From Halococcus qingdaonensis (GTDB lineage Archaea > Halobacteriota > Halobacteria > Halobacteriales > Halococcaceae), in contig NZ_CP101943.1 of NCBI RefSeq assembly GCF_024508235.1, positions 1,833,112-1,897,111 of the forward strand: a stretch of DNA of 64,000 nt, written 5' to 3'. A model generated the notes under the pieces. It searched no databases, was not told the DNA's origin, and worked only from the letters and a program-made list of their open reading frames with translations. Positions 1 to 64,000 of this stretch are shown here, one piece after another (position 1 is the first letter of the stretch; every line of letters starts with the position of its first letter). The translations under genes and the position numbers were made by a program.

Positions 1-109
1 CACCGTCGCCCCCATCAGTGCCAAACGTGGCTCGATCGGCCCGCTGACCGACGCCGTTCGCACCCACCTCCACGAGCAAAACCGCGACGACCTGTTCAAA
101 TTCTTCTGA
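1..109 (+). CDS. C-terminal end of an unidentified protein (truncated by window edge)
   Basis: An open frame enters from the left edge (codons from base 2) and stops at TGA 107-109. It encodes 35 residues, including [18 protein letters not shown] and ending in DDLFKFF. The composition looks like ordinary haloarchaeal coding sequence. I do not recognise the family from this fragment. It converges on the DUF3194 gene across a 321-bp gap filled by a hairpin-rich repeat. Confidence 0.6.
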
Positions 110-400
110 CGCACCTTTTTACTGCGGAGGGTGCGCTCCCTCGCGGTGCTCGGTCGCGCACCCCCGTCTGCTCACGGGCGGCGAAGCCGCCCGTTCGCAC
201 GGCCAGCGGGACCTTCGGTCCCGCTCGGCTTGCAAAAATCTGCACCAAAAACTCCTGCTCGCAAACCGCGCGAGCAGTGAACCGCGCTCGTTTCACTCGC
301 GCGGACATCGCCCGTCTCCACCGCACCGCCGAAGCCCTCGGCTACTCGCTTCGCTCGTAGCCTCGCCCTTCATCCGCCAAGGACAGCAACCGCATACCGC
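110..400. repeat. Hairpin-rich intergenic element, copy A
   Basis: This fills most of the only gene-free stretch over 300 bp (110-430). It begins 4 nt after a stop codon with ACCTTTTTAC (113-122) and contains three perfect inverted repeats: GGGTGCGC/GCGCACCC (129-136/156-163), GGGCGGC-GAA-GCCGCCC (176-192) and GCGGGACC-TTC-GGTCCCGC (206-224). Short blocks recur in the same order at 52004-52235: AAAAACTCC.GCTCGC, AACCGCGCTC, GAAGCCCTCG and TCGCCCTTCATCCGCCA. The first T-run could act as a transcription terminator. From about 400 to 430 I see nothing distinct. A 76-codon frame across it on the minus strand looks like a by-product of the GC-rich hairpins. Confidence 0.75.
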
Positions 401-430
401 ACCGCCGCACAGCGGCCGCCACCGCAGCCA

Positions 431-667
431 CTATTCGTCGGCAAACAGATCATCGACGGCCGATTCGGCCGCCAGCACGGCCTCGTCGGCGACGATCTCC
501 GGATCGGGGTCTGCCGGCGCGTTCAGATAAACGTCGAGATCGAGCACGCCGTCCTCGAAGCGCACGGTGACGTCGAGATCCTCGATCTCGGAACTCTTGT
601 AGCGCGAGAAAACGAGGCCTTCGGCCGCCTCGCTCGCCGTTTCGACGACTTCCTCGTCGGTCGGCAT
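431..667 (-). CDS. DUF3194 family protein
   Basis: The product has 78 residues and is very acidic (starts MPTDEEVVETASEAAEGLV, ends DDLFADE). It matches the small archaeal DUF3194 family that normally sits immediately downstream of prefoldin beta. Its ATG (667-665) directly follows the pfdB stop codon (670-668) with no gap, so the two are almost certainly co-transcribed and translationally coupled. The biochemical function is unknown. The constant pairing with pfdB and the ribosomal/RNA polymerase genes suggests a housekeeping role, which is inference only. Confidence 0.85.
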   Translation of the reverse strand: MPTDEEVVETASEAAEGLVFSRYKSSEIEDLDVTVRFEDGVLDLDVYLNAPADPDPEIVADEAVLAAESAVDDLFADE

Positions 668-1078
668 CTACCCGCCGGCACTCGGGCCGCCCGGTCCCAT
701 ACCGCCCGGGCCGCCGGCACCGCCGGGACCGCCACCGCCGCTCAGCATCTCCTGCAGCTCGCTCTGGAGTTCCTCGAACTGCTCCTGGACGCGGCTCTCC
801 TGTTTTTCGAGCGTCTCGACACGCACTTCGAGGCTCGACACCTTGTCCTCGAGGTCGTCTTTGGCCTCGTCGTACTCGGTCTCGATCAGGAGCTCGCCGA
901 CCTCACGGTACATCGTCGTCTCCGTGTCGATCTCGTCGAGCTCGTCGAGCGCGGTCTGCGAGTCGGTGAGCTGACTCTCGGCCTGCTGCTTCTGGGCAGC
1001 GACCTGCTGGGCGCTGTCCTGGAGGTCCTGAAGCTCCTCGATTTTCTCTTGGGCTTCCGGCGGAAGATTTCCCTGCAT
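668..1078 (-). CDS. pfdB: Prefoldin subunit beta
   Basis: The product has 136 residues. It contains an N-terminal coiled coil ([20 protein letters not shown]), a central hairpin region and a second long coiled coil, and ends in a Gly/Pro-rich tail ([18 protein letters not shown]). This is the prefoldin beta plan: two coiled coils joined by beta hairpins. Prefoldin is a cytoplasmic hexamer that passes unfolded proteins to the group II chaperonin; a thermosome gene lies at 56.2 kb. The gene sits between a DUF389 membrane protein and DUF3194. The GGM-like tail is longer than a minimal prefoldin needs and may be a haloarchaeal addition. Confidence 0.93.
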
Positions 1079-1149
1079 ACCCGCGTTCTTGGTGTCCGCA
1101 GGGAAAAACCCCCGTTTCTCTCCCGAGTCCGCCGATCACCGAACCCACA

Positions 1150-2526
1150 TCAGACCGACGCGAGCGGGGTTCGTCCCATCGCGTTCGCCGGCGATCGGAT
1201 CGCATCGGTCCGGGCAGCATCGACAAAGCGCGCCTCGACAGTCACGTTACGCCCGGTGGTCCGGCTGAGACGACGATCGAGCGCTGTGGCGAACCGGGGC
1301 TGGGTGGTGCCCGCCGGTCGATCGAGCGTCACCGAGACGTTGATCGGCCCGCCGGCGGCGAGCCCGGCCTCGTCGAAAGCGATCGCCGTCTCGCTCGGTC
1401 CGGCCGACGTGTCGAGCAGTTCGAGATTCGCGTAGGGCTGTTCGTCGACCATGCCCTCAATCTCGGTCTCGACCTGCTGGTCGAACTGCGCCGACTGATA
1501 GGTGAGATAGGTGACGCCACCGAGAAAGACCGAGAGCACGACGAGTGCAAGCACGAGCACGCCGATACGTTTGCGGATCCGTTCGCGCACCAGATCGAGT
1601 TCGAGCGCGTCCTGCGGACGGTAGCCGACGACCCAGAGGACGATCAGCGCGGCGAGATTGATCGAGAGCACGTTCACGAGCACCAACACCCCGGCACCGA
1701 GGCTCAAGAACGGCTGCCCCCACGCGATGCCGAGCCCGACCGTCGCAGCCGGCGGGATGAGCGCGACCGCGATCATCACGCCGACCAGCGCCGCGCCGGC
1801 CCCCGTCGCGAGGCTGATTGCCCCGGCAATGCCCGCCCCGAGCGCCACCATCAGCGAGAGGAAATCCGGTGTGAGACGGCTCTGGACCTCCGGAATCGTG
1901 GCGATGTCGGTCCCCGGCGGCACCAGTCCGACGAACCGCATGGCCGCGGCGAAGACCGCCGCGCTCGCCACCGCGAGCGCGAGTCCGAGCACCTGCAGCG
2001 CGACGCCACGGGTCGTCAGCTCGCGGTCGTCGACGACCGTCCCCGTAGCGGCGGCCATCGCCGGCCCGATCAGCGGCGCGATGACCATCGAGCCGACGAC
2101 GACGGCCGCCGAATTCTGGAGCAGTCCGACGACGGCGACGGCGGCGCTGACGACCGTCATCGCCACGTACGACCAGCGCTCGCTGCGATCGGGCGCGAGA
2201 TCGGCGGCCGCCGCCTGCAGTTCGTCACGCGCGATCCGCCCGCGCCGCTCGGATCCGTCCTCGTCAGCGTCCTCCTCAGCGTCGAACCGGTCCGAGACGA
2301 CTGTCTGTGCGTCGAGCACGACCGTCCAGGCGTTCTCGCTGAGACCCTGATCGCGGAGGCGATCGAGTAGTCCCTCGACGTCGTCCTGGGCGAGCGGGAA
2401 CGACGCCACCGCCGCGTAGCGCTCGCCGCCGGCGTCGGTGATCGCGTAGTCGATCCCCTCGTCGTCGAGGATCCCGAGGATCGCCTGGTGCTTCGCCGCG
2501 GGGACGGACAACTTGACGAATCGCAT
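1150..2526 (-). CDS. DUF389 / TIGR00341 family membrane protein
   Basis: The product has 458 residues. An N-terminal soluble region (about 1-135, starting MRFVKLSVPAAKHQAILGIL) resembles a small regulatory or ACT-like fold. It is followed by several transmembrane helices (about 145-345), including the conserved stretch SMVIAPLIGPAMAAATGTV, and a soluble C-terminal domain after about residue 345. This is the TIGR00341/DUF389 architecture; transport function is not established. The gene lies between pcc1 and pfdB, which are normally neighbours in haloarchaea, with gaps of 58 bp and 71 bp, so it looks inserted into a conserved operon. Confidence 0.88.
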   Translation of the reverse strand: MRFVKLSVPAAKHQAILGILDDEGIDYAITDAGGERYAAVASFPLAQDDVEGLLDRLRDQGLSENAWTVVLDAQTVVSDRFDAEEDADEDGSERRGRIARDELQAAAADLAPDRSERWSYVAMTVVSAAVAVVGLLQNSAAVVVGSMVIAPLIGPAMAAATGTVVDDRELTTRGVALQVLGLALAVASAAVFAAAMRFVGLVPPGTDIATIPEVQSRLTPDFLSLMVALGAGIAGAISLATGAGAALVGVMIAVALIPPAATVGLGIAWGQPFLSLGAGVLVLVNVLSINLAALIVLWVVGYRPQDALELDLVRERIRKRIGVLVLALVVLSVFLGGVTYLTYQSAQFDQQVETEIEGMVDEQPYANLELLDTSAGPSETAIAFDEAGLAAGGPINVSVTLDRPAGTTQPRFATALDRRLSRTTGRNVTVEARFVDAARTDAIRSPANAMGRTPLASV

Positions 2527-2584
2527 ACACCCACCTCAGCGCACTGAGTGATAAACGCCCGCCATTCGAAACCCGCGTGAGGCG

Positions 2585-2899
2585 CTACCCGTCGGCAGTA
2601 TCCGGGCTATCGGGCGTATCCGGCTCGTTGGCCGCATCTTCCTCGTCGATCGAGTCCGCTCCGGCAGTCAGCACCCGCTCGGCCACGCCGGCCAGCGAGA
2701 GCCAGGTGTTCTGGCCCGCCCGCAGCGCGACGAGATCGGCCGCCGCGATATCGATCCCGACTGTGGCTCCGTCGCGCGATAGCGTCGCCGTCGTGCGATC
2801 GCCTTCGATATCGCCGATCTCGGGTCGGAGGCTGCGCTCGACGGCGGCCGCGGCGCTTTCGGTCTCGTATTCGAGCGCGAAGGAACTCTCGTGGCGCAC
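2585..2899 (-). CDS. pcc1: KEOPS complex subunit Pcc1
   Basis: The product has 104 residues and starts with GTG (2899-2897), sharing base 2899 with the rpoP stop codon. The first 80 residues fit Pcc1, the small dimerisation subunit of KEOPS, which makes the universal t6A37 modification on ANN-reading tRNAs. Recognisable stretches are HESSFALEYETESAAAAVER and GIDIAAADLVALRAGQNTWL. The last 25 residues are an acidic Pro/Asp tail typical of halophilic adaptation. No other KEOPS subunit is in the window. The order rpl37ae-rpoP-pcc1 supports the call. Confidence 0.88.
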   Translation of the reverse strand: MRHESSFALEYETESAAAAVERSLRPEIGDIEGDRTTATLSRDGATVGIDIAAADLVALRAGQNTWLSLAGVAERVLTAGADSIDEEDAANEPDTPDSPDTADG

Positions 2900-3033
2900 T
2901 ACTCGACGTCGATCTCTTTGACGTCGCGGCTGCGCTCCTTGAGCAGCACGCGGTGGCCACAGTACGGACAGCGCACGCCGCCGTACTCGTCGAGTTCGAC
3001 GTCGCGCTTACACCGCGAGCACTTGTAACTCAC
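2899..3033 (-). CDS. rpoP: DNA-directed RNA polymerase subunit P (Rpb12-like)
   Basis: A 44-residue protein read from GTG 3033-3031 to TAG 2901-2899. The sequence starts [19 protein letters not shown] and carries two zinc-binding pairs, CSRC and CPYC. That is the hallmark of archaeal RpoP, the Rpb12 homologue of RNA polymerase. The start overlaps the rpl37ae stop by 4 nt (GTGA) and the stop overlaps the pcc1 GTG by 1 nt, so all three are translationally coupled. Confidence 0.93.
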
Positions 3034-3308
3034 TGTTCGTCGCCGTCCTCGGCGAGCGCCGCCCGGATCGAGCGCTCGACGGTGCGCCCGCCGGGCGTCT
3101 CAGGCTGGTACGCACCGCCAGCGAAGGTGTGCCCGCAGTTGCCACATTCCCAGATGCCCGTGTCCGTCCGGTCGACGTCCGGCTCGTCGCATTCGGGGCA
3201 GGTGTGGTCGTCCTGCATGTCGGCCTCGATCTCGGCGACGCGTCGGCGGGCGACACGGCCGTAGCGTGCACCGAACCGTCCGGCGCTACCGACCTCTTGA
3301 TTACCCAT
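3030..3308 (-). CDS. rpl37ae: 50S ribosomal protein L37Ae
   Basis: The product has 92 residues. The N terminus is basic ([20 protein letters not shown]), followed by a C4 zinc ribbon with CPEC and CGNC pairs and a conserved [16 protein letters not shown] segment. Length and motifs match archaeal L37Ae, a zinc ribbon protein of the large subunit (family knowledge). It is the first gene of the run rpl37ae-rpoP-pcc1 and overlaps rpoP by 4 nt. Confidence 0.95.
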
Positions 3309-3352
3309 AGTACGCCTGCTATGCCAGCGGGCGAGTAAAACCCTTCGTGTTG

Positions 3353-4078
3353 TTACTCCCGAAACCCCTCCTCGTCGAGCGCACGATTGAGGTCCTCGCG
3401 GACGCGCTCGCCCTGCCCGCGATCGGCAGCGGTCGTCACGACCCGCACCTCCTGAACGCTCGATCCGTCGCGCACCAGCAATCTGACGTTGCCTCGTCCG
3501 TCCGCGCGGGTCGCCTTCGCCCGCACACCCGTCCGGGAGCCCCGCCCACCGGACTCGATCGGCCCCGGGATCACCTTCTTCACGTGCGGGTGATCGGTCG
3601 CGATCGCCACGATCTCGCGGCCTGCGCGCCCACCGACGAGCGTCGAGTGACTGCCGCCGAGTTTCTCCCGCGGCGGCGTCTCGACGACCGCGAGCGGCGA
3701 CTCCTCGCTTCTGGCGAGCACCGTCTCGACGGCGTCCTCGCCTGGATCCGCGACCCGACGGAGATCGTAGTGGAGCTGCCCGCGAAGCGTCCCGAGTACG
3801 TCGCGCTCGCCGGTCGCGTACACTTCTTCGGGTCGTTTGCGATGGATCTCGTCGGCGACCCTCCCCGCGAAGTTCCGGCGCTCACGCTTCTCGTCTTCTC
3901 CTTCCTCCTGAACCGTCGTCACCGTCCACGTTCCGACGCGCTCGCCCTCGAACAATCCTGTGACGCTCGCGCGCTCGCGACCCAGTTCGCAGACAACGGT
4001 GTCGACGTTCGGATGGCGACAGACGAGACAGAAATCGCCGGCCCGATCGAGGCGCGATCCACACCGCCGACACTCCAT
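3353..4078 (-). CDS. DUF2103 domain protein with N-terminal zinc ribbon
   Basis: The product has 241 residues. It opens with a zinc ribbon ([20 protein letters not shown]; four Cys in two CxxC pairs). The middle region contains the string [20 protein letters not shown] and the Gly/Arg-rich string [20 protein letters not shown], which fits the archaeal DUF2103 family annotated as predicted metal-binding. A role in RNA or nucleotide metabolism is plausible but unproven. It lies 38 bp downstream of truD on the same strand and may share its transcript. Confidence 0.75.
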
Positions 4079-4116
4079 GCCCCGATTCGAGCGTGCCGGC
4101 GGATAAGCCGGTCGAT

Positions 4117-5502
4117 TCAGCCCAGCTCGACGGGATCGGACATCAGGTATTCGCGAAGGAGCACGGTCGCGTACGATCCTTTCGGCAACCGGAAGGCGAA
4201 CGTGAGCGGGTCGTCCTCGATCGACAGCTCGGTCGTGAGCAGTATCGCCCGTCGGGTGCCAGTCGAGTGAAATTCCCCGGGGAGGTCGAACATCGACGGG
4301 TCGATCCCTTCCTCGTCGAGAATCGCACGCTCGATGTCACCCGGTTCGCCGTTTGCGAGCTCCGTTTCGGTGCCGACCAGCGGCGCGGTGACGAACGCCC
4401 GTCCACGTGCGGTGTGTCGATTGACCGTCTCGACCCGATTTTCCCCGACTCGCTGGCTCCGGTCGGGATCGGGCAGGGCAAGTCCATCGGGAGCCTCGCT
4501 ATCGGCGAAACAGACGACATCGCCCGCGACCGCCCGATCGAACGGCAGTCCTCGATCGAGGCGTGCGGAGAGGATTCGGTTGAATAAGGAGGACTGAGCG
4601 GCATTGACGAACAGCCGCTGGAGGTTCGACGGGACGGTTTCGAGCGCCGCGCGGAAGTCGTCCGAGCTCTCGCCACCGTTCTCGACCAGCCGGTGGAGCA
4701 TCGAGCGCTCGAAGCCCAACTGCCGCGGATAGCGATCGAGCGCCGCCGCCCAGTCCGCCGTCCCCGCCGCCGCGGCCTCGCGATCGACGAACGCGCGCGC
4801 CTCGCGGGTCGCGTCCGGCTCCGACTCGTGTGGACGACCGACGTAGGCGAGCACCGCCTCCCGCCAGTCGCCGCGGACGACCGCCAGTCCGACCTCGTGT
4901 GTCACCGGTCGATAGGAACCGAACCGCTGCTGGCCGAAGTAGTTCGGCACACCCACCGTCGTACCGCTTTCACCGTTTGCGTCGCCCGCGTTTTCGTCCT
5001 CGTTACCGGCGAACGCCTGGAGTGATTTCGTTATCGGCGCGACGGATTCGGTGTCGGCCTCGCGGACGACGATCTCGAAGGCGTTGCCAGCGAGATCGCC
5101 GAAGCGCAACCCCCGTCCGGCGCGCCCGATCGGATCGATCGTCGCACCATGGAGATCGATGTCGTCGAGCACGTCGCTTCCAGCACGCACGGAGAACAGT
5201 TGGGTGCTGACGGCGCGCTTGTCCTTCGTCCCCGCCCAGTCGATCCGCTCGCGGCTCATTCCGAGTTTATCCGAGAGCGCGCTCGCGAAATCGTTCGTGT
5301 CCCAGTTCTCGAGCGTCACCCGGAAGACGAGATGGGGATAGGCGTCCGGATCGGCGTCGAGCGGTTCGAACTCACCCGTTTCGAGTTCGCGCACCCGGAA
5401 GTCCGCCGGGCGCGTGCGGAACTTTCCGCCCGTACCGTCGCCGTCGCTGACGTAGTGGTCGATGCCGACCGCCCGTTCACTCGGATGGGCCTCGCGCATC
5501 AC
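4117..5502 (-). CDS. truD: tRNA pseudouridine(13) synthase TruD
   Basis: The product has 461 residues, the usual length for archaeal TruD. The catalytic motif GTKDKRA holds Asp94, matching the GxKD motif of bacterial TruD. Other family strings are [20 protein letters not shown] and the late segment [20 protein letters not shown]. The enzyme isomerises U13 of tRNAs in the cytoplasm. It lies between a TrkA-type gene (40 bp upstream) and the DUF2103 gene. The start [13 protein letters not shown] is chosen as the first ATG; the second Met is equally possible. Confidence 0.95.
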
Positions 5503-5542
5503 CGTCTCCCGCTAGCCGTCCAATTGGGATCGGGGCTGCCGT

Positions 5543-6874
5543 TCACAGCGCCGTCGCGACCTCGTCCAGCGCGTCCGTGTCGACGAACGCCACGACGCGA
5601 TCGCCGACCTGGACGACGGTGCCGCCGCGGGGCGTCTTGAGCGAACCATCGCGGACGACCGCACCGACGACGAACCCGTCGGGCAGGTCGTGTGCCACGT
5701 CGACGATGGACTCACCGGCGAGAACGCTCTCGCTATCGACGGTGATTTCGAGCACTTCGGCACTGTCGCGTTCGAGCGTTGCGGCCTCGTCGGCGTAGTC
5801 CTGCGTCGCACGCGTCGTTTCGTTTGCGACGACTGCCCGCGGCTCGACGGTCACGTCGACGCCGGCCGCCTCGAACAGGTCGACGTACTCCGAGTCGTTC
5901 ACGACGGCGGCGGTGTGGCCAGCACCGACGTTCTTCGCGAGCAGTGCCAGCACGTAGTTCGTCTCGTCGTCGAGCGTCCCGACGAGGAGGTCCGCCTCGT
6001 CGATGCTCACCTCGGTGAGGAAGCCAGCGGTCGTCACGTCGCCCTCGATGACAGTCGTCTCCGTCAGTTGTGATTCGAGTGCGTCGACGCGCCCGGGGTC
6101 GTGTTCGACCAGTCGGGGTGTGTAACCACCCTGTTCGAGCAGTTCGGCGATCCGCGTGCCGACCGTACCGCCGCCGACGATCACCACGTCGTCGTCCGGA
6201 TCGAGCGACGCGCCCGGTGTGAGCCGTCGTGCGAACCGCCTGACGCTGGAGGGACTGCCGATGACCACGACCCGGTCGTCCGCCTCGAAGACCGTCTCGC
6301 CGCTCGGGATCCGGACCGTGCCGTCGCGGATCACGCCGGCGAACGTCAGCGAGGGGAACTCGTCGGCCTCGGCGACGCTCTTGCCGACGAGATCGGCGTC
6401 GGCGTCGAGCTCGAACTCCGCCATCTCGACCTCGCCGTCGACGAACGTGCTGACCGCGAGCGCGCCGGGCAGCGCGACCGTCCGGACGAGCGCCGCGGCG
6501 GTCAGTCGATCGACCGGCAGCAGCAGGTCGATACCGAGCGCGTCGTCGAATTCCTGCCAGGTTTCGTAGAGATCGGCCGACTTCGCCCGCGCGATCGTGT
6601 AGGCGTCCGTGCTGTTCCTGACCGCGCCACAGACCATGACGTTGACCGCGTCGTCGTCCGTGCTGGCGATGACGATCTCGGCCTCGTCGATGCCCGCCGC
6701 TTCCAACGCGTCGAGCGAGCGTCCGTCGCCCTCGATGGCCGTCACGCCGAGCGTGGATTCGAGTTCGGCGACGCGCTCGCCGTCCGTGTCGACGACCGCG
6801 ATCTCGTGGCTCTCGGCGAGATCCTCGGCGATGTACGTGCCGACGTCGCCCGCCCCGACGATGACTACCCGCAT
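5543..6874 (-). CDS. trkA: TrkA-type potassium transport regulator with two RCK units
   Basis: The product has 443 residues arranged as TrkA_N-TrkA_C twice. The first Rossmann motif is VGAGDVGTYIAEDLA at the N terminus; the second, VGGGTVGTRIAELLEQGGY, lies near residue 230. Each is followed by a TrkA_C domain, the last ending in PRGGTVVQVGDRVVAFVDTD. Such proteins bind NAD(H) or nucleotides on the cytoplasmic face of TrkH-type K+ channels and gate them; K+ uptake is central to salt-in halophiles. No membrane subunit is in the window. It may be transcribed with truD, 40 bp downstream. Confidence 0.92.
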   Translation of the reverse strand: MRVVIVGAGDVGTYIAEDLAESHEIAVVDTDGERVAELESTLGVTAIEGDGRSLDALEAAGIDEAEIVIASTDDDAVNVMVCGAVRNSTDAYTIARAKSADLYETWQEFDDALGIDLLLPVDRLTAAALVRTVALPGALAVSTFVDGEVEMAEFELDADADLVGKSVAEADEFPSLTFAGVIRDGTVRIPSGETVFEADDRVVVIGSPSSVRRFARRLTPGASLDPDDDVVIVGGGTVGTRIAELLEQGGYTPRLVEHDPGRVDALESQLTETTVIEGDVTTAGFLTEVSIDEADLLVGTLDDETNYVLALLAKNVGAGHTAAVVNDSEYVDLFEAAGVDVTVEPRAVVANETTRATQDYADEAATLERDSAEVLEITVDSESVLAGESIVDVAHDLPDGFVVGAVVRDGSLKTPRGGTVVQVGDRVVAFVDTDALDEVATAL

Positions 6875-6959
6875 CGGCGAATCCTCCTCATGCCGGCGTT
6901 CCGACGGGTGTCAGTAAGTGCGTTGTGGTCGTCCGAGAACCGATAGCCCCCGGTAGAAA

Positions 6960-7085
6960 TCGCCGGACAAAACCGAAGCGGAGGCGGTGGCGCGCGGTGA
7001 ATCCGGCCGAAGGCCGGAGAGCGCGCGAGGGATGAGTGAGCGACCGAAGGGAGTGAGTGAATCGGCTGGGGAGGTATGTGGGCTG
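6960..7085. repeat. Palindromic intergenic element C between trkA and pth2
   Basis: The 230-bp gap between pth2 and trkA holds no convincing gene. It contains the perfect hairpin TCCGGCC-GAA-GGCCGGA (7002-7018) flanked by GCGCGCGGTGAA and GAGCGCGCGAGGGATGAG, then alternating GAGTGAGCGACCGAAGGG repeats. From memory, intergenic elements of this style are scattered through haloarchaeal genomes. It shares the GAA/TTC loop design with the elements at 110-400 and 52004-52235, but I could not align it to them in full. Confidence 0.6.
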
Positions 7086-7104
7086 TGCGGGGCGGTAGTG
7101 GGTT

Positions 7105-7443
7105 TTAGTACAGCGATAGATCGCCGGTAATTTGGTCGACGGTTTCCTCGGAGCCGGGGCCGACCGCGAGCGCCGTCACCGTGCCGGGATCGAGCTGCGT
7201 GTGGCCCGCGTCGCGGATGATGGCGTGGGGGAGACCTTCGCGTTCGGCACGATCGGCGAGGGAGAACAGCGTTCGCTCGCCGTCACCCTTGAGAACGACT
7301 TTCTTCTGTCCCGATCCCTTCCACTCGGTTCGCGCGCGCGAGCCGGTGTCCTCGTAGGCCGACAGCGAGGCGTGGGCGACCTGTGCGGCGAGTTTTCCCG
7401 TTCCCATCCCGATGTCGGTCCGCGCGACGATGGCCTGTTTCAT
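7105..7443 (-). CDS. pth2: Peptidyl-tRNA hydrolase Pth2
   Basis: The product has 112 residues from ATG 7443. The N terminus [20 protein letters not shown] is the Pth2 signature (K..RTD..MGKGK type), followed by [12 protein letters not shown]. The C-terminal half contains [20 protein letters not shown]. The enzyme hydrolyses peptidyl-tRNA to recycle tRNA in the cytoplasm. A longer upstream frame exists, but Pth2 proteins begin at this Met. The gene is downstream of the gas-vesicle block (76 bp from the neighbouring acidic gene). Confidence 0.95.
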
Positions 7444-7519
7444 GCCTGCCTGCGGGGCGGTATCGGTATATGACTGACTACTCGCCGTGGCAGCGGGGTC
7501 CGCTCGCGGGCCGCCCGCC

Positions 7520-7930
7520 CTACTGCTCGCTCCGCTGGTTGAGTTCGTCAACGAGCGTTCCGGCCAACTCTTCGAGTTCTTCGTCGGAGAGGGCATCGAG
7601 ATCGCCGAGTCCGCTGTTCGACTCCTCCGAATCGTCGCCGATCGAGTCGAGCGCGGCAGTCACCTGCTCGATGACCGGCGGGCCTGCCGATTCGTCGTCG
7701 GCGCTCTCGGATTCGTCGTCGGACTCCGCCGCTTCCTCGCTTTCCTCGTCGCTCGTCTCGTCTCCATCGTCGTCCGTCCCGTCTTCGGGTTCGGTTTCCT
7801 CCTCGTCATCGGACTCGTCCGCCTTCCCGCCCGCGAGCACCGCCCCTTCGAGTCGGCTGCCGAGCGAACTGCCGAGGCGCTGGCCGACGAACCCACCGAC
7901 GAAGCGCAGTATGGTGCTGACGATACCCAT
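7520..7930 (-). CDS. Acidic protein at the distal end of the gas-vesicle operon (unknown)
   Basis: The product has 136 residues. The N terminus (about 1-35, [20 protein letters not shown]) is glycine-rich and amphipathic or weakly hydrophobic. A low-complexity Asp/Glu/Ser segment follows (about 38-85), then a predicted helical tail ([16 protein letters not shown] ... [15 protein letters not shown]). It belongs to no family I recognise. It lies 137 nt downstream of gvpM on the same strand and has a good Shine-Dalgarno (GGAGG, 9 nt before the ATG), so it could be the last gene of the gvp transcript. A role in vesicle formation is inference from position and from the acidic-tail style shared with GvpJ and GvpI. 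Confidence 0.7.
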
Positions 7931-8067
7931 TTCAGTGTTCCTCCCCGATCCGCCGCGTCGTCGTTCGTGCTGTTTCGGTGTCCATGATCAGATCCTCCGC
8001 GTCGCTCGTGCTGAAAAGACGCTCGGCCGTCGACAATAATCCCGATGCTTGCAGTTGCGGGCCATGG

Positions 8068-8352
8068 TTACTCCTTCGGGATACGGCGGTCGGTCGAACT
8101 GCTCGCCAGGTCGTCGCTATCGTCGCCGTCGCTGTCGTCAAGCGCGCGCTGGCGGTGCGCTCGATCCCACTCCTCGAAGATGCCGTACTCGGTCATCGTC
8201 GCCATGCCGGCGAGCGCCGCCCGGAGTTTCAGCCCGACGAGCGGGATGTCGGCGACGCTAATGATCGCGTCGGCCTCGATGACCGCCCCGTCTCGGAGGA
8301 TGACGTCGATCAGATCGACGATGACGTCGTCATCCGCCCGTTTCGGTTCCAT
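8068..8352 (-). CDS. gvpM: Gas vesicle protein GvpM
   Basis: The product has 94 residues from ATG 8352. The core, VDLIDVILRDGAVIEADAII followed by SVADIPLVGLKLRAALAG, is the GvpA-like fold shared by GvpA, GvpJ and GvpM. An acidic Ser/Asp tail follows from about residue 70. GvpM is a minor, aggregation-prone accessory protein needed early in vesicle assembly (family knowledge). Its start lies inside the end of gvpL (23-nt overlap). The position after gvpL and the sequence separate it from gvpJ. Confidence 0.92.
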   Translation of the reverse strand: MEPKRADDDVIVDLIDVILRDGAVIEADAIISVADIPLVGLKLRAALAGMATMTEYGIFEEWDRAHRQRALDDSDGDDSDDLASSSTDRRIPKE

Positions 8353-9178
8353 CCTCACCCCCGATGGCCGGCACGAACGAGTACGGCGGCCACGGCCCGG
8401 TGAACCGGACCTCGACGCCCGTTTCGGCCGCAACCTCGTCGAGCATCTCACCCATCCCCTCCTCGTTGTCCTCGGTCGCGAGCACGGTGAACCTCGCCTG
8501 GGTCTCCATGCCGTCGTTGTCGCCCTCCTCGTCATCGAGCGTCGTCCGCTCGCCGAGTTCGTTCACATCGCGCGCGAACTCGTCGAGTCGGTCGCGCAGC
8601 GTCGCCGCGCGGTCGGTGCGGCGCTCGCGGCGCAGTTCGCGAAGTCGCTGGTCGTACTGCTTTTCGAGCATGAACGCCGTGCCCGAGCCCGCCGCCTCGA
8701 TCTCCTCGTCGAGTTCGGCGAGTCGGTCGTCGCTCGCGACGAGGTCCTCGCGCAGTGCCGCCTCCTCGCGCCGGAGTTCGACGCGGTACTCCCAGTGGCC
8801 CGCGAGCTGGTCGAGGTAGTTGGCGAGTGTCCCGCGCTCCTCGGCGACCCACTCGCGTACGCGGTCGTCGTCGCCCGTGAGAACGGTGTCGAACTGGAAC
8901 GGGATCGGCGTGCCGAACGCCTCGCCCGCCGCATCGACGACGTTCTGATGCTGGAGCACCCACTTGCGGAGTTCGTCCATGTCGGCAGTGTCGTACAGCG
9001 ACTCGCAGTCGTGGAGTACGACGCCGATGTCGTCGACCGCGAGCAGTCTGACGGGCTCGTCGTCGACACCCTCGGTGTCCGGGTCGGCCTCGTCGTCGAC
9101 GGCGACCGCACAGTAGAGATAGCGCCCTTCCTGGAACTCGGTCTCGGTCTCGCCCTCGGTGTCGGTATCGTCGGCCAT
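8330..9178 (-). CDS. gvpL: Gas vesicle protein GvpL
   Basis: The product has 282 residues of the GvpL/GvpF family. It starts with an acidic stretch and then GRYLYCAVAV. The central part is a long helical region (about 120-200, including LDQLAGHWEYRVELRREEAA), and the C terminus carries VRFTGPWPPYSFVP, nearly identical to the end of GvpF in this cluster. In Haloferax work GvpL has been reported as a hub contacting many other Gvp proteins. The ATG overlaps the gvpK stop by 1 nt and the end overlaps gvpM. Confidence 0.95.
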   Translation of the reverse strand: MADDTDTEGETETEFQEGRYLYCAVAVDDEADPDTEGVDDEPVRLLAVDDIGVVLHDCESLYDTADMDELRKWVLQHQNVVDAAGEAFGTPIPFQFDTVLTGDDDRVREWVAEERGTLANYLDQLAGHWEYRVELRREEAALREDLVASDDRLAELDEEIEAAGSGTAFMLEKQYDQRLRELRRERRTDRAATLRDRLDEFARDVNELGERTTLDDEEGDNDGMETQARFTVLATEDNEEGMGEMLDEVAAETGVEVRFTGPWPPYSFVPAIGGEDGTETGG

Positions 9179-9495
9179 TATTCGATCACTCCTCTGTCGT
9201 CGCGCTGCGGCTTGTCGGCACGCTCGACGAGATCGCGGACCAGGCCGTCGAGATCGCCACGGAGATCGTCAACCGGTTTCTCGATGCCTTCGTCCTGCTT
9301 GATCCCCTCGATCTCCTCTTCGAGCGCGGCGAGTTGCGAGCCGAGGCGCTCGATCTCCTCGTCGGTGAGTTCGCCCGATTCCATTCGTCGGATGGCCTCG
9401 CGCTCCATCGCGTCGACCAGCAGCTCGACGACCGTGACGACGAGCGTCATCAGCCCGTCGCGCGCCTCGTCACCGTCGACGTCAATCGTCGTCAT
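9178..9495 (-). CDS. gvpK: Gas vesicle protein GvpK
   Basis: The product has 105 residues from ATG 9495. It contains the GvpK core [20 protein letters not shown] and [20 protein letters not shown]. GvpK is one of the eight accessory/structural proteins reported as essential for vesicle formation in haloarchaea. The start overlaps the end of gvpJ by 14 nt and the stop overlaps the gvpL start by 1 nt, so translation is coupled along the operon. Confidence 0.94.
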
Positions 9496-10009
9496 CTGCC
9501 TCCTCCCCCGTGGCATCGGATCCCTCCGCCTGTTCCGACGGTTCGGATTCCCCGTCGGCGTCCTCGTCGGTGTCCTCGCCACTGCTTTCGTTTCCGTCGG
9601 CCTCGTCGCCACCGTCTCCCGCCGTCGATTCCGCACGCGCGCCGGCGTTCGGCCGCGCGCCGAGCTCCGGTGCGGACTGGCTCTCGGTGTCTGACTCCGC
9701 CTCCTCGCCGTCGTCAAGCGCCGCGTCGTCCTCACCGCTCTCGACGGTGACGGTATCGTCGTCCTCGAGTTCGCTGCGGTCCGATGCTTGCTCGACGCGG
9801 CGCATGTCGGTGCCGTCCGGGAACTCGAGCCCGTACTCGGCGGCCGTCTCGAACGAGGCGATCGCCGCCCGGAGCTGCACACCGAGGAGTTCGGTGTCGC
9901 CGATCGAGACGACGATGTCGGCGTTGATGACGACGCCCTTGTCGAGCAGCATCTCGACGACGTCGGCGAGGCTGTCGGATTCGCGCGTCGGCCCGCCGCT
10001 GTTACTCAT
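9482..10009 (-). CDS. gvpJ: Gas vesicle protein GvpJ with long acidic tail
   Basis: The product has 175 residues. The N-terminal 70 ([20 protein letters not shown], then [20 protein letters not shown]) form the GvpA-like core. From about residue 75 to the end the sequence is low complexity, dominated by Asp, Glu, Ser and Gly. Halobacterium GvpJ is around 115 residues, so the tail is roughly 60 residues longer. GvpJ is an essential minor vesicle protein. It overlaps gvpI by 8 nt and gvpK by 14 nt. The tail's coding DNA overlaps the gvpK start, so the extension is at least preserved as an open frame. Confidence 0.93.
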
Positions 10010-10982
10010 CGTTGCCCTCCCGTTCGTCGAACCGCCGACCGTAGATGCGGTAGTGGCCGGGCGCGCTCGAATGCTGTGTCTGCTTCGGCACGGTCGAGAA
10101 ACTCGCCGACGACCAGCCGCCCGCCTTCCAGCCGGCGACCATCGTCGAGTAGGCCGTCGGGTTCCGCGAGGAGGGCTGGCCCGTCCCGCCGCCGGTCTTC
10201 TCCTCGACTTTCTCCTGGGCCGTATCGCGCGCCTCCTTCAGCTGATCGCGCGCGTCGAGGGCGCTCTCACGGAACTCCTCGACGGCATCGCGGAGCTGTG
10301 ACTGGATGGCGAGCTGTTTGGCCTGTCCGTCGTCGAGGATCGACTCCTCGCCGTTGCTCGCGTCCTCCATATCGGGCGTGTCGAACGAGTCCAGGAGACC
10401 GGAATCGTCGCCGGTCTCGCCGTCACCGTCCTCGTCCTCGTCGTCGGTGACGTCGTCGGCTGCCTCCTCGAGTTCGTCCTTGTTCTGCATGAACGCGCGC
10501 ACGTCGACGGCGTCCCAGAGCTCGCTGAACTCGACGAGCGACGCCAGCTGTGTGAGATCGAGCGCCCGCCTTGGCTCGGCGTTCGCGATCGCCTCCGGCA
10601 CGTCCTCGCCCTCGATGGCACTTGGCAGCTCGCTCAGCTCGACCGCCTCGGGGAGTTCCGAGAGATCGACGGTGTCGAGCAACTCGTCGGTCTCCTCGAT
10701 GACATCGACGAGGTCGTCGATGTCGTCCTTCGCATCGGCGTAGTTCTCCTCGCCGCTCAGCACGCCGAGCAGCGAGTCGATGTCTCCCTCGGCGCGATCG
10801 AGCAGCGCCGCCAGCTCGGTGTCGGAGTCGACGAGCCCGCTACCGCTCTCGTCTTCGCCACTGCCGTCGTCCCCGTTACTGCCGTCGCCACCGTTCTCGC
10901 CCTCCGCGGCGGACTGCGAGTGTTCGAGCGCCGAATCGAGCTTCTCGGCGGCTTCGGCCATCGGTTCGCTATCGTCACTCAT
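10002..10982 (-). CDS. gvpI: Gas vesicle protein GvpI, greatly extended
   Basis: The product has 326 residues from ATG 10982, which sits in an 8-nt overlap with gvpH; ATG 10991 is an alternative start. The C-terminal part (about 220-326) is helical and then contains [32 protein letters not shown] and GRRF, which I recognise as GvpI-like. The N-terminal 220 residues are acidic, with repeated short units ([18 protein letters not shown] at 106-123) and [20 protein letters not shown] at 151-170. GvpI in Halobacterium is reported as small and basic, so this may be a fusion or a lineage-specific long form. It is not among the eight essential genes. Confidence 0.75.
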
Positions 10983-11451
10983 TCCGTTCATCCTCCAGCC
11001 ACACGTCCAAAACTCCGTTGTTGAACGACGCGTCGGCGACGACGAGACCCGTCTGCGGGAGCGGGACGCGCTCGACGATGCCCTCGTCGTCGGCGACCAG
11101 AAGCGTCCGTCCATTCCCGCCGACGCCCGCTGAGAGTTCGTGTGGATCGACATCGGACAGATCGATTGTCACGACCTGTCCTTCCTCGGTCTGGCTGACG
11201 GTCGCAGCGTGATCGGTTCCCGAGATGGGCTCGGCGCTTTCGTCGCCCCCGACCTCGGTTCCGTCGCGCCCGTCGATCCCGGACTGCGGACCGATGCCGA
11301 CGCTGAGACCGTAGTCGAGTCGTTTCCGCCCGCTGCGTGCGCTCCCGGTTCTCGATCGCTGGCGTCGGTCGTCCTCGTCCATCTCGGCGAGGGTCTCGAA
11401 CAGCCCCGAGAGGATCGTCCGAACGACGCCGGTGTCCTTCTTGTCTGTCAT
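10975..11451 (-). CDS. gvpH: Gas vesicle protein GvpH (Hsp20-like)
   Basis: The product has 158 residues. The C-terminal half (GQVVTIDLSDVDPHELSAGV, then VVADASFNNGVLDVWLEDER) has the beta-rich pattern of the Hsp20/alpha-crystallin fold with the final GVLDV strand. This matches haloarchaeal GvpH, a non-essential chaperone-like protein affecting vesicle shape and stability (family knowledge). It overlaps gvpG by 4 nt and gvpI by 8 nt. Confidence 0.9.
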   Translation of the reverse strand: MTDKKDTGVVRTILSGLFETLAEMDEDDRRQRSRTGSARSGRKRLDYGLSVGIGPQSGIDGRDGTEVGGDESAEPISGTDHAATVSQTEEGQVVTIDLSDVDPHELSAGVGGNGRTLLVADDEGIVERVPLPQTGLVVADASFNNGVLDVWLEDERNE

Positions 11452-11699
11452 TGTTTGACCTCCACTTTGTTCGTGAGCGTCTCGCGCGCCTCGCGCGCCA
11501 CGTCCAGTTGCGTCCGCAGTTCCTCGCGGCGACGCTCGTACTCCTCTTCCGAGCGATCGCCGATCTCGAACAGCAGTCGGTTTTCCTTGATCTCGTCGCG
11601 GATCGACTCGACGTCGTACAGCTCCTCGACGGCCATCGAGTGGATGACGTTGCCGACCGCGACGATCGGCCGGAGCAGTAGATCGTCGATGATGAACAT
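11448..11699 (-). CDS. gvpG: Gas vesicle protein GvpG
   Basis: The product has 83 residues from ATG 11699. It contains the family motif MFIIDDLLLRPIVAVGNVIH followed by a charged coiled coil (EEYERRREELRTQLDVAREA). GvpG is one of the proteins essential for vesicle assembly. It starts 1 nt after the gvpF stop and overlaps gvpH by 4 nt. Confidence 0.95.
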   Translation of the reverse strand: MFIIDDLLLRPIVAVGNVIHSMAVEELYDVESIRDEIKENRLLFEIGDRSEEEYERRREELRTQLDVAREARETLTNKVEVKQ

Positions 11700-11700
11700 G

Positions 11701-12330
11701 TTACTGTTGGGTGCCGATCTCGATGTCCACGAAGTTGTACGGCGGCCACGGCCCGGTGTACTGGACCGTGAGGACGTCGCCGTAGTCGTCGGTGACGGCG
11801 TCGACCGCCTCGTCGAAGGCGACCCGTTCGTCACGGTCGACGAGATACGAGCGGTTCATCACGAGGCGGTCGCTGAAGCGATCGTTCTCCTCTTCCTGGA
11901 CGCTCGCTGCGGCGAAGCGTTCACTCGCCGCTTCGCGGATCTCGTCGGCGTCAACCGTCACGTCCTCGTCGACGACGAGTTTGACGCCGAACTCGGCCAG
12001 CCCCTCGATCTCGCGCAACGACTTCGTGAACGCGCGTCGCCCGCCCCGGAGGACGTTCTTGAGCGTGCGCGCGTTCTTGAACACCGAACCGAACTGCATC
12101 GGGACCACGGTTCGGCCGCCCGCATCGAGCAGCACGTCCTGGAGCACGTCGTCGTGCGCGCGGGCGTTCTCGTCGGTGAGCTCGGGGTCGAGCGTGTCGA
12201 TATCGGTCACGACGGCCGCGAGCGGCCCGTGACTCACCGTGTATGCGTGCGTCGCTCCGGCGACACCGTCGACGTCGAGTTCGAAATCGGCGTCCTCGAC
12301 GACGCCGTAGGCGTAGAGATGATCGCTCAT
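11701..12330 (-). CDS. gvpF: Gas vesicle protein GvpF
   Basis: The product has 209 residues from ATG 12330 (MSDHLYAYGVVEDADFELDV). It is a GvpF/GvpL family protein; residues around 75-90 read RTVVPMQFGSVFKNARTL, and the C terminus has VQYTGPWPPYNFVDIEIG. In other haloarchaea GvpF binds GvpA and is thought to keep it from premature aggregation. It is the first gene of the leftward operon. A TATA-like CTAATAGG (12381-12388) sits about 54 nt upstream, predicting a short leader. Longer in-frame upstream starts run past this TATA and are rejected. Confidence 0.95.
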   Translation of the reverse strand: MSDHLYAYGVVEDADFELDVDGVAGATHAYTVSHGPLAAVVTDIDTLDPELTDENARAHDDVLQDVLLDAGGRTVVPMQFGSVFKNARTLKNVLRGGRRAFTKSLREIEGLAEFGVKLVVDEDVTVDADEIREAASERFAAASVQEEENDRFSDRLVMNRSYLVDRDERVAFDEAVDAVTDDYGDVLTVQYTGPWPPYNFVDIEIGTQQ

Positions 12331-12507
12331 GATCTGAGTATGGACGTACTGCGCGTCGTGGCCCGGGTTCGGCGGTCGCGCTAATAGGCGTGTCGCCGGC
12401 ACATGCAGCCACCCCCACCCCGACCGCCCCGCTCTCCAACCCACACTCGGGTTGCCTGCCCCTGCTGGCCCAAAGGATATTATACCGGGCGGAGTTGTGC
12501 TGGTACG
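12331..12507. promoter_or_regulatory. Divergent gvpF/gvpA promoter region with inverted repeat
   Basis: This 177-bp region separates the leftward gvpF operon from gvpA. Rightward TATA-like box: GATATTATAC at 12476-12485, 27 nt before the gvpA ATG, so gvpA mRNA is probably leaderless or nearly so. Leftward TATA-like box: 12381-12388. A perfect inverted repeat CAACCC-N6-GGGTTG (12437-12454) lies about 20 nt upstream of the gvpA box, where an activator could bind. The region in between is C-rich (about 12404-12430). Confidence 0.65.
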
Positions 12508-12816
12508 ATGAGCGCACGACCCTCAAGCGACAGTCTGGCCGAAGTGCTTGATCGGATCCTCGACAAGGGGATCGTCATCGACGTCTGGGCACGGGTGTCC
12601 GTCGTCGGGATCGAGATCCTCACCGTCGAGGCACGGATCGTCGCCGCGTCCGTCGACACGTTCCTCCACTACGCGAAGGAGATATCGAAGTTGGAGATGG
12701 CGACCGAATCGGGCGATCTGGAGGATCTCAAGGACCTCGACCTCGGCACGTCGCCGATGACCCAGCCCGAGCCCGACGAGCCGGAGGTCCGCATCGAAGA
12801 GGACGCCGAGCAGTAG
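12508..12816 (+). CDS. gvpA: Major gas vesicle structural protein GvpA with C-terminal extension
   Basis: The product has 102 residues. The core [40 protein letters not shown] and [10 protein letters not shown] is nearly identical to known haloarchaeal GvpA, the wall protein that forms the ribs. Halobacterium GvpA has about 76 residues. Here an extra stretch follows residue 70: [12 protein letters not shown], then an acidic Pro-rich end ([18 protein letters not shown]). It is the only gvpA in the window. gvpO follows after 56 nt; gvpC and gvpN, normally between them, are missing. Confidence 0.96.
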
Positions 12817-12838
12817 TCGCGCCCGGGGCACCGAGCGG

Positions 12839-12848
12839 TAATTTATTC
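12839..12848 (+). promoter_or_regulatory. TATA-like box of gvpO
   Basis: TAATTTATTC is centred about 29 nt before the gvpO ATG (12873) in the 56-nt gap after gvpA. The spacing predicts a leaderless gvpO transcript independent of, or additional to, read-through from gvpA. Confidence 0.55.
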
Positions 12849-12872
12849 ACGACGCCGAATACGTAGGACATC

Positions 12873-13433
12873 ATGGCCGACCTCGATCCAGGCGAGCACA
12901 CGATAGACGAACTGCGCGACGAACTCGACGACATCGACGACCGCGAGACGCTCGAAGAGCTTCGCGAGGCCGAAACCGACGGCGAGGACCGGACTGGCGC
13001 GAAAGAAGCCATCGACGAGCGCCTCGACGCGGTCGACGACGAAGGCGACAGCGACGGAGATGAAAGCGAGAGCGGCGAGGACGAAGAAAGCGACGAGGAA
13101 GACGACGAGAACGAGGGAAGCGACGAAAGCGCAGGAGGCGGGCAGGACGGCGACACGGTCGGCATCGTCGACATCCGCGATCACGTCCAGCAGAACGCCA
13201 GCGACCTCATCGGCCGGCCGCTCGACGGCATCGTCGAGATCGAGCGTACCGACGACGGCTGGCGCGCGCTGACCGAGATCATCGAGCGGCGCTCGGTGCC
13301 CGACACTCAGGACATCCTGGGGCGCTACGCGCTCGATCTCGACGATTCGGGGCGCATCATCGGCTATCGTCGGCTGGAGCGCTACCGGCGCGGCGACACC
13401 AAACGCGACGAGGAAGCACCCGCCGGCGGCTGA
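12873..13433 (+). CDS. gvpO: Gas vesicle protein GvpO with acidic N-terminal region
   Basis: The product has 186 residues. The C-terminal half (VQQNASDLIGRPLDGIVEIE, DDGWRALTEIIERRSVPDTQ, ILGRYALDLDDSGRIIGYRR) is the GvpO domain, essential for vesicle formation in haloarchaea. The first 90 residues are helical and then almost pure Asp/Glu/Ser/Gly, longer than in Halobacterium GvpO as I recall it. It is the last gvp gene on this side; dcd starts 48 nt later and has its own TATA-like CTTTAGG near 13452. Confidence 0.93.
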   Translation: MADLDPGEHTIDELRDELDDIDDRETLEELREAETDGEDRTGAKEAIDERLDAVDDEGDSDGDESESGEDEESDEEDDENEGSDESAGGGQDGDTVGIVDIRDHVQQNASDLIGRPLDGIVEIERTDDGWRALTEIIERRSVPDTQDILGRYALDLDDSGRIIGYRRLERYRRGDTKRDEEAPAGG

Positions 13434-13481
13434 CGGCCGGAAACGGAGAGGACTTTAGGAGCCACGTCGGTACGAACGGGT

Positions 13482-14141
13482 ATGATACTCGCCGATGGGG
13501 ACATCCGGCGGCGGCTCGACACGGGCGAGCTCGTCATCGAGCCGCTCGCCGACCCCGAGCTCCAGATCCAGCCCGCGAGCGTCGATCTCCGGCTCGGCCG
13601 CGAATTCCTCGAATTCCAGCGGACGAACATTCCCTGCATCCATCCCAATTCGGAAAACGAAGTCGACGAATACGTCACCGAGACTGTCGTCGACGAGGGC
13701 GGGGAGTTCATTCTACATCCTGGTGATTTCGTCCTCGGGACGACTGTCGAGCACGTCGGAGTGCCCGACGATCTCATCGCACGCGTCGAGGGCCGGTCGT
13801 CGCTCGGGCGGCTCGCGATCGTCATCCACGCGACGGCGGGCATCGTCGATCCCGGCTATCAGGGCCAAGTCACCCTCGAACTCTCGAATCTCGGCACCGC
13901 GCCCGTCGCGCTCACACCAGGGATGAGGATCTCACAGGTCATCTTCACGGAGCTCAAAAACGCCGCCGAAGTGCCCTACGGCGACGAGCGCGGCTCGAAA
14001 TATCAGGGCCAGGTCGGCCCGCAGGCCTCGAAGATCGGCAGCGACGACGAGTTCGGCGGCAGCCAGCGGCCCGATCATGAAACCCCTGACCGGCGATCGG
14101 GCGAGGCAGATCGGGCAAACGAGATGGAGGACGAGCGATGA
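13482..14141 (+). CDS. dcd: dCTP deaminase
   Basis: The product has 219 residues. The trimeric dUTPase-like fold is shown by [20 protein letters not shown] (29-48), the nucleotide-binding motif [11 protein letters not shown] (102-112) and [20 protein letters not shown]. The enzyme deaminates dCTP toward dUTP (or dUMP in bifunctional archaeal forms) for dTMP synthesis. From about residue 190 a hydrophilic acidic tail ([20 protein letters not shown]) goes beyond the enzyme core and overlaps the next gene by 4 nt. Confidence 0.95.
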
Positions 14142-15025
14142 GGTTCATCGAGGAGATCGTCGTCGACGAGTTCCTGCCCACGTTCCGCTCGCTGTTGGCT
14201 GAGCGCCTGCGCGAGCACGATCTCACCCAGAGCGAGGTCGCCGACATCCTCGGGATCAGCCAGTCGGCGGTGTCGAAATACGCCCACGGCGAGGTCGCGC
14301 GCAACGAGCGCGTGCTCGACGACGAGCGCGTCGCCGGGCTCGCCGAGGATCTCGCCGAGGGGCTCGCCAACGACGAACTGACGAGCGTCGGCGCGCTCGT
14401 CGAGAGCGAGATCCTGATCCGCCAGCTCGAACGCGACGACCTGCTCTCGGAGCTCCACGCGGCGGCGATGCCCGGCCTCAATGAATACGACGGCTTCGAC
14501 GTCCACGACCCGGAGAGCAGCCTCCGGGCGGCCGAGCGCGCCCGCTCGTCCGTGCGCCGCGGGATTGGCACGCTCGAAGCCACGAGCGGTTTCGCCGGGC
14601 TGATCCCGAACGTCGGCTCGAACCTCGTCGAGTGCGTTCCCGACGCCACCGACATCGACGACGTGGCGGGCGTTCCCGGTCGCATCTTCGACGTCAAGGG
14701 GCGGACGACGGTTCCGGGCGACCCCGAATTCGGCGTCTCGGCTCACGTCGCCGGCGTCCTGCTCGCCGCGCGCGACAACGGCAACGACGCGCTCGCCGCG
14801 CTCAATCTCGCCTACGACGCCGATCTCGTCGATCGACTCGAATCGCTCGATCTCGCGACGGTGGAGTTCGACGGCGAACGCGACACCGACGATGCGATCG
14901 CCGCCGTCGACGCCGCCGCTGCCGACGCGCTCTACCATACCGGCGGGTTCGGCGTCGAGGCCAACGTCTACCTGCTCGCCCCGAGCGCCGCCGACGCCGC
15001 CGCCCGCGTCCGCGGGCTCCTCTGA
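14138..15025 (+). CDS. thiR: ThiR-like HTH-ThiN transcriptional regulator
   Basis: The product has 295 residues. An N-terminal XRE-type helix-turn-helix lies at about 29-50 ([20 protein letters not shown]). A linker helical region follows, then a ThiN (thiamine-phosphate synthase-like) domain from about 120 to the end, with [20 protein letters not shown] and [20 protein letters not shown]. This HTH-ThiN architecture was described as ThiR, a repressor of thiamine biosynthesis genes in archaea that senses thiamine phosphate through the ThiN domain. The ATG overlaps dcd by 4 nt. Targets cannot be seen here: no thiamine genes are in the window. Confidence 0.88.
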
Positions 15026-15027
15026 CG

Positions 15028-15732
15028 ATGAGCGATGGACGCGCCAGCAAGGAGGGAACGGAAACGGATGGCGCGAGCGAAGCACAGAGCTTCTACGGCC
15101 GCTGGGCGCGCCTCTACGACACCATCGCTACCTTTCCAGGAATCGGGTCGTGGCGCGAACGTGCCGTCGAGAGTTTAGAACTCTCGCCCGGCGACACGGT
15201 CGTCGAGATGGGCTGTGGGACGGGCGCGAACCTCCCGTATCTGCGCGAGGCGGTCGGGCCGTCGGGCACGGTCGTCGGCGTCGACTTCACGCGCGGGATG
15301 CTCGATCGTGCGCGCCGACACGTCGCGGCCGCCGGCTGGACGAACGTCCATCTCGTCCGCGGCGACGCCACCGCACCGCCGATCGAACGCGCCGACGCGG
15401 TGCTCGCGAGCTTCGTCGTCGGCATGCTCGCCGATCCGGCCGCAGTCGTCGAGGACTGGCTCGCGCTCGTGCGCTCGGGTGGGCGCGTCGCGCTGCTTGA
15501 CGCCACGCGCAGTACCCGGACGAGCGCGAAACCGCTCGACGCCGCCTTTCGGTTTTTCGTCGCCGCGAGCGCGCCGCCGACCCGACAGTTGCGCTATGCG
15601 ACGCCGCCGTGGAAACCGCTCGACGAGCGCGTCACTGCTGCTCGCCAGCCGCTCGAAGAGCATACTGAAGAGTACGACAGTACGGAGTTCGCGCTCGGCT
15701 TCGTCCGTCTGGCGAGTGGGTACGTTCCCTGA
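15028..15732 (+). CDS. Class I SAM-dependent methyltransferase
   Basis: The product has 234 residues from ATG 15028, 2 nt after the thiR stop. SAM-binding motif I is VVEMGCGTGANLPYL, followed by GTVVGVDFTRGMLDRARRHV and the acidic VRGDATAPPIERADAVLASF. The N-terminal FYGRWARLYDTIATFPGIGS resembles UbiE/phospholipid methyltransferases. The substrate is unknown. It could share the dcd-thiR transcript. It converges on the VanZ gene. Confidence 0.85.
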   Translation: MSDGRASKEGTETDGASEAQSFYGRWARLYDTIATFPGIGSWRERAVESLELSPGDTVVEMGCGTGANLPYLREAVGPSGTVVGVDFTRGMLDRARRHVAAAGWTNVHLVRGDATAPPIERADAVLASFVVGMLADPAAVVEDWLALVRSGGRVALLDATRSTRTSAKPLDAAFRFFVAASAPPTRQLRYATPPWKPLDERVTAARQPLEEHTEEYDSTEFALGFVRLASGYVP

Positions 15733-15782
15733 TATTCCATACCCGCCAGTTCTCTGTCGGCTTCGTCCCGCTTTGATCGCGG

Positions 15783-16202
15783 TCAGCGCACGGTTCCCGA
15801 CTCGTCGATCGGGCCGAATCGCACGTATCGCGCGAGCGACCGCCAGCCGAGCGCGAGCAGGCAGGCCCCGATCGCATCGGCGAGCGCGTCGGCGACGCTC
15901 GCGGTCCGGTAGGCGATCGGCCACTGGACGATCTCGATACCGATGCCGAAGGCGACAGCCAGCCCGACCGCGAGCGCCAGCCGGGCGTGACCGTTCTCGA
16001 TCGAGGCGTACGCGAGCGTCGCGGTCACTCCTGCATAGGCGAGCGCGTGCGACCACTTGTCCATCCCGACGAGCCCGAGCGGTCCGACGCTCGGCGTTCC
16101 GCTCGCCTCGACGACCGAGGCGACAAGGACGACGCCGGCGACCAGCACGACGAGTGCGTAGCGAACCCGGCGATCGACGAGCGGGATGGACGGCGATCTC
16201 AT
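15783..16202 (-). CDS. VanZ-like membrane protein
   Basis: The product has 139 residues from ATG 16202 with about four hydrophobic helices. The VanZ family signature is visible as MDKWSHALAYAGVTATLAYA (Asp-Lys-x-x-His) and IGIEIVQWPIAYRTASVADA (E..Q ... D.aD). VanZ-like proteins are small membrane proteins of mostly unknown function. It converges with the methyltransferase and is divergent from the DUF2298 gene. Confidence 0.82.
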   Translation of the reverse strand: MRSPSIPLVDRRVRYALVVLVAGVVLVASVVEASGTPSVGPLGLVGMDKWSHALAYAGVTATLAYASIENGHARLALAVGLAVAFGIGIEIVQWPIAYRTASVADALADAIGACLLALGWRSLARYVRFGPIDESGTVR

Positions 16203-16303
16203 GACAGGACTGGCGACCGGCAGCAAAAGCGGTGCGATGGCGGTCGAGTCGTGTGATCGGACATCCAAAGGTGTATAACGGATGTTCTCGGAAAAATCAA
16301 CGG

Positions 16304-18613
16304 ATGGAGTACGGTCTCGTCGCGCTGTGGTGGCTGACGTACGTCGGTCTCGCGCTGTTCGGCCTGCCGGTGGCCGCACGGCTGTGCTCGTCGCTACCGG
16401 GCCGCGGTGCGGGCTTTTCGTTCGCCATCTCGCTGGCGATCATGACCCTCGTCGCCTTCTGGGTCGGTTTCCTCTCGCTCGGCTGGGTCGCCCTGTTCGC
16501 GGGACTCGTCGCGCTCGCGATCTGTGCGGTGCTCGCGGCCCAGTCGGGCGTCGAGATCGATCGCCGGGCGACCGTCGAGGCGGTAGCGGTGTTCACGCTC
16601 GTCTACCTGTTCGTCATCGCGCTGCGATCGGTCGAGCCGGGCATCACGCCGGGCGGCGAGAAGTTCCTCGATTTCGGGCTCGTGGCGTCGCTGTACCGTG
16701 CCGGGAGCCTCCCGCTCGAGGACTTCTGGTTCGCCGGCGAGTCGATGATCTACTACTACGGCGGCCACTTCGTCGTCACGCTGCTGGCCCGTCTGACCGA
16801 TACGGTCCCGTGGACGGCGTTCAACCTCGCGATGGCGGGACTGTTCGGCTCGCTCGGGGCCGGTGCGTACGAGCTCGCCGGCGCGGTCGCGGTCGGGCGA
16901 CGCGCCCGCCGAACGATTCGCTCGTACAGCAGTCGAACACGCCGGACCGCCGGCGCAACGGCGGTCTTCTTCACGATATTCGCGAGCAACCCCTCGACGG
17001 CGGTGCGCCTCCTCATCAAGCGACTGCCGGCGTCGATCGGCGAGAGAGCCGCCGACGCGTTCGCGGCGGCACACTCCAAGCTGCCGGACTATCAGGTGCT
17101 CCGGCCGATCCCGTCGGACTACCAATACAAGGTCGCCGGGCGCATCATCCCCGAAACGTACGACCCGTTCCCGCTGTTCGGCGCGGTCCGGGGCGACATC
17201 CGCCCGTACTTCACGAGCACGCCGTTCCTGCTCTGCGTGGTCGGGCTGTGTTACGCCTACTACCGCACGCCCGCCGCGTCGGTCCGTCGACGGCGCGCGA
17301 TCGTCTTCGGTGCCGTGCCGATCGTCGGGGGGTTTATGGCACTCGTCAACACCTGGAGCCTGGCCATCGTCCTCGGGATGACGTGGCTGACGCTGACGTT
17401 CGCCCCCACCGACCTTCGCTCGCTCGTTCCGACCCGGCTCGCCACCCGCATCGACCGCATCGTGGGCGATCCACCGACCAGCAGGCCGCGAGGGGCGCTC
17501 GTGCGGACGGGCGGCGCGGCCGGACTCTCGGCGGTCGTGGGCGTGATCGGCGTTCTCGCCGCGCTTCCCTTCTTCCTCGGACCGGTGCAGGCCGGACCGA
17601 GCACGTCGCTGATGGTCCTCGACGCCGCCGCGCGCAGTTCGATCGGTTCGCTGCTGCTCGTCCACGGCGCGTTCCTCGCGATCTTCCTCACTCTCCTGCT
17701 CGCCCGCAGTCGCCGGCGCTGGTCGTCGACCGTCGCCGTCGCTGGCGGGCTGGGGTTCGTCGCCCTCGTCGCGTTCGTCCCGAGCGCACTCGCGCCGATC
17801 GCGCTGTTCGCGGTGCCGCTCGTGCTCTGCTGGTATCTCCTCGCGACCGATCGCATCGGCTTCGTGGGCGTCCTCGTCGTCGCCGGGTTCGGACTGCTCG
17901 TGCTGCCCGAACTCGGCTTTCTCGCCGAGGGCGGCGACGGACGGTTCAACACCGTCGTGAAGACGTACATGCCGACGTGGATCCTCTGGGCGAGCGCCGC
18001 CGGCGTCGTCCTCCCACGACTCGTCCGCGGTCGCGGGCCGTGGAACTGGACGCGCCGCCAGCAGGTCGCCAGCGCTCTCGCCGCCGTGCTCGTGCTCTCG
18101 ACGGCCGCGTTCGGCGGCGTCGCCGTCCAGCGCCATTTCGCCGATCCGAACGTCGAGGAGCCGACGCTCGATGGGCTGGCCGCCGCCGAGGAGAACGTTC
18201 CGGGCCAGGTCGCGGCGATCCGCTGGCTCGACGACCGCTCCGGCCGGCCGACGATCGTCTCGGCACCCAGCCGCTACGTCTATCGCTGGAGTGCGAGCCC
18301 GGCCGCCAGCCTCACGGGCGTCCCGACGGTCGTCGGCGTCTCTCACGAGGCGCAGTATCGCGGCCGGCAGACGTATCTCGATCGGGTGTACGCCGTCAAC
18401 ACCATCTATCTCGGCTCGGCCGAGCGCCGTGCCGCGCTGCTCGAACGATACGACGTGAGATACGTCTACGTGGGGCCGACAGAGCGCGATCGATACGGCG
18501 ACATCCGCCCGTTCTCCGAGCTACAGGGCGTCTCGGTGGCGTTCCAGGAGGACAACGTGACGATCTACGCGGTCGATCAGGAGCGGTTGGAAGCGCCCCC
18601 GGAGGAGACGTGA
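16304..18613 (+). CDS. DUF2298 (YYY) polytopic membrane protein
   Basis: The product has 769 residues from ATG 16304, with a TATA-like GTGTATAACG at 16271-16280. It contains many transmembrane helices. The first luminal loop carries PGGEKFLDFGLVASLYRAGS, LEDFWFAGES and the Tyr triplet MIYYYGGHFVV that names the YYY family (DUF2298/TIGR03662). A soluble C-terminal domain follows the last helix (about 600-769). The topology resembles GT-C glycosyltransferases such as DUF2206 or PMT proteins, so a lipid-linked sugar transferase role is possible but unproven. A longer in-frame upstream start lies before the TATA and is rejected. Confidence 0.88.
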   Translation: MEYGLVALWWLTYVGLALFGLPVAARLCSSLPGRGAGFSFAISLAIMTLVAFWVGFLSLGWVALFAGLVALAICAVLAAQSGVEIDRRATVEAVAVFTLVYLFVIALRSVEPGITPGGEKFLDFGLVASLYRAGSLPLEDFWFAGESMIYYYGGHFVVTLLARLTDTVPWTAFNLAMAGLFGSLGAGAYELAGAVAVGRRARRTIRSYSSRTRRTAGATAVFFTIFASNPSTAVRLLIKRLPASIGERAADAFAAAHSKLPDYQVLRPIPSDYQYKVAGRIIPETYDPFPLFGAVRGDIRPYFTSTPFLLCVVGLCYAYYRTPAASVRRRRAIVFGAVPIVGGFMALVNTWSLAIVLGMTWLTLTFAPTDLRSLVPTRLATRIDRIVGDPPTSRPRGALVRTGGAAGLSAVVGVIGVLAALPFFLGPVQAGPSTSLMVLDAAARSSIGSLLLVHGAFLAIFLTLLLARSRRRWSSTVAVAGGLGFVALVAFVPSALAPIALFAVPLVLCWYLLATDRIGFVGVLVVAGFGLLVLPELGFLAEGGDGRFNTVVKTYMPTWILWASAAGVVLPRLVRGRGPWNWTRRQQVASALAAVLVLSTAAFGGVAVQRHFADPNVEEPTLDGLAAAEENVPGQVAAIRWLDDRSGRPTIVSAPSRYVYRWSASPAASLTGVPTVVGVSHEAQYRGRQTYLDRVYAVNTIYLGSAERRAALLERYDVRYVYVGPTERDRYGDIRPFSELQGVSVAFQEDNVTIYAVDQERLEAPPEET

Positions 18614-18619
18614 GCCGGT

Positions 18620-19375
18620 TCAGGCGTTGGCAGCCGACAGCCACGGGATGGCACGCGCGCCGAGGCGACGGAGCAGTGCCGAGGAGCCGTAACCCAGCAC
18701 GCCGACCGCGATCATCCCGACGACGATGTTCGGATACTCGCCGGCGGTGAAGGCGTTCCAGATGAAGTAGCCGAGCCCGCTGCTCGACAGCAGTTCGGCG
18801 GCGACGAGGCTCACCCACGCGAGCCCCATCGCGTTGACGAGTCCGGTGTAGATCGACGGAAGCGCGCCGGGCAACACCACGTGTCTCATCGTCTGCAATG
18901 GGGTGGCTCCGAGCGAGCGCGCCGCCTGCGGATACTCCTCCTCAACGCCGCGAACGCCCTCGATGGTGTTGAGCAGGATCGGGAAGAACGCCGCCAGGAA
19001 GATGATGAACCGGACGATGTTCGCGGGCGTCAGCAGGATGATCGTCAGCGCGGGATACCAGGCGATCGGCGGGATCGGTCGGAGCACTTCGAGCGCCGGG
19101 AAGGTCAGATCGGAGACGATCTCGCTCCGGCCGATGAGCAGCCCGAGCGGGATCGCGACGACCGTCGCGATGGCGAAGGAAAGATACACACGGAACGTGC
19201 TCCGGCCGACCTCCTGCCAGAAGGAACTGCTCGCGGCCGCGTCGACGAACGCGACCGCCACCTCGACCGGTGAGGGAAGGCTCGGGACCGCCCCGACGAG
19301 CATCGTCGCGACTGCCCAGATGGCGAGCACCGCCAGCAGCGACGCCGACTGTTCGAGTCGTTGGACGTACGCCAT
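18620..19375 (-). CDS. ABC transporter permease (SsuC/TauC type), second permease
   Basis: The product has 251 residues with about six transmembrane helices and the EAA loop (VEEEYPQAARSLGATPLQTM). The segment EVLRPIPPIAWYPALTIILL is the SsuC/TauC/NrtB signature. It is the last gene of the operon and its ATG overlaps the ATPase stop by 1 nt. A different permease is encoded upstream of the ATPase in the same operon; the two share PIPPI but are clearly diverged. The likely substrate class is a nitrate, sulfonate, taurine or pyrimidine-type small molecule. Confidence 0.9.
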   Translation of the reverse strand: MAYVQRLEQSASLLAVLAIWAVATMLVGAVPSLPSPVEVAVAFVDAAASSSFWQEVGRSTFRVYLSFAIATVVAIPLGLLIGRSEIVSDLTFPALEVLRPIPPIAWYPALTIILLTPANIVRFIIFLAAFFPILLNTIEGVRGVEEEYPQAARSLGATPLQTMRHVVLPGALPSIYTGLVNAMGLAWVSLVAAELLSSSGLGYFIWNAFTAGEYPNIVVGMIAVGVLGYGSSALLRRLGARAIPWLSAANA

Positions 19376-20247
19376 CAGGCGCGCCCCTCCGCCTGCTCCA
19401 TCGCACGCTCGGCCTCGTCGTGGATGCTCTCGCTGGCGCGGCGCTGGAGTTCGTTGAACCGGTCGGTCGTGACCATGTCGGTGCTCCGCGGCCGTTCGAG
19501 ATCGACGTCGATGACGTCCTTCACCTGGCCCGGGCGGGCGGTCATCACGACGACGCGATCGGCGAGCAGGATGGCCTCCTCGACGTCGTGGGTGATGAAG
19601 AGCACGGTCCTGTCGTCGTCTTCCCAGACGTCGAGCAGTTTCTCCTGCATCAGCTCCTTGGTCATCGCGTCGAGCCCGCTGAACGGCTCGTCCATCAGCA
19701 TGATGTCCGGATCGTTCGCGAGCAGTCTGGCGAGCTCGGCGCGCTGTTGCATCCCGCCGGAGAGCTCGTGCGGATACGCGTCCTCGAAGCCGGAGAGTCC
19801 CATCTGGTTGAACAGCGACGCGACGCGGCTCTCGTCGACATCGTCGCGCATCTGCGGGCCGAAACGGACGTTTTCGCTGATCGTCTTCCAGGGGAACAGC
19901 CGGTTTTCTTGAAAGACGACGCCCCGCGAGGGATCAGGTCCCTCGACCGGTTCGTCGTTGACCAGCACCTCGCCCTCGGTGGGGTCGAGATAGCCCGCGA
20001 TGCACTCCATCACGGTGGACTTCCCACAGCCCGAAGGACCGAGCACGGTGACGAACTCCTCGGCCTCGATGTGGAGGTCCATCCCGTCGACGGCGACCAG
20101 TTCGTCCCCGTCGTCGCCGTAGACCTTCCGCAGGTCCTGGATGTTGACTGTACCGGAGCCGCTCGATTCGGTCCACGAGCGGCGCTGTTCGGCGGACTGT
20201 TCGTCGGTGTCGGAACGCGTCGTGGTGTCTGTGTTGGGTTCACTCAT
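19375..20247 (-). CDS. ABC transporter ATP-binding protein (SsuB/TauB type)
   Basis: The product has 290 residues. The first 33 are a polar Ser/Thr/Asp extension. The Walker A motif GPSGCGKST is at 70-78. The Q-loop (VVFQENRLFPW), the signature HELSGGMQQRAELARLLAND and the Walker B IMLMDEPFSGLD follow. It drives the importer encoded by the flanking genes. The start is 3 nt after the upstream permease stop. Confidence 0.94.
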   Translation of the reverse strand: MSEPNTDTTTRSDTDEQSAEQRRSWTESSGSGTVNIQDLRKVYGDDGDELVAVDGMDLHIEAEEFVTVLGPSGCGKSTVMECIAGYLDPTEGEVLVNDEPVEGPDPSRGVVFQENRLFPWKTISENVRFGPQMRDDVDESRVASLFNQMGLSGFEDAYPHELSGGMQQRAELARLLANDPDIMLMDEPFSGLDAMTKELMQEKLLDVWEDDDRTVLFITHDVEEAILLADRVVVMTARPGQVKDVIDVDLERPRSTDMVTTDRFNELQRRASESIHDEAERAMEQAEGRA

Positions 20248-20250
20248 GGG

Positions 20251-21099
20251 TTACTCCGTCGACCAGGGCATCAGCCAGTTGCCGAGCGCCTCGACGAGCG
20301 CCGAGGTGGCGTAGCCGAGCGCGCCGACGGCGAGCATGCCGATGACGACGACCTGGTTCTGTAGCAGTCGCGACCCCTGGATGATGATGTAGCCAAGTCC
20401 GGGGCCGCCGGTGAGTAGTTCGGCGGCGACGACCGTGATCCAGCCGAGGCCGACGCCGAGCGACAGTCCGGTGATGATCGAGGGGAGCGTCGCCGGCAGC
20501 ACGACGTGTCGGAAGACGTCGCCCGAACCGGCCCCGAGCGAGCGGGCGGCCTGGCCGTACTCCGTCTCGATGGTGCGTGCGCCCTCGATCGTGTTCGTGA
20601 AAATTGGGAAGAACGCCCCGATGAACACGACGAACAGCGCGGGCAGCGGTACCGAGATCGATCCGAGCGCGAGCGCCGGAAAGACGATGATGGCGATCGG
20701 CAGCCACGAGATGGGCGGGATCGGACGCAGCGCTTCGAGCGCCGGATAGAGCAGGTTCTCCCAGCGATCGCTCGTCCCGACGACGAGCCCGAGCGGGATG
20801 GCCAGCAGCGCCGCCGCGACGACGCCGACCGCGACCCGCGCGCCCGAGTAGACGGCGTGGAGATAGATCGTGTCGCCACCCTCGGTCAGCGGCTGGCCGG
20901 CGAGCGCGCCGGCGAACTCGACGATCGTCGTCACGGGGCTGACGAAGTGCTCGAAGTTGAGCACGCCGAACTCGTAGAACAGCCACCAGACCGCGACGAA
21001 ACCGACCAGCGAGACGAGCTTGCGAACGCCGCGCGTCGGCGACGGCAGGCTCCCGGCGAACCCCTTGACGAGCCGATCGCTCATCGAGCCGGTGCTCAT
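20251..21099 (-). CDS. ABC transporter permease (SsuC/TauC type), first permease
   Basis: The product has 282 residues from ATG 21099, overlapping the substrate-binding protein stop by 4 nt. Six transmembrane segments are predicted. The EAA loop reads IETEYGQAARSLGAGSGDVF, and EALRPIPPISWLPIAIIVFP matches the family. A longer frame reads upstream through the Gly-Asn-Ser repeat DNA of the preceding gene and is rejected. Confidence 0.9.
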   Translation of the reverse strand: MSTGSMSDRLVKGFAGSLPSPTRGVRKLVSLVGFVAVWWLFYEFGVLNFEHFVSPVTTIVEFAGALAGQPLTEGGDTIYLHAVYSGARVAVGVVAAALLAIPLGLVVGTSDRWENLLYPALEALRPIPPISWLPIAIIVFPALALGSISVPLPALFVVFIGAFFPIFTNTIEGARTIETEYGQAARSLGAGSGDVFRHVVLPATLPSIITGLSLGVGLGWITVVAAELLTGGPGLGYIIIQGSRLLQNQVVVIGMLAVGALGYATSALVEALGNWLMPWSTE

Positions 21100-22289
21100 C
21101 GTCCGCCTCCCGAGCCGTTGCCGGCCGAGCCGTTCGCCGCCGAACCGTTGCCGCCGGAGCCGTTGCCCGCGCCGTCGGCCGAGCGCGGTTCCCACCCGAC
21201 GCTGTCGCCGAGTTCGGCCGCCGCCTCGTCGAGGATCTCGGGTTTGTAGCGGTCAGCCGGCGGCGGCGATTCGAGCGCGCCCTGGCGTGTGAGGAACTTC
21301 GGTCCGGTCTCCTTCATCAGCTTGCCCGGCTCTTTGGCTCGCTCGTAGTCGGTCGCGAACTTGAGTCGCTGGACGTCCTCGCCGATCGGCGGATCGCGGT
21401 ATGCACCCCAGCGCAGCGTCGAGCGGTCGAAGTAGCGCAGGTCCTGTTCCTGTTCGACCAGATCGAGCGTTCGCTCGCGGTCGCGCTCGAAGACGCGCGT
21501 CGCTTCGAGTTCGGCCTTCAGGATCGCCTTCGCCGCCTCGCGGTGGTTGTTGATCAGATCGTCGGTCATCGGAAGGCCGCCGGCGTCGATGATGTCGTAC
21601 TCCGCGCCGGTCGAGACGTACCTGGTGAGGTCGTCCTCGAAGACCGACTTCGCGATCGATGGCTCCCAGCCGAGCCCCGCCGCGATGCGGCCCTCCCGGA
21701 GGTTCGCGAGGATGGTCGAGATCCCCGTATCGACCATCTCGACCTCGCCCGTGCCGATCCCCTCGGCTTCGAGCAGCCGGAGGAGATAGCGGTGCGTGCA
21801 CGACCCCTTGGTGACGCCGACGGACTTGCCGGCGATGTCGGAGGTCTGCTCGATGTTCGAATCCTTCGGCACGATGAGGAGGTTGCACTGCTGGCCGTGC
21901 GACCAGTTTGCCAGTCCGACGAGACTCGCGGGGGTTTCGGTCTGGGCGATCGTCGTCAGCGCCGGCATGTCGCCCATCCAGCCGGCCTGGTTCTTGCCGA
22001 CACTGATCCGGTTGCCGATGACCGCTCCCTGGAGTGCCGACTGCCATTCCAGGGAGTAGCCGTCCGGAAGGTACTTGTTGGGGATGTCGCTGTGTTTCAT
22101 CACCAGCGCCTCCCAGGCGTGCGCCGAGAACGGCTGATAGCCCATCGTCAGCGTCGTCGTGGTGCCGCTGGCCGAGCCGAGACAGCCGGCCAGCAGCCCG
22201 GTGGTGCCGATGGCCGCCGCCCCGAGGAACCGCCGCCGAGAGCTGGTCGTCGATGCCTCTGGTCGTCGTCGCTGTTGGTGCCGATTCAT
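21096..22289 (-). CDS. ABC importer substrate-binding lipoprotein (SsuA/NMT1 type)
   Basis: The product has 397 residues. A Tat signal (SRRRFLGAAAIGTTGLLAGC, twin Arg plus lipobox LLAGC) indicates export folded and lipid anchoring, as is common in haloarchaea. The mature part begins TTTTLTMGYQPFSAHAWEAL, a typical SsuA/TauA/THI5-like start. The C-terminal 22 residues are Gly-Asn-Ser-Ala repeats containing four N-G-S sequons. It is the first gene of the operon; an inverted repeat lies 63-81 nt upstream. The ligand cannot be deduced. Confidence 0.92.
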   Translation of the reverse strand: MNRHQQRRRPEASTTSSRRRFLGAAAIGTTGLLAGCLGSASGTTTTLTMGYQPFSAHAWEALVMKHSDIPNKYLPDGYSLEWQSALQGAVIGNRISVGKNQAGWMGDMPALTTIAQTETPASLVGLANWSHGQQCNLLIVPKDSNIEQTSDIAGKSVGVTKGSCTHRYLLRLLEAEGIGTGEVEMVDTGISTILANLREGRIAAGLGWEPSIAKSVFEDDLTRYVSTGAEYDIIDAGGLPMTDDLINNHREAAKAILKAELEATRVFERDRERTLDLVEQEQDLRYFDRSTLRWGAYRDPPIGEDVQRLKFATDYERAKEPGKLMKETGPKFLTRQGALESPPPADRYKPEILDEAAAELGDSVGWEPRSADGAGNGSGGNGSAANGSAGNGSGGGR

Positions 22290-22351
22290 GATTCATCGTC
22301 GTCGTTCGCGACCCGATACGCCGCTGCCGGCGTCCGTGCCGGCTGTGTCGA

Positions 22352-22370
22352 GTGGGTGAAAACTACCCAC
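22352..22370. promoter_or_regulatory. Inverted repeat upstream of the ABC importer operon
   Basis: GTGGGT (22352-22357), a 7-nt A-rich spacer, and ACCCAC (22365-22370) form a perfect inverted repeat in the 175-bp gap before the substrate-binding gene. A second one, GCCGGC-N6-GCCGGC, lies about 10 nt nearer the gene. Either could be an operator. The gap shows nothing else. Confidence 0.4.
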
Positions 22371-22464
22371 CGCGCCTCGTAAGTTACCTATGGGATACTG
22401 TTCGGCTGATCGTTCCTGAAACTGTTGCTTTCGTGTGCAAGATTTCAAAAACGATGGCGATCGC

Positions 22465-23211
22465 TCAGTCGAATTCGCCGGAACGGATCGCCGCTTCCGC
22501 CGCGTCGAGCGCCGCCTCGCGGTCGAACACGTCGATGGCCCGCTCGCGTTCGTCGTCGGAGCGGTTGGCGAGCTCGCGGGCGTGGGCGGTGATGTTCGGG
22601 ATCGCACGGACGAGGTTATCGACGACGGGGACGGCGGCAACCTGCGGCGAGCGCGAGAGGGGGTTCAGGTCGACGACGATCTCGGTCTTGCCCATCGCGC
22701 CGAGCGCCTCGGCACGATCACCGTCCTCCAGCGGGACGAGCACGACGTCGGCGGCGTGGATGCCGTCGGCGGCGACCTTCGCGCGCTCGCTCGTGAGCCC
22801 CGGGATCCGTGCGTCGGCCGACCGGCCCTTGACGTCCGTGGCCCCGTGGTTCTGGAGGTGGTCGGCGATGGCGGCGATGCGCTCGTCGGTGCGGTTGAAC
22901 AGGTTGACCTCGATGGTCGCCCCGGTCGTGTCGGCGAGGCCGACGATCTCGTCGGGAACGAGCGCTGCGGCGTTGCCGTTGATCGAGAGCACGGGGTGGT
23001 CGGCGCGGAGGAGGTGGGCGGCGGCGGCGCGCTCGGCGCGGTCGGCGCTCGGGATGGTTCGTTCGCCCAGCAGATAGTCGAAGGCCTCGCCGCGACCCTC
23101 GGCGATGAGTCCCTGCTTGTGGGTGAGTCCGGCATCGACGCCGTCCTCGATCTGATGGCGGGTGTGGAGGGACTCGCTGCGGGGGTGATCGTCTGGCACC
23201 TCGATCGTCAT
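22465..23211 (-). CDS. 4-phosphopantoate--beta-alanine ligase (phosphopantothenate synthetase)
   Basis: The product has 248 residues from ATG 23211. The family (COG1701) is recognisable by HPRSESLHTRHQIEDGVDAG, DHPVLSINGNAAALVPDEIV and MGKTEIVVDLNPLSRSPQVA. It joins 4-phosphopantoate and beta-alanine using ATP, the archaeal replacement for PanC/CoaA chemistry. It lies 31 nt downstream of pantoate kinase, the preceding enzyme. A longer in-frame start overlaps that gene and is less likely. Confidence 0.94.
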   Translation of the reverse strand: MTIEVPDDHPRSESLHTRHQIEDGVDAGLTHKQGLIAEGRGEAFDYLLGERTIPSADRAERAAAAHLLRADHPVLSINGNAAALVPDEIVGLADTTGATIEVNLFNRTDERIAAIADHLQNHGATDVKGRSADARIPGLTSERAKVAADGIHAADVVLVPLEDGDRAEALGAMGKTEIVVDLNPLSRSPQVAAVPVVDNLVRAIPNITAHARELANRSDDERERAIDVFDREAALDAAEAAIRSGEFD

Positions 23212-23242
23212 GACCCCACTGTGCGGCCATCCGGGAAAAACC

Positions 23243-24100
23243 TTACACCAGTCGTGCGCCCGCACGGTCGATCTCGCAGCTCGCGGGATCGTAGCCGGCC
23301 CGCGTCAGCCCGTCGCCGAGGGCGATCACCGTCTCGCCGAGCATCGCCATCGCCGCCTCACCGTCCACCGCTCGAACGGCGTCGATGGTCCGCTCGACGG
23401 GTGGGGTGAGTAGATCGGCGTCCGCGGCGAACGCCCGCGAGCAAGCGAACAGTTTCGAGAGCGTCGGTGCGTCGCGCAGCGCCGCGAGCGCCCGCTCGCC
23501 GGCCTGCGTGAGCGTCTCGACGTCGCCACCGATGATCTCGCCCGTCGAGCGCCCGCCGAAGGAGACGTACTCGATGCGGGTCGGCGGCGTGGCGATCCCG
23601 TCGAGCCCCCCGTGGCCGGGTGCACCCGGCTCGCAGCGGAGCGGTGCCCCGCCACGGGCTTGGGCGACCACGTCGCCGAGACCGGTCCCCGCCGCGACCT
23701 CCGCGGCGTGGGCGACGCTCACGAGTTCGTTTTCCGTCCGTCCGAGATCGAACTGCTCGTTCGCTGCGAGCGCCGCGCCGAGCGCCGCACCGCCCGAGAC
23801 GCCGAAGCCGGCGCTCACCGGGAGGTCGCTCTCCACGCGCACCGCAGCACTCACGTCGAGCCGATCGAGCGTGCCCGTCACGGCCTCCATCCCGACTGCC
23901 GCGCCGTCGAGTTCGACGGTCGGCTCGTCGGACGGCGCGACCGTCACCGTCACCCCGGCCGACAGTGCGAGACCCGCACCCCGCGATCCCGCCTTTCGGG
24001 GATCGTCGGCCGGATGGACGCTGAACAGCCCCGTGACGTGCCCCGGAACGAACGCCTGCGGCTCGGCGTTCGATTCCTGTTGGCATTCAGGAGCCGCCAT
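23243..24100 (-). CDS. Pantoate kinase (GHMP family)
   Basis: The product has 285 residues. The N-terminal FVPGHVTGLFSVHPADDPRK and the glycine-rich ATP motif LPVSAGFGVSGGAALGAALA are typical of archaeal pantoate kinase (COG1829). It phosphorylates pantoate, feeding the ligase encoded 31 nt downstream. A TATA-like ATTTATGTTG (about 24121-24130) predicts a leaderless transcript. Beta-alanine for the pathway could come from mfnA at 44.6 kb. Confidence 0.94.
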   Translation of the reverse strand: MAAPECQQESNAEPQAFVPGHVTGLFSVHPADDPRKAGSRGAGLALSAGVTVTVAPSDEPTVELDGAAVGMEAVTGTLDRLDVSAAVRVESDLPVSAGFGVSGGAALGAALAANEQFDLGRTENELVSVAHAAEVAAGTGLGDVVAQARGGAPLRCEPGAPGHGGLDGIATPPTRIEYVSFGGRSTGEIIGGDVETLTQAGERALAALRDAPTLSKLFACSRAFAADADLLTPPVERTIDAVRAVDGEAAMAMLGETVIALGDGLTRAGYDPASCEIDRAGARLV

Positions 24101-24238
24101 ACAGGTTTCTCGGCGACCGACAACATAAATCCGGCCGTTCGGGGTCCGCGTCGGTGAGGAAGACAGTCCGCGCCGTCGTCTCTAATACGAAGAACGGCGT
24201 GTCCACCCGACTGTCCGGCGTCTCCGGCGAACGATCGA

Positions 24239-25429
24239 TCAGAACAGTTGAATGACGGTTATCAGTCCGTAGCCGAGCGCGAGTGCGAGTGCGAGCGAGC
24301 CGATCCACGCGAGCACCGTGTTCACCATCTTGCGCGTGCTGACGCCGGCCCCGCCGGCCGCAAAGCCGCTGCCAACGACTGCACTGACGATGATCTCGTT
24401 GAACGAGACGGGGATGCCGAAGACGACGGCGGTCTGGGCGATGGCGAACGACGGAATGAGCGCCGCGATCGAGCGCCGCGGGCCGAGTGAGGAATAATCC
24501 TGTGCGATAGCCTTGATCATTCGCGGCGCGCCCATCCACGAACCTGCGAGCAGGCCGATCCCGCCGAAGACGAGTAGCGCGAACAGCGAGATCGTGATCG
24601 GGAGCGCGGTTCCATTGACCGCCGCGAGCAGCGGTCCGACGGCCAGCCCGACTTGACTCCCGCCGGCCGAGAACGCCACGAGCCCGCCGAGTGCGAGCAG
24701 GAAGTGGCGCTCGGCCCCCTCGATGTCCGAATTCAGATCCCAGACGAGCGCGCCCGCGACCGCCACGGCGATGAGAACCGAGACGAGCCCCTGGCCGATC
24801 GCCGACGAGAGCGGTAGCTCCGCCGTCGCGGCCACGGCGATCGACGCACCGCTACTGTCCGACCCGAGCAGCGTAAACGGGATGTTGGCGACGATGAGAC
24901 CGATGATGGCCCCGAGCGCCGGGATCGTGTATCGTTCGGGGATCGACTCGTGACGGAGCACGCGCGCGGTGACGTACGCGATGCCGCCGCCGACGAACGG
25001 GACGAGTACCCACAGCGTGCCGATTTCGACGTACTTCGGCCAGACCGGGCTGCCGCCGAGCCCGAGCCCGACGCCGACGACCGCGCCCGTTACGGTGAAC
25101 GCCGTCGCGATCGGATAGCCGGTGAAGATGCCGATCGCGACCAGTCCGGCCGCGAGCAGGAGCAGTACCGTGGCCGCGGTCGGCGAGAGCGTGAGCCCAC
25201 CCACGAGTCCCGTTCCCACCGCGTCGGCGACGTTCGCGCCCTGCAAGATCGCCCCGAGCAATCCGAGGATGCCGACGAGAAAGCCCGCGCGCATCACAGA
25301 GATCGCCCGCGCGCCGACCGCGGGCGCGAACGGCGTCGATCCCGACGAGCCGGCACCGATCGTCCACGCCATGAACAGGCTCGCGAGCGTCGCCACGGCG
25401 AGAATCGCGAGCGTTCCGAACGCGACCAT
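24239..25429 (-). CDS. pit: PiT family inorganic phosphate transporter
   Basis: The product has 396 residues from ATG 25429. Two homologous halves contain many transmembrane helices: ILQGANVADAVGTGLVGGLT in the first, and FNEIIVSAVVGSGFAAGGAG in the second, in place of the usual GANDVAN signature. This is the PF01384 inorganic phosphate/cation symporter family. Upstream in-frame starts run back into the end of aspS and lack membrane character. The real start could also be a few codons upstream. Confidence 0.88.
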   Translation of the reverse strand: MVAFGTLAILAVATLASLFMAWTIGAGSSGSTPFAPAVGARAISVMRAGFLVGILGLLGAILQGANVADAVGTGLVGGLTLSPTAATVLLLLAAGLVAIGIFTGYPIATAFTVTGAVVGVGLGLGGSPVWPKYVEIGTLWVLVPFVGGGIAYVTARVLRHESIPERYTIPALGAIIGLIVANIPFTLLGSDSSGASIAVAATAELPLSSAIGQGLVSVLIAVAVAGALVWDLNSDIEGAERHFLLALGGLVAFSAGGSQVGLAVGPLLAAVNGTALPITISLFALLVFGGIGLLAGSWMGAPRMIKAIAQDYSSLGPRRSIAALIPSFAIAQTAVVFGIPVSFNEIIVSAVVGSGFAAGGAGVSTRKMVNTVLAWIGSLALALALGYGLITVIQLF

Positions 25430-25610
25430 CAGTCGGCGATCCACCGCCCGCGACACGTTTTCCTTCGTCGATACGACTGCGTCCCACCGACGTACGTGGT
25501 AGTCATACCATCCCTCTACGACGCCAGCGGATAAACGGTTGCGTCCGGCGCTCGCCTGCTCTCGATCGAAACGGTTCCGCTTTTTACGGCCACTCGACGG
25601 GAACGTCGCG

Positions 25611-26912
25611 CTACGGCGACAGGCGTTGCCTGTCTCGCGGGAACAGAACGGCTTCACGGATGTTCGGCAGATCGAGCATCGTCATCACGAGGCGTTCGCC
25701 GCCGATCGCCCAGCCGGCGTGGGGCGGCATCCCGTATCTGAACATCTTCGTGTAGTAGTCGAACGCCTCGGGATCGAGTCCTTGGGCCTCGAACCCCTCG
25801 ACGAGCTGATCGTAGCGGTGTTCACGCTGGCCGCCCGAGACGAGTTCCATGTCGGGAGCCATCAGGTCGAAGCCCGTCGAGAGCTCCGCATCGTCGTCGT
25901 AGTCCTTGATGTAGAACGGCTTGATCTCGCTCGGCCAGTCGGTGACGAAGTAGTGACCGCTGACGTCGTCACCGAGCGCTTTCTCGCCCTCGGTCGGCAG
26001 ATCGTCGCCCCACACGAGTTGGGTGTCGAGCTCGCCGGTCGCGTTGATGCGTTCGATCGCCTCCTCGTAAGTGAGTCGTGGGAACGCCTCGTCGGGCACC
26101 TCGAAGTCGTCGTAGCCGAGAGTGTCGAGCTGGTCGGCGCAGTTTTCGGCGACACCCTCGTAGGCCGCCCGGACGACCTGCTCGCAGGCGTCCATCGCCT
26201 CCTCGTGGTCGATGAACGCGCTCTCGAAGTCGATCGAGGTCGCCTCGTTCAGGTGCCGGGGCGTGTTGTGCTCCTCCGCACGGAAGATCGGACCGACCTC
26301 GAAGACGCGTTCGAGCCCGCTACCGACCATCAACTGCTTGAACAGCTGTGGCGACTGGTTCATGAACGCCTCCTGACCGAAGTAGGTGATCGGGAATAAT
26401 TCAGTACCGCCCTCGGTGCCCGTGGCGACGATCTTCGGCGTTGTGATCTCCGTCGAGCCGAGCTCGCGGAACGCCTCGCGCGCGCTCCGGAGGATCTCGG
26501 CACGGATCTCGAAGATCGCCTTCGCCTCTTCGCGCCGGAGATCGAGCGTGCGGTTGTCGAGCCGGGTCGGGAGCTCGGCGTCGACCTTGCCGGAGGGATC
26601 GAGCGGGAGTTCGGGATCGGCGGGCGCAATCACCTCGACAGAATCAGGGACGATCTCGACGCCGGTCGGGGCGCGCTCCTCTTCCTCGACGGCACCGGAG
26701 ACCGACACGACGCTCTCGCGGGCCACTTCGGTGCCGGTTTCGACGAGTTCGTCGTCCATCGCGTCCTTCTCGAATTTGACCTGGATCTTTCCAGTCCTGT
26801 CGCGGACGATGAGGAAGGCGATGCCACCCAGATCGCGGATCTCGTGTGCCCAGCCGGCGACCGTGACGTCGTCGCCCGGTTCGGCGCTCGCAGTGGTCGT
26901 GCGATCGTTCAT
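25611..26912 (-). CDS. aspS: Aspartate--tRNA(Asp/Asn) ligase
   Basis: The product has 433 residues. The OB-fold anticodon domain is at 1-100 ([20 protein letters not shown]). The class II core includes [20 protein letters not shown] and the final [20 protein letters not shown]. At the two positions reported to control tRNA discrimination in archaeal AspRS (W26 and K85 in Thermococcus numbering), this protein has His23 and Pro82, the non-discriminating combination. That, with gatB nearby and no AsnRS in the window, suggests it charges both tRNA-Asp and tRNA-Asn. A TATA-like GTTTAAGAC lies about 27 nt upstream. Confidence 0.95.
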
Positions 26913-26966
26913 ACACGACGATGTAGAGCGGCGGTCTTAAACGCCGTCGTTTCGCACGTCGGCGAC

Positions 26967-27671
26967 TCAGTTCGCGTCCGTCGCGCCGCGAACGGTCTCC
27001 CGTACGGCATCGACGCCTTCGTCGTGGACGAGATCGCCGACGACGACCGTGTCCGCCCGTTCGCCCATCTCGTGGGCGGAGTCGTAGTCGTGGATGCCAC
27101 CACCGTAGAAGAGGGTCGCCTCGTCGAGTGCATCGCCGGCGGCGGCCACGATCTCGGGATCACCGAACGTGCCCGAGTATTCGACGTAGACGATCTCCTG
27201 GCCGAACATCCGCTCGGCGATCGTGGCGTAGGCCGCGACGTCCGCGGCGTCGAGATCGCAGTTCGCCTGCGTGTACGTCGCCACCGACGAATCGGGGTTG
27301 AGGACGATGTACGCCTCGGTGTTGGTGCGCGCCCAGTCGATGCCGTCGTCGAGGCGCACCCACTCCTTGTGTGCGCCGGTCATCCAGGAGACATCGCCGG
27401 CGTTGAACACGATCGGGATGAGATAGCCGTCGAGCGAGTCGGTGTGGACGACGGTCGCGTCGACGCCGGGTTCGATGTAGAGGGGGACGTCGTGCTCGCT
27501 GCACGCCTCGACGACCGCCTGCATCTTCTCCTCGGTCATCCCGGTTGTCCCGCCGACCTCAATGGCATCCGTGCCCGTCCGGCAGACGTCCTCGTAGCTC
27601 TCGCTGTCGACGAGGCTCTTGTCCGGGTCGATTTTCACGATGTGATCCCACTCGGTCCACGGCGCGCTCAT
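26967..27671 (-). CDS. Geranylgeranylglyceryl phosphate synthase
   Basis: The product has 234 residues of the PcrB/GGGPS family, a TIM barrel. Visible motifs are [60 protein letters not shown] and the phosphate site [20 protein letters not shown]. The enzyme makes the first ether bond of archaeal membrane lipids from sn-glycerol-1-phosphate and GGPP. It lies just downstream of topA (54-bp gap), an arrangement I recall from other haloarchaea. Confidence 0.95.
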
Positions 27672-27725
27672 AGCAACAGGAATCCGAGCGCCGCCTAAAC
27701 GTCTTCCGTAATCGGTCGATTCCCG

Positions 27726-30209
27726 TCAGTCGGCCTTCGCTTGCCAGCTGCGCACGTTCTCGGCGCTCACGCCCTGGACCGACTCGGCGATCGAATCGGC
27801 CTCGCTCTCCCGGAGATCGTCGAGGCTCTCGATGCCGACCGCCGCCAGTTTCTCGACAGTCTTCTCGCCCACTCCATCGAGATCCACGAGATCGCCGACC
27901 GACTGCCGGGCCTGGTACTCGTGGTAGTTACAGATCGGACAGCCCAGTTCCCAGGGCTCGTCGCCGCTGTGGACGACCAGTTCGGGAAGGTCGTGCTCGT
28001 CGCAGAACTCGTCGGTGACCTCGATCTCGCCGCGCCGCGGGAGGGGAAGCGAATACTCGCAGTCGGGATAGCGCGTGCAGCCGACGAGCCGCGAGCCGGT
28101 CCTGAGGGTCTTGATCGCGAGTTCGCCACCGTGCTCGTCACCGCACTCGGGGCAGTCCCCGATGACGCGGTCGGCCTCGGCGTCGGCCTCCTCGGCAGCA
28201 CAGAGCGGACAGCCATGCACGAAGGTGCTCCGGCCGTCGAGCATCTTCACGTTCCGCAGGTCGTGCTCGTCACACGTCTCGTCGAGGATCAGCGGCTCGC
28301 CCGCCGAGGGGAGCGGCAGCGTGAACTCGCAGTCGGGATAGCCGTCACAGCCGACGAACGAGGAGCCGTGGCGACTCTTTCGCACGAGCAGGTCCGCGCC
28401 GCAGTCGGGGCACGGACCCAGCGTTTTGTCGGCCTTGAGCGATTTTCTGAGGTGTTCGCCAATCTCCTCGCGCGAGTCGCGGAGCGCGTCGAAGACGGTC
28501 GACAGCATCTCGCGCGATTCCTGAGTGACGTCCTCCAGGCCCGTCTCGCCGTCGGCGATGGCCGCCATGTCGGTTTCGAGCTGGCTCGTCATCGCCTCAC
28601 TCACCACGCGGTCGGCGAACTGCTCGGCCGCCTCGACGACCGCCTCGGCGAGCTTCGTCGGGCGGGGCGGATCGCTCTCGATGTAGCCCCGATCGTAGAG
28701 CTTCTCGATCGTGTTGTGTCGGGTGGCTTTCGTACCGATTCCCATCTGCTCCATGCGCTCGATGAGTCTGGACTGGCCGCGCCGGCGTGGCGGCTGGGTC
28801 TCCTTCTCTTCGGAGCGCACGTCCTCGATCGGCAGCTCCTCGCCCTCGTCGAGCTCCGGCACGTGGTTCTCTGAAGTGTTGAAATACGGATAGACGGCGT
28901 GGTAGCCCGGTTCGACGAGTCGCTTGCCGTTGGCTTTCAGGTGGTGCTCGTCGATGGCGGCGGTCACGCGGAGATGCTCCCACTCGGCGGGGTCGGCCAC
29001 CGTCGCGAAGAATCGTCTGACGACCAGTTCGTAGATCTCCCGTTCGTCGTCGCCGAGCTCGGACGCCGACGGGAGTTCGCCCGTGGGGTGGATCGGCGGG
29101 TGGTCGGTCGTCTCCTCGTCACCCTCGGTCGGAACGATCTCCTCGCTCTCCAGCAGCGCCTCTGCATCCTCGCCGAACTCGCGATGGTTCGTGAACCCCT
29201 CCAAGAGCTCCTCGATGTCGAGGTCGTCGGGGTAGACGGTGTTATCGGTTCGCGGATAGGTGATGTAGCCCGCCGTGTAGAGCTCCTCGGCGAGGCTCAT
29301 CGCGCGCTGGGCCGAGTAGCCGAGCGAGCCCGCTGCGCGGATGTACTGGGTGGTGTTCATCGGACTCGGCGGGTCGTCGGTACGGGTGCGACGACTGACC
29401 TCTTGAACTGTCGCCGCGCTCGCCTCACCGAGTGCGTCGTCAACCTCCGCCGCGACCGACTCGTCCCAGAGGCGATCGGTGCCGCGACCCGCCTCGCGGT
29501 CGAAATACTGGACCTCGAAGACGGTGTCGTCCTTGCGAAGGTCGCTGAACAGCTCCCAGTAGGTCTCGGGATCGAACGCCTGGATCTTCCGCTCGCGGTC
29601 GACGATGAGTTTGAGGGTCGGCGACTGCACCCGGCCGACGCTGATGAAGTCGTTCCCGCGCTGTTTGGCCGTCAGCGAGAGGAATCGGGTCAGTGCCGCG
29701 CCCCACACGAGGTCGATCTCCTGTCTGGCTTCGCCCGCCGCCGCGAGATCGTAATCCAGGTCGTCGAGATTGTCGAACGCCTCGCGCACCTCGCGCTCGG
29801 CGAACGAGGAGAACCGTGCGCGCTTGATCGGCGCGTCGGAGACCTCGCGAACGATGTCGGCGGCCTCCTTGCCGATCAGTTCGCCCTCGCGGTCGTAGTC
29901 GGTGGCGATGATCACGCCGTCGGCATCCCTCGCGAGCAGCCTGAGCGTACGGACGATGTTCTCGCGGCTCTCGTGGGGTTCGACCACCACGTCGGCGTCG
30001 AGCAGCTCGACGGGTTCGACGTCGCGCCAGTTCGCGTATTCGGGCGGGAAGTCGTTCTCGACGACGTGGCCCGAGAGGCCGACGCAGCGCCGCCCACCCC
30101 ATTTGTAGACGTTGACGCCGTTGCGTCGCTCGACGTCGGCGCTGCCCTCGCTCAGGATTGCGGCGATGTTGCTCGCGGCGGTCTCCTTCTCGGTTATCAG
30201 CAGCTCCAC
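27726..30209 (-). CDS. topA: DNA topoisomerase I (type IA)
   Basis: The product has 827 residues with a GTG start (30209-30207). The Toprim domain begins ELLITEKETAASNIAAILSE. The active-site region GYITYPRTDNTVYPDD holds Tyr318, close to Tyr319 of E. coli TopA. After about residue 600 there are several C4 zinc ribbons (CPDC, CPLC, CPEC, CPIC), and the protein ends with a helix-hairpin-helix unit (DGVGEKTVEKLAAVGIESLD). It relaxes negative supercoils. A TATA-like GGTTTAGAAG at about 30250 precedes it. Confidence 0.96.
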   Translation of the reverse strand: MELLITEKETAASNIAAILSEGSADVERRNGVNVYKWGGRRCVGLSGHVVENDFPPEYANWRDVEPVELLDADVVVEPHESRENIVRTLRLLARDADGVIIATDYDREGELIGKEAADIVREVSDAPIKRARFSSFAEREVREAFDNLDDLDYDLAAAGEARQEIDLVWGAALTRFLSLTAKQRGNDFISVGRVQSPTLKLIVDRERKIQAFDPETYWELFSDLRKDDTVFEVQYFDREAGRGTDRLWDESVAAEVDDALGEASAATVQEVSRRTRTDDPPSPMNTTQYIRAAGSLGYSAQRAMSLAEELYTAGYITYPRTDNTVYPDDLDIEELLEGFTNHREFGEDAEALLESEEIVPTEGDEETTDHPPIHPTGELPSASELGDDEREIYELVVRRFFATVADPAEWEHLRVTAAIDEHHLKANGKRLVEPGYHAVYPYFNTSENHVPELDEGEELPIEDVRSEEKETQPPRRRGQSRLIERMEQMGIGTKATRHNTIEKLYDRGYIESDPPRPTKLAEAVVEAAEQFADRVVSEAMTSQLETDMAAIADGETGLEDVTQESREMLSTVFDALRDSREEIGEHLRKSLKADKTLGPCPDCGADLLVRKSRHGSSFVGCDGYPDCEFTLPLPSAGEPLILDETCDEHDLRNVKMLDGRSTFVHGCPLCAAEEADAEADRVIGDCPECGDEHGGELAIKTLRTGSRLVGCTRYPDCEYSLPLPRRGEIEVTDEFCDEHDLPELVVHSGDEPWELGCPICNYHEYQARQSVGDLVDLDGVGEKTVEKLAAVGIESLDDLRESEADSIAESVQGVSAENVRSWQAKAD

Positions 30210-30276
30210 CGGACACCACCCATCATTGGCCGCGGTAGGTCGATACGGCTTCTAAACCTTTCGCAGCCGTCCGGCG

Positions 30277-31443
30277 TCAGCCGAGGTCGAACTGCTCGGC
30301 CGCCGTTCGCATGTCCTTGTCGCCACGTCCACTCAGGTTCACCAGGATCGAATCGTGGTCGTCGGCGATCTCCCTCGTCAGCGCGAGCGCATGAGCGGTT
30401 TCGAGCGCCGGAATGATGCCCTCGGTCTCGCTCAGTTCGCGGAAGGCCGCGAGCGCGTCCTCGTCGGGGATCGCGCGATACTCGCAGCGCCCGACAGCGC
30501 GGAACATCGCGTGTTCGGGGCCGACACCGGGGTAGTCGAGCCCGGCGGAGATCGAGTGGACCTCCGTCTCGTCGTCGAGTATTCTCGTCTCCATCCCGTG
30601 GAGCGAGCCGTCGGTACCCGCCGCAAGCGGTGCGGCATGACGGGTCGAATCACCACCCTCGCCGCCACCTTCCGCGCCGTAGAACTGCACGGAATCATCG
30701 CGGAAGGCGTCGAACAGCCCCATCGCGTTCGATCCGCCGCCGACGCAGGCGACCGCCGCATCCGGCAGCTCGCCCGTTCGCTCGCGGAACTGGTCGCGCG
30801 CCTCGCGGCCGATGACCGACTGGAACTCCCGCACCAATCTGGGAAACGGATCCGGGCCGACGACCGATCCCACCAGATAGTGGGTGTCGTCGACGTTCGC
30901 GGCGAAATCCTCCAGGGCGGCGTCGACCGCGTCCGCGAGGCCGGCCCCGCCGCGCGTGACCTCGTTGACCTCCGCACCCATCAGCCGCATCCTGAAGACG
31001 TTCATCCGCTGGCGCGCGACATCCTTCTCGCCCATGTAGATCTCGGTATCCATGTCGAACAGCGCGCCGACCATCGCGGTCGCGGTGCCGTGCTGGCCCG
31101 CACCGGTCTCGGCGATCAATCGAGATTTGCCCGCCCGCTCGGCGAGCAGCGCCTGACCGACGGCGTTGTTGATCTTGTGCGCACCGCCGTGCAGAAGGTC
31201 CTCGCGCTTGAGATAGATCTCGGCCCCGTAGCGCTCCGAGAGGCGCTCGGCGTGGAAGAGTGGCGTCGGTCGCCCCGCGAACTGTTCGAGGATCGCGCGG
31301 AACTCCGCGCGAAAGTCGTCGGTCGTGGCGATCCCGTCGAACGTGTCGGCGAGCTCCTGGAGCGGCTCCACGAGCGGGTCGGGCACGTGCCGGCCCCCAT
31401 AGCCCTCGAATTCGCCGGCGTGCTCCGCGTCATCGTTGCTCAT
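30277..31443 (-). CDS. trpB: Tryptophan synthase beta chain, stand-alone copy
   Basis: The product has 388 residues from ATG 31443. The PLP lysine is Lys90 in LLHGGAHKINNAVGQALLAE, and the glycine loop is VACVGGGSNAMGLFDAF. The C-terminal NLSGRGDKDM is typical of TrpB1. It condenses indole and serine, normally as a complex with TrpA. No trpA, trpC or other trp gene adjoins it: neighbours are topA and gatB. It could be the only trpB with trpA elsewhere, or a second copy used for indole salvage. Confidence 0.94.
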   Translation of the reverse strand: MSNDDAEHAGEFEGYGGRHVPDPLVEPLQELADTFDGIATTDDFRAEFRAILEQFAGRPTPLFHAERLSERYGAEIYLKREDLLHGGAHKINNAVGQALLAERAGKSRLIAETGAGQHGTATAMVGALFDMDTEIYMGEKDVARQRMNVFRMRLMGAEVNEVTRGGAGLADAVDAALEDFAANVDDTHYLVGSVVGPDPFPRLVREFQSVIGREARDQFRERTGELPDAAVACVGGGSNAMGLFDAFRDDSVQFYGAEGGGEGGDSTRHAAPLAAGTDGSLHGMETRILDDETEVHSISAGLDYPGVGPEHAMFRAVGRCEYRAIPDEDALAAFRELSETEGIIPALETAHALALTREIADDHDSILVNLSGRGDKDMRTAAEQFDLG

Positions 31444-31509
31444 CGTATCTCGATAGTGGGCAGTACCGCACAAATGTGTACCGACTGTTCGGCGGCCGGC
31501 AAGTGCCGG

Positions 31510-33003
31510 TCAGCCGTCGAGTTCTGCCCGGAGCAGTTCGTTGACGGTTCCTGGATCGGCGCTGCCGCCCGTGGACTGCATCACCTGCCCGACGAGGAAG
31601 TTGAGTGCGCCGTCCTCGCCCGCGTGATAGTCCTCGACCGCATCGGGGTTCTCGTCGATCGCGGTCGTGACCGCGCTCTCGATCTCGTCCTCGTCGGTGG
31701 TGCCGAGCCCCTCGCGCTCGACCACCGCGTCCGGCGAGTGTCCCTCGTCGAGCATCGCGCGCAGCACGACCTCCTCGGCGTTCTTCTCGGTGATCTCGTC
31801 CGTCTCGGCAAGTTCGATGAGATGGAGGAACTCGTCGAGTCGCCCCTCGACGTCGGCGATGGCCATGTCGCGGTAGTTGAGTTCGCCGAGGAGGCTGTCG
31901 GCGACCCACGACGCCGCCACGTCTGGATCGAACCGATCCGCGACCTGCTCGTAGAAGTCCGCGACCTCGCGGGTGGAGGTAAGTTTGCGGGCTTCGGACG
32001 AACTCAGGCCGTACTCCGCGGCGAAACGCTCGCGGCGGGCATCGGGAAGTTCAGGGATCTCGATTTCCTCGGCCCAGTCGCTGACACGGAGCACGGGGAG
32101 ATCGGCCTCGGAGAAGTACCGATAATCCTTCTCTTCCTCCTTTGAGCGCATCGAGACGGTCACGCCACGTGATTCGTCCCAGTGACGGGTCTCCTGTTCG
32201 ATCGTCCGATCGCGCTGGAGGGCGTTTTTCTGTCGCGTCACCTCGTAGGCGAGCGCCTGCTCGGCCCCTTTGTGGCTGGAGATGTTCTTCACTTCGGTGC
32301 GGTTGGCCGCCGCGAGCGCGTCTGGCCCGATCGCACCGTCGGCGTCGACTTCCGACTCGGGGACGAGCGAGATGTTCGCGTCGATGCGCAGCGAGCCATC
32401 TCTAGAACTGTCGAAGATGCCGAGATAGTCGAGCACCTCCTCCAGTTTGGCGAGGAACGCGCGGACCTCGTCGGGGCTCCTGAAGTCGGGCTCGGTGACG
32501 ATCTCCATCAGCGGAACGCCAGCGCGGTTGTAGTCGACTCTGGTGTATTCGGCGCTGTCGATGCCGCCACCGCCGCCGGCGTGCTGGAGGCTCCCCGGGT
32601 CTTCCTCCAGATGGGCGCGTTCGATGGCGATGGTCCGTTCGTCGTCCTCGACCGTGACCGTGAGTTCGCCGTCCTGACAGATCGGCGAATCGTACTGGGT
32701 GATCTGGAAGTTCTTCGGGAGATCGGGGTAGTAGTAGTTCTTCCGGTGGAAGTGGCTCTCGTCGGGCACGTCGGCGTCGATCGCCGCCGCAAGTTTGAGC
32801 GCACCCTCGACGGCAGCCTCGTTCAACATCGGGAGCGCGCCCGGCAGGCCGAGACAGGTCGGACACGTGTGGGAGTTCGGCTCGCTGTCCTCGAAATCGG
32901 TCGCACAGCCACAGAATATCTTGGACTCGGTTTCGAGCTGGACGTGGACCTCCAGCCCGATGACGACGCGGTGGTCGCTAGCACTGACGGCGCGGGCGCT
33001 CAT
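31510..33003 (-). CDS. gatB: Asp-tRNA(Asn)/Glu-tRNA(Gln) amidotransferase subunit B
   Basis: The product has 497 residues from ATG 33003. It shows VVIGLEVHVQLETESKIFCG, CPTCLGLPGALPMLNEAAVE (zinc-binding CxC/CPxC), FHRKNYYYPDLPKNFQITQY and a C-terminal YqeY-like tail ending NFLVGQVMQSTGGSADP. With GatA/GatC it amidates mischarged tRNA. The nearby AspRS looks non-discriminating, so the substrate is probably Asp-tRNA(Asn). GatA and GatC are not in the window. Confidence 0.95.
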   Translation of the reverse strand: MSARAVSASDHRVVIGLEVHVQLETESKIFCGCATDFEDSEPNSHTCPTCLGLPGALPMLNEAAVEGALKLAAAIDADVPDESHFHRKNYYYPDLPKNFQITQYDSPICQDGELTVTVEDDERTIAIERAHLEEDPGSLQHAGGGGGIDSAEYTRVDYNRAGVPLMEIVTEPDFRSPDEVRAFLAKLEEVLDYLGIFDSSRDGSLRIDANISLVPESEVDADGAIGPDALAAANRTEVKNISSHKGAEQALAYEVTRQKNALQRDRTIEQETRHWDESRGVTVSMRSKEEEKDYRYFSEADLPVLRVSDWAEEIEIPELPDARRERFAAEYGLSSSEARKLTSTREVADFYEQVADRFDPDVAASWVADSLLGELNYRDMAIADVEGRLDEFLHLIELAETDEITEKNAEEVVLRAMLDEGHSPDAVVEREGLGTTDEDEIESAVTTAIDENPDAVEDYHAGEDGALNFLVGQVMQSTGGSADPGTVNELLRAELDG

Positions 33004-33134
33004 TGTCGCCTCTATCCGGCCGCGACCGCTAAAACATGACGCCATCGCCGTCCGCGCGGTGTGGTGGCCACATCTGCCAACTTTCGGAAACGTGTCTGAC
33101 GCACGTTTATGTCCACGGGACGCCGCCATCGGCC

Positions 33135-33395
33135 ATGAGCGGCAACCGCGTCGAGGAGCTCGAATCGCGCGTCGAAGAACTCGAAGCCTCCCTCTCCGGC
33201 CTGACCGACGAGCTGATGGAGACGAAGGCCCGCCTCGCCGAGCTCGAAGACGAGTCATCGGACGAATACATCGAAGCAGGCGTCGGGGCCGTCACCGACG
33301 ACGGGACCGAGGAATCGAGCGCAAACGAAGAAGCTAACCCGGACGAGGGCGATTCTACTGACGATTCAGCGGCCGACGACATCATCGTCGCGTAG
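33135..33395 (+). CDS. Small coiled-coil acidic protein upstream of smc
   Basis: The product has 86 residues from ATG 33135. Residues 3-40 are a heptad-rich coiled coil (VEELESRVEELEASLSGLTD). The rest is an acidic Asp/Glu/Ser tail ending DDIIVA. It lies 18 nt before smc on the same strand. I recall similar small proteins upstream of smc in other haloarchaea; no function is known. Longer in-frame starts upstream overlap the gatB promoter region and have poor composition. Confidence 0.72.
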   Translation: MSGNRVEELESRVEELEASLSGLTDELMETKARLAELEDESSDEYIEAGVGAVTDDGTEESSANEEANPDEGDSTDDSAADDIIVA

Positions 33396-33413
33396 GCCGC
33401 CCACGAGCACCCC

Positions 33414-36400
33414 ATGCATATCAAATCGCTCGTCCTAGAGAACTTCAAGAGTTTCGGCCGTCGAACGGAGATCCCGTTTTACGAGGATTTCACGACCGTG
33501 AGCGGGCCGAACGGCTCCGGCAAGTCGAACATCATCGACGCCATCCTGTTCTGTCTCGGGCTCGCCCGCACGCGCGGGATCCGCGCCAGGAAGCTCACCG
33601 ATCTCATCTACAACCCCGGTCACGAGGAGGGTGGCGAATCGGCCGGTGGCGGTGTTCGAGAAGCGAGCGTCGAGGTGGTGCTCGACAACGCCGAGCGGAC
33701 GCTCCCGCGCGCCGAGATCGAGAGCGCCGCCGGCACCGAGAACGTCGGCGACGTCGACGAGATCGTCATCAAGCGCCGGGTCAAACAGACCGAGGACAAC
33801 TACTACTCCTACTACTACCTCAACGAGCGCTCGGTCAACCTCTCCGACATTCAGGACCTGCTCGCGGGGGCGGGCGTCACGCCCGAGGGGTACAACGTCG
33901 TGATGCAGGGCGACGTCACGGGCATCATCAACATGACCGCGGGCGAACGCCGCGAGATCATCGACGAGATCGCCGGCGTGGCCGCCTTCGACGCGAAGAA
34001 GGAGGACGCCTTCGAGGAGCTCGAAGTCGTCGAGGAGCGCATCGACGAGGCCGAACTCCGCATTCAGGAGAAAGAGGAACGCCTCGAACAGTTGAACGAC
34101 GAACGCGAGACGGCGCTCGAATACCAGTCGCTGCGCGAGGACAAGGAGGAGTACGAAACCTACCGCAAGGCCGCCGAGCTGGAGGACAAGCGCACGAGCC
34201 TCGACTCCGCGGTCGAGAGGATCGACGAGCTCGGCGACGAACTCGACGAGCGCCAGCACGAACTCGACGAACGCCAAGGGAAGGTCTCGCGGCTCGAAAC
34301 CGATCTCGACGAGCTCAACGACGAGATCGAGCGCAAGGGCGAGGACGAGCAGCTCGCGATCAAGCGCGAGATCGAGGAGATCAAGGGCGAGAAGAGTCGG
34401 CTCGAAGATAAGATCGAGAGCACCGAGGAGCGCATCGACGAGGCGGAAAACGAGCGCCGGCAGGCGTTCGTCGAGCTCGACAAGAAACAGGAGACCGTCG
34501 ACGATCTCGACAGTGATGTTCGGAGCGTGAAAGTCGAGAAGTCCTCCATCGCTGCCGAGATCGAGGACAAAGAGGACGAACTGGCCGAGGTCGAGGCCGA
34601 GATCGAGGAAAGCGACACGGAGTACGACGAGGTGAAGGACGATCTCGAAGAGCGACGGGAGGCGCTCGAAGCCGAAAAGAGCGCGAAAAACGAGAAACAG
34701 CGCGAGCAGGACAGGCTGCTGGATGCGGCTCGGCGGCGCTCGACCGAACAGAGCGAGAAAGAGAGCGATCTCGACGAGACTCGCGAGCGGATCCCGGAAA
34801 TCGAGGCCGCGATCGGCGATCTGGAGGACGAGTTGGCGAAGGCCGAGCAGAACGAGGCGAACATCGAGGACGTCGTTGCGGACCTCAAGGCCGACAAGCG
34901 CGAGCGGACCGAGGAGCGCGACGAGATCGAGGAGGAGCTCCGCGCCGCGAAGGACGAGTACGCGAGCCTCGAAGCGAAGACCGACGACAGCGGCTCCTCC
35001 TATGGAAGAGCGGTTTCCACGATTTTGAACGCCGATCTCGACGGGGTGCACGGCACGATCGCGCAGTTGGGCGGCGTGGCGAGCGAGTACGCGACGGCGT
35101 GCGAGACGGCGGCCGGTGGGCGGCTCGCCCACGTCGTGGTCGGCGACGACGGAGTGGGCCAGCAGGCCATCGAGTATCTGAAATCCAGGAACGCAGGCCG
35201 GGCGACCTTCCTGCCGATGACGAAGATGCAGCGCCGGTCGGTGCCGAACCGACCCAACGAGGCGGGCGTCGTGGATTTCGCGTACAATCTCGTGGATTTC
35301 CCCGAGAAGTACGCGGGCGTCTTTTCGTACGTGCTCGGCAGCACCCTCGTCGTCGAGGAGATGGAGACCGCCCGCGAGCTGATGGGTGACTACCGGCTCG
35401 TCACTCTGGAGGGCGAACTCGTCGAGAAGAGTGGCGCGATGACCGGCGGCTCGCGCAGCGGGTCGCGCTACTCCTTCGAGTCGAGCGCGGGTCAGCTAGA
35501 ACGTGTCGCCGACCGGATCACCGAGCTCGAAGAGAATCGGCGCGAGATGCAGGAGGACGTCCGAGAGATCGAGGAGCGCCTCGACGACGCACGCGAGCGC
35601 CGATCGGCGGCCGCCGAGCAGGTCCGCGACATCGAGAACGATATCGAGCAGAAGGAGCGCGAGCGCGAGGAGATCGACGAGCGCATCGACGAGCTCGAAG
35701 CGGATATCGCGGAGATCGAAGAGGCCCGCGAGGAGGTCGACGCGGAGATGCAGAGTCTGGAGACCGAGATCGCCGACCACGACGACGAGATCGCGGCGAT
35801 CGAAGACGACATCGCGGAGCTCGAAGACGAACTCGCGGACTCTGCCATCCCGGAGCTCACGAACGAGGCCGACGCGATTCAGGACGATATCGACGAACTC
35901 GACGATCGGATGGGCAAGCTCGACGGCGAGCTGAACGAACTCCAGCTCGAAAAACAGTACGCCGAGGAGTCGATCGACGAGCTCCACGAGACGCTCGAAA
36001 GCGCTCAGAATCGCAAGGCCGAGGGCGAGGAGCGCATCGAGGAGCTCGAAGGAAAGATCGACGAACAGGAGGGAAAACTCGACGAGCGCGAGGCGGCCGT
36101 CGCCGATCTCGAGGACGAACTCGCCGATCTCAAGGACGAGCGCACGGAGCTGAAGGAGGAGCTCGCCAACGCGAAGGAGAGCCGCGACGAGCAGCGCGAG
36201 CGGGTGAACGAGACCGAAAGCGAGCTGGAGAGCCGCCGCGAGCGCCGGGAGCGACTGGAGTGGGAGATCGACGAACTCGAATCGGTCGTCGGCGAGTACG
36301 ACCCCGACGAGATCCCCGACCACGACGAGGTCGAAGACGAGATCGCCCGGTTGGAGAAGGAGATGGAGGAGCTAGAGCCGGTCAACATGCTCGCCATCGA

Positions 36401-36986
36401 GGAGTACGATACCGTCGAGGCGGATCTCGACGATCTCACCGACAAGCGGGCGACGCTCGTCGACGAGCGCGACGGCATCGAGGAGCGCATCGACTCCTAC
36501 GAGGCCCAGAAGCGGGAGACGTTCATGGACTCCTACGAGACGATCAACGACCAGTTCGAGACTATCTTCGAGCGACTCTCCGCGGGGTCGGGAACGCTCC
36601 ATCTAGAGGACGAGGAAGATCCCTTCGACGGCGGGCTGACGATGAAGGCCCAGCCGGGCGACAAGCCGATCCAGCGGCTGGACGCGATGAGCGGCGGCGA
36701 GAAGTCGCTCACCGCGCTCGCGTTCATTTTCGCCATCCAGCGCCACAACCCCGCGCCATTTTATGCGCTCGACGAGGTGGACGCCTTCCTCGATGCGGCC
36801 AACGCCGAGCGGGTGGGCGAGCTGGTCGACGAACTCGCCGCCGACGCACAGTTTATCGTCGTCTCGCACCGCTCGGCGATGCTCGAACGCTCCGAGCGCG
36901 CGATCGGCGTGACGATGCAGGGCGACAACGTTTCGGCGGTGACGGGGATCGATCTCGGCGCACAGGAGGTGCCCGCCGATGACTGA
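33414..36986 (+). CDS. smc: Chromosome segregation protein SMC
   Basis: The product has 1190 residues, full length for SMC. The Walker A motif GPNGSGKS is at 31-38. Two long coiled-coil arms flank a hinge (about 520-680, with GVHGTIAQLGGVASEYATAC and GAMTGGSRSGSRY). The ABC signature LDAMSGGEKSLTALAFIFAI has SGGEKS at 1093-1098, and Walker B FYALDEVDAFLD has Asp1120-Glu1121. It forms the core of the condensin-like complex with ScpA, whose gene overlaps its last 8 nt. Confidence 0.97.
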   Translation: MHIKSLVLENFKSFGRRTEIPFYEDFTTVSGPNGSGKSNIIDAILFCLGLARTRGIRARKLTDLIYNPGHEEGGESAGGGVREASVEVVLDNAERTLPRAEIESAAGTENVGDVDEIVIKRRVKQTEDNYYSYYYLNERSVNLSDIQDLLAGAGVTPEGYNVVMQGDVTGIINMTAGERREIIDEIAGVAAFDAKKEDAFEELEVVEERIDEAELRIQEKEERLEQLNDERETALEYQSLREDKEEYETYRKAAELEDKRTSLDSAVERIDELGDELDERQHELDERQGKVSRLETDLDELNDEIERKGEDEQLAIKREIEEIKGEKSRLEDKIESTEERIDEAENERRQAFVELDKKQETVDDLDSDVRSVKVEKSSIAAEIEDKEDELAEVEAEIEESDTEYDEVKDDLEERREALEAEKSAKNEKQREQDRLLDAARRRSTEQSEKESDLDETRERIPEIEAAIGDLEDELAKAEQNEANIEDVVADLKADKRERTEERDEIEEELRAAKDEYASLEAKTDDSGSSYGRAVSTILNADLDGVHGTIAQLGGVASEYATACETAAGGRLAHVVVGDDGVGQQAIEYLKSRNAGRATFLPMTKMQRRSVPNRPNEAGVVDFAYNLVDFPEKYAGVFSYVLGSTLVVEEMETARELMGDYRLVTLEGELVEKSGAMTGGSRSGSRYSFESSAGQLERVADRITELEENRREMQEDVREIEERLDDARERRSAAAEQVRDIENDIEQKEREREEIDERIDELEADIAEIEEAREEVDAEMQSLETEIADHDDEIAAIEDDIAELEDELADSAIPELTNEADAIQDDIDELDDRMGKLDGELNELQLEKQYAEESIDELHETLESAQNRKAEGEERIEELEGKIDEQEGKLDEREAAVADLEDELADLKDERTELKEELANAKESRDEQRERVNETESELESRRERRERLEWEIDELESVVGEYDPDEIPDHDEVEDEIARLEKEMEELEPVNMLAIEEYDTVEADLDDLTDKRATLVDERDGIEERIDSYEAQKRETFMDSYETINDQFETIFERLSAGSGTLHLEDEEDPFDGGLTMKAQPGDKPIQRLDAMSGGEKSLTALAFIFAIQRHNPAPFYALDEVDAFLDAANAERVGELVDELAADAQFIVVSHRSAMLERSERAIGVTMQGDNVSAVTGIDLGAQEVPADD

Positions 36987-37797
36987 GGCGGCGGGCGGTG
37001 CTGTGGAGGACGAGAACGGAGAGGTCGAGCCGGTCGAACTGCTCGTGAGGCTCGCCGAGGAAGGCGAGATCGAACCGTGGGATATCGACGTCGTCGACGT
37101 GACCGACGCCTTCCTCGAACGGCTCGACGCGGCGGATCTGCGTACCTCGGGCCGGGCACTGTTCTACGCGAGCGTGCTCCTCCGGATGAAGAGCGAGGCG
37201 CTGCTCGAACCGGACGAGGAGGACGAACCCGAAATCGAGCCGTGGGAGGAGGGTTACGAGCAACCGCTCGACGAGTTCGGACCGGACCCGGTGGCGGCGC
37301 TCGAAGACGAGATGGATCGCCGGCTCGATCGGAAGGGCGCGCGCGGCACGCCGGAGACGCTCGACGAGCTCGTGCGCGAACTCCGCGAGGCCGAGCGCGA
37401 CTCGTGGTGGAAGGAGTCCAGGACCTACGACACGAGCGGCTCGCCGAAAGGGTTTCAACGGGGAACGCAGACCCTCGACTACCGGTCGGGCGACGATCTG
37501 CGCGTCGACGACGAGCCGACCGAGGCCGACGTCACGGGCACGGCCCACGGCGAGGACATCGAGGCCATCATCGCGGACGTCCAGCGCGTCCTCCGTAAGC
37601 AGTACGACGCCGGGCGCGATGAGGTACTCTACGCCGAGATCGACACGGCGGGCGGCTCGCGCGTCGAGACCTTCCTGGCCGTGCTCTTCCTCTCACACCG
37701 CGGCCACGTCCGCCTCCAGCAGGACGAGCTGTTCGGCGATCTCTGGGTGCAGAACCCGAACACGGAGTCGGCCTCGACCGAGGCGATCGCCGACTGA
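36979..37797 (+). CDS. scpA: Segregation and condensation protein A (kleisin)
   Basis: The product has 272 residues. The N-terminal kleisin domain reads VEPVELLVRLAEEGEIEPWD, DIDVVDVTDAFLERLDAADL and TSGRALFYASVLLRMKSEAL. The C-terminal winged helix (about 190-260) contains RVETFLAVLFLSHRGHVRLQ and DELFGDLWV. It bridges the two SMC heads. The start overlaps smc by 8 nt. No scpB gene is in the window. Confidence 0.93.
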   Translation: MTEAAGGAVEDENGEVEPVELLVRLAEEGEIEPWDIDVVDVTDAFLERLDAADLRTSGRALFYASVLLRMKSEALLEPDEEDEPEIEPWEEGYEQPLDEFGPDPVAALEDEMDRRLDRKGARGTPETLDELVRELREAERDSWWKESRTYDTSGSPKGFQRGTQTLDYRSGDDLRVDDEPTEADVTGTAHGEDIEAIIADVQRVLRKQYDAGRDEVLYAEIDTAGGSRVETFLAVLFLSHRGHVRLQQDELFGDLWVQNPNTESASTEAIAD

Positions 37798-37858
37798 AGT
37801 AGGGGTGTGCTACCGCGGTTCGGAGTAGCATTATTGCACTCGGAACGAACGAAGTGAT

Positions 37859-38575
37859 ATGTCCGATCCGTTCGGCCGCGCCGTCCGCGACTTCCATCGT
37901 GACGAACAGGACGCACCCCTCATCCAGCGCGATGGTGAGTGGGCGCGCGAACACCCAATCGAGGCGTTCTATTTCGACGAGTTCGATCCCGACAGCGACC
38001 GCAGTGAGTTCCTGATGTCTTGGCTCGATGGCCCACTGCTCGATATGGGTGCAGGCGCGGGACGCGATACGCTCTACTTCCAGGATCAGTTCGAGACGGT
38101 CGCCATCGAGGTGAGCGATCATCTCGTCGAAACGATGCGCGAGCGGGGTGTCCGCGACGCCCGTCGTGCCGACATGTTCGCGCTCCGCGAGTCGTTCGAG
38201 CGCGATCGGTTTCAGTCGGCGTTCGCGTGGGGGACACAGGTCGAGCTCGCGGCCTCGATGCAAGGGCTCCGAGAGTTCCTGGACGATCTCGCGTTCGTCA
38301 CCGCTCCGGATGGGACGGCGACGCTCGACTGTCACGACCCGGAGCGGATCGTGGCGGAGGGGATGCTCGGCTACCGCGCCGATCCGACACCCGGACTCGC
38401 CCACCGCGTGATGCAGTTCGAATACGAGGGCGACATCGGCGAGACGCTCCTGTTTCGGCTGTTCGGCCCCGATCGGCTGCGCGAGGCCGCAGCGGAGATC
38501 GGTTGGGAAGTCGCTGCCCACAGCTACGATGCCGCGGACTCGCCACATTACCAGGCGGCGCTGACGAAGGCGTAG
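37859..38575 (+). CDS. Class I SAM-dependent methyltransferase
   Basis: The product has 238 residues. Motif I is LLDMGAGAGRDTLYFQDQFE and motif II TVAIEVSDHLVETMRERGVR. The N-terminal PFGRAVRDFHRDEQDAPLIQ and the RDGEWAREHPIEAFYF-like region resemble a haloarchaeal methyltransferase group of unknown substrate. A TATA-like GCATTATTGC about 27 nt upstream of ATG 37859 predicts a leaderless transcript. Confidence 0.85.
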   Translation: MSDPFGRAVRDFHRDEQDAPLIQRDGEWAREHPIEAFYFDEFDPDSDRSEFLMSWLDGPLLDMGAGAGRDTLYFQDQFETVAIEVSDHLVETMRERGVRDARRADMFALRESFERDRFQSAFAWGTQVELAASMQGLREFLDDLAFVTAPDGTATLDCHDPERIVAEGMLGYRADPTPGLAHRVMQFEYEGDIGETLLFRLFGPDRLREAAAEIGWEVAAHSYDAADSPHYQAALTKA

Positions 38576-38670
38576 CCTGCTGCGGATTCTCACTGCACGA
38601 TTATTCGTCGGCAAGTGTTTCCGCTCGCCGAAAGGTTGATAGCATGTCGTGTTGTATGGTATCTCGTATC

Positions 38671-38778
38671 ATGACACCGGAACGCATCAAGGAGCGGTTG
38701 AAGGAGACCGAAGGTCGAGTCGATGTCGAGGCGTTCGTCAGCGCGCTCGAATACGTCCGCGACGACGGGCGACGGTGA
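38671..38778 (+). CDS. Possible small protein (35 residues)
   Basis: A short frame from ATG 38671 encodes a charged, amphipathic peptide (starts MTPERIKERLKETEGRVDVE, ends YVRDDGRR). Third codon positions are mostly G or C, as in real genes here. A TATA-like GGTTGATAGC lies about 33-40 nt upstream. A bidirectional terminator-like A/T repeat lies 77 nt downstream. I do not recognise it, and it could be non-coding. Confidence 0.4.
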   Translation: MTPERIKERLKETEGRVDVEAFVSALEYVRDDGRR

Positions 38779-38854
38779 GACGATAGCCCGCGGCGTCCAC
38801 GCGCGAGAGGTACGCGGGTCAGTATCGGTCCGGCAGGTTCGAGGAGCCGTGTGC

Positions 38855-38869
38855 AAAAACAGTATTTTT
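38855..38869. terminator. A5-N5-T5 bidirectional terminator-like repeat
   Basis: AAAAACAGTATTTTT sits between the rightward small frame and the leftward DJ-1/PfpI gene. The T-run reads as a terminator for transcripts coming from either side. Confidence 0.5.
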
Positions 38870-38887
38870 CGTCCGTTCGTTCGCGTC

Positions 38888-39466
38888 TCAGACGTCGTCA
38901 GTCTCGCGATCCTCGTGTTCGCCTTCCTCGATCTCCTCGACGACCTTGTCACAGAAGGTGTCGAGATCGTCGGGGTTGCGGCTGGTGACGAGCCCCTCGT
39001 CGACGACGACCTCCTCGTCGACCCAGTCGCCGCCCGCGTTGCGGATATCGGTCTCCAGGCTGTGATAGGAGGTCAGCTGCCGACCGTCGACGACGTCGGC
39101 CTCGACGAGCGTCCACGGACCGTGACAGATGACACAGAGCGGCTTCTCGGTCGCGAAGAAGTCGTGGACGAACTCCACCGCGTCGTCGTCGGCGCGGAGA
39201 GTGTCGGCACCGACGGTCCCGCCGGGAACGACGAGTCCGTCGTACTCCTCGACGCTGGCGTCGGCGAACGTCTTCTCGATTTCGTAGCTGCCGGCCGGAT
39301 CGAGGTCGTTGTTTACCGTCTCGACCTCGCCGGTCTCGACACCGATGACTTCGACGCTGGCCCCGGCATCGGTCACGGCGTCGCGTGGCTCGGTGAATTC
39401 GGCTTCCTCGGAACCGCGCGGTGCGAGAACGATGCCGACCGTCTTGCCGTCGAGTTGGTCGCTCAT
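38888..39466 (-). CDS. DJ-1/PfpI family protein
   Basis: The product has 192 residues. The nucleophile elbow LCVICHGPWTLVEADVVDGR holds Cys114-His115, and YDGLVVPGGTVGADTLR precedes it. This is the PfpI/YhbO branch of the DJ-1 superfamily, with proposed protease, deglycase or stress roles. ATG 39466 is chosen (MSDQLDGKTVGIVLAPRGSE). It may be transcribed after mtnP, 59 bp upstream. Confidence 0.92.
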   Translation of the reverse strand: MSDQLDGKTVGIVLAPRGSEEAEFTEPRDAVTDAGASVEVIGVETGEVETVNNDLDPAGSYEIEKTFADASVEEYDGLVVPGGTVGADTLRADDDAVEFVHDFFATEKPLCVICHGPWTLVEADVVDGRQLTSYHSLETDIRNAGGDWVDEEVVVDEGLVTSRNPDDLDTFCDKVVEEIEEGEHEDRETDDV

Positions 39467-39525
39467 GGGACGCTCGGAACGCGGAGAGCGATCGCGGTAA
39501 GTCGATGGCTTGCTCTCGCAACGAC

Positions 39526-40458
39526 TCAGTCGAGATAGTCGCCGGCGAGCAGCGCGAGGCGCTCGCGGGTCTCGTCGGGGATCGCCTCGGCCGCGGTGTT
39601 GATCGTCCCGTCGAGTGCGTGCGCGCAGTCACAGTCGCGCTCGTCGGGCATCGTCTCGATGGCACGCCGGATCGTCGCGTTGATCCGCTCCTCGTTCGCG
39701 GCGGCGTTGTCGAGCACCTCTTGGAGGCTTACCTCGCTGTCCTCCTTCCAGACGTCGTAGTCGGTGACGCCGGCGACGGACGCGTAGCAGAGCTCGGCCT
39801 CGCGGGCGAGTTTCGCCTCCGGTACGGCGGTCATTCCGACGATATCCCAGCCCTGCGCGCGGTAGAACTCGCTCTCCGCTCGGGTGGAGTACTGTGGGCC
39901 CTCGATGCAGACGTAGGTACCGTCCTCCTCGACGCCCGCTTCTGCTCCGCCACCCGCCTCCGCCCCGCTATCCGCACTCGGCCCGTCGTCCGCCTCACCG
40001 TCCGCTCCCGCTGCCGCCTCGTCGTCGATCGTCTCGGCCGCGGTGGCGAGATGGCTGGTCATATGAGGGCAGTACGGCTCGGCGAAGCCCATGTGGACGA
40101 CCATCCCGTCGCCGAAGAACGAGGTCGTGCGGTGGCGCGTCCGGTCGAACAGCTGATCGGGGACGACGAGCGTCTGCGGCGGGAGCCCCTCACGCAGGCT
40201 CCCGACCGCGTTGGTCGCGAGAACCCGATCGACGCCGAGTTCCTTCAGCGCGTAGATGTTCGCCCGGTAGGGCACTTCGGTCGGCGAGAGCTCGTGGTTC
40301 GGCCCGTGTCGCGGGAGGAAGGCGATCTCCCGGCCATCGAGTTCGCCGACCGTGACGGAGCCGCTCGGCGCGCCGAACGGCGTCTCGACGCTCTCCTCGT
40401 GGCCCGCGTCGAGATCGAGCGCCTCGTAGATGCCGCTGCCGCCGATGAGACCGATCAT
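39526..40458 (-). CDS. mtnP: S-methyl-5'-thioadenosine phosphorylase with acidic insert
   Basis: The product has 310 residues. MIGLIGGSGIYEALDLDAGH, FLPRHGPNHELSPTEVPYRA and CIEGPQYSTRAESEFYRAQG are the MTAP/PNP family motifs. Residues about 145-179 form a Gly/Ala/Asp/Glu low-complexity insert (SADSGAEAGGGAEAGVEEDG) placed just before the TYVCIEGPQYSTRAESEF strand; typical MtnP proteins lack it. The enzyme cleaves methylthioadenosine in purine and methionine salvage. ATG 40458 overlaps the upstream phosphoribosyltransferase stop by 4 nt. Confidence 0.94.
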   Translation of the reverse strand: MIGLIGGSGIYEALDLDAGHEESVETPFGAPSGSVTVGELDGREIAFLPRHGPNHELSPTEVPYRANIYALKELGVDRVLATNAVGSLREGLPPQTLVVPDQLFDRTRHRTTSFFGDGMVVHMGFAEPYCPHMTSHLATAAETIDDEAAAGADGEADDGPSADSGAEAGGGAEAGVEEDGTYVCIEGPQYSTRAESEFYRAQGWDIVGMTAVPEAKLAREAELCYASVAGVTDYDVWKEDSEVSLQEVLDNAAANEERINATIRRAIETMPDERDCDCAHALDGTINTAAEAIPDETRERLALLAGDYLD

Positions 40459-41144
40459 GGTTCCTCCAAGAGCGTCCAGCCCTCGCCCTCGCGTGCGACG
40501 AGTTCCCGGCGCTCCATCTCCGCGAGCACCTCGTCCATCCGGTCGGGCTGGGCGATCTCCATTTCGATGCGGTCGATGCCGTGATGCTCGGCGAGCAGGT
40601 GGCGGATCTCCTCCATGCCCATCGCCGTGTCGGGTTTCAGGACGCCGCTCACGAGATCGGTCATGTCCTCAATGAAGTTCCAGGGGTAGATCACCCAGGT
40701 CCAGCTGTCGAGATGCTCGCCGACGTAGTCGGGTTCGAACTCGCTCGTCCCGAGCAGTTGGACGGTCGCGGTGCGGACGGCGTTCGGATCGCGGTCGGTG
40801 ACGTACTCGTGGGCGCGCTCGATCGAGCCCCCGGTGTCGGCGATGTCGTCGATGATGAGAACGTCCTTGCCCTCCACCGAGCCCTCGGGCATCGGATAGC
40901 GGATCTCCGGCTCGCCCGTTTTGGCGGCGGTTCCTACGTAATGTTCCATCTTCAGGCTCGTAAGGTCGTCGAGCCCGAGGAAGTCACAGAGACAGCGTCC
41001 GGCGAACCAGCCGCCGCGCGCGAGCGCGACGACGACCTCCGGCTCGAACTCGGTGCGTCTGACCTGATCGGCGACCGACCGACAGCGGCCGTAGATGTAC
41101 TCCCAGTTGGTGACGGTGCAAGTGAAGTCGTCGCGCTCGGTCAT
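40455..41144 (-). CDS. Purine-type phosphoribosyltransferase
   Basis: The product has 229 residues. The PRPP-binding motif VLIIDDIADTGGS is at 95-107, and EVVVALARGGWFAGRCLCDF precedes it. The C-terminal 60 residues (GMEEIRHLLAEHHGIDRIEM) form an extra helical domain. It belongs to the COG2236 group, related to hypoxanthine/xanthine PRTases. Overlap with mtnP by 4 nt supports a purine-salvage operon, since MtnP releases adenine. The exact base is not shown by the sequence. Confidence 0.88.
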   Translation of the reverse strand: MTERDDFTCTVTNWEYIYGRCRSVADQVRRTEFEPEVVVALARGGWFAGRCLCDFLGLDDLTSLKMEHYVGTAAKTGEPEIRYPMPEGSVEGKDVLIIDDIADTGGSIERAHEYVTDRDPNAVRTATVQLLGTSEFEPDYVGEHLDSWTWVIYPWNFIEDMTDLVSGVLKPDTAMGMEEIRHLLAEHHGIDRIEMEIAQPDRMDEVLAEMERRELVAREGEGWTLLEEP

Positions 41145-41239
41145 GGCTCAGTTGTGTGGGACGGCGGCACGCGTTAAGTCGTTGTGTCTCTCCGCTCGGC
41201 GGAGTAGGAATCAGTGAGAACGAGGAGTCGGCCTTCCGG

Positions 41240-41995
41240 TCAGCGACCAGCCATGATGCCGCCGTCGACCGAGAGCGGCATGCCGGTGACGTACGAGGCG
41301 TCGTCCGAACAGAGCCAGACGGCCGCGTTGGCCATCTCCTCGGGCTCCCCGAGTCGCCGCATCGGAACGCTCGATTTGAGTTTCTCGCGCATCTCGTCGG
41401 GCATCTGGCTGTAGCCGGGCGTATCGACCGGCCCGGGACAGACGGCGTTGATGCGGATGCCGTCCTCGGCGTATTCGAGCGCGGCGGTCCGTGTGAGGCC
41501 GACGACGCCGTGTTTGCCCGCCGAATAGGGTGCGACGTTGCGCTGGCCCTTCAGCCCCGCGCCGGAGGAGGTGTTGACGATCGCACCGCCGCCCTGTTCG
41601 AGCATTGCGTCGATCTCGTGGCGCATGCACCGCCACGTGGATTTGAGCGTGATGTCGAGCTCCTTGTCCCAGTCATCTTCAGAAACCTCCGCCGTCGGCA
41701 CCATATCGCCCGCGGCACCGGCGGCGTTGTTGTGAGCCATGTCGAGGCCGCCGTAGCTGTCGACCGCTTCCTCGACCATCGCGGTGATGTCTGACTGGCT
41801 GGTGATGTCGACGGTGAGGAACAGCGCCTCGCCACCGTCGTCCTCGATCAGTTCGACGGTTTCCCGGCCGGCGTCCTCGTCGATGTCCGTAACGATGACG
41901 TTCGCTCCTTCCTCGGCGAACCGCAGCGCCGACGCACGGCCGATACCCGCGCCGGCACCTGTAACGGCTACCGTTTTGTCGTTGAGTCCGTTCAT
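41240..41995 (-). CDS. Short-chain dehydrogenase/reductase (SDR)
   Basis: The product has 251 residues, the classical SDR length. The cofactor motif TGAGAGIG is at 12-19, and Asp37 at the end of beta 2 favours NAD+. The catalytic Ser is at 143/144, with Tyr157 and Lys161 in YSAGK. The C-terminal NAAVWLCSDDASYVTGMPLS resembles the glucose/3-oxoacyl reductase type. The substrate is unknown. The upstream region carries an 8-bp hairpin and a palindrome that may control it. Confidence 0.92.
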   Translation of the reverse strand: MNGLNDKTVAVTGAGAGIGRASALRFAEEGANVIVTDIDEDAGRETVELIEDDGGEALFLTVDITSQSDITAMVEEAVDSYGGLDMAHNNAAGAAGDMVPTAEVSEDDWDKELDITLKSTWRCMRHEIDAMLEQGGGAIVNTSSGAGLKGQRNVAPYSAGKHGVVGLTRTAALEYAEDGIRINAVCPGPVDTPGYSQMPDEMREKLKSSVPMRRLGEPEEMANAAVWLCSDDASYVTGMPLSVDGGIMAGR

Positions 41996-42015
41996 AGTGG
42001 TTTTCCGTTCGTCGC

Positions 42016-42062
42016 GGGGCGAGACGACGCTCGCCCCGTGCGAACACTGAATATTTGTTCAG
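42016..42062 (-). promoter_or_regulatory. Hairpin and palindrome upstream of the SDR gene
   Basis: GGGGCGAG-ACGACG-CTCGCCCC (42016-42037) is a perfect 8-bp stem 21-42 nt before the SDR start. Just upstream, CTGAA-TATTTG-TTCAG (42047-42062) is a 5-bp palindrome whose A/T core can serve as the TATA element on the minus strand, so a repressor binding there would block the promoter. The rest of the 217-bp gap holds the ppsA promoter (TCTTTATTGA, 42181-42190). Confidence 0.5.
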
Positions 42063-42212
42063 TCCGGCGGATAACCGTTTCGCTCCGAGCAGCGCTTCAA
42101 CAAACGAAATCGCGTGACAGCGGTCAGTTTGACGTGTCTGACTGTGACGCTATCGCACGAAGCCGGTCGGTTCGGAACCTTCTTTATTGACGTTCGTGAT
42201 TATACGTCCACG

Positions 42213-44480
42213 ATGGCTGTACTCTGGCTGGACGAGGTAGGCAAGGACGACATCGACGCCGTCGGCGGCAAGGGCGCGTCGTTGGGCGAACTCGCTGGTG
42301 CCGGCCTGCCCGTCCCGCCGGCGTTCGTCGTCACGGCCGGAACGTACCGCTCGTTCATCGAGGAAACCGGGATCGACGACGACCTGTTCGATGCCGTCGA
42401 CGTCGATCCCGACGATTCGAGCGCGCTCGCCGCCGCCACAGCCGAAGCCGAGGACCTCATTCTGGGGACGGAGATGCCCGAAGAACTTCGGGAAGAGATC
42501 CTCGACAACTACGGGAGCCTCGACGACGGTGACGCGTTCGTCGCGGTGCGCTCGTCGGCGACCGCCGAAGACCTGCCCGACGCCTCGTTTGCCGGCCAAC
42601 AGGAAACCTTCCTCAACATCACCGGCGACGACCTCGTCCAGCGCGTCAAGGAATGCTGGGCCTCACTCTTCACCCAGCGAGCGATCTACTACCGCGAACA
42701 GCAGGGGTTCGACCACCGGAACGTCGACATCGCGGTCGTCGTCCAGCGGATGGTCGACGCCGAGAAGTCGGGCGTGATGTTCACCTCCCATCCCTCGACC
42801 GGCGCACCCGAACTCATCGTCGAGGCCGCGTGGGGGCTCGGCGAGGCGGTCGTCGCCGGCGAGGTCTCGCCCGACAACTACGTCGTCGACCGCGACAGCC
42901 ACGAACTCGACTCCGTCACCGTGGCCGACAAGAAGACGATGTGCGTCAAAGAGTCCGAGACGGGCGAGACGACGATGGTCGACGTCCCCAACGAAAAACG
43001 CGAGGCACAGGTGCTCGACGAGGACGAACTCGACAGTCTGGTCGAGATCGGCGAACAGGTCGAGGAGCACTACGGCGAACCGCAGGACGTCGAGTGGGCG
43101 ATCTTCGAGGGCGACGTCTACATGCTCCAGTCGCGACCGATCACGACGATCGCCGACGACGGGGGTGAGCAGGCAAGCGTCGCCAACGGCGGCGACGAGT
43201 CCGGAACGAGCGACGATGTGTTGCTCACGGGGCTCGGCGCGAGTCCGGGCATCGCCAGCGGCGCGGTGGCGATCGTCGGCAAGCTCGACCAGCTCGACAA
43301 AGTGGGCGAGGGCGACGTCATCGTCACCGAAATGACGACCCCGGACATGGTGCCGGCGATGAAACGCGCGAGCGGTATCGTCACCGACGAGGGCGGGATG
43401 ACCTCCCACGCGGCGATCGTCTCTAGGGAACTGGGTGTCCCGGCCGTGGTCGGCTCGCAGAGCGCGACGAGCACGCTCGCCGACGGGCGGCACATCACCA
43501 TCGACGGCGACAAGGGTACGATCCGCGAGGGCGAGGCCGACGACGGCGAGCGCGACGCCGTCGAGGAAGTCCGCCCACAGTCACCCGTCAAGCCGATGAC
43601 CGCCACCGAGGTGAAGGTCAACGTCTCGATCCCCGAGGCCGCCGAACGCGCCGCCGCGACCGGCGCTGACGGCGTTGGTCTGCTCCGGATGGAGCACATG
43701 ATCCTCTCGACGAACAAAACCCCCGAGAAGTACATCGACGACCACGGCGAGGACGCCTACATCGAGGAGATCGTCGAGGGTGTCAGAAATGTCGCCGAGG
43801 AGTTCTACCCACGACCGGTGCGCGTGCGCACGCTCGACGCCCCCACCGACGAGTTCCGCCAGTTGGAAGGCGGCGAGAGCGAACCCGACGAGCACAACCC
43901 GATGCTCGGCTATCGCGGCATCCGACGCAGCCTCGACCGCCCCGACGTGTTCGTCCACGAGCTCGAAGCCTTCCGGCAACTCTACGGGATGGGCTACGAC
44001 AACGTCGAGATCATGCTGCCGCTCGTCAACGACGTCGAGGACGTCCTCCAGGCCAAGAATCTCATGCAGGACGCCGGCATCGACCCCGACAAGCGATCCT
44101 GGGGCGTGATGGTCGAGACGCCCGCCTCGGCGCTGCGCATCGAGGAGATGGCCGACGCGGGCATCGACTTCGCCTCCTTCGGGACGAACGATCTCACCCA
44201 GTACACCCTGGCCGTCGACCGGAACAACGGGCAGGTCGCCGACCGCTTCGACGAACTCCACCCCGCCGTGCTCGAACTCGTCGGGCAGACGATCGAGAGC
44301 TGCCGCGAGAACGACGTCGCGACGAGCATCTGCGGGCAGGCCGGTTCGAAACCGCAGATGGTGCAGTTCCTCGTCAACGAGGGCGTCTCCTCGATCTCGG
44401 CGAACATCGACGCCGTACGCGACGTCCAGCACGAGGTCAAGCGCGTCGAGCAGAAACTCGTCCTCGACACCGTCAGGTAG
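42213..44480 (+). CDS. ppsA: Phosphoenolpyruvate synthase
   Basis: The product has 755 residues from ATG 42213, with a TATA-like TCTTTATTGA 27 nt upstream, so the transcript is probably leaderless. It has an N-terminal ATP-binding domain (DAVGGKGASLGELAGAGLPV), a central phosphohistidine domain (GGMTSHAAIVSRELGVPAVV, His399) and a C-terminal PEP-binding barrel (FGTNDLTQYTLAVDRNNGQV). No intein interrupts it. It converts pyruvate, ATP and water to PEP for gluconeogenesis. A longer in-frame upstream start lies before the TATA and is rejected. Confidence 0.97.
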   Translation: MAVLWLDEVGKDDIDAVGGKGASLGELAGAGLPVPPAFVVTAGTYRSFIEETGIDDDLFDAVDVDPDDSSALAAATAEAEDLILGTEMPEELREEILDNYGSLDDGDAFVAVRSSATAEDLPDASFAGQQETFLNITGDDLVQRVKECWASLFTQRAIYYREQQGFDHRNVDIAVVVQRMVDAEKSGVMFTSHPSTGAPELIVEAAWGLGEAVVAGEVSPDNYVVDRDSHELDSVTVADKKTMCVKESETGETTMVDVPNEKREAQVLDEDELDSLVEIGEQVEEHYGEPQDVEWAIFEGDVYMLQSRPITTIADDGGEQASVANGGDESGTSDDVLLTGLGASPGIASGAVAIVGKLDQLDKVGEGDVIVTEMTTPDMVPAMKRASGIVTDEGGMTSHAAIVSRELGVPAVVGSQSATSTLADGRHITIDGDKGTIREGEADDGERDAVEEVRPQSPVKPMTATEVKVNVSIPEAAERAAATGADGVGLLRMEHMILSTNKTPEKYIDDHGEDAYIEEIVEGVRNVAEEFYPRPVRVRTLDAPTDEFRQLEGGESEPDEHNPMLGYRGIRRSLDRPDVFVHELEAFRQLYGMGYDNVEIMLPLVNDVEDVLQAKNLMQDAGIDPDKRSWGVMVETPASALRIEEMADAGIDFASFGTNDLTQYTLAVDRNNGQVADRFDELHPAVLELVGQTIESCRENDVATSICGQAGSKPQMVQFLVNEGVSSISANIDAVRDVQHEVKRVEQKLVLDTVR

Positions 44481-44562
44481 GATTTTCGATGGCCAGCCAC
44501 GATCGCACGCGAACCGCGGCGAGATACACAACGGCTAACAGCGTGAGTGACCAGTCCTGATC

Positions 44563-45618
44563 ATGCAGCGGGCCACGCCACAGGAGTTCTCCCGCGTTCT
44601 TTCATCGATGTGTACGGAGCCACATCCCGACGCACGCGCGGCCGCCGAGCGCTTTCTCGCGACCAACCCCGGCGATCCCGGCACGTACGAGACGATCGCC
44701 GACATCGAGCGCGAGGTCGTCGCCCAGTTGGGAGAGATGGTCTCGCTGCCGGAGCCGGCGGGCTACGTCACCAGCGGCGGTAGCGAGGCGAACATCCAGG
44801 CGCTGCGCATCGCGCGCAACCGCGCCAACACGGACGATCCGAACGTGGTCGCGCCCGCGAGCGCCCACTTCAGTTTCCACAAGGCCGCCGGCATGCTCGG
44901 GCTCGAACTCCGCACCGCGCCGCTCGACGACGAGCGGCGGGCCAACACGACGGCGATGGCAGAACTCGCCGACGAGGACACCGTCGCGGTCGTCGGCGTC
45001 GCCGGCACCACCGAACACGGCCGCGTCGACCCGATCCCCGAGATCGCCACAATCGCCGACGAGGCAGGCGCGCTCTGTCACGTCGACGCCGCGTGGGGCG
45101 GCTTCCACCTGCCGTTCACCGATCACGAGTGGGACTTCGCCGACGCCCCGATCGACACGATGACGATCGACCCGCACAAGCTCGGGCGAGCAGTCGTGCC
45201 CGCCGGCGGACTGCTCGCGCGCTCGGACGAACTGCTCGACGCGCTCGCGGTCGAAACTCCGTATCTCGAATCGCGCTCGCAGGCGACGCTGACGGGCACG
45301 CGAAGCGGGGCCGGCGTGGCGAGCGCCCGCGCCGCACTCGACGCGCTGTGGCCCGACGGCTATCGCGATCAGGCCGAGCGCGGCCAGGCGAACGCCGACT
45401 GGCTCGCCGCCGCGCTCGACGAGCGTGGCTATTCGGTCGTCGAGCCCGAACTCCCGCTCGTCGCCGCCGAGATCCCCGGGACTACGTTCGAGGCGCTGCG
45501 GGAGATGAACTGGCGGATCTCCCGGACGGGAAACGGTGCGCTTCGCGTCGTCTGCATGCCACACGTCACCCGCGAGATGCTTCGAGCGTTCGTCGACGAT
45601 CTCGACCGACTGAAATAG
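44563..45618 (+). CDS. mfnA: Aspartate/tyrosine decarboxylase MfnA
   Basis: The product has 351 residues of group II PLP decarboxylases. [20 protein letters not shown] is at 71-90, Asp175 lies in [10 protein letters not shown], and the PLP lysine Lys206 in [15 protein letters not shown]. In halophiles, which lack methanofuran, this family is taken to be aspartate 1-decarboxylase making beta-alanine for CoA, fitting the pantoate pathway genes at 22.5-24.1 kb. Tyrosine decarboxylation cannot be excluded by sequence. Confidence 0.92.
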
Positions 45619-45633
45619 ACAACACTTAGGCGT

Positions 45634-46236
45634 GTGACGCAGCGATTTCCGGCAGTGACGCCGCTTCTGTCGGCCCTCGTCGCGGAGACGGTCGGAACCG
45701 TGTCTGCGCCGCTGCAGATCGACGCGCTCGAACGTCTCGTCGAGACGGCGACCGGGCCGCTCGGGCTGCTCATCATCGCGGGTTACTCGTTCCTTATCGC
45801 GATCGCGCTCCCGCTGCCGAGCGAGATCGTCCTCGTCGCGCCGCTGGATCTCGGAATTTCCGAAACGGGTGATTTCGTCCTGATCACGCTCGTCAGCGGC
45901 ATCGGGAAGGCCGCCGGCAGCGTCGTCGCCTTCCGCCTCGGCCACGAGGCAAGAGACCGGTCCGGGCGGCTCGTCGAATGGCTGCGCGACTCGCGGTTCG
46001 ACATCGTCGAATGGTCCGAACGGCGAACGATACAGCTCGTGCGCCGGTACGGCTACATCGGGCTGGCGATCGCACTCTCGGTGCCGTTCTTCCCGGACAC
46101 GCTGTCGATCTACGCCTTCACCATTCTGGAGGAGGACTACCTGAAGTTCGCCGCGGCGACGTTCGTCGGCAGCGCCGGACGGCTGCTGGTCGTCGCGGGC
46201 GTCTTCGCGCCGGTCACCTCGCTGTTCGGGCTCTGA
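45634..46236 (+). CDS. VTT (DedA/SNARE-associated) membrane protein
   Basis: The product has 200 residues with a GTG start 15 nt after mfnA. It has several transmembrane segments, beginning GPLGLLIIAGYSFLIAIALP. PLPSEIVLVAPLDLG and GIGKAAGSVVAFRLGHEARD match the VTT/YqaA family, re-entrant membrane proteins linked to lipid or ion movement. The substrate is unknown. Confidence 0.83.
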   Translation: MTQRFPAVTPLLSALVAETVGTVSAPLQIDALERLVETATGPLGLLIIAGYSFLIAIALPLPSEIVLVAPLDLGISETGDFVLITLVSGIGKAAGSVVAFRLGHEARDRSGRLVEWLRDSRFDIVEWSERRTIQLVRRYGYIGLAIALSVPFFPDTLSIYAFTILEEDYLKFAAATFVGSAGRLLVVAGVFAPVTSLFGL

Positions 46237-46299
46237 CGAGACGGCCACCCGCGAGCGGAAAGCGGCGGGCTTTAGGCTCCCATCCCGGTAGTGATGGCC

Positions 46300-48360
46300 A
46301 TGAGCCACGAGGAGTTCCCCACGGAGAACCCGGCGGTCGTCACCTGCGGGCTGCCGTACGCCAACGGCGACCTGCACGTGGGCCATCTCCGGACCTACGT
46401 CGGCGGCGATGCCTTCACGCGCGCGCTCCGCAAGCTCGGCCAGGAGACGGCGTTCGTCTCGGGGTCGGACATGCACGGCACGCCCGTCGCGGTCAACGCC
46501 TGGGAGGAGGGCGTCACGCCCGAGGAGTTCGCGCTGCGCCACCACGAGAAGTACGAGGCGACGTTCCCGACGTTCGACATCGAATTCGACAACTACGGCC
46601 ACACGGCCGAAGAGGAGAACGTCGAACTCACCCAGCAGTTCGTCCGCGAGCTCGACGAGAAGGGGTACGTCTACGAGCAGGAGATCGAGGTCGCCTGGGA
46701 TCCCGAGGAGGGACAGGCTCTGCCCGACAGATACGTCGAGGGCACCTGTCCGTACTGTGGCGAGCACGCCCGCGGCGACGAGTGCGACGAGGGCTGCGGT
46801 CGCCACCTGGAACCGGGCGAGATCGAGGAGCCGACGAGCGTGATCACGGGCAATCCCGCCGAGTACCGCACCCGCGAGCACGAGTTCCTGCGCCTCTCGG
46901 AGTTCCAGGACTACCTCGGCGAGTTCATCGACCGGATGGACGGGACGGCGAACGCGCGCAACCAGCCCCGCGAGTGGATCGAAGGCGAGCTCCAGGACTG
47001 GTGTATCACACGGGACATGGACTGGGGGATCGAGTATCCTGGCGACGAGGAACTCGTGCTCTACGTCTGGGTCGATGCACCGATCGAGTACGTTTCGAGC
47101 ACGAAGCAGTACAGCGAGCGCGTCGGGAGTGAGGAGTTCGATTGGGAACAGGCGTGGCAGGAGTCGGGCGAGCTCGTCCACGTTATCGGCCGGGACATCA
47201 TCCAGCATCATACTGTGTTCTGGCCCGCGATGCTCCACGGCGTGGACTACCAGGAACCGCGCGCGGTGCTCGCGAGCGGGTTCGTCAACCTCGACGGCAA
47301 GGGCTTTTCGACCAGTCGCGATCGCGCGGTCTGGGTCGACGACTACCTCGACGAGGGGTTCGACCCGGACCTCTATCGCTACTACATCACGACGGGCACC
47401 GGCTTCCAGCAGGACATCGACTTCTCCTGGGAGCGGTTCGCCGAGCGCGTCAACGGCGAACTCGTCGGCACGGTGGGGAACTTCCTCTACCGATCGCTGC
47501 TCTTTGCCCACCGCAACTACGGGGGAACGCCCGACGGTGAGATCTCCGAGGAAGTGCGCGAGCGCATCGAGCAAGCGATCGACGAGTTCCGGGACGGCGT
47601 CAACGACTACTCCGTGCGCGCGGTCGGGGAGTCGGCCGTCGAACTCTCCCAGTTCGGCAACGAGTACATCCAGCGCCACGAGCCCTGGAACGCCGACGAT
47701 CCCGAGCGAGCGGCGGTCATCCGCGACTGCGTGCAGCTCTCGAAGGCGGTCACGGTGCTCTCCGAGCCGATCATGCCCGGCATGGCCGAGCGACTCTGGG
47801 ACCAGCTCGACGAGACGGGTTCGGTCCACGAGGTTCTCCTGAACGCAGCACTCGACGCGCCGCCCGCCGAGTTCGATGCGCCCGACGAACCGTTCGAGGG
47901 CATCGAGGACGAGCGCGTCGCCGAGCTGAACGAGAAACTGGAGGCGCAGATCGCCGCCGCGAGCGAGGGTGGCGAGAGCAGCGCGGCCACGGAGGGTGAC
48001 GCTGCCGAGGCCGCGGAGACCGACCTCGAAGCACTGACCGACGACCGCATCGGCTTCGAGGAGTTCCAGGAGCTCGACGTGCGAGTGGGCGAAGTGCTCG
48101 CCGCCGAGGGGATCGAGGGCGCGGACGATCTCGCGCGTCTGGAGGTCGATCTCGGCGTCGAGACGCGTCAAATCGTCGCCGGGATCAAACAGCTCCACGA
48201 TCTCGACGCGCTCCCGGGCGAACGGGTGGTCGTGCTCGCGAACATCGAGAAAACGGAGCTGTTCGGCGTCGAGAGCAACGGGATGGTGCTCGCGGCCGGT
48301 GAGGCTGCTGACCTGCTGACCACCCACGGCGACAGCCCGCCGGGAACGAGGGTGCGCTGA
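46300..48360 (+). CDS. metG: Methionine--tRNA ligase
   Basis: The product has 686 residues from ATG 46300. The HIGH-type motif is GDLHVGHLRTY (26-29 HVGH). The zinc knuckle CPYCGEHARGDECDEGCGRH is at about 150-170, and the KMSKS-type loop is GKGFSTSRDRAVW. After a low-complexity Glu/Ala linker (about 545-575) comes a tRNA-binding OB domain (EFQELDVRVGEVLAAEGIEG ... GMVLAAGEA). GTG 46291 and ATG 46294 are in-frame alternatives; a TATA-like CTTTAGG (46270-46276) about 27 nt upstream favours 46300. Confidence 0.96.
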   Translation: MSHEEFPTENPAVVTCGLPYANGDLHVGHLRTYVGGDAFTRALRKLGQETAFVSGSDMHGTPVAVNAWEEGVTPEEFALRHHEKYEATFPTFDIEFDNYGHTAEEENVELTQQFVRELDEKGYVYEQEIEVAWDPEEGQALPDRYVEGTCPYCGEHARGDECDEGCGRHLEPGEIEEPTSVITGNPAEYRTREHEFLRLSEFQDYLGEFIDRMDGTANARNQPREWIEGELQDWCITRDMDWGIEYPGDEELVLYVWVDAPIEYVSSTKQYSERVGSEEFDWEQAWQESGELVHVIGRDIIQHHTVFWPAMLHGVDYQEPRAVLASGFVNLDGKGFSTSRDRAVWVDDYLDEGFDPDLYRYYITTGTGFQQDIDFSWERFAERVNGELVGTVGNFLYRSLLFAHRNYGGTPDGEISEEVRERIEQAIDEFRDGVNDYSVRAVGESAVELSQFGNEYIQRHEPWNADDPERAAVIRDCVQLSKAVTVLSEPIMPGMAERLWDQLDETGSVHEVLLNAALDAPPAEFDAPDEPFEGIEDERVAELNEKLEAQIAAASEGGESSAATEGDAAEAAETDLEALTDDRIGFEEFQELDVRVGEVLAAEGIEGADDLARLEVDLGVETRQIVAGIKQLHDLDALPGERVVVLANIEKTELFGVESNGMVLAAGEAADLLTTHGDSPPGTRVR

Positions 48361-48401
48361 CCGAGCGGCAGCCATTTCTGGCTTGACGCCAACGATGGGA
48401 T

Positions 48402-48596
48402 ATGGCGGACGACTGGAAATACGCCGTCGAGGATCTCGAAGACGACGGCGACGAGAGCGCGGACGACGCACGCGCGACCGACGTCTTCGGAGACGACGAG
48501 CCGGGCGATCTCGAACCGGGATCACCGTCGTTCGAGAACGTCGTCTTCGTGCTGCTCGGCGTCGCCATCGCGCTGGTGGTCGTTCTCGGGATCTAG
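48402..48596 (+). CDS. Small tail-anchored membrane protein
   Basis: The product has 64 residues. The first 40 are acidic and soluble (MADDWKYAVEDLEDDGDESA) and the end is one transmembrane helix (FENVVFVLLGVAIALVVVLG). I recall it as a small haloarchaeal family of unknown function, possibly DUF7312. It sits between metG and nfeD on the same strand with gaps of 41 nt each side. Confidence 0.78.
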   Translation: MADDWKYAVEDLEDDGDESADDARATDVFGDDEPGDLEPGSPSFENVVFVLLGVAIALVVVLGI

Positions 48597-48637
48597 CGGA
48601 CCCAACAGTTAATCCCGCTGCGGGCTAACACACGACC

Positions 48638-49240
48638 ATGACGCTGGCACTCGGTGGCGCGCCGGTTGCGGCCGCGCTTCCGGCCCTCCAGATGAGCGAT
48701 CTCCTGCTGGAGCAGCTCCCGCTGGTGCTCGTGGTCGCCGGGCTCGGACTGATGGGTGCCGAGGCGCTCGCGCCCGGCGCGCACTTCATCGTTCTCGGGG
48801 TCGCGCTGCTGTTTGCCGGGCTGATCGGTCTGTTGATCGGGAGTTTTCTCGGCCCGATCGTCCTCGCGGTCGTCCTCTCGGTGCTCGTGCTCGCCAGCGG
48901 TGCGGGAACGCTCTACGCCTACCGCCAGTTCGACATCTACGGCGGGAAGGGAGCCGGCAAGACGAGCGACTCGGCCTCACTCAAGGGGACGACCGGCCAC
49001 GTCACCGAGCGCGTGACGCCGACGAGTGGGAAGGTGAAACTCGACGGCGGCGGCTTCAACCCCAACTACAGCGCCCGTACGCTCGACGGCGAGATCCCCG
49101 AAGACGAACCGATAGTGGTGACCGACCCCGGCGGTGGCAACGTTCTCACCGTCGAGGCGCTCTCGGCGGTGGAGGACGACATCGATCGCGCGCTCGCTCG
49201 CGGGCGCGACACCGACGATCGCGAGCGCGAAACCGCGTGA
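48638..49240 (+). CDS. NfeD-like membrane protein
   Basis: The product has 200 residues. Three or four N-terminal helices (LPLVLVVAGLGLMGAEALAP, HFIVLGVALLFAGLIGLLIG) precede an NfeD-type OB domain (LKGTTGHVTERVTPTSGKVK ... LTVEALS). The C terminus is charged. It is the short NfeD form without the ClpP-like protease domain. It precedes the SPFH gene by 52 nt, the usual stomatin/NfeD pairing. Confidence 0.88.
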   Translation: MTLALGGAPVAAALPALQMSDLLLEQLPLVLVVAGLGLMGAEALAPGAHFIVLGVALLFAGLIGLLIGSFLGPIVLAVVLSVLVLASGAGTLYAYRQFDIYGGKGAGKTSDSASLKGTTGHVTERVTPTSGKVKLDGGGFNPNYSARTLDGEIPEDEPIVVTDPGGGNVLTVEALSAVEDDIDRALARGRDTDDRERETA

Positions 49241-49292
49241 CGGAACCCGCTCGACCGAAGCCTTATGTTCCTAACATCCGAACTCTCGATAG

Positions 49293-50477
49293 ATGACACT
49301 CGTTCCGCTCCAGGCGCTCGCGCTCGCACCGGCCGTCGTGGTGCTGTTGGTGCTGGCCGTCGCGATCATCACCGTCTATAGCGCCATCGAAATCGTCAAC
49401 GCGTACGAGAAGCGTGCGCTCACCGTCTTCGGCGACTACCGCAAACTGCTCGAACCGGGCATCAACTTCGTCCCACCGTTCGTCAACAAGACCTACCCGT
49501 TCGACATGCGGACCCAGACGCTCGATGTCGCGCGCCAGGAAGCCATCACGCGGGACAACTCGCCCGTGACGGCGGATGCAGTGGTCTACATCAAAGTAAT
49601 GGACGCCAAAAAGGCGTTTCTGGAGGTCGATGACTACAAGCGCGCCGTCTCGAACCTCGCACAGACCACGCTCCGTGCCGTGCTCGGCGACATGGATCTC
49701 GACGACACGCTGAGCAAACGTCAGGAGATAAACGAGCGCATCCGCAAGGAGCTCGACGAGCCGACCGACGAGTGGGGGATCCGCGTCGAGTCCGTCGAGG
49801 TCCGCGAGGTCAACCCCTCGCCGGACGTCCAGCAGGCGATGGAACAGCAGACCTCCGCCGAGCGCAAACGCCGCGCGATGATCCTCGAAGCGCAAGGTGA
49901 ACGGCGGAGCGCGGTCGAGGCGGCAGAGGGTGAGAAACGGTCGAACATCATCCGTGCACAGGGTGAAAAGCAGAGCCAGATCCTCGAATCCCAGGGTGAC
50001 GCCGTTTCCACAGTATTGAGAGCGAAATCCGCCGAATCGATGGGCGAGCGCGCGGTCATCGAGCGCGGGATGGACACGCTCGAATCCATCGGCCAGGGCG
50101 AGTCGACGACGTTCGTCCTCCCCCAAGAGCTGTCGTCGATGCTCGGCCGATACGGCAAACACCTCACCGGCAGCGACATCAAGGAGGACGGCCACGATCT
50201 GGAAAGCCTCGATTTCGACGAGGAGACGCGCGAACTCATCGGGCTCGACAACATCGACGAGATCCTCGGCGAGATCGACGAGGAGGCCGACATCGACGTC
50301 GAGGAGATGGAACAGGAGGCCGAAGCGATCAAGACCGGCGAGGCGACGACCGACATCCAGGATCCCGACGAGGTCATCTCCGAGATGGACGCCGACGAAA
50401 GCATCGACGGAAGCACGTCGACGACGGGAACGTCGGCCACCGACGAAGAGGACGAGCTCGAACCGGAGACGAACTGA
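49293..50477 (+). CDS. SPFH/Band 7 (stomatin-like) membrane protein
   Basis: The product has 394 residues. It has an N-terminal membrane helix (LAPAVVVLLVLAVAIITVYS) and an SPFH domain (YEKRALTVFGDYRKLLEPGI ... NFVPPFVNKTYPFDMRTQTL), followed by a long helix with AEGEKRSNIIRAQGEKQSQI. The last 100 residues are an acidic tail, longer than in bacterial stomatins. Such proteins form membrane microdomain scaffolds. It is paired with NfeD upstream. Confidence 0.93.
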   Translation: MTLVPLQALALAPAVVVLLVLAVAIITVYSAIEIVNAYEKRALTVFGDYRKLLEPGINFVPPFVNKTYPFDMRTQTLDVARQEAITRDNSPVTADAVVYIKVMDAKKAFLEVDDYKRAVSNLAQTTLRAVLGDMDLDDTLSKRQEINERIRKELDEPTDEWGIRVESVEVREVNPSPDVQQAMEQQTSAERKRRAMILEAQGERRSAVEAAEGEKRSNIIRAQGEKQSQILESQGDAVSTVLRAKSAESMGERAVIERGMDTLESIGQGESTTFVLPQELSSMLGRYGKHLTGSDIKEDGHDLESLDFDEETRELIGLDNIDEILGEIDEEADIDVEEMEQEAEAIKTGEATTDIQDPDEVISEMDADESIDGSTSTTGTSATDEEDELEPETN

Positions 50478-50552
50478 ACGAGCGACGACCCGAACGAATG
50501 ACGAGCTGACCGGGCCGAAGGGGTTTTACCTGCGTTTCTCCGACGTGACCCA

Positions 50553-51149
50553 ATGGGCGACCGCGGGGTCGACGAGGGACGGCGGGCGACACTCCGGCGA
50601 GTCGCCGCGCTGGGTGCCGTCGGACCGTTCGCCGGCCTCGCAGAGGACGATAGCGGGATCCGCGAGACGATCGCTGGCTATCTCGCGACGACGCCGGGCG
50701 CACACTTCTCGAAGATCCGTGACGATCTCGATCTGGCCACCGGCGAGACACAGCACCATCTCAAACGACTCGAACGTGACGGCACAGTCGAGAGCCACCG
50801 CGACGGCGACTACCGACGCTACTTCCCGGCCCGCGAGTTCGACGACTTCGAGCGCACGGCGCTCGGCTTTCTCCGCCGCGAGACACCGCGCGGGATGGTC
50901 ATCGCGCTGTTGCGCGACGGCGACGCGACCGCGAGCGATCTCGCGGCAGCGGTGGATGTCTCGCGGCCGACGATAAGCAATCACGCCGCCGATCTCGACG
51001 CGGCGGGGCTGCTCTCGCGTGAGGACGGCTACTCGCTCGTCCGCCCGGAACGGCTGCTGACGCTGCTGGTGAGCTATGCCGACTCCTTCGACGCCGCGAC
51101 GGTCCGGTTCGCCCGCGAGGCCGATCAGTTCATCAGCGTCGACGCCTGA
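50553..51149 (+). CDS. Two-winged-helix transcriptional regulator
   Basis: The product has 198 residues. Two DNA-binding winged helices are visible: HFSKIRDDLDLATGETQHHL (about 50-85) and DGDATASDLAAAVDVSRPTI (about 120-160). The first 30 residues are a short polar start with AALGAVGPFAGLA. The layout (two ArsR/MarR-like units in one chain) occurs in many haloarchaeal regulators. Targets are unknown. It meets the next gene tail to tail with no gap. Confidence 0.82.
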   Translation: MGDRGVDEGRRATLRRVAALGAVGPFAGLAEDDSGIRETIAGYLATTPGAHFSKIRDDLDLATGETQHHLKRLERDGTVESHRDGDYRRYFPAREFDDFERTALGFLRRETPRGMVIALLRDGDATASDLAAAVDVSRPTISNHAADLDAAGLLSREDGYSLVRPERLLTLLVSYADSFDAATVRFAREADQFISVDA

Positions 51150-51389
51150 CTACTGGGTGACTTTCCACGTCGTGCTCGAAGAGTAGCCCCACTTCTCGAC
51201 CGAGAGTCCGTTATCGGTCTTGCGGATGGCGTTCATGTTCGTGCCGACTTCCTTCGGCGACAGCCCGAGCGCGTCGCCGATGAGTCGGGATTTGAAGTAG
51301 GTCTTGCTGTCGGCGTGTTCGCGGAGATACGAGAGGATGCGACGCTGTTTCTCGCTGAGTGTCTGCATCGGTGCGCTGCGTGCGGCCAT
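51150..51389 (-). CDS. Small winged-helix protein (DUF7123-like)
   Basis: The product has 79 residues from ATG 51389. MQTLSEKQRRILSYLREHAD and YFKSRLIGDALGLSPKEVGT form a winged helix, ending SVEKWGYSSSTTWKVTQ. It matches a small haloarchaeal family of single winged-helix proteins (DUF7123, from memory). A TATA-like GCTATGTGTG about 25 nt upstream supports this start; ATG 51368 is the alternative. Confidence 0.8.
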   Translation of the reverse strand: MAARSAPMQTLSEKQRRILSYLREHADSKTYFKSRLIGDALGLSPKEVGTNMNAIRKTDNGLSVEKWGYSSSTTWKVTQ

Positions 51390-51604
51390 ACACGATCCGA
51401 ACGGAGCAACACACATAGCGGGTTTGGTGCGATGGACTAATTCGGGCGCTATCGGTCGATTTCGGTCGTGTTCACGACGACGATATCGCCCGTCGTGGCT
51501 CGTCGACGCCCCTTCGAGTCGGGGGTGGTACGGACGGGTACGGCGCGAGCGGGCGGTAGTTCTTTATTTCTCGGCCACGGTAGCGGCGGATGGAGGACTA
51601 CGCG

Positions 51605-52003
51605 ATGGAAATATCTGATAAACTCCTGTGTCTGTTCAACGCCGACGTCACCGAATCCGAAGACAGCTACACCGTCGAGATACCGCGCCGCGAGGTCGAG
51701 AACGGGTCGATCGAGCCCGGCGAGACCTACCGTGTGGCACTCGTCTCGCGCGAACCGACCGAGGAATCATCGAGCAGCTCGCGCTCGCGGTCGAGCACAC
51801 CCTCCTCGGAGCCACAGCCGCCCGTCGATGTCGGCGAGATGCGCTACGTCGAGGTCGAGGACATCGGCAAGCAGGGCGACGGCATCGCCCGCGTCGAACG
51901 CGGCTACGTCATCATCGTCCCCGGTGCCGAGATCGGCGAACGCGTCAAAGTCGAAGTCACCGAGGTGAAATCGAACTTCGCCGTCGGCGAAATCATCGAT
52001 TAG
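51605..52003 (+). CDS. TRAM domain RNA-binding protein
   Basis: The product has 132 residues. MEISDKLLCLFNADVTESED is the usual start of haloarchaeal TRAM proteins. Residues about 35-75 are a Ser-rich linker. The TRAM domain (RYVEVEDIGKQGDGIARVER, GYVIIVPGAEIGERVKVEVT) fills the C terminus. TRAM proteins bind RNA; archaeal forms act as RNA chaperones. ATG 51590 lies before the start site predicted by the TATA-like TCTTTATTTC (51563-51572), so 51605 is chosen. Confidence 0.9.
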   Translation: MEISDKLLCLFNADVTESEDSYTVEIPRREVENGSIEPGETYRVALVSREPTEESSSSSRSRSSTPSSEPQPPVDVGEMRYVEVEDIGKQGDGIARVERGYVIIVPGAEIGERVKVEVTEVKSNFAVGEIID

Positions 52004-52239
52004 TACCTTTTTACTTCGTCGGGTGGCCTCCCTGCGGTCGGCCACCACTCCTCGCAAAAAGCTACGCTAAAAACTCCCGCTCGCGCCTTCGGCGCTCGCG
52101 GCGAACCGCGCTCACTCTGTTCGCGCGGACTCTCCACTCTCTGCACCACAGAAGCCCTCGCTCCCTCACTTCGTTCGGTCACTCGCCCTTCATCCGCCAG
52201 GACCGCAAACCGTTGCCGCACCGCCGGCAGGGCCGGCAG
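52004..52239. repeat. Hairpin-rich intergenic element, copy B
   Basis: This 236-bp convergent gap starts right after the TRAM stop with ACCTTTTTAC (52005-52014), then GGTGGCC/GGCCACC (52022-52046), AAAAACTCCCGCTCGC (52069-52084), GCGCC-TTC-GGCGC, AACCGCGCTC (52104-52113), GAAGCCCTCG (52151-52160) and TCGCCCTTCATCCGCCAG (52183-52200). The same blocks occur in the same order at 110-400. No gene is seen in it. Confidence 0.75.
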
Positions 52240-52905
52240 CTACCCGTCGATCGGCGTTCCGTCCGGTCGTTTCGCACCCTCGGAGTCGTGGACGACGATC
52301 TCGCCGGAATCGGGGTTCGCCGGTTCGTAGCGTTCGCTGACGGCGATGGCCTCTTCGATCTCGCGGATCGCGCGTTCTTTGAGCGCACCGGCCAGTTCCT
52401 CGGCATGCTCGCGATCGATGTCGCGCCCGAGCCCCTCACACTCGTGGGCGCGCACGTCGCCGACCTGATCGACCGCCGCGCCCATCGGCTGGCTCGATCC
52501 GTCGAGAGCGACGCTGAACGGATAAGTGCGACAGATGAGCGGCCGATCCTCGTGGACGGTACACGCCCCGACACCGTCCTCCTCGGCGTAGAAGGTGCAG
52601 TCGCCACAGCCGGTCGTTTCGAGCGCCCACTCGAAGGTCTCGCCCTCCAGTCCGTCCTCGCCCTCGCTGAGTCCGTACGGCATCGGCCGGGCGACGTCCC
52701 GGTGATCGTACTCGGTGGTGTCCTGCAGCTCGCGTATCTCGTCAGGAAACACCGTCGCGGTGTGCTCCTCGTACCCGTCCGGGCCCGTCGCCGCCTTGCA
52801 ACAGGCCCCACAGCGCGTACACTCGAAGCCGATCTCCTCAATGGCGTCGGCCAGCGCCCCGACATCGAGATCGCGCGCACGGGCGAGTTCGTCCTCGAAA
52901 CTCAC
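52240..52905 (-). CDS. YkgJ family cysteine cluster protein
   Basis: The product has 221 residues. Cysteine clusters are CTRCGACC (Cys29, 32, 35, 36), CGDC and CTVHEDRPLICRTYPFSVAL, the YkgJ/CxxCxxCC family pattern for a metal or Fe-S site. The function is unknown. The start is GTG 52905-52903, fixed by a strong Shine-Dalgarno (AAGGAG, 4 nt before it), which is uncommon in this largely leaderless genome. Confidence 0.9.
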   Translation of the reverse strand: MSFEDELARARDLDVGALADAIEEIGFECTRCGACCKAATGPDGYEEHTATVFPDEIRELQDTTEYDHRDVARPMPYGLSEGEDGLEGETFEWALETTGCGDCTFYAEEDGVGACTVHEDRPLICRTYPFSVALDGSSQPMGAAVDQVGDVRAHECEGLGRDIDREHAEELAGALKERAIREIEEAIAVSERYEPANPDSGEIVVHDSEGAKRPDGTPIDG

Positions 52906-52941
52906 ATATCTCCTTTCGGCCGCCGCGCAAAAAGACCGTCG

Positions 52942-53703
52942 TCAGGGGCAGACCCGTTCACCGTCCCACTCGACATGCCCTTCGACGGCGAGTTTGGCGA
53001 GATGGGCCGCCACCGTGCGCTCGGCCAGTCCTCGCACTCCCGAAAGATCCTTCTCGTAGGCCGCGTCGGTCACCGCAGCGACCGTCCGCGCACCATCGCG
53101 CACCGCCCGCAGGACCGCGCGCTCACGGCGCAGTCGATGAGAGAGCAGCCGCTCGATCACCGCCCGTGGCTTCTCGATGACCGGTCCGTGACCCGGATAC
53201 AGCCGTGCCGGGTTTCGAGCGTGGAGCCGCCGGAGCGCGGTGAGATAGCCACGCATGTCGCCGTCTTCGTTCCCCACAACGACGCTGCCGCTCGCGACGG
53301 CGAGATCGCCGACCAGCAGCTCGTCGTTGATGGCGAGCGCGACGTGATCGGGGGCGTGTCCCGGCGTCGCGAGCAACTCGACGGTCCCCGCGTCGGTGTC
53401 GATGCGCGTCCCCGGGCCGAAGGTGCGATCGGGCGAGAGACCGGTCGCGCGTTCGAACCGGTCCGCGTAGCCGGCGTGCGCCCAGACGGTCGCCCGGTCG
53501 GCGTACGCTTCGACGCCGCCCACGTGATCGGGGTGGGTGTGGGTCACGAGCAGGTTCGCGACCCCGTCGATCGCGTCGTCGAGGCGGGGCGTCGCGGCTG
53601 CCGGATCGACGAGCAACGCCCGCTCGCTCCCGACGAGATAGGCGTTCGTCTCGCCGCCGGGTGCGGCCGTCTCGACAGGAATCGAAACATGGGTCAGACT
53701 CAC
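52942..53703 (-). CDS. MBL-fold metallo-hydrolase
   Basis: The product has 253 residues. The metal motif HTHPDH is at 55-60. ELLATPGHAPDHVALAINDE and the later YPGHGPVIEKPRAVIERLLS complete the set. The C-terminal 80 residues look like a winged-helix cap, as in LACTB2-type hydrolases, which cleave thioesters or RNA. The start is GTG 53703. The substrate is unknown. It lies 36 bp upstream of the YkgJ-type gene. Confidence 0.91.
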   Translation of the reverse strand: MSLTHVSIPVETAAPGGETNAYLVGSERALLVDPAAATPRLDDAIDGVANLLVTHTHPDHVGGVEAYADRATVWAHAGYADRFERATGLSPDRTFGPGTRIDTDAGTVELLATPGHAPDHVALAINDELLVGDLAVASGSVVVGNEDGDMRGYLTALRRLHARNPARLYPGHGPVIEKPRAVIERLLSHRLRRERAVLRAVRDGARTVAAVTDAAYEKDLSGVRGLAERTVAAHLAKLAVEGHVEWDGERVCP

Positions 53704-53737
53704 GACGAGTGGTGGTGCTCGCGGCTGAAAAGGCCAG

Positions 53738-54010
53738 TTACTGGTTCAGGAAGTAGACCTGCTTTCTGGCGTCGCGAAAGCTGTAGCGCGAGCCGACGAG
53801 ATCGTCGTCTTCGAGACGGTTCAGCGCGTAGCGGACGGTGCGATCGGGCAGCAGCGATTCGTCGGCGAGCTGGCCCTGCGAGAGCGGCGTCTCCGATTCG
53901 AGCACTTTGGCGACGAGCTTCGCGCTCGGGGGGAGTTCGCGCAGGCGGTCGCGGAACTCGGTCTCGGTCAACGGGTCGTCGGGCTGTGCGCGGTCCGTGG
54001 TGGCGCTCAT
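53738..54010 (-). CDS. Winged-helix transcriptional regulator
   Basis: The product has 90 residues from ATG 54010. A MarR/TrmB-like winged helix reads LPPSAKLVAKVLESETPLSQ and GQLADESLLPDRTVRYALNR, then LEDDDLVGSRYSFRDARKQV. Small haloarchaeal regulators of this type often control their own gene. A TATA-like TGGTAAAAC (54034-54042, minus-strand reading) lies about 28 nt upstream and a perfect 12-bp palindrome abuts it. The MBL gene lies 34 bp downstream. Confidence 0.85.
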   Translation of the reverse strand: MSATTDRAQPDDPLTETEFRDRLRELPPSAKLVAKVLESETPLSQGQLADESLLPDRTVRYALNRLEDDDLVGSRYSFRDARKQVYFLNQ

Positions 54011-54045
54011 ACCCACCTCTCTTCGACGGGCTATGGTAAAACTTG

Positions 54046-54057
54046 CCCATATATGGG
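54046..54057. promoter_or_regulatory. Perfect palindrome CCCATATATGGG next to the winged-helix promoter
   Basis: This 12-bp perfect palindrome lies 36-47 nt before the start of the 90-residue winged-helix gene, just upstream of its TATA-like box. This is where an autoregulator could bind. The 240-bp gap that follows, up to 54250, contains A/T-rich stretches (54080-54110) and the promoter of the next gene, and nothing else I can name. Confidence 0.55.
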
Positions 54058-54250
54058 AATGTATACTACTACCGCATGAATGAATACCTTTGCCCTTATA
54101 TTTCGTGGTGAGGCGCGCACCGCACGGCTAGAATACGGATGACGGTGAGCAGTTGGGACGTGCCACGGTCGGTTCGCTCGACGGTCGCCACTGACGGGCA
54201 GCGCGTCATATCCGTACGGTTTTATTCCTCGACCGAAAACCACGGGTAGC

Positions 54251-54964
54251 GTGAAGGGACAGGAGTGGTACCAGACCGTCGAGGTCGCCGAGGAGTACGA
54301 CACCAAGCGGTTCTCCGACGGCGGCCGGCTCATCGACGAGCGAGAGAAGGAGGCCGTGCTCTCGGCAGTCGGCCCCGTCGACGACAAACGCATCCTCGAA
54401 ATCGCCTGCGGAACGGGGCGATTCACGACGATGCTCGCCCAGCGCGGCGCTGATATCGTCGGCCTCGATATCTCGCCCGCGATGCTCCAGGAGGGTCGGA
54501 AAAAGGCGCGCGCGGCGGGCGTCGACGACCATCTGGAGTTCATGCGCGGCGACGCTGCCCGCCTTCCTTTCCCCGACGATCACTTCGAGACCGTCATCGC
54601 GATGCGGTTTTTCCATCTCGCGGATACGCCCGCCTCGTTTCTCGCCGAGCTACGCCGCGTAGCCCGCAAGCAGGTCGTCTTCGACACCTTCCGTCGGTTC
54701 AGCACCCGCAGCATCTACAACTGGCTGCTACCGATGGGCTCGCGGCTGTACGCCCGCGCTGAGATCGAGGAGCTTCTCGACGGGGCCGGACTCCAGCTGG
54801 CCGGCGAGGAACACGACTTCTTCTTCCCATATGGCCTCTATCGCCAGCTCCCCGACGCGATGGCCACCCGAGTGCGCGAACTCGACGACGTGATCATGGA
54901 CTCGCCGATCGGCGAGTACGTAGCGTCGGTGTCGTACTGGGACGCACGGTTGCAAGAGGAGTGA
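54251..54964 (+). CDS. Class I SAM-dependent methyltransferase
   Basis: The product has 237 residues with GTG start 54251, placed by TTTTATTC (54220-54227) 27 nt upstream, so the transcript is leaderless. The SAM motif is ILEIACGTGRFTTMLAQRGA, followed by IVGLDISPAMLQEGRKKARA. The UbiE-like middle FMRGDAARLPFPDDHFETVI fits a small-molecule or lipid methyltransferase. It precedes a GT2 glycosyltransferase by 162 bp. The substrate is unknown. Confidence 0.88.
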   Translation: MKGQEWYQTVEVAEEYDTKRFSDGGRLIDEREKEAVLSAVGPVDDKRILEIACGTGRFTTMLAQRGADIVGLDISPAMLQEGRKKARAAGVDDHLEFMRGDAARLPFPDDHFETVIAMRFFHLADTPASFLAELRRVARKQVVFDTFRRFSTRSIYNWLLPMGSRLYARAEIEELLDGAGLQLAGEEHDFFFPYGLYRQLPDAMATRVRELDDVIMDSPIGEYVASVSYWDARLQEE

Positions 54965-55126
54965 GAACCGGTCGCCGTGCTGTCGCCCGCTGGGGCGAGC
55001 TTTCGTCGGTAATGAACTGACTGACGCATCGTCCGCGAGCGACCGTTTCGTCGGTCGTCGGGAGGATCGGCAGCGGCTCGGCGATAAAGCGGTTGTTTTT
55101 ATGTCGAGCGGCGCTATTCGGTCGGT

Positions 55127-56113
55127 ATGCAGCTCTCGGTGGTCGTGCCGACCCTCAACGGCCGAACCCAACTCGCGGCGTGTCTCGACGCGCTCGCGAC
55201 GGTGGCCCCCGAGAGCGAGGTGGTCGTCGTCAACGGCCCCTCCGCGGACGGTACCACCGGCATGGTCGGCGAACGCGACGACGTCGACGTGCTCGTCGAG
55301 GTCGCCGACCGGAACCTGAACGTCGCGCGCAACGCCGGGATCGAACACACGGCCGGCGAGCACGTCGCGTTCGTCGGCTACGATCGGACCGTGGAGCCAG
55401 GCTGGAAGGACGCGCTCGCGGCGGGCTTCGACACCGATAGCCACGGCGACGGGCGTGCGCACGCCATCGTCGAAGGATATCCACCGCGGATGCGCCGGGA
55501 TGTGGGAGTCGTCACCGGGCCGGTACGATCGGCCGACGGGCCGACGACACCCGAGTCGCGGACCATTACCGGCCGCGAGGTGACGTATTTCGACGGCTCG
55601 AACGTCGCGTTCACCCGCGCGGCGCTCGAAGACGCTGACGGGTTCGACGAATATCTCCAGACGGGCGGTGCGCGCGATCTCGCTCACCGGCTCGCGGCCG
55701 TGGAGTACGACGTCCGCTGGGCGGGAGGGATGGCCGTCGGCGACGCGCTCGGCACCGAGACGGCCCCGTCGGCCCCGCGAGCGATCTCCGACGGCGGCCG
55801 GACCGAGCGCGACTGGTACTGGAAGTATCGCGCGCTCGCCTACCGCCTCGTCAAGAACTACGGGCTGCGGCCGACGACCGCGCGACGACTACTCTCGCAC
55901 GCGGGCCGGGACGCCCTCACCGGGCTCGAAAGCGTCGTGCGCGGCGAGGCGAGCCCGACGAACTGGGTCGGAAACGGGCGGGACGTGCTCACCGGGAGTC
56001 TGCGCGGCAACGGCTCCGGGCTGGCCGCGCGCTGGCGCTCGCGCGACCGCCGCAACCCGAACGGGCTCTCCGCGCGATCCGAGCGCGCGGTCGCGGTCCA
56101 CGACTGGCGCTGA
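55127..56113 (+). CDS. Family 2 glycosyltransferase
   Basis: The product has 328 residues. The GT-A fold start LSVVVPTLNGRTQLAACLDA and NLNVARNAGIEHTAGEHVAF are clear. The region DGSNVAFTRAALEDADGFDE matches the acceptor side of GT2 enzymes. There is no C-terminal membrane helix. The last 60 residues are Arg/Asn/Gly-rich. It likely transfers a sugar for surface glycans or lipids, though the donor is unknown. A TATA-like TTGTTTTTATG (about 55091) precedes it. Confidence 0.88.
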   Translation: MQLSVVVPTLNGRTQLAACLDALATVAPESEVVVVNGPSADGTTGMVGERDDVDVLVEVADRNLNVARNAGIEHTAGEHVAFVGYDRTVEPGWKDALAAGFDTDSHGDGRAHAIVEGYPPRMRRDVGVVTGPVRSADGPTTPESRTITGREVTYFDGSNVAFTRAALEDADGFDEYLQTGGARDLAHRLAAVEYDVRWAGGMAVGDALGTETAPSAPRAISDGGRTERDWYWKYRALAYRLVKNYGLRPTTARRLLSHAGRDALTGLESVVRGEASPTNWVGNGRDVLTGSLRGNGSGLAARWRSRDRRNPNGLSARSERAVAVHDWR

Positions 56114-56197
56114 CGGTAGTTGATAAGCGTTCGTTTCGGTGTTCGTGTGCCAGAGCCTGCCGTTCGCGTCCGGCGTTTCCGCGATCCCGAGTAGCAA

Positions 56198-56207
56198 TTT
56201 TTATATA
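56198..56207 (+). promoter_or_regulatory. TATA box of the thermosome gene
   Basis: TTTTTATATA lies 37-46 nt before ATG 56244. Transcription would begin near 56230, giving a leader of about 14 nt. It is the strongest TATA match seen in the window, fitting a highly expressed or stress-induced gene. Confidence 0.7.
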
Positions 56208-56243
56208 GAACCGCAAACGACCCATTGATGAGGATTTCAAATC

Positions 56244-57821
56244 ATGGCACAGCAACAGCGCATGGGTGGACAGCCGATGTTCATCCTCAGCGATGACAGC
56301 GAGCGAACACGCGGTGAGGACGCACAGAGCGCGAACATCGAGGGCGGCAAGGCCGTCTCGGAGTCCGTCCGGACGACGCTCGGCCCGAAAGGGATGGACA
56401 AGATGCTCGTCTCCGATTCGGGCGACGTCGTCATCACCAACGACGGCGCGACGATCCTCGGCGAGATGGATATCGAGCATCCCGCCGCGCAGATGATCGT
56501 CGAGGTCGCCGAGACACAGGAGGACGAAGTCGGCGACGGGACGACCACGGCGGCCGTGCTCACCGGCCAGCTGCTCGCCAAGGCCGAGAACCTCCTCGAC
56601 GACGACGTCCATCCGACGACGATCGTCGAGGGCTATCACGAGGCCGCGGAGCTGGCCCACGAGGCCGTCGACGAGCTCGTCGTCGACGAGACGGTCGACG
56701 ACGACGTCCTCCGCGGCGTCGCCGAGACCTCGATGACGGGCAAGGGCACCGGCGACGTCGGTGCCGAAGCGCTCGCGGAGACGGTCGTCGAGGGGATCCG
56801 ACAGGTCGAGAACGACGGCGTCGCACGCGAGGACATCACCGTCCGCACCCAGACGGGCGCGAGTTCGAGCGCGACGGAGCTCGTCGAGGGCGTCATCAGC
56901 GAGGAGGAGCCGGTTCGCGAGGACATGCCCGCGACCGTCGAGGACGCCTCGATCGCCGTGCTTGACGTCGAATTCGACATCCGCGAGTCGAACGTCGACG
57001 CCGAGTACGACGTCGGGAGCGTCGAGGAGCTCAACGCCGCCATCGACGCCGAAGAGAGCCAGTTCGAGCAGTACGCCGACGCGCTCGCCGATCTCGACGT
57101 CGACGTGGCGTTCGTCACCGAAAGCGTCGACGACCGCGCGGCCGCCCACCTCGCCGACGAGGGGATCCTGGTCTTCGAGAGCGTCGACGACGACGAGGCG
57201 AAGGCGATCACGCAGGCGACCGGCGCGAGCCGCGTCGGTGCCATCGACGACCTCGAAGCGGACGATCTGGGCAACGCCGAGCGCGTCAGCGTCGAGTCGT
57301 TCGCCGACGACGATCTCGTCTTCGTCGAGGGCGGTGCGGCCGCCGAATCCGTGACGGTGTTCGCCCGAGGCGGCACCGATCACGTCACCGACGAGCTCGA
57401 ACGCGCGCTCCACGACGGGCTCGACGTCGTGACCGCCGCACTCGATGCTGGCGGCGTCGTCCCCGGCGGCGGCGCGAGCGAGGTCGCCATCGCCGCGTAC
57501 ATCCGCGACCACGCGGCGAGCATCGAGGGGCGTCGCCAGCTCGCCGTCGAGGCGTTCGCCGACGCGACCGACGTGCTCCCGCGCACGCTCGCCGAGAACA
57601 CCGGCATGGACCCGATCGACGCGCTCGTCGAGCTGCGCAGTCGCCACGACAGCGAGGGCCGGGCCGGCATCATCAGCGAAAGTCAGACCGGCACCGTCAC
57701 CGATCCCGTCGAGGCCGGCGTCTTCGATCCCGTCGCCGTCAAACACGAGGCCATCGAGAGCGCGACCGAGGCCGCGACGATGATCGCCCGCATCGACGAC
57801 GTCATCTCCGCGGACAGCTAA
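56244..57821 (+). CDS. cct3: Thermosome (group II chaperonin) subunit, CCT3-like
   Basis: The product has 525 residues. The motifs [40 protein letters not shown] and [20 protein letters not shown] are those of archaeal chaperonins. The C terminus ends DDVISADS and lacks the Gly-Gly-Met tail of the main haloarchaeal subunits. Haloferax CCT3, about 524 residues, is the shorter subunit from memory, so this is probably its counterpart. It folds proteins in the cytoplasm and would work with prefoldin (pfdB, 0.7 kb). Confidence 0.93.
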
Positions 57822-57883
57822 TCCGACCCACCGTTTTTTCGGCCCGAGCGACGACCAGCGCGTCGCACGTCCGTCGACGGTCC

Positions 57884-58492
57884 TCAGATCGTCGGGAGTC
57901 GCCAGTCGTATCGCAGCGCCAGCAGGCGAAGGCCGAGCACGACGATCGCACAGCCGAACGCTGCCCGACCGGACGCGACGCCCGCCCGCACGGCGAGCCA
58001 AAACGTGGCTCCGCCAAGCACTGCCGGCGTCGCGTAGAAATCCTCATGGAGCACGCTCGGCACCCGACCGAGCAGTAGATCGGCAATGCTGCCGCCGCCG
58101 ACGCCAGTGAGCGTCGCGAGAACGACGACGCCGAACGGCGAGAGCGCCGCTCGAACGCCGACGAGCGCGCCGGTGGCCGCGAACGCCGCGAGCCCGACGG
58201 CATCGGGGAGCTGGACCACCGCGTGGGTCCGGAGGCGACTGCCGAGCAGTCGTGCGAGCACGAGTGCGAGTGCGACGCCGGCGAGGGCGATGGCGACGTC
58301 GCCGGTCGTCCGCAGTGCGACCGGGACGCGGCCGACGAGCGTGTCGCGGAGAATGCCGCCGCCGAGCGCCGTGAGCATGCCGAGAACAGCGATGCCGAAC
58401 AGATCGAGATCGGCGTCGGCACCCTTGAGCGAGCCGGCGAGCGCGAACGCCACGAGGCCGATCGCGTTCATCGCGCCGAAGGCGTCGACCAT
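57884..58492 (-). CDS. TRIC / UPF0126 membrane protein
   Basis: The product has 202 residues with about six helices in two repeats. The glycine-rich repeat motifs GMLTALGGGILRDTLVGRVP and TLTGVGGGSIADLLLGRVPS are the UPF0126/TRIC signature. Prokaryotic TRIC proteins are trimeric cation channels; some bacterial relatives move glycine. It is the last gene of the nadM operon, overlapping the preceding stop by 1 nt. Confidence 0.92.
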   Translation of the reverse strand: MVDAFGAMNAIGLVAFALAGSLKGADADLDLFGIAVLGMLTALGGGILRDTLVGRVPVALRTTGDVAIALAGVALALVLARLLGSRLRTHAVVQLPDAVGLAAFAATGALVGVRAALSPFGVVVLATLTGVGGGSIADLLLGRVPSVLHEDFYATPAVLGGATFWLAVRAGVASGRAAFGCAIVVLGLRLLALRYDWRLPTI

Positions 58493-59256
58493 CAGACGTC
58501 CGTCAGCACGACCGGATCGCCCACCGCGACGTCGAACGCCCGCTCGCCACGGCCGCGGTTGACCGCGAGCTCGACGTTCTCGTGGCTCCCGACGGTGACG
58601 AGGCGCTCGCCCGACACGACGTGTGCGTACGACCGTTCGACCGGTGCCCGCTCGTCGTTGACGGTGATACTGTCACCGAAGGAGTCGTCGAGCACCTCTC
58701 CAGGGACGTTCGTGATGGCGTTGCCGAACCCGTCGACGACGAGCACTTCGCCCGCGATCGCGTCGTCGCGGTGTGTCGGTTCGGGAAAGGAGAGCTCCTC
58801 GATCCCGTCCGCCGGCGTGCAGCGATCGAGACTCTCGACACTGTCGATGCCCGCCTCGTGGACAGCGGCGGCTGCCGGCGCGAACACGTCCCGGCCATGG
58901 AACGTCGAGCTCTCGGCCTCGTCGTCGGCGATCACGAACGCCTCGATATCGTTGCCGTCGGCGAGTCGGCGAGCTGCGGGGACGAGAACGCCGTTGTCCG
59001 GCCCCACGAGGGCGTGGTCGCCCGCGCGCACGACGAGCGCCGCGCGGTCGGTACCGACGCCCGGATCGACCACGACGAGATGGACGGCGGGCGGGAAATA
59101 GGGGAGCAGTTCTCGCAGCCAGAACGCTGCCGTGCGGACGTCCTGCCTAGGGAACTCGTGGCTGACGTCGACCAGTCGGGCGTCGGTGTTCGAGAGGAGC
59201 ACGCCCTTCATCGCCGCCGGGTAGGGCGTACCGAAATCGGAGCTCAGCGTGAGCAT
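58492..59256 (-). CDS. SAM hydroxide adenosyltransferase (DUF62)
   Basis: The product has 254 residues. MLTLSSDFGTPYPAAMKGVL, VVDPGVGTDRAALVVRAGDH and DVFAPAAAAVH are the DUF62 motifs, with VDGFGNAITNVPGEVLDDSF in the C-terminal domain. Members hydrolyse S-adenosylmethionine to adenosine and methionine. It lies between nadM (1-nt gap) and the TRIC gene (1-nt overlap). Confidence 0.93.
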   Translation of the reverse strand: MLTLSSDFGTPYPAAMKGVLLSNTDARLVDVSHEFPRQDVRTAAFWLRELLPYFPPAVHLVVVDPGVGTDRAALVVRAGDHALVGPDNGVLVPAARRLADGNDIEAFVIADDEAESSTFHGRDVFAPAAAAVHEAGIDSVESLDRCTPADGIEELSFPEPTHRDDAIAGEVLVVDGFGNAITNVPGEVLDDSFGDSITVNDERAPVERSYAHVVSGERLVTVGSHENVELAVNRGRGERAFDVAVGDPVVLTDV

Positions 59257-59257
59257 G

Positions 59258-59812
59258 TTATTCGGGATCGGCGGTGTTCGAGCGGTGCGGACGGTTGTCG
59301 GCCGCGCCGTCGGTGTCGCTCACCCGCTGGAGGCGCTCGATGCCGTCGATCTCGGTGACGACGTCGACGACGGCGCTCGGGATGAGCGCCTCCCAGCCCT
59401 CGTCGTCGATCATGCGCTCGCGGATCTCGGTGCCTTCGAGCTTCTCGCGTTCGAACATCGGCGACTGACGCACCTCGACGCCCGCCTCCGAGAACAGCTG
59501 GACGACGAGCGGGTTGTTCGAGTAGGCGACGTCGAACGCCGGCGACATGCTGCGGACGTGGCTGACCCAGACCGCGTTGCGATCGAGATCCTCGATCGGC
59601 ACCGGGTAGATGACGAGATCGGCGTCTTCGAGCGACTTGGTGATCATCATGATGCGCTCGCCGGCGGTGAACGGGTTGTGGCGCGTGTGCGAGTCGTCGG
59701 CGCTGCCAATGCCGAGCACGAGTTCGTCGACCTCGTCGGCGATGCGTTCGACCATGTGGTGGTGACCGTCGTGATAGGGCTGGAAGCGACCGATGTAGAA
59801 CCCCCGCGTCAT
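59258..59812 (-). CDS. nadM: Nicotinamide-nucleotide adenylyltransferase NadM
   Basis: The product has 184 residues from ATG 59812. The nucleotidyltransferase motif GRFQPYHDGHHHMVERI is at 8-24, and the second ATP motif is EGTEIRERM. It makes NAD from NMN and ATP. A TATA-like TATATAAAA (59835-59843) lies about 27 nt upstream, so the transcript is leaderless; longer in-frame starts upstream of the TATA are rejected. It is divergent from lonB. Confidence 0.94.
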   Translation of the reverse strand: MTRGFYIGRFQPYHDGHHHMVERIADEVDELVLGIGSADDSHTRHNPFTAGERIMMITKSLEDADLVIYPVPIEDLDRNAVWVSHVRSMSPAFDVAYSNNPLVVQLFSEAGVEVRQSPMFEREKLEGTEIRERMIDDEGWEALIPSAVVDVVTEIDGIERLQRVSDTDGAADNRPHRSNTADPE

Positions 59813-59980
59813 ATCCACACTCCCGCCCCACACGTATATAAAACCGGCCGGTCGTCCGTGAACGGCGAATCGTGGCAGAAACGGACTCACAGGGGCGGTT
59901 TCGACAGCGTGTGCACGACGTTCGAGGGGAGAAAGTATATCAGTAAACGTGCCCTCGTTTCTACTGTTAGAGACAGTCAC
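59813..59980. promoter_or_regulatory. Divergent nadM/lonB promoter region
   Basis: The 168-bp gap contains TATATAAAA (59835-59843) for leftward nadM and AGTATAT (59934-59940) for rightward lonB. The latter is about 41-47 nt before ATG 59981, giving a lonB leader of roughly 15 nt. No other gene is seen. Confidence 0.6.
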
Positions 59981-62017
59981 ATGAGCAACGACACCGACAC
60001 CGACGACGCGTTCCCGACCGAGTCGGAGATCGACTCGGACTCGGAGTCGGGAGCCGAGACGACCGTGCCGTCAGGGGAGGAACTCGGCAGCGACGTCGAC
60101 GACGAGGCCATCATCGAGGGGCAAGAGGACGACCTACTCGGGGGGCTCGACATCGAATCGACCGCCGACATCGAGATCCCCGACCGACTCGTCGATCAGG
60201 TCATCGGGCAGGATCACGCCCGTGACGTCGTGATGAAGGCGGCCAAGCAGCGCCGCCACGTCATGATGATCGGGACGCCCGGGACGGGCAAGTCGATGCT
60301 GGCCAAAGCGATGAGCCAGCTCCTGCCCAAGGAGGACCTCCAAGACGTTCTGGTCTATCACAACCCCGACGATGGCAACGCGCCGAAGGTCCGAACCGTG
60401 CCGGGCGGAAAGGGCAAACAGATCATCGAGGCGCACAAGGAGGAGGCCCAGAAGCGCAACCAGATGCGCCAGTTCCTGATGTGGATCATCATCGCCATCG
60501 TGCTGGGCTACTCGCTGCTGATCGCCGGGCAGGTACTGCTCGGCATTCTCGCCGCCGGCGTCATCTACATCGCCTTCAAGTACAGCTCCCGCAGCACGGA
60601 CGCGATGATCCCGAACCTCCTGATCGACTCCTCGGACACCCAGACCGCCCCGTTCAAGGACGCGACGGGTGCCCACGCTGGCGCACTGCTCGGCGACGTC
60701 CGCCACGACCCGTTCCAGTCGGGCGGGATGGAGACGCCGAGCCACGACCGCGTCGAGTCGGGAGCGATCCACGAGGCCAACAAGGGCGTGCTGTTCCTCG
60801 ACGAGATCAACACGCTCGACGTGCGCTCCCAGCAGAAGCTGATGACGGCGATCCAGGAGGGTGAGTTCAGTATTACTGGTCAGTCCGAGCGCTCCTCGGG
60901 TGCGATGGTCCAGACCGAACCCGTCCCGACGGACTTCGTCATGGTCGCCGCCGGGAACCTCGACGCGATGGAGAACATGCATCCGGCACTGCGCTCGCGG
61001 ATCAAGGGCTACGGCTACGAGGTATACATGGACGACACCATCGAGGACGAGCCGGAGATGCGCCGCAAGTACGCCCGATTCGTCGCCCAAGAGGTCGACA
61101 AGGACGGGCGGCTCCCGCACTTCACGCGCGACGCCGTCGAGGAGATGATCCTCGAAGCCCAGCGCCGTGCGGGCCGGAAGGGACACCTCTCGCTCAAGAT
61201 GCGTGACCTCGGCGGGCTCGTCCGCGTGGCGGGCGACATCGCTCGGGCGGAGGAGGCCGAGTTCACCACCCGCGAGCACGTTCTCCAGGCGAAGAACCGC
61301 TCGCGCTCGATCGAACAGCAGCTCGCCGATACGTTCATCGAGCGCCGCAAGGACTACGAGATGACCGTCGCACAGGGCGACGTCGTTGGCCGCATCAACG
61401 GGCTCGCCGTGATGGGCGAGGACTCGGGGATCGTCCTCCCCGTGATGGCCGAGGTCACCCCCTCGCAGGGCCCCGGTGGCGTGATCGCCACCGGCCAGCT
61501 CAAGGAGATGGCCGAGGAGGCCGTCCAGAACGTGTCGGCGATCATCAAGAAGTTCTCCGACGAGAACATCTCGGAGAAGGACATCCACATCCAGTTCGTT
61601 CAAACCGGGCAGCAGGGCGTCGACGGCGACTCGGCCTCGATCACCGTGGCCGCCGCCGTCATCAGCGCGCTGGAGGACGTGCCGGTCGATCAGAACCTCG
61701 CAATGACCGGTTCGCTGTCGGTCCGGGGCGACGTGCTCCCGGTCGGCGGCGTGACCCACAAGATCGAGGCCGCAGCCAAGGCCGGTCTCGAACGGGTCAT
61801 CATCCCGGCGGCGAACGAACAGGACGTGATGATCGAGGACGAGTACAAGGATCAGATCGAGGTCGTCCCCGTCTCGCACATCAGCGAGGTGCTCGAAGTC
61901 GCCCTCGCCGGCGAGGGCGAGAAGGACGGGCTGGTCGACCGCCTGAAGTCGATCACCGGCCAGGCGCTCGACCGACAGGTCGGCCAGCAGGGCACCGGCA
62001 GCCCCAGCCCGCAGTAA
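59981..62017 (+). CDS. lonB: Membrane-anchored ATP-dependent protease LonB
   Basis: The product has 678 residues. The first 60 are acidic. The AAA domain has Walker A GTPGTGKS (98-105). Two transmembrane helices (about 165-207, FLMWIIIAIVLGYSLLIAGQ onwards) are inserted in it, as in archaeal LonB. The C-terminal protease domain has catalytic Ser551 in DGDSASITV and Lys594 in GVTHKIEAAAKAG. It degrades proteins at the membrane and in Haloferax is essential and affects carotenoid content (published). A CPBP protease gene follows after 1 nt. Confidence 0.97.
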   Translation: MSNDTDTDDAFPTESEIDSDSESGAETTVPSGEELGSDVDDEAIIEGQEDDLLGGLDIESTADIEIPDRLVDQVIGQDHARDVVMKAAKQRRHVMMIGTPGTGKSMLAKAMSQLLPKEDLQDVLVYHNPDDGNAPKVRTVPGGKGKQIIEAHKEEAQKRNQMRQFLMWIIIAIVLGYSLLIAGQVLLGILAAGVIYIAFKYSSRSTDAMIPNLLIDSSDTQTAPFKDATGAHAGALLGDVRHDPFQSGGMETPSHDRVESGAIHEANKGVLFLDEINTLDVRSQQKLMTAIQEGEFSITGQSERSSGAMVQTEPVPTDFVMVAAGNLDAMENMHPALRSRIKGYGYEVYMDDTIEDEPEMRRKYARFVAQEVDKDGRLPHFTRDAVEEMILEAQRRAGRKGHLSLKMRDLGGLVRVAGDIARAEEAEFTTREHVLQAKNRSRSIEQQLADTFIERRKDYEMTVAQGDVVGRINGLAVMGEDSGIVLPVMAEVTPSQGPGGVIATGQLKEMAEEAVQNVSAIIKKFSDENISEKDIHIQFVQTGQQGVDGDSASITVAAAVISALEDVPVDQNLAMTGSLSVRGDVLPVGGVTHKIEAAAKAGLERVIIPAANEQDVMIEDEYKDQIEVVPVSHISEVLEVALAGEGEKDGLVDRLKSITGQALDRQVGQQGTGSPSPQ

Positions 62018-62018
62018 C

Positions 62019-62849
62019 GTGGCCCGTTGGGCGGTCTTCGCGGGGCTGACCGCCCTCGTTCTCGTTTTGTTACTCGCGCTCGCGCGCGTTTCCCAGGTGG
62101 CGAGCCACGAGGCCGCCCCGACGAACGAAGCGCCAGCGAGTGTTTCCGAACACGCCGAGCCAGAAGATCATCCGGAGTCAGCACCCCACCAGGAAGCGGA
62201 GTCCCGTCCGGACGCCGAACAGCGTCCGGAAGCGGAGCGCCCGAAACGCGAACCACAGGAACCCGCATCGCTGTCGACGGGGCTACTGCTCGCGAACGTC
62301 GCGCTCTCGCAGGGACTCTTCCTCGTCGTTCTGCTCGGAAGCGCGTGGTACACGCGGATCCCGCTCGGGGCGCTCGGTGCGGCACCGGCGATCAACGGGT
62401 TCCAGGAACTCGCCGTCGGCGTCGCGCTCGGCGTCGGACTGTATCTCGCCAACGAGATCGGTTCGCGTGCGGCGAAGGCCGTCGGCATCGAGGTGCCCGA
62501 GCAGTTGCGTGAATCGCTCGCGCCCGATTCGACCGGTGGCTGGGTCGTGCTGCTCGGCGTCGTCCTGCCGACGATCGCCGTCTTCGAGGAGTTCCTCTTC
62601 CGGGCGGCGCTCGTCGGCGCGTTCTCGACGGGCTTTTCGCTCTCACCGTGGCTGCTGGCACTGCTCTCGTCGCTCGCGTTCGCGCTCGGCCACGGCGCGC
62701 AGGGTGTGCTCGGCATGGTCGTCACGGGGAGCCTCGGCTTCGTGCTCGCGGGTGCGTTCGTCGTGACCGGAAGCCTGCTCGTCGTGGTGGTCGCTCACTA
62801 CCTCATCAACGCGCTGGAGTTCGCCGTCAACGAAAGTTCGCTCGGATAG
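62019..62849 (+). CDS. CPBP family intramembrane metalloprotease
   Basis: The product has 276 residues with GTG start 62019, 1 nt after lonB. One N-terminal helix, a Glu/Pro-rich hydrophilic stretch (about 30-88), then several helices follow. The family motif EEFLFR is at the start of the ABI/CPBP domain, followed by ALGHGAQGVLGMV and HYLINALEF. CPBP proteins are CAAX-type proteases or membrane scaffolds; coupling to LonB suggests a shared membrane quality-control role, which is inference. Confidence 0.9.
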   Translation: MARWAVFAGLTALVLVLLLALARVSQVASHEAAPTNEAPASVSEHAEPEDHPESAPHQEAESRPDAEQRPEAERPKREPQEPASLSTGLLLANVALSQGLFLVVLLGSAWYTRIPLGALGAAPAINGFQELAVGVALGVGLYLANEIGSRAAKAVGIEVPEQLRESLAPDSTGGWVVLLGVVLPTIAVFEEFLFRAALVGAFSTGFSLSPWLLALLSSLAFALGHGAQGVLGMVVTGSLGFVLAGAFVVTGSLLVVVVAHYLINALEFAVNESSLG

Positions 62850-64000
62850 TCAATCCTCGAACGGAGCGACGGCATCGGCGTCGACCAGTTCCTGAATTTC
62901 TCCCGCGTCGTAGCCAGCTTCATCGAGGAGGTCGCGAGTGTGTTCGCCGAGGCGGGGCGGATACTGGCGGATCGTCGTCGGCGTGGTCGAGAAATGCATC
63001 GGGCTGCCCGGCATCTCGACGGTCCCGGCGGTCGGGTGATCGATCTCCCTGTGCATCCCGCGCGCCGCAACCTGCTCGTCGGCGAAGACGTCGGCCATGT
63101 CGTGGACATCGCTCGCAGGCACGTCGTGCTCGTCGAACAGGGCGAGCAGTTCGTCGGTGTCGTATTGCTCGAATTCCTCGGCGAGCAACGAATCGAGCGC
63201 CTCGCGGTTGGCCACCCGGTCCTCGTTGGTCGCGAACCGGTCGTCATCGGTGAGATCCTCGCGATCGAGCGCCGTACAGAAGTTCGGCCAGAGGTTCTCG
63301 GAGGCGACCGCCACCACGACGTAGCTGTCGGTGGTTTCGAACGCTTGGTAGGGCGCGATCGTCGGATGTTTGCTGCCCATTCTGGAAGGTGGCTTGCCGG
63401 TCGCGAAGTAGTTAGACGCCATGTACGTCATCCAGGCCACTTGGCCGTCGAACAGGCTGATATCGAGTTTCTGGCCTCCTGACCCACTCAGTTCGCGTTC
63501 GAGCAGCGCCGCCAGGATCCCCTGTGTGGCGTACATCCCCGCGCCGATATCGGCGATGGCGACGCCGACGCGCACCGGCACTCTGCCCTCCTCGCCGGTG
63601 ATGCTCATCAGCCCACCCTCGGCCTGCATGATGATGTCGTAGGCCGGGCGGTGGCTGTCTGGTCCCCACTCGCCGTAGCCCGTGATCGAACAGTAGACGA
63701 GTTCCGGGTTCGCTTCCAGGAGGTCGTCGTAACCGAGACCCCACTCCTCCATCTTCCCCACCCGGAAGTTCTCGACGAGCACGTCGGCCTCGCCGGCGAG
63801 TTCGCGGAACACCTCGCGACCCGCCTCCGAGGCGAGATTCAGCGCGATCGAGCGCTTGTTCCGATTGATGCTCATGTAGTAGGCGCTTTCGTCGGAGTCG
63901 CCGTAGGAGGGCGGCTGCCAGCCGCGAGTCTGATCGCCGGTGTCGGGGCGCTCGACCTTGATCACCTCCGCGCCGAGATCGCCCAACTGCATCGTACAGA
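62850..64000 (-). CDS. CaiB/BaiF family CoA transferase (truncated at window edge)
   Basis: The frame runs off the right edge; the visible 383 residues begin CTMQLGDLGAEVIKVERPDT. DVLVENFRVGKMEEWGLGYD, YCSITGYGEWGPDSHRPAYD (aspartate nucleophile near YDIIMQAEGG) and AIADIGAGMYATQGILAALL are class III CoA-transferase motifs. About 20 N-terminal residues are missing. Acyl-CoA specificity is unknown. It converges on the CPBP gene with no gap. Confidence 0.93.
   Translation of the reverse strand, partial: CTMQLGDLGAEVIKVERPDTGDQTRGWQPPSYGDSDESAYYMSINRNKRSIALNLASEAGREVFRELAGEADVLVENFRVGKMEEWGLGYDDLLEANPELVYCSITGYGEWGPDSHRPAYDIIMQAEGGLMSITGEEGRVPVRVGVAIADIGAGMYATQGILAALLERELSGSGGQKLDISLFDGQVAWMTYMASNYFATGKPPSRMGSKHPTIAPYQAFETTDSYVVVAVASENLWPNFCTALDREDLTDDDRFATNEDRVANREALDSLLAEEFEQYDTDELLALFDEHDVPASDVHDMADVFADEQVAARGMHREIDHPTAGTVEMPGSPMHFSTTPTTIRQYPPRLGEHTRDLLDEAGYDAGEIQELVDADAVAPFED

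Follow-up and report, generated by a model that had tools for sequence, protein, structure and literature searches.

The long acidic GvpI of a Halococcus gas-vesicle cluster is the common form among sampled gvpK-positive haloarchaea and has unlinked paralogs

In the window, a stretch of 64,000 nucleotides of Halococcus qingdaonensis DNA, an acidic protein is encoded at the place where Halobacterium carries a small basic GvpI. This raises the question whether the locus holds an aberrant GvpI, as implied by the first-pass annotation, which had described a fusion of an acidic repeat-bearing domain to GvpI, or an ordinary member of the family. In the gvp cluster of the window, A and O are plus-strand genes, whereas F, G, H, I, J, K, L and M are read from the minus strand; the gvpI frame overlaps both gvpH and gvpJ by 8 nt (Table 1). 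The same gvpH-gvpI-gvpJ order was found in most relatives, gvpH being undetected in some of them. A glycine-zipper protein encoded downstream of gvpM was matched by phmmer to the congeneric gvp loci L056, L065 and L068 (E 1.9e-60 to 3.7e-29) and weakly to the beta gene, described below, of locus L074 (E 8e-4).

Table 1. Features of the gvpI region in the window and segments of the encoded protein.
Feature	Position	Strand	Properties and evidence
gvpH	10975..11451	-	Pfam PF05455 E 2.4e-9
gvpI, long acidic form	10002..10982	-	326 aa + stop; translation, full-length relatives in gvp clusters, C-terminal homology to pNRC100 GvpI
GvpI residues 1-51, Ser/Asp/Gly/Glu-rich N-terminal segment	10830..10982	-	net charge -14, weakly conserved
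GvpI residues 52-100, two predicted helices (53-75, 81-104)	10683..10829	-	AlphaFold2, block pLDDT about 70-84
GvpI residues 105-167, seven nine-residue units	10482..10670	-	period-9 autocorrelation z 9.1; fold prediction not confident
GvpI residues 171-215, acidic linker	10338..10472	-	21 D/E, zero K/R
GvpI residues 216-263, long helix	10194..10337	-	AlphaFold2; alignment to Halobacterium GvpI; short-GvpI counterpart basic
GvpI residues 266-326, tail with FSTVP, HSSAP, RIYGRRF	10005..10187	-	net charge +2; conservation in 45 rows
gvpJ	9482..10009	-	NCBIfam NF046090 halo_gas_GvpJ E 2.5e-43
Glycine-zipper acidic protein, 136 aa, downstream of gvpM	7520..7930	-	phmmer

The protein lies between gvpH and gvpJ in a gvpFGHIJKLM operon and has a C-terminal helix followed by a tail with NPxAxSTx, STVP and YGxR motifs. 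At the level of sequence, its orthology to GvpI is shown by this position and by the helix and STxP tail. As the first-pass annotation had held, the resemblance to GvpI is confined to the last ~105 residues: residues 220-326 align to pNRC100 GvpI (28% identity, E 3e-9, composition adjustment off), and the alignment takes in the NPxAxSTM and STVP motifs and the RIYGRR/RLYGQR block. The tail is the most conserved part of the family, with P275, A277, S279, S296, T297, P299, S305, Y314, G315 and R317 conserved to at least 90% in 45 rows; R238 in the long helix reaches the same level in alignment A1. The claimed acidity of the N-terminal part and the claimed reversal of charge compared to Halobacterium GvpI were likewise confirmed, the computed pI being 4.05 versus 10.04 for the pNRC100 protein. 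Residues 1-219, with 75 D/E versus 7 K/R, contribute -68 to a net charge of -69. The N-terminal extension reverses the charge of the whole GvpI; yet residues 220-326 (net -1, pI 6.2) are also not basic, unlike the Halobacterium protein. Since the protein is neither strongly basic nor as short as the Halobacterium-type GvpIs (about 115-165 aa), we filed it under GvpI but outside this short sub-kind.

The annotated start at 10982 is backed by relatives that align from residue 1 with 89-90% identity, the closest being those of Halococcus thailandensis (90%) and Halococcus morrhuae (88-89%). We therefore give almost no credence to an over-called frame, with translation starting near residue 216 to yield a normal short GvpI: that a short form is known is all that speaks for it, whereas relatives keep the upstream frame and its protein at this high identity, and different families still share roughly 30-50%.

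Within the N-terminal part, residues 96-169 form a nearly gap-free alignment across haloarchaeal families. Autocorrelation over the 44 aligned long proteins of alignment A1 (34 from gvp clusters and 10 orphans, see below; the short L031 row was excluded) revealed a nine-residue period with z 9.1 at lag 9 and z 7.6 at lag 18 compared to 300 column-shuffled controls, besides a weaker three-residue signal in the same test (z 3.9). The LPEAV/I units noticed in the first-pass annotation thus exceed chance. Moreover, conservation among 35 long proteins reaches at least 90% at positions such as E97 and D160. As far as the literature searched shows, a nine-residue repeat as core of the GvpI N-terminal part is new. 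Given this periodic block, its nearly gap-free alignment and its conserved positions, it is quite improbable that the N-terminal part is functionless acidic low-complexity padding of a haloarchaeal kind, even though variable acidic linkers make up residues 1-51 and 171-215 and the structure model is confident in part only.

Structure prediction, which the first-pass annotation had proposed for the two halves, was informative for the helices and not for the remainder. With an input of 22 sequences, AlphaFold2 produced confident helices at residues 53-75, 81-104 and 216-263; confidence was low in the repeat block and in the tail (mean pLDDT 58, pTM 0.22), and Foldseek returned no fold match at E <= 0.001 for this mostly low-confidence model. 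No Pfam or NCBIfam match above cut-off was found for the N-terminal domain; below the cut-off were FliH for the window GvpI (E 0.004), GvpQ in 2 of 45 members (best E 0.0018) and matches of single members. A LIM-domain protein of the PDB was matched by sequence in 7 stretches (E 2e-15), which is probably due to similarity in composition. None of 18 pattern matches for viral relatives was confirmed.

How widespread the long form is became apparent from 293 genomes of the order. GvpK (PF05121) was present in 119 of them and a GvpI-family profile match in 123, including all 119 gvpK-positive genomes. Among the matches listed, 109 of the gvpK-positive genomes had a GvpI match at most 4 kb from gvpK; with a fragmentary long GvpI at a contig end in G127, the long form was assigned to 110 of the 119. 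The remaining nine matched to the C-terminal part only, with frames of 118-166 aa. GvpIs from 42 of 44 long-GvpI cluster loci (WIN, L032-L034 and L055-L094) measured 246-388 aa with pI 4.05-4.49, leaving out L063 because of a mis-called start (80 aa) and L067 because of a contig end (128 aa); these cluster lengths are lower bounds, as some starts are internal Met choices. The four profile-positive but gvpK-negative genomes comprised a gvp cluster cut by a contig end (G096), a relic (G158), a class III gene as defined below (G207) and a match with E 1.6e-4 lacking a tblastn match (G146), showing that GvpI-family genes are nearly restricted to gvpK-positive genomes. The oddity that the first-pass annotation implied is thereby refuted, the long acidic GvpI being the common haloarchaeal form. 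Its statement that GvpI elsewhere is small and basic is true of the Halobacterium type (pNRC100 GvpI: 144 aa) and fails as a rule. In a separate observation, Halocatena marina (L032) carries a long gvpI beyond gvpO (9674-10780) and degenerate gvpI-like frames between gvpG and gvpJ (4945-5651).

Strong GvpC matches (E < 1e-17) occurred in 8 of the 293 genomes, namely in eight of the nine short-GvpI genomes and in none of the 110 long-form genomes, and GvpD was strong in seven of those short-GvpI genomes, at most 6 GvpC and 4 GvpD candidates being scored per genome. Haloarchaeal GvpC has internal repeats. No GvpC match was found in the genome of the window. This distribution, together with the influence that GvpC and GvpI each have on vesicle shape in Halobacterium (PMC4390858), could be taken to mean that the N-terminal repeat domain replaces GvpC, long GvpI binding the GvpA shell where gvpC is lacking and strengthening or shaping it. 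We consider this unlikely for three reasons. Profile comparison of the long GvpI alignment with haloarchaeal GvpC revealed no similarity (hhalign probability 0.7%), ruling out that the N-terminal domain consists of GvpC repeats. Two short GvpIs, in G284 and in the second cluster of G024, had no detected GvpC nearby. Finally, when 57 clusters were placed in a tree by their GvpF, G, J, K, L and M (midpoint-rooted, as was the gene tree below), the 11 short-GvpI clusters formed one clade with ultrafast bootstrap 100, within which the 9 GvpC-bearing clusters formed a subclade (89). As the GvpC lineage is a single clade, the exclusion is statistically worth one evolutionary event, and we gave the GvpC association little mechanistic weight. 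All 11 short-cluster GvpIs are basic (pI 9.5-11.9, with approximate starts); the textbook gas-vesicle cluster is one lineage. The clusters L156 (G024) and L145 (G284), sister to the GvpC-bearing clade, combine a short GvpI with no gvpC, gvpD or gvpE detected in the fetched stretch.

Furthermore, gvpI was found outside the clusters. Among 150 matches listed, 37 were either separated from every gvpK by over 4 kb or placed on a different contig; minus the cut cluster of G096, this leaves at least 36 orphan gvpI genes in 36 genomes, all gvpK-positive. For 17 of these 36, fetched with about 5 kb flanks, no other gvp genes were detected, the others being defined by distance to gvpK alone. In the G239 family, among the matches listed, an unlinked match occurred in at least 42 of 111 gvpK-positive and in 0 of 14 gvpK-negative genomes. 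Ten orphans, nine from this family and L046 from another, formed one group in the gene tree (support 1.0), and those of the Halalkalicoccus, Haladaptatus, Halomarina and Halococcus loci were placed elsewhere, which makes several origins likely. In 9 of 20 orphan loci fetched (L036, L037, L039-L041, L045 and L047-L049), the orphan is preceded on its own strand, within about 1.6 kb, by a pdxS-like gene recognised by motif. By eye, L048 seems frameshifted near its end and L049 internally deleted. The gvpK-negative genomes G158 and G321 retain nothing more than a C-terminal orphan-gvpI relic beside pdxS (L141:6022-6185 and L142:5968-6234), which fits decay once gas vesicles were lost. The Haladaptatus-type orphans L043 and L044 have extra tandem STM[PQ] units instead of the YGxR end.

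The question whether the N-terminal part exists as a separate gene, also raised in the first-pass annotation, led to weak, partial profile matches rather than to such a gene: the 19 proteins fetched belong to a second, more distant GvpI paralog with a tail of its own, here termed class III. These proteins of 221-356 aa (pI 4.05-4.17) share an LLE..LPDGSEPDSIPEAIARGD block in their N-terminal part; most also have a helix, and the tail of all 19 contains two STx[AP] motifs. In 13 of them the profile match is over by model position 214 and stops before the STMP motif at 227-230, so that in these 13 the tail provides independent support for homology.

Class III is the last gene of a conserved operon that we call alpha-beta-gamma-III (loci L159-L176 and L178; L074:1391-3534; L083:260-3039). 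By motif, 15 alpha, 11 beta and 16 gamma frames were recognised in the 19 class III loci, usually upstream and on the same strand. The alpha protein is acidic and carries LDLDGLFLDLLGLEV...NLLGNLLSAV, beta has a glycine zipper, and gamma combines a glycine zipper with the C-terminal end TLEDFLGIMSYxDLQSIAKDVGVKANLSREEM, which we take to be SAP-like. Seven operon proteins from two loci had no Pfam or NCBIfam match at E <= 0.01.

The occurrence of class III follows that of gvpK. Among the matches listed for the G239 family, it was present in 107 of 111 gvpK-positive genomes (E <= 7e-15) versus 1 of 14 gvpK-negative genomes (G207), corresponding to a Fisher p of 2e-13, uncorrected for relatedness. 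The gvpK-positive exceptions are G281, G284, G309 (55% complete) and G263, whose match (E 7e-8, of unlisted place) was not counted as class III. Outside this family, in 80 hand-picked genomes, class III was found in 17 of 55 gvpK-positive and 0 of 25 gvpK-negative genomes (p 9e-4, again uncorrected for relatedness), and it occurred in none of 8 GvpC-bearing genomes. In 105 of the 107 G239-family genomes, the class III gene and gvpK were over 20 kb apart or on separate contigs; in G347 and G349 the distance was 7-8 kb. Physical linkage to gvp clusters was nevertheless observed: with alpha, beta, gamma and class III profiles, alpha was detected in the fetched flanks of 15 of 44 long-GvpI cluster loci versus 0 of 11 short-GvpI loci, lying between gvpH and gvpI in L060, L061, L062, L064 and L066; in L074 the complete alpha-beta-gamma-III set comes after gvpM in the same orientation, and in L083 it adjoins gvpO. 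From this linkage and the co-occurrence with gvpK we infer that the operon is part of the gas-vesicle system. In the window, the cluster had no match to alpha, and the cluster GvpI was the sole match of the window's own genome in the class III survey.

These paralogs bear on the history of the long form. A true fusion, in which a short ancestral GvpI was joined with an acidic repeat protein unrelated to it, would account for the differing composition of the two halves and for the existence of a short form. We regard it as doubtful, because the N-terminal domain stood alone in none of the matches fetched, because the orphans and class III, which both bear this domain, mostly have the helix and STxP tail as well, and because the long form is the one present in 110 of 119 genomes. 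Fusion, as proposed in the first-pass annotation, thus lacks support as an account of origin; the first two of these reasons make a loss on the short-GvpI side no less likely than a fusion on the long-GvpI side. In the Halobacterium-type lineage, whose GvpIs are basic and mostly accompanied by GvpC, the acidic repeat domain may have been lost or never have been present.

Altogether, the window gene is likely a regular gvpI for a Halococcus-type cluster and has the long acidic form used by most sampled gas-vesicle haloarchaea; its helix and tail would constitute a size-control core and its acidic repeat a scaffold. With somewhat less assurance, we lean towards the view that GvpI is the founder of a wider gas-vesicle family. 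Many haloarchaea would then possess a second, largely unrecognised accessory module, alpha-beta-gamma-III, often unlinked from the gvp cluster and ending in a GvpI paralog with an acidic N-terminal LPxxI block, a helix and a tandem STMP tail, as well as directly duplicated orphan gvpI genes of probably several origins; Halobacterium-type genomes would have GvpC instead of class III, so that the textbook describes a minority system. The existence of unlinked GvpI paralogs is new as far as the literature searched shows: in that literature, mostly outside subscription journals, no description of them or of the alpha-beta-gamma-III operon was found.

Halobacterium GvpI and GvpH are strong binding partners of one another and each also binds GvpF and GvpL; deletion of gvpI results in extremely long vesicles (PMC7688916, PMC4390858, PMC9501494). 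Since the conserved helix and tail are common to the window protein and Halobacterium GvpI, we assigned this role to them: helix and tail would form the working GvpI core that pairs with GvpH, docks on GvpL and GvpF and limits vesicle elongation. The size-control role is derived from the short protein and may not transfer to the long one. For the acidic repeat domain, our guess is a scaffold offering an extra surface for protein-protein contacts within the assembly complex; a guess, because this domain matched no family above cut-off and the repeat block was predicted with low confidence. The suggestion that the very positive GvpI connects negative Gvp proteins (PMC7688916) fails for the window protein because of its net charge. 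Work on archaeal gas-vesicle assembly rests mainly on Halobacterium proteins; if the long form, acidic in 42 of 42 loci measured, is present in about nine in ten gvpK-positive haloarchaea, charge bridging by GvpI is not general. The unlinked paralogs and the alpha-beta-gamma-III operon are testable candidates for missing gas-vesicle genes, which is relevant to expressing haloarchaeal vesicles elsewhere.

Compared to known systems, GvpI of Halobacterium salinarum NRC-1 pNRC100 (WP_010890525.1) occupies the same place between gvpH and gvpJ and shares the homologous helix and NPxAxSTM...STVP...YGxR tail, but it is without the 219-residue acidic N-terminal part. The pNRC100 cluster also has gvpC, gvpD, gvpE and gvpN, whereas none of these was detected in positions 1-20000 of the window. 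Haloarchaeal GvpC and GvpI are accessory proteins of the same vesicles, but GvpC was not found together with long GvpI in our sample. N-terminal extensions of more than 200 residues have been known since 2012 from Nmag_0338 of Natrialba magadii, which lacks relatives of gvpC, gvpD and gvpE, and from Htur_2370 of Haloterrigena turkmenica (PMC3403918). Both belong to another family than the host of the window, and the passage describing them names neither the repeat nor unlinked paralogs.
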